Positions 1 to 64,000 of a stretch of DNA of 64,000 nucleotides are shown here, in pieces. The notes under the pieces were generated by a model. It had not been told where the DNA came from. It saw nothing but the letters and a program-made list of their open reading frames with translations, and made no database searches. The number at the start of each line of letters is the position of its first letter. Position 1 is the first letter of the stretch. Both the position numbers and the translations under genes were made by a program. Source of the DNA: Lumbricus rubellus (Eukaryota; Annelida; Clitellata; Crassiclitellata; Lumbricidae). The DNA lies in NCBI GenBank assembly GCA_945859605.1, contig OX243822.1, positions 7,652,856 to 7,716,855 on the forward strand, in the 5' to 3' direction.

Positions 1-157
1 CGCAAAGAAGCGCTACTGAATGGCCATGGCTGTAAATAGTGCCACAGAAATCAATAATTACATTACATTATAGCCTATAACACGAAATGGGAACAGTTAG
101 AAATGATCTCCACAGGAAGAGTTTAGATAATTAAGATGCTGGAAATAAAATGAAAAT

Positions 158-679
158 CAGGGCTTTTAGAGCAGACCCACAGTTCTACATGAAATGTGCA
201 GCTCTAAGTGGACGTGCAGTTGTAGAAGCACTTCTGTACAGTTAAAACTACCAAACAAGTTAATTGTCCTCCGATTGGAAGCAGTGACGTAGCCAAGGAA
301 GGTTTGGGAATAAAACCCCATTGACTTAGGATAAACGTTTTTTAAGATTATTTGCCCAATTATATAAGAAAAAAAGCATCCGGCCATAACCCCCCCCCCC
401 CCCCCATCAGAAATCCCTGACTATGCCACTGATTGGAAATATTTTACCGTGGAGGATGGGAAAGAAAAGAAGGAGTTGTGCAATGTGCAGTTCTAAAAAT
501 TCCTTAAAAACAACTCTGTGCAGTTGTAGAAGCACTTCGATATGTAGGCCTACAGCTAAATACTTATAGTAAAAAGTCATTGTCATCCGATAGTAATTAT
601 AATTTTTATTTTACCGTGTAGGATGGGAAAGGAAAGAAGGGGGCTGTGCAGTTCTAAAAATTTCTTAAATGAAGCCCTG
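158..679. mobile_element. Composite hAT-type MITE (CAGGGCT family)
   Basis: The left end reads CAGGGCTTTT and the right end reads AAGCCCTG, so the termini are inverted. The flanks ATGAAAAT (150-157) and ATAAAAAT (680-687) match at 7 of 8 positions, as expected of an 8-bp target duplication. The body is the family sequence GAGGATGGGAAAGG...GTGCAGTTCTAAAAATT, also found at 2464-2655, 24870-25069 and 41702-41880. The right half is partly duplicated (about 440-530 and 600-679), and another element is nested at 282-431. It has no coding capacity. Confidence 0.65.
282..431. mobile_element. Nested hAT-type MITE inside the 158-679 element
   Basis: The ends are CAGTGACGTAGCCA and the inverted TGACTATGCCACTG. 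The flanks ATTGGAAG (274-281) and ATTGGAAA (432-439) form a near-perfect 8-bp target duplication. The host element continues on both sides, so this copy inserted later. A C17 homopolymer lies inside it near 391-407. Confidence 0.6.
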
Positions 680-841
680 ATAAAAATTACAAAGCATCAT
701 GCAGACATGGGCCTAATCACTATGGAACTGTTTCAGAGGGCCGGATATAGGCTACGGTTGCTATAATTAGGCCTACATTATGCACACCCGTTTGTCAAGG
801 ATTGAACAAGAAAATGAAATACCAGAAGACTTGGGTTAGCC

Positions 842-1840
842 CAGTGGTCTCAAACTCAAGTCAGCACGTGGGCCACATTTGGAAATTTACAGAGTCTCGC
901 GGGCCGCAACATAATAATTATAGGCCTATAATTCGCGACGTGAAATTAATCATTGAGGCATAGGCCTAGCATACAATGCTGTAGGCCTAATTATGATAGG
1001 CATATACAACCATGTCAAATTTACATAATATTAGATTTTAAGTATAGGGCCTAACTATAATTATGGTGCCATATAAAAACATTGAGCCACAATAATAAGA
1101 ATTAGGCTTAGGCTTACATCAATAACACGTTTAGTAATTCCTAAAAGTAAATTGTAGGCTAACTACTGCTCAGCTCTAAACTTTAAGGGGTAGGCTAAGT
1201 CTGTTATATCGTGAGTTGTCTCAGAGGTAAATATCAGGCAATGCTTAAGTAAGACTTATGGTTAGCGCTATTCATCTGACAACGCTTCCCAATTAGGCTA
1301 AACGAGCATCAATGTTTTTTTCATCTGAGATGCTACCAATCGGAATACACTCGATACAGCTTACAAATTTTCATCTATAACTCAAAGGCATGACCTTCTT
1401 TGAGACTTATTATTCTTTAATAATGACAAAAACTGCTCACATAATTATGTAGGCATCGTCATTACCAAACACGCCATTATGCGTGTTGGGCCATGTGCAG
1501 CCTTGGGAATCAAATAAAATTTATCTTGCACGTGGTAGAGGGGTGTAGAATGCTGGAATCGCAACTTTCTGCTTCAGCATTGCATCGCATTGGTCAACTA
1601 ATAACGCCATCTGTAGCCTATAAAATTATATAGGCCTATCTGCTGTTGCAGATTCAATGTCCACAGCAAAAAGCAGTAGAAAACAGTTTTAACCTTAGTT
1701 CGTCTCTCAAAAGAACTACAAAATCGGTTTTAACCGATTTATCTCTTTAAAAAACCCTCAAACCAGATGTCTTTCGCGGACCGCATTAATCGGGTCCGCG
1801 GGCCGCATGCGGCCCGCGGGCCGCGTGTTTGAGACCCCTG
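842..1840. mobile_element. hAT-superfamily non-autonomous element, 999 bp
   Basis: The left end is CAGTGGTCTCAAAC and the right end is GTTTGAGACCCCTG, inverted with two mismatches. The target duplication GGTTAGCC is exact on both sides (834-841 and 1841-1848). A GC-rich palindromic stretch of GGCCGC repeats sits just inside each end. I see no transposase reading frame; the largest reading frame here is short and unrecognised. The 8-bp duplication and CAG...CTG ends are diagnostic of hAT. Confidence 0.85.
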
Positions 1841-1848
1841 GGTTAGCC

Positions 1849-2463
1849 TAAATTGAAATATGTCCCAACTAACGAAAGAAAAGTAAATCCAAACGAATGC
1901 AGAAATCACCGAGGAATTAACTTTCATGTATATTAAACCAGGAAGAAAGCACAATAATTGATCAAATATTTGCACTCATGCGGATACTTGAAACAAGCAT
2001 AGCCTATAGATTATAGAACACAGACAGAAAGTCTTTATCAATTTCCCAGACTTCAAGCAATCATTTGACAACATTCTAAGGCATGGTGGAAATTGGAATG
2101 TGGAGATTGGTGCAAAGTGCTGGAACACCAAACCAAACTTGTATATGTATAGGCTACTACCAGGACAGTGAGTCCAGGGATACTTTGGAAATCATCAGAT
2201 TTCGTATAGATCACAGAATATACTTCCACACATGAGCACTATAATAGGCAGCAGCTCGTTAAGTTATACCGATGCGCTCTCTCCGCTGAATTCCCATTTG
2301 TGACTTTTCTTCGATGGTGCGTAACTTCGGAGTTTTCTGGACTCTGAACTCACCCTTGCATTTCATAGCCGCATCTACATGTAGGCCTATAATATGTACA
2401 TCATACAAATTGCGACAGATCACTTTCAGAGTTGTCTTTCTGACTTTTAAAGCTGTAGCAGGC
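1849..2463. other. Gene-free stretch, nothing recognised
   Basis: This is AT-rich intergenic sequence without a convincing coding frame, repeat or RNA gene. Short overlapping reading frames on both strands lack codon bias and domain signals. Confidence 0.5.
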
Positions 2464-2655
2464 TTTTTTAACGTGCAGTCGTACACAAAATGTGCAGTTC
2501 TAAATGGATTTGTGCAGTTGTAGAAGCATTTCTGTACAGTTAAAACTAGCAAAAGAGGTCATTATTCTCCGATTGGAAGTAATTTGCCATGGAGGATGGG
2601 AAAGGAAGGAAGGGGTTGTGCACTGTGCAGTTCTAAAAATTCCTTTAAAACAGCC
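2464..2655. mobile_element. MITE copy of the CAGGGCT family
   Basis: The sequence follows the family pattern: TTTTTTAACGTGCAG at the left, GAGGATGGGAAAGG in the middle and TTTAAAACAGCCC at the right. Its right end runs directly into a GTCTCC palindromic repeat. No clear target duplication is visible. Confidence 0.55.
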
Positions 2656-2812
2656 CGGTGTCACGAAATAAAGTCTCCTCCCGAAACAGAGTCTCCCCCT
2701 TGCTGATATAGAGTCTCCGGGGGGAGACTATGTAACGAAACAAAGTCTCCCCCATCGAAATAGAATCTCCCCCTCTACGATACAAAGTCTCCCCCTACTA
2801 AAAATCGCCCCT
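2655..2812. repeat. GTCTCC/GGAGAC palindromic repeat cluster, copy 1
   Basis: Units such as GAAATAAAGTCTCC and GAGTCTCCGGGGGGAGAC are repeated with changing spacers. The cluster starts with CCGGTGTC. A related, longer cluster at 22223-22425 ends with the inverted GACACCGG. The units can fold as GTCTCC-GGAGAC hairpins. No gene is visible. Confidence 0.65.
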
Positions 2813-3356
2813 CTATATTTCTGATATAATTATGTTTATTTGTGAATATAAACAATATTGGTGTTGAGGCCTATTTAGTGTAATCGGACATGGTTTTTTT
2901 AATGAAATATAAAAGTATGAAGTAATAATTGTTGTAAGCTTAGCCTACAGCATAATGCCTAAATGTAGGCATAACATGCAGGCTCTAATAAGACCACTAG
3001 GCCTAGTATGTCGGTCCGCGTAGGTTATGTTACTGAAACGCAGTTTAGACATTGTTAGGCCTACAGGCCCTATAGGTTTAGCAGGCCTACATTGTCATGT
3101 TAGTAATAAATGGCTCTGACTAGATACAGGCATTTCACATTTCATTTTAGGCCCTATTTAGCTAGGGTGCATAAAACAATTCTGCAATTAGGCTATCAAT
3201 CTCTATCCGATTAGCCTACCTAGGGTCTAATTAGGCTACTTACAGGCCATATAGATAGGCCAAAAGCCTAAGCTATATTTAAACCTGTAGGCATAGTCCC
3301 ACTTGTTTAGACTATTATTTATTTTATTTGTATCAATTAGGCCTATCCATTTCTAT
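2813..3356. other. Gene-free stretch, nothing recognised
   Basis: AT-rich sequence with many TAGGCCTA words and no coding signal. Confidence 0.5.
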
Positions 3357-3535
3357 CGCGTCCCTTCAAGCTCACTAGTCAGAGGCGCTCCTGACTACAG
3401 CGCGGATACTGCATCGGAGTTAGGCCTACACGCCGAAGCGCCCGAGCATTTGCGGCGGCTTGAGGTGGATTTGAACCTTCAACCTCCGGCTGCAAGGCAA
3501 CGAAATGCCCACTACACCACCGCGCTCCACAATAA
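3357..3535 (-). mobile_element. tRNA-derived SINE (SINE-A), minus strand
   Basis: Read on the minus strand it has a tRNA-like head (GCGGTGGTGTAGTGG, box A-like), a box B-like segment GGTTCAAATCC, and the shared tail AGGAGCGCCTCTGA...CTTGAAGGG. The full copy at 28301-28520 is the best reference. It lacks a folded tRNA body, so it is not a tRNA gene. Confidence 0.75.
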
Positions 3536-3800
3536 ATTAAAGGCAGCACAATACTAGGCTATAGGCCTAACTGACAGGAAAAATAAAGTCAGGAAAAATT
3601 TGAAGTGGTAGGTTTATGATAACAGAGCGCTTCGGCGTGTAACTCCGATGCAGTAGACTATCTAGATTAACAGTGGCGGCGCCAGACACTTTTTGTAGCC
3701 AGGGCATAGCCAGGGCAGTCACACAAGTAACCAGGGCAGAGTTCGAGTCGCGTGCTTGGTAGTACGGGCTTACATAAGCCTATAATTTTGGCGCTACCGT

Positions 3801-4025
3801 CAGGGCCGGATTAAGGCTTGTTCAACATGCTCGGCCAAACAGGGGCCCACACTTTAGGGCCCCACACTTTAGGGACCCCACACATGCAATTTATTTTAAA
3901 GAAAACAATTGGTATATTCTGCCGAAATTTCGACCAAACGACTGAAAAATGTCATAAAAACTTTTGGCCGAAGATCCCCCAACAAATTTTCCAAACAGGG
4001 CCCCACATTTTTTAATCCGGCCCTG
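3801..4025. mobile_element. Nested hAT MITE, 225 bp
   Basis: Both ends carry the 14-bp inverted repeat CAGGGCCGGATTAA. The target duplication GCTACCGT is exact at 3793-3800 and 4026-4033. It lies inside the 3671-4882 element and is therefore younger. A similar right end (AATCCGGCCCTG) occurs alone near 31791-31802. Confidence 0.9.
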
Positions 4026-4419
4026 GCTACCGTGCTCGCTATAAAGTGATGCCACAGCTGTGTTTTTCTACTAGATCTGGATTGTTTGGCTTTCGTCTGG
4101 ATTTCTTTTTGGGGGGACCCCGGGGGAGGGCAAATTTCGGGCTTATTTTAGTTAATGGACCATTGTATTTACAACGCTGCATGTACACTTGAGCATTGCA
4201 ATAAAATTATACCTTGTATTTATAGTGAAATTCAATGTGAAATGGTTCTGTTACATGCCTTTTGTTCCACTAATTTTAATTTGAAACTTCACAATCAAGA
4301 TCTTACGTTGTCAATTCACGAATAATTTAGGCCTATAAGTATAATCTGCATGGTGACGCAGAGAAATAGCTCTTTGCAGAAATAAACCGTTTCGACATTT
4401 CAATATAGGCAAATCCCTG

Positions 4420-4700
4420 CCAGAATTTTTTCCATGCCAGAATTTTTCCTGCCAGAACTTTTACGCTGCCAGAACTTTTGCCGTGCCAGAATTTTTCCCT
4501 GCCAGAACATTTGTCTGCCAGAATTTTTCCCTATTAGAATGTTTGCCCTGTCTGAATTTTTTCCTGTCAGAACTTTTTCCCTGCAAGAAGTTTTCTCTGT
4601 CAGAACTTTTGCCCTGCCAGAATTTTAGCTCTGACAGAATGTTTCTCTGCTATAGAACTATTGCCCTGCCAGAATTTTTCTCTCCCAGAACTATTGCTTT
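4420..4700 (+). repeat. Minisatellite, unit about CTGCCAGAATTTTTCC
   Basis: About 15 degenerate copies of a 15-18 bp unit are seen. It lies inside the hAT element at 3671-4882 and appears to have grown from that element's own GGCAGGG terminal region. Confidence 0.75.
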
Positions 4701-4882
4701 CCATAATAAATTTTTTTCATTCCAGAGAGCGGATGGACGTGAGCAGTAATAAACACTATGCCTGAACAAATTCTGGCAGGGCAAAATTTTTGGCAGGGCA
4801 ACAGGTAGGGCAACAGGTAGGGCATAGGCTTTTTTGGTAGGGCATTTGCCCTGCCATGCCCTGGCGTATAGCGCCGCCACTG

Positions 4883-5162
4883 TAGATTAAACACTGTCCT
4901 TTCACTGCTAGCAATATACGGTAGGCCTATACGTTCTTAAAATAATCAATCCCACAGTTTAGGTCTACATCAATAAATGAATAGGCCCAAGTCTACTATG
5001 GTTTCAATCAGGTAGGCCTACTAACAAGTGCATATACAAACAAAAAGACAAACTTTAGTTGACAGTACTGTTGTTAACACATTGAAGGCCTATGGTAAAT
5101 AGGCCTAGGCCTATGCACGTTGCTGTTGAAAACTGGTTAGTCAGATACAGGCTTTGTTTGTA
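4883..5162. other. Gene-free spacer, nothing recognised
   Basis: AT-rich sequence with TAGGCCTA words and no gene or repeat that I can identify. Confidence 0.45.
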
Positions 5163-5490
5163 TGTGCACTTGTTATAGCGCCCCTTCAAGCTCTCTCTCT
5201 CTACTCAGAGGCGCTCCCGATGCAGAGCGGACACTGCATCGGAAGTAGTAGTTAATCTTCGCTTCTGGATGTCTTTTATTATTTCCTGAGGGGGGTGCTC
5301 GGTAGTACAGTGGATAGCGCGATGGACTGTCGACCAAGAGGTCGGGGGTTCAATTCTCCGCCGGGGCAGAAATTTGTAACGAGATTTCTGTTCCTCTAGC
5401 CGACTCAGCTATGATGAGTACACGGTCAGTGGATGATGAGACGGTGAGGGAGAGGATTGGTCACTGCCCTCTGGATGTCTTTTATTATTT
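5163..5490. mobile_element. SINE-A tail followed by a second tRNA-derived SINE (SINE-B)
   Basis: Positions 5163-5236 are the SINE-A tail in minus orientation. Positions 5293-5490 form SINE-B on the plus strand: a tRNA-like head (GTGCTCGGTAGTACAGTGG...), a box B-like GGGGTTCAATTCTCC and a tail ending TGTCTTTTATTATTT. The same composite, including the linker AGTAGTAGTTAATCTTCGCT, occurs in inverse orientation at about 21006-21275. It borders the Polinton on the left. Confidence 0.7.
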
Positions 5491-5622
5491 CGATCAGCAA
5501 GGAAATTAAGGTCGTAAGAATACTGCCGAAAAGTCTCTAGCGAATATATTTAGTGCGATGTGTGAATAAACGAATATCTCGAGAAAATCGGTGTTGGTTA
5601 CAAAAACTATGCTACAACCGGT

Positions 5623-6579
5623 TTAATTGTTATGCGCAGCTCCCGTACCCCCTCCGCCCGCAATTTGCATGTAATTCGCTCCATTTTTATACAGGTAGAC
5701 GTTACCATGAGCGGTATTAATGTCACAAAATTCTATATACGTCGAAACCAAATAGTATCCGGCTTTTCCGGGAGTGACACGAGTCAGTCTCGTACTTATA
5801 CCAGCATCGGTTTGGAATCTTACACTATCGAAAGAAACTCTTGTGTGAGTTTTAGCGTCTATGGCTTGACGAGTTAAAGAATGAATGCTAAGCGCGGGAC
5901 CGATTGTGATAGAATCTACATACTGCTTCGTAGCTGCATCGCTGGCGCTGTTGGGATTGTGTAGACCTGTAATGTAACCATCATGCATAAAGATGGTTGT
6001 ATGCACATTTATTTGAGATGAAATATTGTATTGCGTCGACTTAACCATCTCTAACATGATTTCATTGTTTATTCTAAAACGAAATCCATCCATCGATTGT
6101 AATGTAATAGGATTGTTTAACGAACATTGTAGTTTATTTCGTATACTACCTAAGAAAATAGTGAATTCTTTATTATCTCCTCTCAAGTCCTTACAACCCA
6201 TTGAACGCAGACGATCGGAGCCAACGTTTAAGATTAGATCACCAGTCATGGTATCACCAGTTTTAGACACCTTCAATGTAACTTGTTCATCAACGTATTT
6301 CTTATTCGTCAAATGATTATCGTTGGACGGTGAATCGTCGTGATTCGTTATCAAATCAATTGCTTGACCACGACTTAAGGCTTCATCCATTCCTGCTGTC
6401 GAAGTGTTCGTTGTAGGTAGTCCTTTAATTTTGTGACCACCCATTTTTAAATTTCCAGTCACTGGATTTGCTCCATCCAATCGAAGAAAACTCTCATTTA
6501 TTTGACTAAGAGTAACACCTCCAGCGATTACTCTTTGTGATGAACTAACATCGGTGTGACCAAATTTATCGACGGGCAT
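5623..6579 (-). CDS. Fibre-like protein with C1q-like head (Polinton)
   Basis: The 318-residue protein looks like a trimeric spike. Residues 1-165 resemble phage and virus fibre shafts, with NLKMGGHKIKGLP and a second GDLILNVG segment. A DAATKQYVDS motif at about 210-220 is typical of tail-fibre repeats. The last ~90 residues (VSFDSVRFQTDAG...GYYLVSTYIEF...VYLYKNGANY) resemble a C1q/TNF-like jelly roll, probably a receptor- or glycan-binding head. C1q domains are usually ~130 residues, so the head may be truncated at the stop at 5623, close to the element's left edge. The N-terminus and shaft are shared with the neighbouring gene at 6609-7718. Function is inferred from similarity by eye. Confidence 0.75.
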   Translation of the reverse strand: MPVDKFGHTDVSSSQRVIAGGVTLSQINESFLRLDGANPVTGNLKMGGHKIKGLPTTNTSTAGMDEALSRGQAIDLITNHDDSPSNDNHLTNKKYVDEQVTLKVSKTGDTMTGDLILNVGSDRLRSMGCKDLRGDNKEFTIFLGSIRNKLQCSLNNPITLQSMDGFRFRINNEIMLEMVKSTQYNISSQINVHTTIFMHDGYITGLHNPNSASDAATKQYVDSITIGPALSIHSLTRQAIDAKTHTRVSFDSVRFQTDAGISTRLTRVTPGKAGYYLVSTYIEFCDINTAHGNVYLYKNGANYMQIAGGGGTGAAHNN

Positions 6580-6608
6580 ATTATATATATAATAATTTTT
6601 AATGCAGA

Positions 6609-7718
6609 TTAGTCATCGTATACATATAATTGCATTACCTGAATCCCTCGTGGAAGATCAATATCCTCTAACAGTACTGTAACTCTGTAATATTGATACG
6701 CACCCATAGGTCTAGTAATATTACAAAATCTCGGAACAGCCGGTGAATTCGTTGAAGAAAGGTCTAATGGTAGGTCTACAAACACTACTCCGTCTATGCT
6801 AGCGGATAAATTCCAAGAAAGTATAGATACTGTTTTCAACGCAATTCTCCAAATTTTAACTGGCTCAGGACATTTAATTTGTAACCAAGGAATCATATTA
6901 TCTTCACCCGAAACCCAAGCTGCGTTAACATCGTCAGTGAGATTAGCGAAAGCATGGTAGGCTTTGCTTCCGGAAAAACAAGAACTGGCACTAGCAACAA
7001 ATCCTGTCACACTTACATCAGCTTCCAAGGGAGGAATATATCCAACATGGCACTTTTTCAGAGATTTATCGACGTAATTCTTTGTAGCGGCATCTTGAGC
7101 TGAAAGAGGATCGCTTAAATCGTTGATATTATTACTATTCATTAGGATATTTTGATAAACGTCGATTTTTCGATCGTTAGACGCTCTACCGATTCTCATT
7201 ATATTTTCTACACCCATTTTGCATAGAAATCCATCCGTCGATTGTAATGTAATAGGATTGTTTAACGAACATTGTAGTTTATTTCGTATACTACCTAAGA
7301 AAATAGTGAATTCTTTATTTTCTCCTCTCAAGTCCTTACAACCCATTGAACGCAGACGATCGGTGCCAACGTTTAAGAACAAGTCGCCAGCCATTGTATC
7401 ACCAGTCTTAGACACTTTTGAAGCATCAACGTATTTCTTATTCGTCAAATGATTATCGTTGGACGGAGAATCGTTGTGATTCGTTATCAAATCAATGGCT
7501 TGCCCCCTACTTAAAGCTTCATCCATTCCGGCAGTCGAAGTATTCGTTACTGGGAGACCTTTTATCACATGTCCATTCATTTTTAAATTTCCAGTCGGCA
7601 GATTTGCTCCATCACATCGAAGAAAATTAGCATTTATTTGACTAAGAGTTACACCTCCAGCGATTACTCTTCGTGATGTTCCTCCAAAATCGGTGTGACC
7701 AAATTTATCGACAGGCAT
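6609..7718 (-). CDS. Fibre-like protein with discoidin-like head (Polinton)
   Basis: This 369-residue paralogue of the previous gene shares residues 1-~170 (start MPVDKFGHTD, shaft motifs, SMGCKDLRG...EFTIFLGSIRNKLQC). After DAATKNYVD at about 215 it diverges. The C-terminal ~140 residues (VTGFVASASSCFSG...AWVSGEDN.IPWLQIKCPEPVKIWRIAL...YQYYRVTVL) match the pattern of an F5/8 type C (discoidin) carbohydrate- or lipid-binding domain. It therefore keeps the same anchoring end but carries another head. It lies 29 bp from the gene at 5623-6579, with the same AT-rich leader before its start codon. Capsid attachment through the common N-terminus is inference. Confidence 0.75.
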   Translation of the reverse strand: MPVDKFGHTDFGGTSRRVIAGGVTLSQINANFLRCDGANLPTGNLKMNGHVIKGLPVTNTSTAGMDEALSRGQAIDLITNHNDSPSNDNHLTNKKYVDASKVSKTGDTMAGDLFLNVGTDRLRSMGCKDLRGENKEFTIFLGSIRNKLQCSLNNPITLQSTDGFLCKMGVENIMRIGRASNDRKIDVYQNILMNSNNINDLSDPLSAQDAATKNYVDKSLKKCHVGYIPPLEADVSVTGFVASASSCFSGSKAYHAFANLTDDVNAAWVSGEDNMIPWLQIKCPEPVKIWRIALKTVSILSWNLSASIDGVVFVDLPLDLSSTNSPAVPRFCNITRPMGAYQYYRVTVLLEDIDLPRGIQVMQLYVYDD

Positions 7719-7737
7719 TTTATATATAAAATAATTT

Positions 7738-8160
7738 TTAATGCAAGCCGTTTATAACTTCTTGGAAATTCATTCCATCACCCACCATCTTCGTCACATA
7801 CAGACACAAATGACCACAAAATACTTCGTTATCGGGTTGTATTCGCTCACTGTTATATAACACTGGACGGCGTAAATACTTTATCAGTTCCAGAGGGGGA
7901 GGAAGGCCGTAACTATCGAAATATATTTTCTCATTACCGCTCTTTAAGAAAGCGCACCAATGCTGACCGGTTCCTTTAGAATCGTCTAGATTCAATATCC
8001 CACATTCAATCCGTCTAGGTTTATTCGGCAGCTCGTCTCGCACGAAAACGCCTCTAAAATTCGGAATATTCAGCTTCTTCGCGGCATCCAATAATTCAAA
8101 ATTCGTTAACGGATGATTTGGAAGAACTACTCCACAAACATCGATTTGTTTGACGCTCAT
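7738..8160 (-). CDS. PRO: Adenovirus-type cysteine protease (adenain-like)
   Basis: The 140-residue protein is predicted to mature virion proteins. The catalytic pattern is visible: His67 in GTGQHWCAF, Asp82 in YFDSYG, Gln108 in RIQPD and Cys115 in FCGHLC. These are spaced as in the adenain/C5 peptidase family, though the protein is shorter than the ~200-residue adenovirus enzyme, as is usual for Polintons. It lies 20 bp upstream of the discoidin-head fibre gene and 5 bp after the polymerase stop. Likely substrates are the small proteins encoded at 13590-13943 and 15389-16030, which carry matching cleavage motifs. Confidence 0.92.
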   Translation of the reverse strand: MSVKQIDVCGVVLPNHPLTNFELLDAAKKLNIPNFRGVFVRDELPNKPRRIECGILNLDDSKGTGQHWCAFLKSGNEKIYFDSYGLPPPLELIKYLRRPVLYNSERIQPDNEVFCGHLCLYVTKMVGDGMNFQEVINGLH

Positions 8161-8164
8161 TTAT

Positions 8165-11100
8165 TTAATATAAACATTGATTAAAAATTTTCAACGAGTA
8201 GTGACCATATGCCAAAGTATGAATTCCATCCTCCATTATTACCCGTTTATCGTCATCTGCAGATAATGCAACTTTATTGATTTCTTCTGTATAAATATCG
8301 TGATGATAAGATCTAATAACATTCATCGTTCGTTGTTGTTCTTTTTTAGTAAATAAACAGTCTCTATAATCTTCGTGAGTAATAGTTTTCTGGACAACAT
8401 TCTTCTTAATACCTTTACATTTCTTGTGCTCATCTCCAGCAGCCATCTTATAAGAATACAACTTTGCTCTGAGTCCAATAAATTCTTTTATCTGTTTCCC
8501 ACTAGCTTCATCCTTGAACATTCCAATAACTTTTTTATTTACTCCAACCTCAATACCAGATGGATGATCTCTCGGGTATTCACTCGTGTCGAATCGAGTC
8601 TTAATATCGCCTGCGATATCTGAGTAAAAGTCTTCAGTTTTAATTTCGTATGTCAAAGAATCTGTATCGGTAAATAATAATTTAGCTCTATTTCCGTATT
8701 TATCCTTGATGTAATTGTAATGAAATTCATACATCAACGTTTTGCTCAAGTCTAATATACACATGCCAAGATATATAGGTTTATTATAGTACAATTTAGT
8801 TTTTTTCATGTGAACGGCTATTAGATTTTCATCGAAAATAGTACATCTCTCATAATTAGGTTTAGCGGCTAGTTCAATAGCCCTCTCCTCTTGACACACT
8901 AACTCTACATCAACACGATTTTCAATGTTCTCACAAGTTTTTCCAAAGACACTGTTATTCATTAATTTGAAAAAGTCTTTCTCAAAGTCATTAGTAGCTT
9001 TCGTTCTAAGAGCTGTATTTAAATCGATATACTTTTTCAACCAATCACTTTCTTCGAATAGTACACCTCTATGCACTTTTGTTATTTTCAAACCCAAGCT
9101 CTCATACAGCTTCAGATTATCGTAATGCAGCACATACTTCTTTTTATGGTTTAAGTTTGGAATTAACTTTTTGACTTTGTTAATCTCAATGCTTTCGGGG
9201 GCTAACGGAAAATCGTTATGCAGGTCGTGTAACTCTTTAGGATATTCCAAATCAACTTCCAATATGCATGGAATACTTCTCCAATTATTTAATTCATCTT
9301 CGTTCATCCATTTGAACCCGTGAGTAGGTAAATTTTTGATCATAGCCCATCCATATAGATTATTCGCATCCAGGTAAGTAATAAATGTAGAATTTTCGTT
9401 ACTATTGAAATCGCTCATATATTTATTATTCGCTTTCCCGTAACGATTTGATATTGTGCTCACTCCTCCTCTCATCCCTTGCCTAAGCATCAGAATCATA
9501 TCATAATCATTCAATAACTCCAATTTCACGCCTGTCAATTTTAAAGCGGCATCCCAGGCTAAACCAGGAGATGTAAAATACCATGCAGGGTCAAGCGTAT
9601 AGTTCTTCATACACACATCTCTAAAGTTTTCGAAAACATCGGCAAGTAACAGAACATCCGAAACGTTGTATAAATCGTGATATTCTCTGAATGTTTTGCA
9701 TCCAAATTCCTTCCATACCGTTTTTGCATGCTCGTAGTCTTCATCGCTAATATTCGAATCATTTAGCTTAGAATAGAATGCGGATTTTGGTGGTAGTTCG
9801 GTTTCATTAAAGGTAGTAAATGAATCGACGTAGTCATAAGGATATATGCCTTTTCTCAGCAAAAGATCGAGCTTCTTTCCAGTATATCGTTTCCCAATAT
9901 TTTTACACTGGTCTTTGCTTAGGTTCCTCGATAAAGCATCAAGACTAGAAGCCATAAATTTAAAACTGTCGATAAAGCGCAATTCGCGCTTGACGGTAAT
10001 CTCTTTTCCCTCTTTATTTACAAACTTATCAACAACGACCTCTCTGCTAAAAGATATATACTTTTCCTCGTTATTAGGTATGCAATTAATTTTCTCTCCA
10101 TTATTACCTCTCAGTTTCTTAATGAACAGATGACAATCGTACCCGGAAAGATTATGAAACACTACAGGGAAAAACTTGGGGACTTTATAGTTTACATTAC
10201 AAATGTTATGAGCAGCCCCTCTAAATTTACCGCTAAGATGACAGTGATCTCTCACTCGGTCTTCGCCCAACGGTTTTTCACAGATATGGCATATAGTAGC
10301 TCCATCAAAACACTTCTTGTCCTCTTCTGTAAATATCATCTTCTTAGGGAATTTAAATTGATTATATATTTGTTTTATATTCTCTTCTAGTTTATCTACA
10401 AATATTTGACCAACATCATCATCTTCGCTTTCAGCCGTAAACGTCACAGGATCTTGAGAATATACACTATCGTCGAAACATTTTATGTGGTAACAAAAGG
10501 AGCTAGGAATATGCTTTTGATATTTATTAGTGTACGACAACTCTGGATTTGGTTGGCATGTATCGATCGGTTTTACAAAAGACTCAAAATCTGCGTAGAC
10601 TATAAACGGAACCCTCATAGAATTGTTATAATTTTTAAAACTTAACATAGTTCCTTTTTCTGGCATTTCTATTTTTTGTGCGTTATGGTGTTTGCAGTAC
10701 TCATTATGGTTGTTAAGCGCTTCTGTCGTTGTGAAACCATTCATACACCTTTTACAATAGTGCGCTGAATAATGCGAATTTGCTGTTCGGAACGTCATCA
10801 ATCGGTTAAAATTCTTTATCCAGCAATAATGTTTTTTTTCTCCATCAGATATAAGCAAAAGATCTACACAAATATCGCTTTCACAGTTAGACAGATAAAG
10901 CGGATAGACATGTTTTTCGTAACCAAATATATTAACACTAATATTATTATTTCTCTCAAATTTACCTATCACATTAGCATGAGTCGCTACCGGAAACTCA
11001 ATACCACTCCAATTAAGTTTTTTCGATTGTTCTTTCAAAGCTTTCGTTATTTTTTCCGGATTTTTTACAACCGGATTCAAAGCTCTAGTGATACACCATT

Positions 11101-11851
11101 TGAAACATTCTTCGTCGTCGTTTTTCATATTTATAATAGCCTTTTTATTAGCTAAGAAGCTGGGAAGTGGAATGTAAGAACTACCTCTTAAGGGGGTATA
11201 TTTTACCGTATTTATATCTAATTTTACAACAGCTTTAAATCTCCAATTACTTCCTTGCATCTGAAAACTAGCAATAGACTCCATGATTTTGTCTTTCTTT
11301 CTGCTGTATATTTCATTCAAGTCGGTTGCTTCTAAAATAACTTCTGCCCTGGAAACGAATGGTATATCCTCAGAAGTCACTATTCCAGATTTCATATCTA
11401 CTCGTTCCATAGTACAAGTAAGAACCAAATTAGTCTTTGTCTGGCGATTACTCGACAACAGATTAACTACCTGCGGTCTGACGAAATTAAGAAACGACGA
11501 GGCATCCATTCCATTAATTCCATCTATTCTATATTGCTTGGTAAATCCTTTAATAGCCGACGCCGTTTCTCGAATTTTAGTTTTATCAAATATCCTGGAA
11601 ACAGTTGACTTCAACGATTCGAGTTTTTCATTAACTGCTTTATTATCTCGTTCGGGTACATAACTAAGTAACCAATCCGCAAAATCATTTAATTTAGCTC
11701 TAACCCTATTTTTGTATTTTCTCTTAGGCGCTACTGGTTTGTATTTACCAGGTGTGGGTGTAAGCGTAGGAACCTTAATGTCAGGAACCGATGAGTCGAG
11801 CAAGTGTTCAACATGGTTCATGTTTCTTAAACTACTTTTCTTTAAATCCAT
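8165..11851 (-). CDS. POLB: Protein-primed family B DNA polymerase
   Basis: The 1228-residue uninterrupted polymerase should replicate the element by protein priming. Exonuclease motifs are FIVYADFESF (~residue 420), HNLSGYDCHLF (~567) and YNVSDVLLLAD (~729). Polymerase motif A is YLDANNLYGW (~830), motif B is KLMNNSVFGKT (~964) and motif C is FTDTDSL (~1061). A C2H2-type zinc site (CKRCMNGF...HNEYCKHH, ~375-395) precedes the exonuclease, and an HNH/endonuclease VII-like zinc segment (CHICEKPL...RDHCHLSG, ~520-545) is inserted between ExoI and ExoII. The long N-terminal ~370 residues may include the priming region (inference). All catalytic aspartates are intact. Confidence 0.96.
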   Translation of the reverse strand: MDLKKSSLRNMNHVEHLLDSSVPDIKVPTLTPTPGKYKPVAPKRKYKNRVRAKLNDFADWLLSYVPERDNKAVNEKLESLKSTVSRIFDKTKIRETASAIKGFTKQYRIDGINGMDASSFLNFVRPQVVNLLSSNRQTKTNLVLTCTMERVDMKSGIVTSEDIPFVSRAEVILEATDLNEIYSRKKDKIMESIASFQMQGSNWRFKAVVKLDINTVKYTPLRGSSYIPLPSFLANKKAIINMKNDDEECFKWCITRALNPVVKNPEKITKALKEQSKKLNWSGIEFPVATHANVIGKFERNNNISVNIFGYEKHVYPLYLSNCESDICVDLLLISDGEKKHYCWIKNFNRLMTFRTANSHYSAHYCKRCMNGFTTTEALNNHNEYCKHHNAQKIEMPEKGTMLSFKNYNNSMRVPFIVYADFESFVKPIDTCQPNPELSYTNKYQKHIPSSFCYHIKCFDDSVYSQDPVTFTAESEDDDVGQIFVDKLEENIKQIYNQFKFPKKMIFTEEDKKCFDGATICHICEKPLGEDRVRDHCHLSGKFRGAAHNICNVNYKVPKFFPVVFHNLSGYDCHLFIKKLRGNNGEKINCIPNNEEKYISFSREVVVDKFVNKEGKEITVKRELRFIDSFKFMASSLDALSRNLSKDQCKNIGKRYTGKKLDLLLRKGIYPYDYVDSFTTFNETELPPKSAFYSKLNDSNISDEDYEHAKTVWKEFGCKTFREYHDLYNVSDVLLLADVFENFRDVCMKNYTLDPAWYFTSPGLAWDAALKLTGVKLELLNDYDMILMLRQGMRGGVSTISNRYGKANNKYMSDFNSNENSTFITYLDANNLYGWAMIKNLPTHGFKWMNEDELNNWRSIPCILEVDLEYPKELHDLHNDFPLAPESIEINKVKKLIPNLNHKKKYVLHYDNLKLYESLGLKITKVHRGVLFEESDWLKKYIDLNTALRTKATNDFEKDFFKLMNNSVFGKTCENIENRVDVELVCQEERAIELAAKPNYERCTIFDENLIAVHMKKTKLYYNKPIYLGMCILDLSKTLMYEFHYNYIKDKYGNRAKLLFTDTDSLTYEIKTEDFYSDIAGDIKTRFDTSEYPRDHPSGIEVGVNKKVIGMFKDEASGKQIKEFIGLRAKLYSYKMAAGDEHKKCKGIKKNVVQKTITHEDYRDCLFTKKEQQRTMNVIRSYHHDIYTEEINKVALSADDDKRVIMEDGIHTLAYGHYSLKIFNQCLY

Positions 11852-11908
11852 TTTATCTTACCACGCAAAAATATTAAAATCCATAATACACTTCAATTTC
11901 ATACCTTT

Positions 11909-12238
11909 CTATCTCTCATACACTTTAATTTCGTATCTATCTCTCCAGACATTTCCGTTATGATAAGCTATGATGCCAGCACTCTGACCATACGCCTTAG
12001 CAGCTTTATACATCGATGGATACGAGGTAACAACGCCAGTCTCTCGATCTATAATATCTACTCTTCTCGGTTGTTTCCTGATACTACCCAACGTGTCATG
12101 TCTATATGACACAGACTTGTAGTCCGTCGGAAGAATATTCTTTTCAATCAATACAGCTATCATTTGAGGTTTGTTGAGATGCGAAGTGCCTGTAACATCG
12201 TGATGCTTGGCTAACATTCTAAGCTCTGGTAGCTTCAT
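11909..12238 (-). CDS. Small SAP/NUMOD-like DNA-binding protein
   Basis: The 109-residue protein starts with a SAP-like helix-extension-helix (LPELRMLAKHHDVTGTSHLN, then PQMIAVLIEKN). Its C-terminal half (DRETGVVTSYPSMYKAAKAYGQS) resembles a NUMOD1-type helix-turn-helix. Both are DNA-binding modules, so a role in regulation, replication or packaging is plausible but not shown. It lies between the polymerase and the major capsid gene on the same strand and starts directly after a TATATATT leader. Confidence 0.6.
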   Translation of the reverse strand: MKLPELRMLAKHHDVTGTSHLNKPQMIAVLIEKNILPTDYKSVSYRHDTLGSIRKQPRRVDIIDRETGVVTSYPSMYKAAKAYGQSAGIIAYHNGNVWRDRYEIKVYER

Positions 12239-12254
12239 AATATATAAGTATTCT

Positions 12255-13565
12255 TTAAATCAATTTTCCATACACTACACTCATTTTCTGCCCATCCGAT
12301 TGGAACTGCAGCAACCTATCTGAAATTACGACAGCATACGCTTCTGTGTCGGCTGGCACTGCTGCATTGAAAAGAGCCTTAATCTGAATATCAACGACTG
12401 ACGATTTCAAACGCTCGGATTGTTTGCTTACATCGAACACGAACAACGGATATAATTCTTTATAATCAACAGGTGTTATATTTCCTTGCGTAATCAACTT
12501 ATCCATACCATAGAATTTTTGACTAAAGGAGGACGCGTCTCTGTACGCTCTGGAGAATTGTTGATTAGGAAACGATAGGTTATGATCTACAGCTGGATAT
12601 CTTTCTTGATTCATCATAACATAAATGTTCTTGAGATCACAGTGATTAAAGAGTGCTGGATTACTTTCCTGATTACCGCTACGGTCCGTCTGAAATCCAA
12701 CGATGATATATCTAGGTTTCTCAGGTGATGTTTTTACGCTAAGACGCCAACTGAAACTTGTCGACTGAGGAACTGTTATAGTGTCGCATTGACGAGCTCT
12801 ATACGCAACTGGCAACGTTAATTTTGATTCAATCGTCTTATACAACTGCATTCGTTCCATGTCGGAAGGAATAACGTGCGGAATAAACCATGAAATTTTG
12901 TTTATCGCAACTTTTCCAGCAGCTGCAGCGTTATCTCGGAATATTGCATCATCGTCCGCTTTACGAACTAAAGTCAGCGTCTGTTTGAAGCCGTAAATAA
13001 TCTTGTCGTAATCATCGCAAAACCCGAAAATATGCTTCAACGGAACAATAAAGCTGAACATTCCTTTAGTGTTTGGTTTGCGAATGAGAAAGCTTTGTCT
13101 AGTGGCAAATCCGGGGTTATCCGCAATAACAGCAGTCGCTGCAGTGTCTTTATACCACAGCTGATTTAAGCCTTGAGTCAACTGAAAATCGTTTGGATAC
13201 GTAAGTAAACCGAGCATCGTTGTAGCTTGACCCGGATGAAATAGCGTTTCGATTTCTTGATTAGATAACTGATAGGATATTTGACTGAATAGATACATAA
13301 GCCCATTATTCGTAAGAGCGACTAAATCGGCATTAACGTATGCGGTGTCATCGGCTTTAATTAGTCTTCCTTCGAATTGTAGATATGACTCTGCTGGGTG
13401 ACTGTATAAGTCTTGTAATTCAATATTTATTCTTATTTCACCAGAACTGTTAAGGTTAGTTCTCGCTACAGGTTCGTACTCGTGCCATTCGTATCGCTCG
13501 ATACCTTCATCGATCAGTGGTTGCTCTGTGAATCTTAGAATATCGGATTGCATTTTATTATACAT
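12255..13565 (-). CDS. MCP: Major capsid protein, double jelly-roll (PY type)
   Basis: The 436-residue protein sits where Polintons encode their hexon-like major capsid protein. Recognisable features are the N-terminal EYEPVARTNLNSSGEIRINIE strand region, FEGRLIKAD, the LVRKADDDAIFRD segment and the C-terminal VVDIQIKALFNAAVPADTEAYAV with a final GKLI. It should form pseudo-hexameric trimers in an icosahedral shell. The reading frame opens at 13565, but the second ATG at 13553 lies directly behind a TATA-like ATATGTATAATAAA leader of the type seen before neighbouring genes, so translation may start there. The fold assignment rests on family pattern and context, without a structure search. Confidence 0.88.
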   Translation of the reverse strand: MYNKMQSDILRFTEQPLIDEGIERYEWHEYEPVARTNLNSSGEIRINIELQDLYSHPAESYLQFEGRLIKADDTAYVNADLVALTNNGLMYLFSQISYQLSNQEIETLFHPGQATTMLGLLTYPNDFQLTQGLNQLWYKDTAATAVIADNPGFATRQSFLIRKPNTKGMFSFIVPLKHIFGFCDDYDKIIYGFKQTLTLVRKADDDAIFRDNAAAAGKVAINKISWFIPHVIPSDMERMQLYKTIESKLTLPVAYRARQCDTITVPQSTSFSWRLSVKTSPEKPRYIIVGFQTDRSGNQESNPALFNHCDLKNIYVMMNQERYPAVDHNLSFPNQQFSRAYRDASSFSQKFYGMDKLITQGNITPVDYKELYPLFVFDVSKQSERLKSSVVDIQIKALFNAAVPADTEAYAVVISDRLLQFQSDGQKMSVVYGKLI

Positions 13566-13589
13566 ATATTTTTAAATAAGAAAATATAT

Positions 13590-13943
13590 TTAAGCCATTT
13601 TCAAACCACCTCCGTTTAAACGTTTTACGAGATCTTGAATTCTAATAGCTCCACCCGTCATTTCTGGATTCGATCCTAGTAATCTAGCTAGAATGACTTT
13701 AGTTTCCTGAGTTATCGGCTGCTGAACGGGAGCTTTAGGGAGTATCTTATTGAGTAATCGTTTTCCAACGTCGATCGCCTTATCCTTAGCAACACTCCCA
13801 ATCTCTTTGACGGCTGTGCTCGCAATTTGTTTGGCTGCATTCGATGTCAGTAGTCTCTTGAGAAATCCTGCAATGGAATCGAATATTCCTGCTCCACCGA
13901 CAACGTGTACTTTTTTATAACTTCTTCTCGCAAGGACCAGCAT
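13590..13943 (-). CDS. Small basic virion-type protein with adenain sites
   Basis: The 117-residue basic protein is dominated by amphipathic helices (GIFDSIAGFLKRLL, residues 19-32). Three motifs fit the adenovirus-protease consensus: VVGG-A (14-18, loose), MTGG-A (95-99) and LNGG-G (109-113, both strict). A basic leader, a cleavage site and then an amphipathic helix recall adenovirus protein VI, a membrane-active internal capsid protein. This analogy is inferred from architecture, not sequence identity. It is encoded directly upstream of the major capsid gene (24 bp). Confidence 0.6.
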   Translation of the reverse strand: MLVLARRSYKKVHVVGGAGIFDSIAGFLKRLLTSNAAKQIASTAVKEIGSVAKDKAIDVGKRLLNKILPKAPVQQPITQETKVILARLLGSNPEMTGGAIRIQDLVKRLNGGGLKMA

Positions 13944-13950
13944 TTCTATA

Positions 13951-14020
13951 TCATCAATTTTTAAATTAGATCATCAATTTTTAAATTAGATCATCAATTT
14001 TTAAATTAGATCATCAATTT
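13951..14020. repeat. 20-bp tandem repeat between two Polinton genes
   Basis: Three perfect copies of TCATCAATTTTTAAATTAGA run from 13951 to 14010, with a partial fourth to 14020. The array overlaps the last codons of the gene at 14006-14905 and forms the leader of the gene ending at 13943. It may have copied a gene-end/leader unit. Confidence 0.9.
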
Positions 14021-14905
14021 TTTATATTCATCTTTGGTTATCACTCCCTGTCTTAGTAACTCATCCGTCATACCTACAATTTCATTTCTTACTCCTGTAT
14101 TTCCCGCTTTGTAGCTATATATTCGCAACTCTAATTGTTTTACTAATTCGTTAGGATCTGAAGGAATGGTAATTATTCCGCTTCCTGTTTTACCTCTTAA
14201 CTTCATGTAATCGTCCCATATGGGTTTTATTATCTGTTTATATTTTACACTTCTAGACGATTTAGGTTTGTTTGGTTTATTTGGCTGACTCATGGCATTC
14301 GTTTTAGTTAGAATCTCGGCGTATTCTTCGAGATCACGATTATCATAAATTGATCTGTTTGGACTAGCTAACGTTAACAATTCCCATAATCCTGGAGTTC
14401 CTTGATAAGTTGTGGTTCCAACTGTAATATCATTTCCTTGGATTGAGGTTTCGCTGTCACCGATGTAGAATTTTCCATCTCTTGATCTTAATCCGAATGT
14501 TGTATCCACAAGTCTTCTATCGGAAGCATATTTTTTAAGGTATTCAACTGCAATATTTCCTAATTCTAACCTTCTAATGTCTTCTACTGGGTCATCGTCA
14601 TCGTACGCCTCTATAGACGGATACTGGGGAAATTGAATGGTTTTCAACGAATCTGGAAGTGATTTTAGAGCGAGTGATGTTGCTGCAGAGTTATCTTTTA
14701 TTGTCGACAGCAAAGCGTTTTGTTCTTTCGAAATTGCTGATTGAGAGTCGACTATTGGTTTGTAGATTTTCGTTAATTCTCGTTGAAGTCCAAGATCATC
14801 TATTCTCTCTGAGAGAAAGTTTTGTTTAATATTTTTTTTCGTTTTTAAAAACTCTTCGATAATAAAATCTCTTTTTGCAGGATCGCTAATTTTCAGTAGT
14901 GACAT
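14006..14905 (-). CDS. Conserved Polinton protein of unknown function
   Basis: The 299-residue protein has a coiled-coil-prone N-terminus (residues 1-75), an acidic patch EAYDDDDPVED (~100-110), and a central domain with TFGLRSRDGKFYIGDS and TTYQGTPGLWELLTLASP (~170-190). The GTxGLWxLLT signature is, to my knowledge, widespread in invertebrate Polinton-encoded proteins without a known role. A Pro/Lys/Asn-rich linker (MSQPNKPNKPKSSRS) follows. The C-terminus is helical. Position among capsid genes suggests a virion component or assembly factor. Confidence 0.6.
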   Translation of the reverse strand: MSLLKISDPAKRDFIIEEFLKTKKNIKQNFLSERIDDLGLQRELTKIYKPIVDSQSAISKEQNALLSTIKDNSAATSLALKSLPDSLKTIQFPQYPSIEAYDDDDPVEDIRRLELGNIAVEYLKKYASDRRLVDTTFGLRSRDGKFYIGDSETSIQGNDITVGTTTYQGTPGLWELLTLASPNRSIYDNRDLEEYAEILTKTNAMSQPNKPNKPKSSRSVKYKQIIKPIWDDYMKLRGKTGSGIITIPSDPNELVKQLELRIYSYKAGNTGVRNEIVGMTDELLRQGVITKDEYKKLMI

Positions 14906-14921
14906 TTTTTATTATAATGTT

Positions 14922-14984
14922 TAAAACGTAACGTAAAACGTAAACGTAAAACGTAAACATAAAACGTAAACGTAAAACGTACAC
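14922..14984. repeat. Tandem AAAACGTAAACGT repeat upstream of the 299-residue gene
   Basis: About five degenerate copies of a 12-13 bp CGTAAA-rich unit fill the gap between the genes at 14006-14905 and 14986-15372. It could be a promoter or replication element, or slippage in a leader. This is the longest non-coding gap in the virion cluster. Confidence 0.8.
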
Positions 14985-14985
14985 G

Positions 14986-15372
14986 TTATGCATCGTAGTA
15001 ATTAACATAACATATGGAGTCTTTTTCGTTTATAGTAACTGGTGAATCTGAGTTGTTTTGAATTGTAATTATTATATCCTCTGCGTCCTCTAGGACAGTA
15101 CCATCTTGAAGACTCAGTCTGAGTTGTTTCAACTTCTGTCTAAGAGAGACTAGACACATTCCACTGGTCATTCGGACTCCAAGGCCTACTTCTACTGTAA
15201 TATTTGTCTTTGGTTCAATCGTTATCGCTTGCTGAGCAAAAATCTCATATCTATCGCCTGCTCGTTGTCTTGCAGGAGCGTGAGTGACCACTTTAGGCAA
15301 CCAAATTATTGTACTCACACGAGGCTTCCGTTTGGTGATAAATTTGTGTATTGGGTGACCGTATCCAGACAT
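14986..15372 (-). CDS. dUTPase-fold-like protein
   Basis: The 128-residue protein has an arrangement like trimeric dUTPases: YEIFAQQAITIEP (~43-55), TVEVGLGVRM (~59-68), then GTVLEDAEDIIITIQNNSD and a final EKDSICYVN. The positions corresponding to the catalytic Tyr-containing motif are not conserved, so it is probably non-enzymatic. It begins MSGYG, which fits the adenain consensus. The alternative is a virion protein with an unrelated beta fold. It is in the capsid cluster, 16 bp from the next gene, after a TTATATAA leader. Confidence 0.45.
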   Translation of the reverse strand: MSGYGHPIHKFITKRKPRVSTIIWLPKVVTHAPARQRAGDRYEIFAQQAITIEPKTNITVEVGLGVRMTSGMCLVSLRQKLKQLRLSLQDGTVLEDAEDIIITIQNNSDSPVTINEKDSICYVNYYDA

Positions 15373-15388
15373 TTATATAAGAGATTGT

Positions 15389-16030
15389 TTAAAGTAACAT
15401 TCCAAGAATAGGAATATTTTTAAATGGTGAATTGGGACCAAGTATAAGACCTTCACCGCTGATATATCCTGTTCCTCTTTTCATAAACAAACCAGAACCC
15501 GTTATTGAAGTACCCTTTTTCCACGGAGATAGAAAAAGACCTTCCCCAGCAGGTCTTATCTTACAGCATATTCCTCCTTTCTTTACGTAGAGCACGCCAG
15601 ATCCACTTTGTGAGATCGAAGATCCACTCATCTGTGAGATCGAAGATCCACTAATTTTATCGACAATTTTGGAACCAGCTGCAGAACCCAATCCTGTTAA
15701 GGCTCCTGTGGCTAAACTCGGAAGAACACTAGACAGAAGAAACTTTCCGGCTGTTGCTAAGAACGGTAGAATAGCGCCAATAAATCCGCCTTCGACTCTC
15801 GCATTGTCTTCTAATTGCTTTTTACCCATTTTAATTGTCAAACCAGTTCCATTCTGATACGCTTTAGTTAACTTGTTAATTTGCCTCTGGTTTAGAGCTA
15901 ATACGTGCTCACCAGTTATATCTCCATGAGAAAGTCTTATACTCACTCCAGTTCCTACTTGAACAGCTCGCTTAATCTTCTCTTTTTGCCCTTCAGAAAT
16001 ATTAACTTTGACCTTAGCGTAAGCGCTCAT
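15389..16030 (-). CDS. Glycine-rich virion-type protein with hydrophobic segment
   Basis: The 213-residue protein has two N-terminal repeats ending in QVGTGVSIRLS (24-34) and QNGTGLTIKMG (59-69), a long hydrophobic stretch at about 82-118 (FIGAILPFLATAGKFLLS...), and a C-terminal string of GSG-type motifs. At least six pentamers fit the adenain pattern: QVGTG, QNGTG, LTGLG, QSGSG, ITGSG and ISGEG. Such proteins are common in Polintons and resemble adenovirus core/membrane-lytic precursors. It likely enters the particle and is cut by the element's protease (inference). ISGSS/MSGSS is duplicated at 127-138. Confidence 0.65.
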   Translation of the reverse strand: MSAYAKVKVNISEGQKEKIKRAVQVGTGVSIRLSHGDITGEHVLALNQRQINKLTKAYQNGTGLTIKMGKKQLEDNARVEGGFIGAILPFLATAGKFLLSSVLPSLATGALTGLGSAAGSKIVDKISGSSISQMSGSSISQSGSGVLYVKKGGICCKIRPAGEGLFLSPWKKGTSITGSGLFMKRGTGYISGEGLILGPNSPFKNIPILGMLL

Positions 16031-16054
16031 CTTATATTAAATATAAACTTTAAA

Positions 16055-16828
16055 TTAAACCTCTCTTATGTGAAATCGTATCGACAATTCCTCACCTCTT
16101 AAATTAATTAGTTTTCCATTTTGGTCTATTAGTTTTGTTTCCATCGATGAAATAGAGTATAGCGTTATTGGAAGATAAACCAGATTATGAGGAGATTCGA
16201 TTATCTTATAACCAGGCCCGACCGATGGAAAGAAAGAATAAATTATGTTCTCCGTAGTTCCGTTGGCATACGATGATCCTATTATATCACTGGTAACACG
16301 TAAACTATTCACGCTGTTTATATCGACTATGTGCTCGGATTCGTTATATCCTTCGGAGTATACACGACTCTGAAATCCTAGAACGGTGCTAATTGAATTT
16401 GGTACTGTAAAATCAACTTTATAGTTCTCATCAATTTCCAAAACAGCCTTCAAAGTATTGTTATTTGGTTGCAACTTTATACATTGACCATGACCTTCTT
16501 CCTTTAAAATTCTCTGTATGTATTCGTTTAAGTCATCGATTTCATAGCAACCGGTTGGAATGTCTAAATCTTTCCACGTTACACCGTTATCTGACGAATA
16601 TACAAATTTATTATTTGTTTCGTCTATATTAGGAAAACTGTAGTACGTTTCAAGATTAACAAGGGCCATTTCATAAGTTTTACTTTTGTCCAGTTCGATT
16701 AGTGGATTAAATTTCGTTCGAATTCGTGTGCTCCTTTCGCTCAACAAAATGCAAAAGGATTCTTTAGCTTCTGTGTTGCGTGCAATCGTTTGAGTAGTAG
16801 ATAAAATTTCGTCAAGAATGGTTTCCAT
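16055..16828 (-). CDS. Penton-like minor capsid protein, single jelly-roll (PX type)
   Basis: The 257-residue protein carries a pattern typical of Polinton minor capsid proteins: TKFNPLIELDKSKTYEMALV, then YYSFPNIDETNNKF, and GCYEIDDLNEYIQRIL (residues ~35-120), followed by beta-rich sequence. It is predicted to form the vertex pentamers. It lies between the packaging ATPase and the glycine-rich protein on the same strand, consistent with a capsid operon-like cluster. Assignment is by recognised pattern and context. Confidence 0.82.
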   Translation of the reverse strand: METILDEILSTTQTIARNTEAKESFCILLSERSTRIRTKFNPLIELDKSKTYEMALVNLETYYSFPNIDETNNKFVYSSDNGVTWKDLDIPTGCYEIDDLNEYIQRILKEEGHGQCIKLQPNNNTLKAVLEIDENYKVDFTVPNSISTVLGFQSRVYSEGYNESEHIVDINSVNSLRVTSDIIGSSYANGTTENIIYSFFPSVGPGYKIIESPHNLVYLPITLYSISSMETKLIDQNGKLINLRGEELSIRFHIREV

Positions 16829-16894
16829 TTTAGATAGCTATTTTTAAACCTAGAATATAAAATCTTAAATTTTGTTATCATTTTATTATTGCTT

Positions 16895-17671
16895 TTATTT
16901 AATGTAAAATGTATCTAATCCAGATCTGTACCTGCCCTTATTTGTTTTACTAGTAAGGTCTATAACCACAAAACCATGCGTTTCATCCCACGCAGTTTTG
17001 CATAGTTTTCGAAATTCTTCAATAGTCATATCATCTACGCCTATATGATCGCTGTATATATGATTAATATTTTTGAGGTCTTGAGGGAATAGACATATAA
17101 AGTTAGCATTCTCTCTTATAGTTTGTCTAGGTAGCTTGAAATAATTTTGTGCTAGGTAAAAGCAGTCTACATTACTATGCCTACCTCTTATATAATACGA
17201 TTCGCATTTATTTTGTCGCTCTAACTGTAAATCATCAAAAATCATGAGATTCTTCTTATCTCGACTTAAGTCTCGTGGATCTGGAACATCTTCAGAGGTT
17301 TCAAAGAACTTGCATTCTATATCCGATTTCTTTTCCATGTTTTTAGACATTTCCTCGACTACGGCGGTCGGTGATACATTTAATTTCATTATCTCATCGC
17401 GATTATCAAAAAGTCTTATAATTGCTTCCTTTGGTAATTTCTCTTCGAATGCTTTCTTGAGTATCTTGTATTCTGATTGAAAAAGCGATTTTCCAAAGAT
17501 TTGCAAGTTATCATAGTCTAACCAACCAGGTCTCAGTAATAAATTAAGTAGTAATATTGTCTTGCCGCATTGAGACTTACCGACGATCAAACCTCTGATG
17601 CTTCTTGGTAGGAGAGGACTGTTAAAGCGTTTAGATGTATCTTCATTCCACGATAGGTCTTGGACTTCCAT
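16895..17671 (-). CDS. ATPase: Genome-packaging ATPase (A32/FtsK-HerA type)
   Basis: The 258-residue P-loop ATPase shows Walker A VGKSQCGKT (~31-39) and Walker B NLMIFDD (~140-146), followed by GRHSNVDCFYLAQNYFKLP, a sensor-like segment typical of viral packaging ATPases. It should pump the element's DNA into capsids. It starts 20 bp from the divergently transcribed phospholipase gene, so the two share one tiny AT-rich promoter region. Confidence 0.93.
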   Translation of the reverse strand: MEVQDLSWNEDTSKRFNSPLLPRSIRGLIVGKSQCGKTILLLNLLLRPGWLDYDNLQIFGKSLFQSEYKILKKAFEEKLPKEAIIRLFDNRDEIMKLNVSPTAVVEEMSKNMEKKSDIECKFFETSEDVPDPRDLSRDKKNLMIFDDLQLERQNKCESYYIRGRHSNVDCFYLAQNYFKLPRQTIRENANFICLFPQDLKNINHIYSDHIGVDDMTIEEFRKLCKTAWDETHGFVVIDLTSKTNKGRYRSGLDTFYIK

Positions 17672-17691
17672 TTTAATTATATTATATTAAA
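17672..17691. promoter_or_regulatory. Bidirectional AT-only promoter between ATPase and PLA2 genes
   Basis: The 20-bp gap consists only of A and T, is nearly palindromic (TTTAATTATATTATATTAAA), and has an ATG on each side. Comparable TATATAA-like strings directly precede the starts at 6579, 7718, 8160, 12238, 13553, 15372 and 16030. That supports a compact element-specific promoter design. Confidence 0.55.
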
Positions 17692-18249
17692 ATGGAGCAC
17701 AGCTCGTATTGCGTAAAATGTAAGCGACAAACTGAGTGTAGAGATATTCAACGAGTTGTCAGTAAGAATGGCAGACCTATGCTTAGATGTGTATGTGTTG
17801 AGTGTGGCGCTAGAAAAACTCAGTTTACTAAAATGTCCACCGCTACAGGTGGTGATTTGGTCTCAGCTCTCAATTCTGCTACTTCTAATATTAAACTTCC
17901 ATGGGCAAAGTACCCTGGTGAACTACATCTTCCAGGACATTCTTTCACGGGTCCAGGAACTCGATTGGATTTGCGATTGAATAGTGATGGAACACCTAAA
18001 GACTGGAGCAAACCAGTAGATAGGGTTGATGCAGCAGCCTACCGTCACGACCTAGCTTACGCTAAACATACTGATACAGCAGGGAGAAACGTCGCTGACA
18101 GAGCTATGATAGATGAATTAAATAATATACCTAATCCTTCTTTCCGCGAACGAATTGAACGATCTATAGTTAAACCAATTTTATCAACGAAAACCCATTT
18201 TGGAATGGGGTTGAAAAAAAGCTCTGAGATGGACAGACCAACTTGCTGA
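17692..18249 (+). CDS. PLA2: Zinc-ribbon/phospholipase A2 protein (Polinton)
   Basis: The 185-residue protein starts with a zinc ribbon (YCVKCKRQ...CVCVECG, residues 6-40) followed by a phospholipase A2 core. The calcium-loop-like FTGPGTRLD lies at ~85-93, and the catalytic HD pair is in DAAAYRHDLAYAKH (~112-125), the layout of parvovirus-VP1-type PLA2. It probably breaches endosomal or other membranes during entry (inference from family). The frame stops at 18249, in a region where the integrase frame is already open. The two frames differ by one base and overlap at an A7 run (18214-18220). Confidence 0.8.
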   Translation: MEHSSYCVKCKRQTECRDIQRVVSKNGRPMLRCVCVECGARKTQFTKMSTATGGDLVSALNSATSNIKLPWAKYPGELHLPGHSFTGPGTRLDLRLNSDGTPKDWSKPVDRVDAAAYRHDLAYAKHTDTAGRNVADRAMIDELNNIPNPSFRERIERSIVKPILSTKTHFGMGLKKSSEMDRPTC

Positions 18250-19144
18250 CGAATTGCATAAACCTATAGTCAGGAAGTTCAGGAAGCGAGTTGTTTATGT
18301 TCAGGGAGTGGACAGAATTTGGGCGGGTGACTTGATTGACATGCAGGCTTATGCTAAATTTAATTCTGGGGTGAAATATTTGTTAAGTGTTATTGATATA
18401 TTTTCCAAGTATGCATTTATTCAGCCGTTAAAAGATAAGCGCGGAGAATCTGTGGCAGATGCTTTCGTTAAAATATTTAATACGAGCAAAAGAAGGGGTG
18501 AAAAACTTTGGGTCGATAAGGGAACAGAATTCTATAATAAACAGGTAAAATCATTAGGTATGCAGTTGTACTCAACTGAGAATGAAGAGAAATCTTGTAT
18601 CGTAGAAAGATTTAATAGAACAGTAAAAGAGAAGATGTTTAAATATTTTACAGCAAACTCAACTCAGAGATATATCGATGTTTTAGATAATATGGTTAAT
18701 TTATACAACAACACAAGACATTCTTCCATTAAAATGACTCCTGTTAAAGCGAGTATCAAAGCAAACGAATGGGTTGTGTGGATGAATCTGTATGGTGATG
18801 CTGTACCTGAAACTGTTAAACCTAAATTTTCGGTAGGAGATAAAGTAAGAATTTCTAAGAAGAAAAAGACATTTGAGAAAGGCTACACAAATCGTTGGAC
18901 ACAAGAAATTTTTACTATAACACAAATCCAATACACAGACCCTATAACCTATAAAATATCTGACTATCATGGAGAAGAAATAAAAGGGACATTTTATGAA
19001 GCTGAACTGCAATCGACAACGCAAGATACATTTAAAATAGAAAAGATTATAAGAAAAAGAGGAAATCGGACTTTGGTGAAATGGTTAGGCTATGATGATT
19101 CATTCAATTCATGGATTGATAATAAAAACTTGATGTCATTGTGA
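18215..19144 (+). CDS. INT: Retroviral-type integrase with chromodomain
   Basis: The frame is open from just after a TGA at 18212-18214 to the stop at 19144. Catalytic core: Asp in WAGDLIDM, Asp in LWVDKGTEF and Glu in CIVERFNRT. The second Asp and Glu are separated by 29 residues, fewer than in the classical DD35E spacing. The C-terminus (FKIEKIIRKRGNRTLVKWLGYDDSFNSW) is a chromodomain, which may steer insertion to chromatin marks. No ATG lies in this frame before the core. Conserved-looking residues WTDQLADELHKP already precede the TTG at 18254, so a normal start is missing. The A7 run at 18214-18220 is where a one-base slip would link it to the upstream frame. Confidence 0.92.
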   Translation, partial: KKALRWTDQLADELHKPIVRKFRKRVVYVQGVDRIWAGDLIDMQAYAKFNSGVKYLLSVIDIFSKYAFIQPLKDKRGESVADAFVKIFNTSKRRGEKLWVDKGTEFYNKQVKSLGMQLYSTENEEKSCIVERFNRTVKEKMFKYFTANSTQRYIDVLDNMVNLYNNTRHSSIKMTPVKASIKANEWVVWMNLYGDAVPETVKPKFSVGDKVRISKKKKTFEKGYTNRWTQEIFTITQIQYTDPITYKISDYHGEEIKGTFYEAELQSTTQDTFKIEKIIRKRGNRTLVKWLGYDDSFNSWIDNKNLMSL

Positions 19145-19925
19145 ATTTAACTGATTTATAGCTTCTACAGCGTCATGCCCCAACTTATTAATTATACTAC
19201 TACTCAACGATTTTCTCTTCAGAACGCAGCGATGGGCTACCTGCCTATCAGATTTGGCTAAAGAATTCGACGATAGTCTATTTGAGTCTGTAGGTAGGAA
19301 CCCGTATCCCTCTAATAATTAGACAAAATATTAGCCTATTAGACAAAAATTATAAGTCTGCTTGCTTACATGACGGGGGATAGTTTTTAACGGAGAAATG
19401 TCTATTGATCGCCAGCGATATGCTTGACTAAGTGCGAAGGTATAGAACTGGTTTGTGTTGTAGCCTATCTATATAGGCCTAAGCCTAGGGGCGTTGCCAA
19501 GTTTTTGCAAACGTCGTGTGCTTGTTGATTTTGTTTCTCGGCTAAAACTCCAGTTGTTTTACTTAAGTTTAGTTAAGTATTCTTGTAAGCTTATTCGTTT
19601 CGCTGCTGTTGTGGTCATTTCCGAAGACTCTGCACTATGCATGAAAAATCGTAGGATAGGCCTACAGGTTGTATGTTAAACGAGAATTATATATTTCGGA
19701 ATTAAGTCTCCATGATTACGATCGTTTTTCGAAGCTATAGCCTATTATTTTATATAGATGAAACACATTGCTCTTGCATATAGGCCTACGTATAGCTACT
19801 GTAACAGACGACTGATTGATTTTGAACCGATCTCGTGGTCGTTGTGGTTTATTTTGAGCTCCCCTACACGGGAATTAATTATGCTAATCGTTGCTTGACA
19901 TGTACCGTAGAGAAATCTTCCATTC
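19145..19925. other. Right Polinton flank, nothing recognised
   Basis: I see no reading frame with coding character. I compared this stretch with 5490-5625 in inverse orientation and found only a 10-bp match (GAGAAAATCG, 5580-5589 against about 19207-19217 inverted), too little for a terminal inverted repeat. Confidence 0.5.
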
Positions 19926-20246
19926 TGTGCGTGTATTTGTGTCTGTGTGTGTCTGTCTATGTGTATGTGTGTCTGTGTACTGAGACCTATTGCATATAAT
20001 AATTATCATACTGTAGCCTAAATAGCCTGCATAAGTGTTTGCATGTCGTCTGCACAGAACTTTAGACCTATTCGCCACGCGGCGCTACCGTACGGTAGCA
20101 GCAAGCTAACGAACAGTGAACACTAATAACTATGATTATTATAGGTCTAGTTACTGTTGCTGTTTCGTGCTGCGTCTGTCTATATGTCTGTGTCTCTATC
20201 TGTGTGTCTCTCTATCTATGTGTCTGTGTGTCTCTCTATCTGTGTG

Positions 20247-20328
<82 letters not shown>

Positions 20329-20337
20329 TGTGTGTGT
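19926..20337. repeat. GT-rich microsatellites, including pure (TG)n at ~20250-20325
   Basis: Interrupted TG/TCTG repeats occur at 19930-19985 and a long TG tract at 20164-20337. Reading frames of alternating Cys/Val or His/Thr here are artefacts. Confidence 0.95.
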
Positions 20338-20890
20338 GGCTGATGACTACTGGCAAACAGCGATTTTCTTTTGCGTCTTAACAACCTTGACCCCTGAAGT
20401 TGTACCTCTCGTACAATGGTGACAAGATTTGTTTGCGGAGACGAAAACGGAAGTTGGGGGGACGACTTCAGGGGTGAAGGACGAATTTTGTTCAAATTGC
20501 ATTGGGTATAATAAGATTTAGTCACATTCTGTCACGTATAATAGGATTTATCGTATTGTGCCCCGTGCGAAGTGTCAACGATGTTATGGCTCGAATGCTC
20601 TTGGTAGTGGGCGTGTGGGTGTGTGTGCTGCTGCTACTGGCTGCTGCGGCTGTATCTACCCACACCTGCTGTCCGTTTATCACATGATCTGTGATGATGC
20701 AATGCGGAATATTCTAGAATCTTCAGCAACTGGCTATAAATACCTGAACACCGACCACCATTTTGTACTCGTTTCATTTTTCATCATTTTGAATGAGCGA
20801 TATGTCAGTTGAGATGAATAACCTTAGCTTATCCTTTAGCACCATTTAAACTTAATTTATCTTCAATATCAGGCTTCTTAAAAAATAGCT
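20338..20890. other. Gene-free stretch, nothing recognised
   Basis: Mixed sequence with no convincing exon, repeat family or RNA gene. Confidence 0.45.
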
Positions 20891-20949
20891 AAGTAATTAA
20901 TTATGCATCAGGAAAAATAATAAAATACCCCAAAGGAGAAGAGGAGGAA

Positions 20950-21415
20950 TCAGGAAGGAAATAATAAAAGACTACTAACCACGGTACTACCGAGCTATCC
21001 ACTGCACTACCGAGCACCCCCCTCAGGAAATAATAAAAGACATCCAAAGGGCAGTGGCCAATCCTCTCCCTCACCGTCTCATCATCCACTGACCGTGTAC
21101 TCATCATAGCTGAGTCGGCTAGAGGAACAGAAATCTCGTTACAAATTTCTGCCCCGGCGGAGAATTGAACCCTCGACCTCTTGGTCGACAGTCCAGCGCG
21201 CTATCCACTGTACTACCGAGCACCCCCCTCAGGAAATAATAAAAGACATCCAGAAGCGAAGATTAACTACTACTATCGGAGTTTCACGCCGAAGCGCTGA
21301 GCAATTGTAAATGAAGGACTTGCCCAAGGTCCTTACGCGGCGAGGTGGATTCGAACCTCGGACCTTCCGGCTCCAAGGCAACGACGCCACCACTAGACCA
21401 CCGCGCCCCACAAAG
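20950..21415 (-). mobile_element. SINE-B tandem plus SINE-A, minus strand
   Basis: Read on the minus strand: SINE-A head from 21415 (GGTTCGAATCCACC box B) to about 21276, linker AGTAGTAGTTAATCTTCGCT, a full SINE-B to about 21010, and the beginning of a second SINE-B. The linker plus SINE-B is an inverted copy of 5235-5490, about 15.5 kb away on the other side of the Polinton. Confidence 0.75.
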
Positions 21416-21420
21416 GCTAG

Positions 21421-22222
21421 AAATAAAGTGGATGGATGAAAAGATATCTTCGTTCAATCAAACATGGATTGATTAGACCTACTTGAAGCATTTCGTGATT
21501 AAATCATGAAAATAATTCTTGATGAAATAGTAACTGGATTGATGAAAACAATTCTTGATGAAATAAAAGTTGGATTTATAGAAAGAATTTTGACTAAGCA
21601 ATAACATTATTAATAATAAGACCATACACCCTGCCTTAAATGACATCCACTCCTTTACTGGCAAAGTTGTTGTATTGGTCTGCCCTTTGTCTACTCGCTG
21701 CTTGAAATAGTTTTCTTTAAACTCTTTTCCCCGGTGTTTATGTACCGAGCTCGCCTCTGAATATAGCCTAGGCCTAGTTCATACGGTGAGGAGCGCTCTA
21801 AAAATGTCCAGATAAGAGAAGATATTTATTATTCATAATTATTGTCTTTAATTTTTCCCTTATTTTGCGGTGATCCATTCATAACATAAAATCATTGTAT
21901 TTATTATTATTATTATTATTGTGATTCCGCCTAAACACGACGCTTAGCACCGTCTCTCTTTAAATAAGCGAGATGACGCCAACAGCAATGTCGCCGTGAT
22001 AATAACCGTGAAAGAGCGTCTTGCGGTAATAATTACCACATCGAATGTTAAAATAGCCGTATCTCGGTTATTAAAGTGAATTGTGAGTTGAAAACAATCG
22101 CGTTAACCTACAAATTCGCAAGAGAATGTTTTGCAAATTGTTTAAAAAAGAATATTCAAACAGACGGGCAAACTTTCAGACATATTTTGGTATAGATAAA
22201 TATGATGCAACTGTATCAAATC
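21421..22222. other. Gene-free stretch with (TTA)n
   Basis: Contains a short (TTA)n run at 21898-21922 and a small GATGAAATA direct repeat at 21515-21570. No gene was recognised. Confidence 0.45.
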
Positions 22223-22425
22223 GCGCGTTGAAATAAAGTCTCCACGGGGGAGACTTTGTTTCGGCAGGGGATGAAATATTCTCTCCCCCCGGAGACTTTA
22301 TTTCGAAATAAAGTCTCCGGGGGGCGAATCTATTCCGAAACAGATCCTCCGGGGGGAGAATCTGTTTCGAAATAGAGTCTCCGGGGGGAGACTTTTAGGG
22401 GGGAGACTCTGTCGCGCGACACCGG
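22223..22425. repeat. GTCTCC/GGAGAC palindromic repeat cluster, copy 2
   Basis: Six to seven units with GGAGACTTTATTTCG and its inverse, for example TTTCGAAATAAAGTCTCCGG, form nested hairpins. The right end CGCGCGACACCGG is the inverse of the CCGGTGTC start of the cluster at 2655. Confidence 0.7.
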
Positions 22426-22454
22426 CCTTGGCTATATTGTGTTTCCATTTTTAC

Positions 22455-22700
22455 AGACATAGGGTTCGGATTGGGAGGTTGGAGCAAGTCCACTGGGTTG
22501 CGGTGCGACTTATTGGCGGGCTCGCCAAGTACGACAGCATATAACAGAATATGCGTGAGGTCTTGCACTGGCTTCCTTTACCGCAGCGCAAATCTTTCCG
22601 GATTGCAAAGTTGGTGTGCCGTTGCTTATCAGGCTGGGCATTTTCTTATATAAGTGAACTTTGCACTTTCCACATGCACTTCGCTCTGCTGCCCATAGGG
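22455..22700 (+). pseudogene. LINE reverse transcriptase fragment (CR1/L2-like)
   Basis: One frame reads RIGRLEQVHWVAVRLIGGLA, then after an in-frame stop VLHWLPLPQRKSFRIAKLVC and LSGWAFSYISEL. The QxxAxRLIxG and LHWLPxxxRxxFKI motifs are typical of the region just after the palm/thumb in non-LTR reverse transcriptases. The internal stop (TAA near 22542) and missing catalytic domain mark it as a dead relic. Confidence 0.7.
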
Positions 22701-23266
22701 ACATGATAGTCTCTTGACTCCCTTTCACCCTCTCTTCGGCAACTGTAATAAAGATAATCTATTTGTACCAATTGCTGCAAAATGGCTGTCCTCGGGAACT
22801 GATGATGACGATGACGATGATGATGCGATGGTACGCCTGGCAAACTATGCATGCATACATGATGTCAGACAATAGGAGCTGGCGGCAATTAACCCTCTTT
22901 TAGACAATGCAACTTTTCCACGAATCAAGGCAACCAATTCCAACCAATATTCAACCCTGCAAGAACAGCAACAGCTGTCACCCTGCATACCATTCGCGTT
23001 TCTCTTTCCCTCTGCTCTTTTCCGCACGTTGTCTCATTCCATTTTCGTTTTCCATTGAAAAGGAAAATGGTGACCACACGGATATCATATATTCTAAGAC
23101 GTCTGCTCTGTTCGTACTGTGGCAGTGCCAGTCCCAAGCCCAGATGAAGGAGGAGGGCGACAATCGCGACGCCAATTGTCTTTGTTATCACATAGCAGCG
23201 TTGTTCAGCGGAACCAACTACAAAATAGGTTAGGCCCTCAGCCGCCCGGGCCCCCGGGCCCCGCAG

Positions 23267-23337
23267 CCCTGAAAAGGCAAAACACAGTAACTATGACTCT
23301 TATAGTAAGGGAGTTACTGTGTTTTGCGTTTTCAGGG
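23267..23337. repeat. Perfectly structured 26-bp inverted repeat hairpin
   Basis: The arms CCCTGAAAAGGCAAAACACA... and its inverse flank a 19-bp loop, with one mismatch between arms. It may be a minimal MITE consisting almost only of terminal repeats. Confidence 0.8.
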
Positions 23338-23848
23338 CAAATAACTGCCTGCAGAGAGAAGATGAGACGGCCAGGAAAAATTCACTAACATAACCGAGAC
23401 CGAGACAAATAAAGTCGTTAACACATTATCGCTAGTATTAATTATACCCAGTGGTTAAAATGCTCAACCCGGAACTACAGATCTTGACATGATTATTCAA
23501 AACTTAAGTATAAATGGCCAATGTCTATAACCGATAATATTCGACATTTTCAATTCTGTTAAACATGCATAAGATGTGTTGAATATAGGCTAATTATAAG
23601 GTGCAAGTGGTCGATTTATGTTAAAAAAAACCCATCTGATTGTGGCTTATAATCGCAATCTCCGAATTTCTAAAGCGCCACTCGAAGCCAAGCACAGGCA
23701 CCAGCTTATTCACGAGGGCTGTGCTGTTGGATGACGGGCCTAGTCTTTTGGGTGGCGGATCTCATAGTCCAGGTGGCGAACATCAATCCAAAATTGACAG
23801 ATTTAAAATCCAACATAATACGTGTGCCACTGTGCCTTGCAGTGTATT
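23338..23848. other. Gene-free stretch, nothing recognised
   Basis: No exon, RNA gene or clear repeat seen. Confidence 0.4.
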
Positions 23849-24275
23849 GTACACTGTGTCCGGAAAATTCCAAGGCTCTAATATATGAATGAAAAAACTA
23901 TAGTAGATAATAATCAATTAAAAAAATTTAAAACCTTTTTGATCCGTACATAATTACAAACAAAATTCTTTGTAATTTATTAGTAATGCAGGAGAAAGTA
24001 TACAAGACAAAGGTCAGAAACATCGAAGAACTCCGCGAGCGAATTGTTAATGCTTGGGATGAACTTGATCAACTGGTCGTCGATGCTGCTGTTAGTCAGT
24101 GGCGTGTACGTCTCGAAGCATGCGTGGAAGCCAATGGCGGACATTTCGAACACAAATTATAGTTCCATAATATTTCAGATTAAACTGTTTCTGGAGTTTT
24201 AAAAATCTATTAATGTTTACTAATTATTTTTATATTTACCGTAAAGCCTTGAAATTTTTCCGGACACAGTGTACA
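23849..24275 (+). mobile_element. Deleted mariner/Tc1-type element with transposase 3' remnant
   Basis: The ends TGTACACTGTGTCCGGAAA and the inverted copy ending TTTCCGGACACAGTGTACA mark the element. Between them, 23988-24161 encodes about 57 residues that look like the C-terminus of an IS630-Tc1-mariner transposase (EELRERIVNAWDELDQL, then VSQWRVRLEACVEANGGHF) and ends at a natural stop. The catalytic domain is deleted, so it is non-autonomous. Confidence 0.8.
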
Positions 24276-24278
24276 TGT

Positions 24279-24510
24279 AACTGACCATTTATAAAGCGCT
24301 TCTCTCTGCAAAAGTCTTTCTCCCAGCGCGATCGACTCCGAGAGAAACGGCAGAATTTGAGGTGAGAGAAATGAGGATCGAAGGACTACCTGAGGGACAC
24401 GTGGGGCGAACTGATGGTGGAAGTCCAATCCATAGAGAGCGAAAGGGACCAATGCAGTCAAATGATCTGTTTTGAGCCTTGGTGGTCCTGACGCGGGAAA
24501 CAAACGCGTC
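24279..24510. repeat. Unclassified interspersed repeat, copy 1
   Basis: It shares an ordered series of segments with 55763-55985: CTGACCATTTATAA, GCGCTCCCAG-like, GCGAACTGATGG, AGTCC/AGCCCAATCCATAG, GGGACCAATGCAG and AAATGATCTG. The layout suggests a SINE or a related element. It ends near a GCGGG(A/T) tract. Confidence 0.6.
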
Positions 24511-24869
24511 AATCCGACCAGAGGATCTAAGAGGGTCGACGTAGCGAACTGGAAGATAGGGGACGAAACATGCAATCACAAATAGAAACTATACTTCGAA
24601 GCTAGACACAATTTAGACTTAGGAACGACTTCGAATCGCAATCGCATCATAATCGCAGACTCTGAATTTTCACAGCACCCACAAAAGCTAAGTCACGGGA
24701 ACCAGCTTATTCACCGGCGCTCAATCAAAACAAAGTCGATAGGCAGAGGCTTAAGATCCGGAGAGTCAGGCGAAGATTTAGACACAGACGGCTAGGGTGG
24801 ATGATGTTTAGAGTTGAAACGGCGTTGGAGGTAGGGGAAGTGAAAGAATCGGAATAGGATCTGCGAAAA

Positions 24870-25069
24870 CAGGGCTGTTTTAAAGGAATTTTTAGAACTG
24901 CACAACACCTTCTTTCCTTTCCCATCCTCCATGGTAAATTACTTCCAATTGGAGGACAATGGCCGTTTTTGGCTAGTTTGAACTGTACAGAAGTGCTTCT
25001 ACAACTGCACAAATTCATTTAGAGCTGCGCATTTTTGGAGGCCTACAGCTGCACGCTAAAAAATCCCTG
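24870..25069. mobile_element. hAT-type MITE of the CAGGGCT family, inverse orientation
   Basis: The ends CAGGGCTGTTTTA and TAAAAAATCCCTG are inverted. The flanks TGCGAAAA and TGAGAAAA match at 7 of 8 bases. The inner sequence is the inverse of the copies at 158-679, 2464-2655 and 41702-41880. Confidence 0.7.
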
Positions 25070-26375
25070 TGAGAAAAAGCAATGTTTTGAGTTTCGAGTG
25101 AAAGGTCTGTGGGGAACTAGCAAGAGGTGGAGTTAAAGTTGAAAGCATGGATAGGCTATCCTTCAATCCAAAGAGTATCATACGTGACATTGTAAACATC
25201 ATGCATGGCATACCGTTTTAACCTCCAGAAGTTATGCTTTTTAATTGTGAATACCTCAAAATGTCGCGGCACACATTTCCAATGGGCATATCTTATTTTG
25301 TTCAAGAGCCTACCGCCAGTAGGTCCAAAATGAATAGGATCGAGCCAATGGATCTAGTCGCTCTTATGCGGCCCCTAGCCAGAGCCGATGAGATAGGCTT
25401 ACATTTCGAGACCGTGCACATGGAGCATTCACGGGCCGGGCCCCTAAACTAACCTAATGTGCGACGAGAAAAATGCTTACACATCACAAACTTTGCACGT
25501 AGTCCTAGACTAATTATGAGGCTTAATACCAGACAGGCGGTGTGTAATCTAGACATTTCTCCCTTCAGAAATCTTGAGCTGTTTTTCACATTGTAAATAC
25601 GTAGCCTATGTACCACTCCCCACAAAAAACGCTACATAAGGCATTCCCCACCCCCCAAAAAATTAGGTATATGTCAAATTTGCGTGCTATAGAATGATTC
25701 TAATCGCAGCATCTATAATATGGACTAAAACAAGGTAGGCCTAATCAGATATAAAAGCTGCAAATTTAGAAATGGAATTGGTAAAGTATAGCAAATTTTT
25801 TCAACTGGAATGTCAAACTTCCCGGGCCCCTGGGTATTTGTCCTCCCTCTTGGCGAACCTGTCCTTTAAACACTGGAACCTTAAATGCTGTGTAGCCCGT
25901 TCAAACGGGCACTGGACCAGTGGTGGTGAAATATATCACCCGATCAAATCGCTGAAAAATTAACTGCCGCCTGTAGAGTCCATAACGAAATAATTATTTA
26001 TGCCATTTACATTTTCATCATACGAGAGTAGCCTAGAGTCTTTAACTCTTCCGCCTTATTACGCTACTCCTCACGACTATTCGACTACATTTCTGTATAT
26101 ACTCTTAAACCAAATCAAAACTTTATGCAAAGTCAAAGCTAGAGATATTGTAATAATTATAACAAGATGTCCTACCTGCGAAGTATAATATACTTAAATT
26201 TAAATGCTTTTCGTTTTGAATGCGCAGGCACTCTCCGCCCGTCCACCGCCGTTCCAACTGCAGACGCAAATTATTATTATTGCACTGGTCATGAAAATTC
26301 CCCCGACTACATGGACTGGTTCGAGAGACTCGAGACAATCACATTGGGTAGAATTACGCCAAGTCAGGAACTGCG
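25070..26375. other. Gene-free stretch, nothing recognised
   Basis: No convincing coding frame. A fragment near 25536-25600 (TAATCTAGAC...AAATCTTGAGCTGTT) resembles 30280-30360, so it is probably part of an interspersed repeat. Confidence 0.4.
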
Positions 26376-26455
26376 ATGATGCTGATGATGATGGTGATGA
26401 TGGTGATGGTGATGATGCTGATGCTGCTGATGCTGGTGTTGGTGATATAGCGATG
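26376..26455 (+). repeat. GATGATGGT-type microsatellite
   Basis: Interrupted trinucleotide GAT repeat with GCT and GGT variants. Confidence 0.9.
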
Positions 26456-26699
26456 GCGATGAAGTTCATGATGCCGATAATAATCACGTGCGTCAGTAAT
26501 TATCACATGCAAATGCAAAAAAGATATATTCACTAATAGCATATACACTCACATATCTGAATACATAATGCATAATTTATATATTATATACTTTATATAG
26601 GCTATGCGTACATAGCTAAAAATTCAATGCCCGGGACCAAAATTAAAGACTATAGGCTATAGGTCTATGAGCCGATTTGCAGAAGGCGAAAGGGAAAAC

Positions 26700-26745
26700 A
26701 CACTATAGTGTGGTTATATATATATTGTATGCTATATATAGGCCC

Positions 26746-26776
<31 letters not shown>

Positions 26777-27170
26777 TTATTTATTTATATATTCCTCATG
26801 ATCAGCTGTCCCACATTCGAAGCCATAATTGCTTGGTGTCATAATTATTGGCACGACTTCTTAACCTTATCGCTATTTTAAAGCCACTGTAGGCTACATT
26901 AATTATATAATAATTATTAGCTGTATACCCATAATTATTTATACATATAGGCCTATGCGTGTGTGTTTGTGTATGTATGTGTATGTATGTGTGTGTGTTT
27001 GTGTATGTGTGCGTTTGGTTTAGGCATAGGTGCTACGCAGGGCGGTGAATTTGAATGAACACACATACATGGGTTATATATGCTACATGTATATAATGGT
27101 ATATAGATCTGCCATAATTATGTATGTGTATATATATACCATAATTATGTATATGTATATATACCATAAT

Positions 27171-27215
<45 letters not shown>
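26700..27215. repeat. AT-rich microsatellites and GTAT repeats
   Basis: (TA)n at 26715-26775, TGTGTGTATGTATG at 26957-27012, and (AT)n at 27174-27215 preceded by three copies of TATACCATAATTATGTATAT-like sequence. No gene. Confidence 0.9.
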
Positions 27216-27218
<3 letters not shown>

Positions 27219-27879
27219 ATGATACCCGGCAGTTGCCTCAACTTGCCTGCAGTATAATATGCACGTTCATTTGGGTGCAAGCGTTCGAACTGCATGCTGC
27301 ATGCTCCGTGTTCATAGCAGGGTCATGTGTCGCAAACGCACTGTACACATATTATTTTCATATAGGCCCTAGCCTACTATTTATTTAAAATATTACATTT
27401 AAATATGAAATTTATATAACGCACCTTCAAGATAGCTATGCTCAGTGTCGCTGCGGACCAAAGCCCGGTGAAAAAAGAAGGTCTTTTTAAGAGTATTTAA
27501 TTGAAAGAGCAAAGGAGGTGTCTCGGTAAAGAGCGCAGGTCAGAGGAAAGACTGTGTTCCAAAGTGAAGGACCCATGATCAAGAAAGCCCGACGCTGTCT
27601 ATTATATAGTCTATAGTGGCAAAGTGAGCATGAGAAACCATAATGGTCACATTATGGTCAGAAGACAATTTAGCAGAGATGGGCGAACATGGCAGAGCAG
27701 GATCGATACTATGGTAAATCAAACAACCGCCGTGGTGAACAGATTATCTGTGCAGAGCATAGTGTATGCCCAGATATTTCAACGATTAAAATTTCTGTAT
27801 CCGCCCCTGGCCTAGGCCTATATAATATATAACCAACCGGCTACCGTGTTGCCTAGCCGCATAGCTGACGATATGAACG
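27216..27879. other. Gene-free stretch, nothing recognised
   Basis: No exon, RNA gene or known repeat apparent. Confidence 0.4.
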
Positions 27880-27887
27880 GTGATAAG

Positions 27888-28117
27888 CATAGGCGTACGA
27901 GGCGGGGTGCAGGGGACAATTTCCCACCCCACTTTCGGGCAAGTCTGGTTGGTTTTTCGGGCAAAGACAGACGAATGACCAAAAAAGGTCATCAACTTTC
28001 GGGCAAGTCCGGTTTTTCGGGCAAAGACAGACCGAATGACTAAAAAAACGATATATTTTTCGGGCAGAAGTTCAATCTTTGCCCCCCCCCACTGCTGAAA
28101 TCTCCCGTACGCCTATG
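27888..28117. mobile_element. hAT MITE, CATAGGCGTA family, copy 1 (230 bp)
   Basis: The ends CATAGGCGTACG and CGTACGCCTATG are perfect inverted repeats. The target duplication GTGATAAG is exact (27880-27887 and 28118-28125). The interior repeats TTTCGGGCAA. A 358-bp relative lies at 60495-60852. Confidence 0.9.
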
Positions 28118-28300
28118 GTGATAAGGAGGCTGATGCCCTTTCGCTTATGATACTCTCCAATCCCGGAAGAGTCGACTGAATAATAAATTATAATACGGCA
28201 ATCAGAAGGAAGTGATGACTGAATAGAGACGGACAGAACGCAGACCACCCTTAATCATGCCACCGTCTGTCCACGGATTCATCCATTATAACAATAAATT

Positions 28301-28520
28301 TGTGGGGCGCGGTGGTGTAGTGGTGGCGTCGTTGCCTTGGAGCCGGAGGATTCGAGGTTCGAATCCACCTCACGTACCGCGTAAGGAAGTCCTTCACTCG
28401 CAATTGCTCAGCGCTTCGGCGTGAAACTCCAATGCAGTGACTGCTCTGCATTCGGGAGTGCCTCTGAGTAGAGAGATCTTGAAGGGGCGCTATAACAAGT
28501 GCACATACAAACAAACACGC
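28301..28520 (+). mobile_element. tRNA-derived SINE (SINE-A), full-length reference copy
   Basis: It starts TGTGGGGCGCGGTGG with box A-like TGGTGTAGTGG and an exact box B GGTTCGAATCC. A body with GCGCTTCGGCGTGAAACTCC follows, and the tail is GCGCTATAACAAGTGCACA. The head derives from a tRNA gene but has no proper cloverleaf. Other copies or fragments: 3357-3535, 5163-5236, 21276-21415, 42428-42625, 57057-57190 and 58346-58571. Confidence 0.88.
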
Positions 28521-28655
28521 GGACAGCATTATTATTGGCCTATAGTACAGACTTAACATAATTATGCCACTATACACTTACCTCAGTAGCTTCTTTAAGC
28601 GCATGTTCTTGGCTCATAGCTAGTGAACTTCGTGCAAACTGCAAATAAATCCCCC

Positions 28656-28849
28656 CATGGGCGTATTTGGGATGGGGGAAGGGGGCTCACGGGTTCAACT
28701 CCTAGTCTCCTACCCCAGATGAATAATTCCCAATTTAGAAAAGTTAATTCTGTGTATTTTTGCGACCATTTAGCCTATATTAGCGAGTGGACCTCCTTCC
28801 CCCCCCCCGTGAAATGGAAACCCCGAAATTTCCCAAGACTACGCCCCTG
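28656..28849. mobile_element. Probable MITE with CATGGGCGTA/TACGCCCCTG ends
   Basis: The ends CATGGGCGTATTTGGGA and TCCCAAGACTACGCCCCTG are imperfect inverted repeats. No clear target duplication was seen. The interior, with CCCCGAAATTTC and C-runs, resembles parts of 46200-46590. Confidence 0.45.
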
Positions 28850-29046
28850 AAATCATCATTAGACTACATCGCTATAATCTGAAGACAAATACGCATAGGC
28901 CGTGGTACATCCATATTAGGTAAAGCAATGCATAGGACTGCATGTATAGCATATTATAATGTTCGTCTATATGTAAGCTTATATTTGGCTTTGAGTGAAA
29001 ACCGATCTTATAATAACGGCCATGGCATCAGTAATGACGCCCATTA

Positions 29047-29432
29047 CTTTCTCTGTCTGTATGTCTGTCTCCCTTTCCTCTATCTGTCTGTTTGTGTGTG
29101 TGTCTGCCTGTTGTCTATCTATCCCTCTCTTCGGTCTGTCTGTCTCTTTGTGTCTGTCTGTCTGCCTGCTTGTCTGTCTGTGTTTATCTCTCTCTCTCTC
29201 TCTCTTCATCTGTCTGTCTGTCTCTTTTCTGTCTGTCTGTGTCTATCTCTCTTCTGTCTGTCTGTCCGTCTGTATGTGTGTCTCTCTCTCTTCTGTCTGT
29301 TTGTCTATATGCCTGTCTGTGTCTATCTCTGTCTGTCTGTCTATCTCTGTCTGTTTGTCTGTGTCTATCTTTGTCTGTCCGTCTGTCTCTCTCTTCTGTC
29401 TGTTTGTCTATCTGCCTGCCTGTGTCTATCGC

Positions 29433-29465
<33 letters not shown>

Positions 29466-29910
29466 GCGTCCTTCTTTCTCTTCTTGGTCGTATCATCGTC
29501 CAATGCTAATCTGTTAATTGCCCGATGCCGTGTTCTGGGGCGAGGGAGAGAGAGAAGCGGATGGATCCGGTAGAAAAAACAAATCACAAGGAAAACGGTG
29601 ACCCAGGCTGCGACCAGGGTCACGAGGGTAACGATACAATCACGAGACTTTAAGTCAAATGCGCAACAGACAGACAGACGGACGAATAGACAAACAGACA
29701 GACGAATAGGCAAGCAGACAGATTGACAGACGAATACAAACAAACAGATATATAGTGAGACAGACGAAGAGGCAGACAGGCAAACGAATGGGCAAACAGA
29801 CGAATAGGCAAACAGACAGACACACGAATAGGCAAACAGACAGAGTGAGACAGACGACTAGGCAGACAGATAGTCGAGACAGACGAATAGGCAGACACAT
29901 GGGCGTCCGC
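29047..29910. repeat. (TCTG)n array followed by inverse (CAGA)n array
   Basis: Positions 29047-29470 are TCTG-rich and 29660-29910 CAGA-rich, with about 190 bp of unique sequence between. The arms are complementary and could pair. Reading frames in both arms are repeat artefacts. Confidence 0.9.
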
Positions 29911-30199
29911 AGCGGGGCACAAGGGGGCGCAAGTGTGCCCCTCTGGATTTTCGCATAGTTGCACATAACTTTAGATTATTTGGTTGTGGTTGTTACAACG
30001 CGATTTTCAAAGTGATTTTCGATTCGTTCCACAAGCTGAACCTATATTTCTTTCTTTGGGCGCATAACGTATAGGCAGGCTATAGGATTCTCTCGTGGTA
30101 ATATTATGGAAATTCAAACTGTCACCCATTAAATTTAGACCATGTGACAATTATTTAAAAATTTGCGCCCCCCTAGAAAAATTCCTGCGGACGCCCATG
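29898..30199. mobile_element. hAT MITE inserted in a CAGA microsatellite (302 bp)
   Basis: The ends CATGGGCGTCCGCAG and CTGCGGACGCCCATG are perfect inverted repeats. The target duplication GGCAGACA is exact at 29890-29897 and 30200-30207. The microsatellite resumes on the right as CAGACAGACA. Confidence 0.9.
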
Positions 30200-30279
30200 G
30201 GCAGACAGACACAGACAGACAGACAGACAGACCAGACGAGCGTTCAGAACGGTTCTACCATGGCTGGTGCCAGTGTTTA

Positions 30280-30600
30280 ATCTAGACGTGTCGGGGGGGG
30301 GGAATTCCCCACCCCATGAATGACATTCTCCCCAGAAAAATCTTGAGCTGTTGTTGCTCACATGGATGCACGTACAATTCACCCCCCCCCTCATCCCAAA
30401 AGATATCGACAGATTTTTAAGTATCGAAGTATCGAAGTCTGTCGGAAATTTTGGGTGAGAGACTAAAAAAGTCAGAAATTTTCGAGTCAAAGGGTGTTGG
30501 TGACTCGCCTCAGCGGTTATCGTCCGTCCAAAACGACTGTTTTCCCCGCCCCCCGCAGAAACCGGAATGCCCCTTCCCCCCCCCCCCCCCCCCCAAGCAG
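30280..30600. repeat. C-rich interspersed repeat fragment
   Basis: Contains GTTTAATCTAGACGTGTC, several C8-C18 runs and TTGAGCTGTTGTTGCTCACATGGATGCACG, partly shared with 25536-25600. Element limits are unclear. Confidence 0.4.
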
Positions 30601-30719
30601 AGGGATTAGATTAAGACTGAAAGTTCTATTGGTGCACCACTTGACGAAAAGAGGTAGGCCTACAAATACTCCGCATCGATTTCTACATACTAATTAATTC
30701 ATGAACAAATACGTTATAC

Positions 30720-30800
30720 GCTTGGCTGGGAGCGCCTCCGAGTAGGCTTCGTGAAGGGGCGCTATATAAATTTTCAAAATGAATGAATGAATAATAATGC
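30720..30800 (+). mobile_element. SINE tail fragment followed by GAAT repeats
   Basis: TTGGCTGGGAGCGCCTC...GAAGGGGCGCTATATAAAT and a short (GAAT)n. The same tail occurs at 39752-39815 and 48992-49060, and inverted at 49068-49135. Confidence 0.65.
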
Positions 30801-32045
30801 AAATGCCCACGGTCTCTTTATAGCGAACCGGAAAATTATGGCCTCAAAGACCCTGTTCATTTTCCAATGAATTTGATCTGGTTGGCAAAAGTGGATCCTC
30901 TATTGCACTTTGCTCATCGCTACTACCAAAAACAAATAGCAGAAGTCCTTGGCAGACATACATGGACGGCCAATAAATCACCTGATGCCTCTGTTACACA
31001 TGCAAAGCGGTTGAACATCACTCTGCCATCTCATTCTATCTGGTCAACAGCACCCAAGTGTTCTTGCACAAGCCCCACATAAATGTACACTCACGACAAT
31101 TAAAACGAAAGAAATACAATGTCCATTGTGTTATTCTGTTGTTCAAAGTACTTTATTAAAGATTTGTAACTTAACTTTAAAATGTAACTACTCTTTGATT
31201 AGAAATTCGAAATGTCATTTTCAGTGGACAATTTCTAACAACGTTCACCGTTTTCTGAATGGCAAAAAACTAACTTTTAAACAAGACAAATTTTCTAGTA
31301 GGGCTTAATATTAAACCATCCACTTCCACAGTAGAGATCTTTACAAGGCGCTATATAAATCTATGTGATTGCACCATCCATAGGTGATAAACAAAACGCC
31401 GGCTTCACCATTAAGTATAAAAAAATCTACAGCCTAGGGTCTCATAATAATCTGCAGGAGGTCTTAAAAACTTTGTAGACCCCAAATAAATATTTTAGTG
31501 AATGTCAGCATTAATCTAAAACTTATATTAAAGTGTGTTTTTTTCTCCACAATTATATGCAATATAAAAATCTATTATATATAGAATTTCATACCACAAG
31601 CAAAAAAACCATGATCAGTATATGCATTCATAGGAAAATATTCACTTTAAATGCTTTATCATCAAACAATTGAAAGGCATGTACCGGTACATGTATGTTT
31701 TCAAGTTTTGTGCAACCTTTTGGTGTAGGCCCTCAAATTTCTTAACAAGGGCCTCCAAACTGCATATGTTTTAGGGTCAAACCAAGTCTAAATCCGGCCC
31801 TGGAAAATATTTCGGCACACCAAGTCCCCCTACTTTCACATCGCAAACACAATCTTGTTCAGAATTGTAAATTTGACACATAATTGTTTTCGCCGGGCAA
31901 ATTCTATCGCAGAAGATTCCTTAGTCTACCGAAAGACACTGTATCATCATCATCGCACAGTCACAACATTCAGTCTAAGAGCGTCACAGTGGGATACAGT
32001 TTTGTCACCATCAGCAGCAGCAACATCATCAAAGAAGTGCGACGA
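30801..32045. other. Gene-free stretch, nothing recognised
   Basis: A 71-codon frame at 30867-31082 has no recognisable domain. A SINE tail fragment (CTTTACAAGGCGCTATATAAAT) lies near 31330-31355 and a lone hAT end (AATCCGGCCCTG) near 31791-31802. On the minus strand this is downstream of the PKC gene and may contain its polyadenylation site. Confidence 0.4.
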
Positions 32046-32945
32046 CAATAGGAAGTGCAGACAAAACAACGATATGGCAAGTGCAGAAAGAAGAAATGCA
32101 CGCAAGATGGTGTGGCAAGTCTACAAAGAAGAAATGCAGACAAGATGATGTGGCAAGTCTACAAAGAAGAAATGCAAACAAGAGGATGTGGCAAGTTCAC
32201 AAAGAAGAAGTGCAGACAAGATGGCGCGGCAAGTCCACAAAGAAGAAACGCAGACAAGACAATGTGGCAAGTCCACAAAGAAGAAACGCAGACAAAACAA
32301 CAATGTGGCAAGTGCAGAAAGAAGAAATGCAGACAAGACGATGTGGCAAGTCAACAAAGAAGAAATGCAGACAAGACGATGTGGCAAGTCTACAAAGAAG
32401 AAATGCAGACAAGAAGATGTGGCAAGTCAACAAAGAAGAAATGCAGACAAGACGATGTGGCAAGTCCACAAAGAAGAAATGCAGACAAGACGATGTGGCA
32501 AGTCCACAAAGAAGAAACGCAGGCAAGACGGAGTGGCAAGTCCACAAAGAAGAAATGCAGACAAAACAATGTGGCAAGTTCAGAAATAAGTAATACAGAC
32601 AAGATAGCGTGGCAAGTCTATAAAGAAGAAATGCAAACAAGACGAAGTGGCAAGTCCACAAAGAAGAAATGCAGACAAGACGAAGTGGCAAGTCCACAAA
32701 GAAGAAATGCAGACAAGACGAAGTGGCAAGTCCACAAAGAAGAAATACACACAAGAGGATGTGGCAAGCTGGCAAAGAAGAAATGCAGACAAGACGATGT
32801 GGCAAGTCCACAAAGAAGAAATGCAAACAAGAGGATGTGGCAAGTCCACAAAGAAGAAATGCAGTCAAAACAACGATGTGGCAAGTGCAGAAAGTTCACA
32901 AAGGAGAAATGCAGACAAGACGAGGCATAAAGTCCACGCAACGGG
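32046..32945 (-). repeat. 38-bp minisatellite directly after the PKC stop codon
   Basis: About 23 copies of a 38-bp unit with core AGAAGAAATGCAGACAAGA and GTGGCAAGTCCACAAAG (plus-strand reading). Thirty-eight is not a multiple of three, so every frame on each strand is open for long stretches and gives spurious repeat proteins. On the minus strand the array starts within ~10 nt after the PKC stop at 32951, so it most likely forms the beginning of the 3' UTR. Confidence 0.95.
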
Positions 32946-32950
32946 GAAGT

Positions 32951-59037
<26,087 letters not shown>

Positions 59038-59289
59038 TTTTACCCCCACCAGGTCAGAGGAGGGTCACCACAACCCTCGCTCCTCGGTCACAGAGGGGAG
59101 GTGGGGGAGTGGAAGAGGTCACCGGGTCACGAGATCAACCCTACAACGCAATAATCATCAAATGCAATGAACGTTATTGTATAGACAAGTCGTAAATATT
59201 AATATTGCATTGTATTATATTAAAGCATTTACAGAGCGCCTCTAACAATAGAATTGGAATTGAACATTCATACAGCATCTTTTTGAATC
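59038..59289. other. PKC 5' region
   Basis: Upstream of the PKC start codon on the minus strand. No TATA box or clear splice acceptor for an upstream non-coding exon could be assigned by eye. Confidence 0.3.
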
Positions 59290-60190
59290 TTAACCCGTAA
59301 AACGCCGGAACCGAACGGGTGCGGTTCCGAGATTTTTTTGGCAGAACGCCGGAACCGCGTATAGCCGGTTCCGCATTATGTTGAATGTCGGTGCCGCCTA
59401 TATAGCCAATATACCTATATACCTATATATACCTGTATATATACCTATATACCTATGTTTATACCTATATATTTACACTTATATATACATATATATTATA
59501 TATATACCTATTATACTTATATATACCCATAAGCCTACTTATATATACCCATAAACCTAGATATCCCTATACACTTATATACCTATATATACCTTTATAC
59601 CTATATATAGTATATTATATACCTATATATACACCTATATATACCTACATATACATACATGCCTATATATATACCTATTTATACCTACATATATATACCT
59701 AAATACCCCCACAACCTAGATTTGCCTGTATATATAGGCCTAATATATACTTATATATTTATATATACACCTTTATACCTATACATACCTATATATATAT
59801 ACCTATATGTACTATATACCTTTAATGTAAATACCTACATAGGGCCTATATACCAATATATCTATATATTTGAATTGATTTATGGCCCTGGCGAAACTTG
59901 CGCCCGCATCAACCGCTCCTCTATAATAGATAGCTACCAGTCGACCCTGTCCTGTGCTGTCGGCGTCGCCCATCCTCAGACAGTCTATATAGGCCTATAA
60001 CCATATATACACCTATATATGGTACTATTATATACTTATATACCTATATTTATACCTATATATACCTATGTACCTATATGCCTCACTGTTTCTCAATGAG
60101 TCATGACGTTTCGAAGTATATTGCATCAAAAAAGTATTCGGCGTCCAGCGTCGTTAAAACTCACAAAGTATGCGGCAGTTTAAGGGTTAA
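59290..60190. mobile_element. Probable piggyBac-type MITE swollen by TATACCTA repeats
   Basis: The left end reads TTAACCCGTAAAACGCCGG and the right end reads GGCAGTTTAAGGGTTAA, so TTAA duplications (59290-59293, 60187-60190) flank CCC...GGG inverted ends, a piggyBac hallmark. The interior (59400-60080) is a TATATACCTATATACC microsatellite. No transposase. Confidence 0.55.
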
Positions 60191-60212
60191 GCAAACTGAT
60201 TATGGGAGTCGT

Positions 60213-60214
60213 AC

Positions 60215-60249
<35 letters not shown>

Positions 60250-60298
60250 GTCAATCGGTCAATCAGTCAGTCAATCAGTCAATCAGTCAATCAATTGT
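60213..60298 (+). repeat. (TCAA)n repeat
   Basis: TCAATCAATCAG tetranucleotide array. Confidence 0.93.
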
Positions 60299-60494
60299 GA
60301 AACTGGTCAAACTCATGCAGAGCATTATGATATTATATTACCCTCTGGAGAAATTATACGGAGAAGCTTCAGAAAAGGTTTAGATTGTCATGTTGCTGAC
60401 TGGTACATATTGGGACTGATGAACATAAAATAATTATGACAGCGAAGACACTGGTTGCGATATTGATGATGATGGTCATGATGACAATGACGGT

Positions 60495-60852
60495 CATAGG
60501 CGTAGGAGACGGGGGTCCAGGGGGGGCAAATGCCCCCCAAATTTCGGGCAAGTCTGATTTTTCGGGCAAGGAGACCCGGAAAAATAAAAAAGTTTTAACT
60601 TTTTTTAACTTTTTTTAATTTTTCCGGGTCTTCTTGCCCGAAAAATCAGACTTGCCCGAACAAAAAACCTTTCGGGCAAAAAGTAACGGGAAATTTCAGA
60701 AGATTTTGGCCGGATGACTAGAAAAAGGTCGTCAGATTTTTCGGGCAAACGCAACGGAAATTTTTCTTAAGATTTCGGCCGGACGAAAAAAATTTTTCGG
60801 GCAAAAGTCTCAGTTTTGCCCCCCCAACGCTGAAATGTCCCCTACGCCTATG
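60495..60852. mobile_element. hAT MITE, CATAGGCGTA family, copy 2 (358 bp)
   Basis: The ends CATAGGCGTAGG and CCTACGCCTATG are perfect inverted repeats. The target duplication ATGACGGT is exact (60487-60494 and 60853-60860). Inside, GGGCAAGTCTGATTTTTCGG and its inverse form a hairpin. Related to 27888-28117. Confidence 0.92.
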
Positions 60853-60860
60853 ATGACGGT

Positions 60861-62215
60861 CGTGATGATAATGATGATGACGACGACGACGATGGTCACT
60901 ATGACATGATGAATGCAATGACAATCACACAGTCTAAAGCGTCCCCATCCGGTCTTAGAACAGAATGCCAAACGTCTTTCGGGTGCTTATGAACATAAAA
61001 AATAATGACAGCCCCCTCTGACCCCACTCCAGGCAACAATCATCACACTGCCAATATTAGATACCATCATTTTAATATAAACAACATCAGGCCAACAAAA
61101 TTAATGCAGATCATTCTCGTGAACGTTAACTCATAGACTTCTAGATTACTTTAGGTGCTAAAGATATAGAAACCCTTGGTTAACTCTACGACCCGAAGTC
61201 AGAAGAAATGCACAAGGACCTCTGGCTAAATTGTAAATGTAGAAGATGACTAAATTGTATTATAGGAGATGGCTACACTGTATTATAGGAGATGGCTAAA
61301 TACTACTGTATTATATGAACACTCCAAACACCCCCCTACCCCACTCCCACACAACACTCTTATAAGTCGGCAGGCGGCGCCAGCGCTTTGTTTACTCGTT
61401 CTCTCTGAGGCTCTCTGGTTCTTTCGTTCTGTCGATCCCTATGTGTCCTCAACAGGCGGTCGAAGATAAATGGAATGAAAAGAAGAATATTGCGAAAGAT
61501 GCCAGACGCTTTCCAGTGTGGAATCAGCCATCCATGTGGATATCTGGATATGATTAATTTCAGATCCTTATGCGTGAGTCGCTATCACAATCGAATTTAT
61601 GTGATCACCACAACCACTATCACCTGCCCTCTCACCACCACGACCACCACCACTACCACCACCACTACCACCACCATCACCAGGCACCCACCCTCTTACC
61701 ACAACCACCTCCACCACTACTATGGATGAATTTCATATGCACACATCACGTTACTCTATGCTCACTGATGCACTAAACTCGAAACTTCTGACCGTGCGTG
61801 TGTGTGTATGAGAGTGTGTGTGCAATGTATATTAATATTTATATATACATGTAATGTATATATATATACTATATATATTATATGACTGACTGACTGACTG
61901 ACTGACAATATTCGTGGTGTGGTCATACATGCCGCTCTATCTCTCTATGGCTCTAATCTAAACAGCAGCAATGCAGCATAGATGTGAAGCGCTGAAATCA
62001 GATATACATGTATGAATCCTTGAACCATCATGCAAACATGCTGGATAGTTCTCACAGCAGAGTAGTGTCAAGGATATTTCTACAACGCACGGCCAATGCT
62101 ATAATTATAATTGATGTGAAACGCTTAATTATCCAGACCTCAATGACTTCATTTGCTGTAGATTGGACGAAGCCGATGAAGCTGACACAATACCCGGATG
62201 TTATTCGGAAGGCCG
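60861..62215. other. Gene-free stretch with short repeats
   Basis: CCACCA-type repeat at 61623-61720, TG/AT tracts at 61798-61880, (GACT)n at 61884-61905. No convincing gene. Confidence 0.55.
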
Positions 62216-62935
62216 TCTCCAGATATATATATATATATATATATACATGTGTACATTATATATGTATATATATATGTATATATATATATATATAATACAC
62301 GACAGACGGTTATAAAGTCATTTCGACATATAGCAGACACTGACTGCTTAAGTGATAATAGCATAGAAGGTATACAGTGCACTAGAGAGAGAGAGACCCA
62401 CAAAAGAGGTGATATAATAATAATTATAATAAGTTGGTTCCCATTGCCGTTGGTCATTTGTCATCTCCAGTGGTCCTCACAGGGCAAATTTAGGGTCACC
62501 AACTCACCATGTCCTCTGTATTCATTCATTCATTCATTCATTCATTCATTCATTCATTCATTCATTCGTTCGTTCATTCATTCAATTAATCAATCAATCA
62601 AGCATTCATTCAATCATCCATCCATTCATTCATTCATTCATTCATTCATTCGTTCGTTCATTCATTCATTCATTCAATTAATCAATCAATCAATCAAGCA
62701 TTCATTCAATCATCCATCCATTCATTCATTCATTCAAGCATTCATTCATTCATTCATCCATCCATTCATTCATTCATTCAATCAAGCATTCATTCAATCA
62801 ATCATTCATTCATTCATTCAGTAAGACAGACTTTCCGCCCACCCATCCGCTAGCCAGTCGCTCACTCACTCACTCTCTCACTCATTCACTCACTCATATA
62901 TATATAAATATATATATATATATGTATTCCTTTCA
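62216..62935 (+). repeat. AT tract and long (ATTC)n/(AATC)n array with higher-order repeat
   Basis: (AT)n at 62222-62295. TTCATTCATTCA arrays with CAATTAATCAATCAAT and ATCCATCC insertions repeat as ~110-bp blocks at 62519-62820. (CACT)n and AT tracts follow to 62925. Confidence 0.93.
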
Positions 62936-63169
62936 AATTACCTACTCGGGAGCCGTGCTGATCAAGCACTAAGAAAGCCACGAATGTAACCAGAACAGGT
63001 ACAGACTTCGATCGATAATTGGCATGGGGGCAGGAACTGAACAACTTTCTATATAGACAATAAGCTGCCAGTCGGTTCTAAGAACTTCATTACTGTGTTA
63101 GAATCACCCCCCCCCGGCCCTCCACCCCGCCACATATGGGTTAACACTATAACAATACACAGCAGTAGG

Positions 63170-63480
63170 CCTATACGTACAACTTTTTATAGCTACAGAT
63201 GGTTCTACACTTTAATAGCAACAGAATGGTTACAGACTTAAACAGTTGCATACTTAAATAGTTGCATATTTGAACACTTACATACTTGAACAGTAACATA
63301 CTTGAATAGTAACATACTTGAATAGTAACATACTTGAATAGTAACACACTTGAATACTTACATACTTGAATACTTACATAACTGAATAGTAACATAATTG
63401 AATAGTAACATACTTGAATACTTACATACTTGAATACTTACACATTTTGAATAGTTACATACTTGAATAGTTACAGATGC
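63170..63480 (+). repeat. 16-bp minisatellite ACATACTTGAATAGTA
   Basis: About 18 units of 14-16 bp, in variants with ACTTACATACTTGAAT. Confidence 0.92.
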
Positions 63481-64000
63481 TTACACACTCGAACAGGGCA
63501 ATTAACTGACTTGAAAATGACACACAACTGCCAAACCCTTCTTCAGCCTGCAATTCATCATTGTGTCACTGAAATTTAGGTCACCACAGCACGCCGCCAG
63601 TTATATTAGTTATAATATTAGCACCGGTTTATGTAAGCAGAGAAGCTTTCAAAAGCTCACTATTCCCCCCCCCCCGGGCCCCCCCCCTTTTTCAACGACC
63701 CATTATACACAGGACTGGCACCTCCTCTTGCAAATTCATCCAGTGACAAGTTTGTAGACGATTTAATATCGGGATCCATCTTGTTTACATAACAAATTCA
63801 TACAGTTGATCATCATAATATTATCAAAGCAAATTGACGAATTACTATCATGCGTGTGAAGTAAAATATTCTCTTTGTTGACTCAAAACACCGTGTTTAA
63901 TACTAGCATCAAAATTATACACCGGTGGCATCTTTGTTCATATGATTAAATGCGAAATGGCTGCAGAGCAATTTTCATGAGTAACCAGTGCTCAACTATT
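63481..64000. other. Gene-free end of window, nothing recognised
   Basis: C-runs near 63666-63690; no exon or repeat family recognised. Confidence 0.4.

What the first reader, a model, noticed from the sequence alone, without database searches (positions are those of the whole stretch)
5623..7718. Tandem Polinton fibre genes with one shaft and two different heads
The two adjacent genes share about 170 N-terminal residues and shaft motifs, then switch to unrelated C-terminal domains: C1q/TNF-like in one and discoidin (F5/8C)-like in the other. This looks like a cassette for receptor-specificity switching, as in phage and adenovirus fibres, but made from animal-type adhesion domains. If right, the element encodes two alternative or co-assembled spikes and captured host lectin modules.
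Basis: partly seen in the sequence, partly recalled or inferred. Interest (0 to 1): 0.8.

Follow-up and report, generated by a model that had tools for sequence, protein, structure and literature searches.

The report
Two-headed swappable fibres in a Polinton
A virus-like mobile element in what looks like an animal genome carries two neighbouring genes for phage-like attachment fibres that share one stem but end in two different binding heads; relatives show that such heads have been exchanged several times, although one of the two heads is cut short by a stop in this copy.

Summary
The two ORFs share a stem of 164-166 residues (87% DNA identity), which ends abruptly. The heads are unrelated: C1q/TNF-like in A, F5/8C (discoidin/CBM32-like) in B, supported by profiles of relatives and AlphaFold models (for A, of a relative). 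The genes lie at one end of a complete Polinton, 5244-21274, with 248-bp terminal inverted repeats and a perfect 6-bp target duplication. Corrections: fibre A is interrupted by an in-frame stop inside its head, so only fibre B is intact here; stem and neck are phage tail-fibre-like; the nearest relatives of head B outside the family are phage and bacterial, so "captured host lectins" is not supported (head A's origin stays open). Head exchange is supported: a conversion-like tract abuts the switch point, a stem tree needs several head changes, and two relatives identical in 207 of 228 residues carry different heads. On the tree, heads still mostly follow the stem lineage, so exchange is recurrent, not free. 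Most likely these are virion attachment fibres evolving by head replacement on a constant stem, as in tailed phages. Virion location, trimers and receptors are inferred.

The parts
5244..21274 (.). Complete Polinton (16,031 bp), flanked on both sides by ATCGGA
   Evidence: TIR pair and exact 6-bp duplication
5244..5491 (.). Left terminal inverted repeat, outer end AGTAGTAG
   Evidence: 244/248 identical to 21027-21274 inverted
21027..21274 (.). Right terminal inverted repeat
5506..5622 (-). Open stretch behind the stop of fibre A (38 codons and a stop): C-terminal part of the C1q-like head, cut off in this copy
   Evidence: piece alone matches 15 relatives
5623..6579 (-). Fibre A, 318 aa, ending at the in-frame stop 5623-5625
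5626..5901 (-). Fibre A head up to the stop: C1q/TNF-like
   Evidence: through relatives
5902..6081 (-). Fibre A neck, ends in the phage-type motif AATKxYVD
6082..6579 (-). Fibre A stem, codons 1-166
6082..6222 (-). Conversion-like tract in A (codons 120-166): 3 mismatches in 141 against B
6577..6606 (-). Leader before fibre A (TATA-like), includes the ATG
6609..7718 (-). Fibre B, 369 aa, intact
6612..7046 (-). Fibre B head: F5/8C
7047..7226 (-). Fibre B neck
7227..7718 (-). Fibre B stem, codons 1-164
7716..7745 (-). Leader before fibre B; overlaps the last codons and stop of the protease gene
7738..8160 (-). Putative adenain-like protease
   Evidence: weak match to protease S273R, E 0.012
8165..11851 (-). 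1228-aa ORF, putative protein-primed DNA polymerase B
   Evidence: motifs read by eye; no library named it as a polymerase
12255..13565 (-). Double jelly-roll major capsid protein
   Evidence: PF21738, 1e-57
16895..17671 (-). A32-like packaging ATPase
   Evidence: PF04665, 4.6e-7
17692..18249 (+). DUF5679 plus phospholipase A2-like protein
   Evidence: 1.8e-10 and 2.9e-10
18254..19144 (+). Integrase with chromodomain
   Evidence: rve 8.2e-7, Chromo 2.2e-4, both just under their cut-offs; NCBIfam IS481 3.8e-16, under its cut-off

Best explanation
A and B are receptor-binding fibres of the virion that this Polinton lineage makes or made. The conserved N-terminus (MPVDKFGHTD...) anchors the fibre, most likely at the capsid vertex (inferred). 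Stem and neck are built like phage tail fibre, probably trimeric (inferred). The C-terminal head binds the cell: head A has a C1q/TNF-like fold, head B an F5/8C fold of a kind that often binds glycans or lipids (binding inferred). A fibre gene with its own leader was duplicated in tandem behind the protease gene, and the two copies now carry different heads. Recombination in the shared stem or at the neck/head joint exchanges heads, while conversion keeps the stem alike. This insertion is complete at both ends, but the head of fibre A is cut by a stop, so this copy could at most make fibre B. Shown: folds (A through a relative), modular joints, mosaic tract, repeated head changes among relatives, completeness, the stop. 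Inferred: virion location, trimers, receptors, and that two spikes served two targets.
For: Complete Polinton with capsid, ATPase and integrase genes. Stem and neck match phage tail-fibre families (phrog_8378 6.6e-10 in A; 34 of 52 B relatives) and solved phage fibres 23sh gp9 and 8vbx gp47. Residues 1-34 are as alike between C1q- and F5/8C-headed proteins (0.79) as within each set (0.80, 0.78), heads 0.17 between sets (6 and 11 sequences). N-terminal signature in 167 of 194 proteins. Mosaic: A residues 1-110 agree with P0056 108/110 and with B 92/107, residues 111-166 with P0056 32/55 and with B 51/56; 52/348 against 3/141 mismatches, longest identical run 82 bases, permutation p 0.0013. Stem tree: C heads need 5 changes, at least 4 forced by starred branches. 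P0038 and P0122: 207 of 228 identical, then different heads. Stem dN/dS 0.27. Shared leader found only before these two genes.
Against: No particle, expression or binding data. The AlphaFold models are monomers; stem confidence is low. Head A is cut in this copy. Neither head passes its Pfam cut-off in the window's own proteins. The head-change tree rests on 108 columns, a quick search and SH-aLRT only, with 48 of 92 inner branches open, and heads are strongly clustered on it (9 changes in all against a shuffled mean of 23.3). No relative's contig could be examined for a second tandem pair or for Polinton genes beside the fibre.
Confidence: 0.7

Rival explanations
1. The heads are captured animal modules (host C1q and discoidin proteins) put onto a viral stem.
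Confidence: 0.15
2. Duplication without use: a tandem duplicate whose second copy is decaying, so the two heads are history and not a switching or dual-spike system.
For: Fibre A's head is interrupted by a stop.
Against: The stem copies are under constraint (dN/dS 0.27) and diverged by dS 0.39 in codons 1-110, far more than the TIRs (4 of 248), so the pair seems to have persisted before this insertion. C1q-headed relatives with complete C-termini exist and head changes recur.
Confidence: 0.2
3. The proteins are not virion fibres but secreted or intracellular adhesins of the element.
For: No direct evidence of virion location; both folds also occur in secreted proteins (general knowledge).
Against: Stem and neck belong to phage tail-fibre families; the genes lie in a capsid-encoding element; constant N-terminus with variable tip.
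Confidence: 0.1

Closest known systems
Tailed-phage tail fibres (PHROGs 8378, 1640, 2647, 16348; PDB 23sh gp9, 8vbx gp47)
   Same: AATKxYVD-type neck, KTGDTMTG-type stem motif, modular C-terminal heads including C1q/TNF-like and F5/8C-like folds
   Different: Here in a Polinton, a tailless icosahedral type; anchor sequence MPVDKFGHTD; genes small (318 and 369 aa)
Fibre proteins of protist Polinton-like viruses (PMC12220804, passages seen)
   Same: Phage-like fibres in Polinton-like elements, some with F5_F8_C; two different fibres per vertex discussed there
   Different: Protist hosts; the domain sets described in the passages seen do not include one stem with C1q and F5/8C heads in tandem
Adenovirus fibres, including viruses with two fibres (recalled; avian case also in passages of PMC12220804)
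   Same: Vertex fibre with constant tail and distal knob; some members carry two fibres
   Different: No sequence relation tested or found here; different shaft and knob
C1q-tipped fibres of extracellular contractile injection systems (PMC12923769, passages seen)
   Same: Phage-derived fibre with a C1q tip and interchangeable heads
   Different: Bacterial injection devices
PRD1 spike P5, C-terminal domain (PF08949)
   Same: Weak match in 1 of 15 relatives of A (E 0.043); recalled as a TNF-like spike of a tailless virus
   Different: Match is marginal; no stem relation shown

Membership tests
Polinton/Maverick | Terminal inverted repeats with AG/AGT-type ends | tested here: met
   248 bp, 244 identical, both outer ends AGTAGTAG; end motifs as in PMC8097293 passages
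Polinton/Maverick | 6-bp target site duplication | tested here: met
   ATCGGA on both sides
Polinton/Maverick | Double jelly-roll major capsid protein | tested here: met
   PF21738 1e-57
Polinton/Maverick | A32-like ATPase | tested here: met
   PF04665, 30 bits, cut-off 22.8
Polinton/Maverick | rve integrase | tested here: met
   rve 8.2e-7, 29.7 bits, just under the cut-off 32.6; chromodomain 2.2e-4; NCBIfam IS481 3.8e-16
Polinton/Maverick | Protein-primed DNA polymerase B | tested here: inconclusive
   1228-aa ORF; Pfam, NCBIfam and PDB searches did not name a polymerase; motifs read by eye only
Polinton/Maverick | Adenain-like protease | tested here: inconclusive
   S273R match E 0.012; Pfam and NCBIfam none
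Polinton/Maverick | Minor (penton) capsid protein | not tested
   257-aa ORF 16055-16828 is a candidate; Pfam showed only a chance-level BNR match
C1q domain (PF00386), head A | Sequence profile match above cut-off in the protein itself | tested here: not met
   None at E<=1 in the cut ORF; 3 of 15 relatives match at E<=0.1, best 2.9e-4
C1q domain (PF00386), head A | C1q/TNF jelly-roll fold | tested here: met
F5/8 type C (PF00754), head B | Sequence profile match above cut-off in the protein itself | tested here: not met
   16.9 bits, cut-off 28.2; 43 of 52 relatives match at E<=0.1, and P0172 passes the cut-off with 29.4
F5/8 type C (PF00754), head B | Galactose-binding-domain-like (discoidin) fold | tested here: met
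Phage tail-fibre protein | Stem and neck homologous to phage tail fibres | tested here: met
   PHROG tail families, PDB fibres
Phage tail-fibre protein | Homotrimer on the virion | not testable with these tools
   Only monomer prediction was on hand

The most novel reading that the evidence does not exclude
Polintons of animals possess a phage-style head-switching system: a constant, anchored stem onto which at least six head types (no cross-match by BLAST at 1e-4) have been placed, at times held as a tandem two-fibre array in which conversion keeps the stem uniform while the heads give a dual host or tissue range. Such elements would then be, or recently have been, free infectious viruses under strong selection on cell attachment.
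Probability: 0.35. Interest if true: 0.82.

Novelty: new variant of a known kind. Interest (0 to 1): 0.62.

Why it matters
Whether Polintons of animals leave the cell as viruses is an open question. A fibre family with a constant anchor and exchanged heads is a virion trait that makes sense only if particles must bind cells. It gives a concrete protein to look for in particles, a reading of how such elements could pass between hosts, and a natural set in which C1q-like and discoidin-like heads sit on one phage-like stem.

Tried and rejected
Rejected: the repeat beside fibre A (5244-5491) as a SINE insertion; its inverted copy at 21027-21274 and the perfect 6-bp duplication show it to be the terminal repeat. 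The first repeat search missed it because it stopped at 20000. Rejected: both heads as one domain (hhalign 0.25%). Not borne out: animal capture of head B. Led nowhere: single-protein scans of viral contigs with fibre B, capsid and polymerase gave no relatives. Head-B scans of viral and prokaryote genome contigs gave no relatives. Padloc: none. No tRNA gene in 4500-22000. In the structure look-ups a family that is not listed is not excluded.

Limits of counts: the survey rests on the best 120 of 189, 155 and 2134 hits, 194 distinct proteins chosen by likeness to A or B, so head frequencies are biased. One search labelled 196 rows (194 and the two window proteins): F 104, F with an extra insert (K) 6, C 20, N 11, T 3 (2 of them with the insert), O 1, J 1, insert only 1, none 49, many of these fragments. 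N, T, O, J and K are my own labels. The tree used 98 of the 142 rows that cover the stem; 44 without a head label were left out. Codon range 120-166 was chosen after seeing the profile; the run-length permutation does not depend on it. Against free shuffling: head types are strongly clustered on the stem tree (9 changes, shuffled mean 23.3; N heads one change).

Literature: searches listed no paper on fibre genes of animal Polintons that I could see from titles and abstract starts; the library holds open-licence papers only. Passages were seen of PMC12220804, PMC11071296, PMC12923769 and PMC8097293; PMC11071308, PMC10120064, PMC4642659 and PMC4028283 were searched for fibre, tail or receptor terms without a match.

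Full report
1. Observation. On the minus strand ORF A (5623-6579, 318 aa) and ORF B (6609-7718, 369 aa) lie 29 bases apart. blastn aligns the stems with 436/502 identities. In steps of 15 codons DNA identity is 69-96% over the first 112 residues of A, 98-100% at residues 120-165, then 39-67%. The switch falls at A codon 166 / B codon 164 (window 6082 and 7227). A weaker likeness remains around a phage-type AATKxYVD motif near residue 215, after which the heads begin.

2. The element. The pair lies at one end of a complete Polinton, 5244-21274. The inverted repeats are 248 bp with 244 identities, both outer ends read AGTAGTAG, and ATCGGA stands exactly on both sides. PMC8097293 uses AGT-type ends and perfect 6-bp duplications as marks of vertebrate Mavericks (passages). 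The element holds a double jelly-roll capsid protein (1e-57), an A32-type ATPase (4.6e-7), a DUF5679/phospholipase A2-like protein, and an integrase with chromodomain just under their cut-offs. The 1228-aa ORF was not named a polymerase by any library; I read polymerase motifs by eye (recalled). The protease match is weak. That the host is an animal is inferred from named relatives (Nematostella, Dreissena) and the repeat-rich surroundings; it was not identified.

4. Fibre A is cut here. Its frame continues behind the stop at 5623-5625 for 38 codons. Searched alone, that piece matches 15 of 196 proteins at their C-terminus, among them P0056 residues 315-352 at 71%. In the P0056 model this covers most of the last three strands, 313-322, 328-334 and 338-351. 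Relatives with complete heads exist. Whether the stop is old, a polymorphism or an assembly error cannot be told.

5. Duplication and conversion. A 30-base leader with a TATA-like stretch stands before both genes and nowhere else in the window at up to 3 mismatches (2 matches; mean 0.00 in 100 shuffles). Before B it overlaps the last codons and stop of the protease gene; before A the same bases follow B's stop. The duplicated unit most simply began in the end of the protease gene (inference). A is a mosaic: residues 1-110 agree with P0056 in 108/110 and with B in 92/107; residues 111-166 with P0056 in 32/55 and with B in 51/56. Mismatches between A and B are 52/348 before codon 120 and 3/141 from it on (Fisher 1.1e-5, range chosen after seeing the data); the longest identical run is 82 bases (permutation p 0.0013). 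Stem dN/dS is 0.27, dS in codons 1-110 is 0.39, against 4 differences in 248 between the TIRs. So the pair seems older than this insertion and was kept under constraint; TIR divergence is only a rough clock.

6. Head exchange among relatives. Three searches listed 194 distinct proteins. Of the 196 rows labelled none holds both C1q-like and F5/8C heads of these families. Stem-bearing proteins carry F5/8C heads, C1q heads, and four other end-domain types that gained no clear Pfam assignment. A stem tree of 98 rows (108 columns, quick search, 48 of 92 inner branches open) needs 5 changes for C and 8 for F heads, of which starred branches force 4 and 5; heads are nevertheless clustered, with 9 changes in all against a shuffled mean of 23.3. 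P0038 (F) and P0122 (C) agree in 207 of 228 residues up to KYVD and then differ; P0080 (F, partial head) and P0121 (C) agree in 183 of the first 219 aligned positions and then differ. This joint differs from the one in the window.

7. Origin of the modules. Stem and neck match phage tail-fibre families and solved phage fibres. Head B matches phrog_16348 in 52 of 52 members, a bacterial GH92 mannosidase (2.4e-10), an Erwinia phage protein called putative carbohydrate binding (31.6% identity), and phage and algal giant-virus proteins by fold. Close relatives of head B were not found in viral or prokaryote genome contigs, so no donor is identified. Head A's origin is open.

8. Mechanism. Most likely a vertex fibre with constant anchor, phage-type shaft and exchangeable head. 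Shown: modularity, folds, mosaic tract, head changes, completeness of the element. Inferred: virion location, trimer, receptor binding, dual range.

9. Novelty. Phage-like fibres, some with F5_F8_C, are reported for protist Polinton-like viruses (PMC12220804, passages), and C1q-tipped fibres for bacterial injection systems (PMC12923769, passages). Seven searches listed nothing on tandem one-stem, two-head fibres of animal Polintons; the library is incomplete. Hence a new variant of a known kind.

Noticed in passing
18254-19144: The integrase ORF opens with TTG only 4 bases behind the stop of the DUF5679/PLA2-like gene; its true start, or a lost or spliced N-terminus, is unclear.
   Followed up: no
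20967-21274 and 5244-5491: The terminal repeats hold internal sub-repeats (56 bp at 96% near the right end) and a tRNA-promoter-like stretch (read by eye); ARAGORN finds no tRNA gene.
   Followed up: partly
13950-14022 and 14922-14986: Short perfect or near-perfect tandem repeats (20 bp x 3.7; 13 bp x 5.1) in gaps between capsid-region genes.
   Followed up: no
19145-21026: Nearly 2 kb without a gene assigned here between integrase and right TIR, with a long TG run and a TATA-like stretch near 20735.
   Followed up: no
32069-32894 and 50478-51469: Large minisatellites outside the element (38 bp x 21.6; 34 bp x 29.0).
   Followed up: no
P0154-P0169 (eight of them aligned): A further head type (my label N) replaces neck and head right behind residue 75 or so of the stem, with no Pfam match in P0167.
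   Followed up: partly
P0172, Dreissena polymorpha: A Dreissena protein carries this fibre stem; PMC12923769 uses a Dreissena C1q protein as the metazoan neighbour of injection-system C1q heads. Whether that protein is itself a Polinton fibre was not checked.
   Followed up: no
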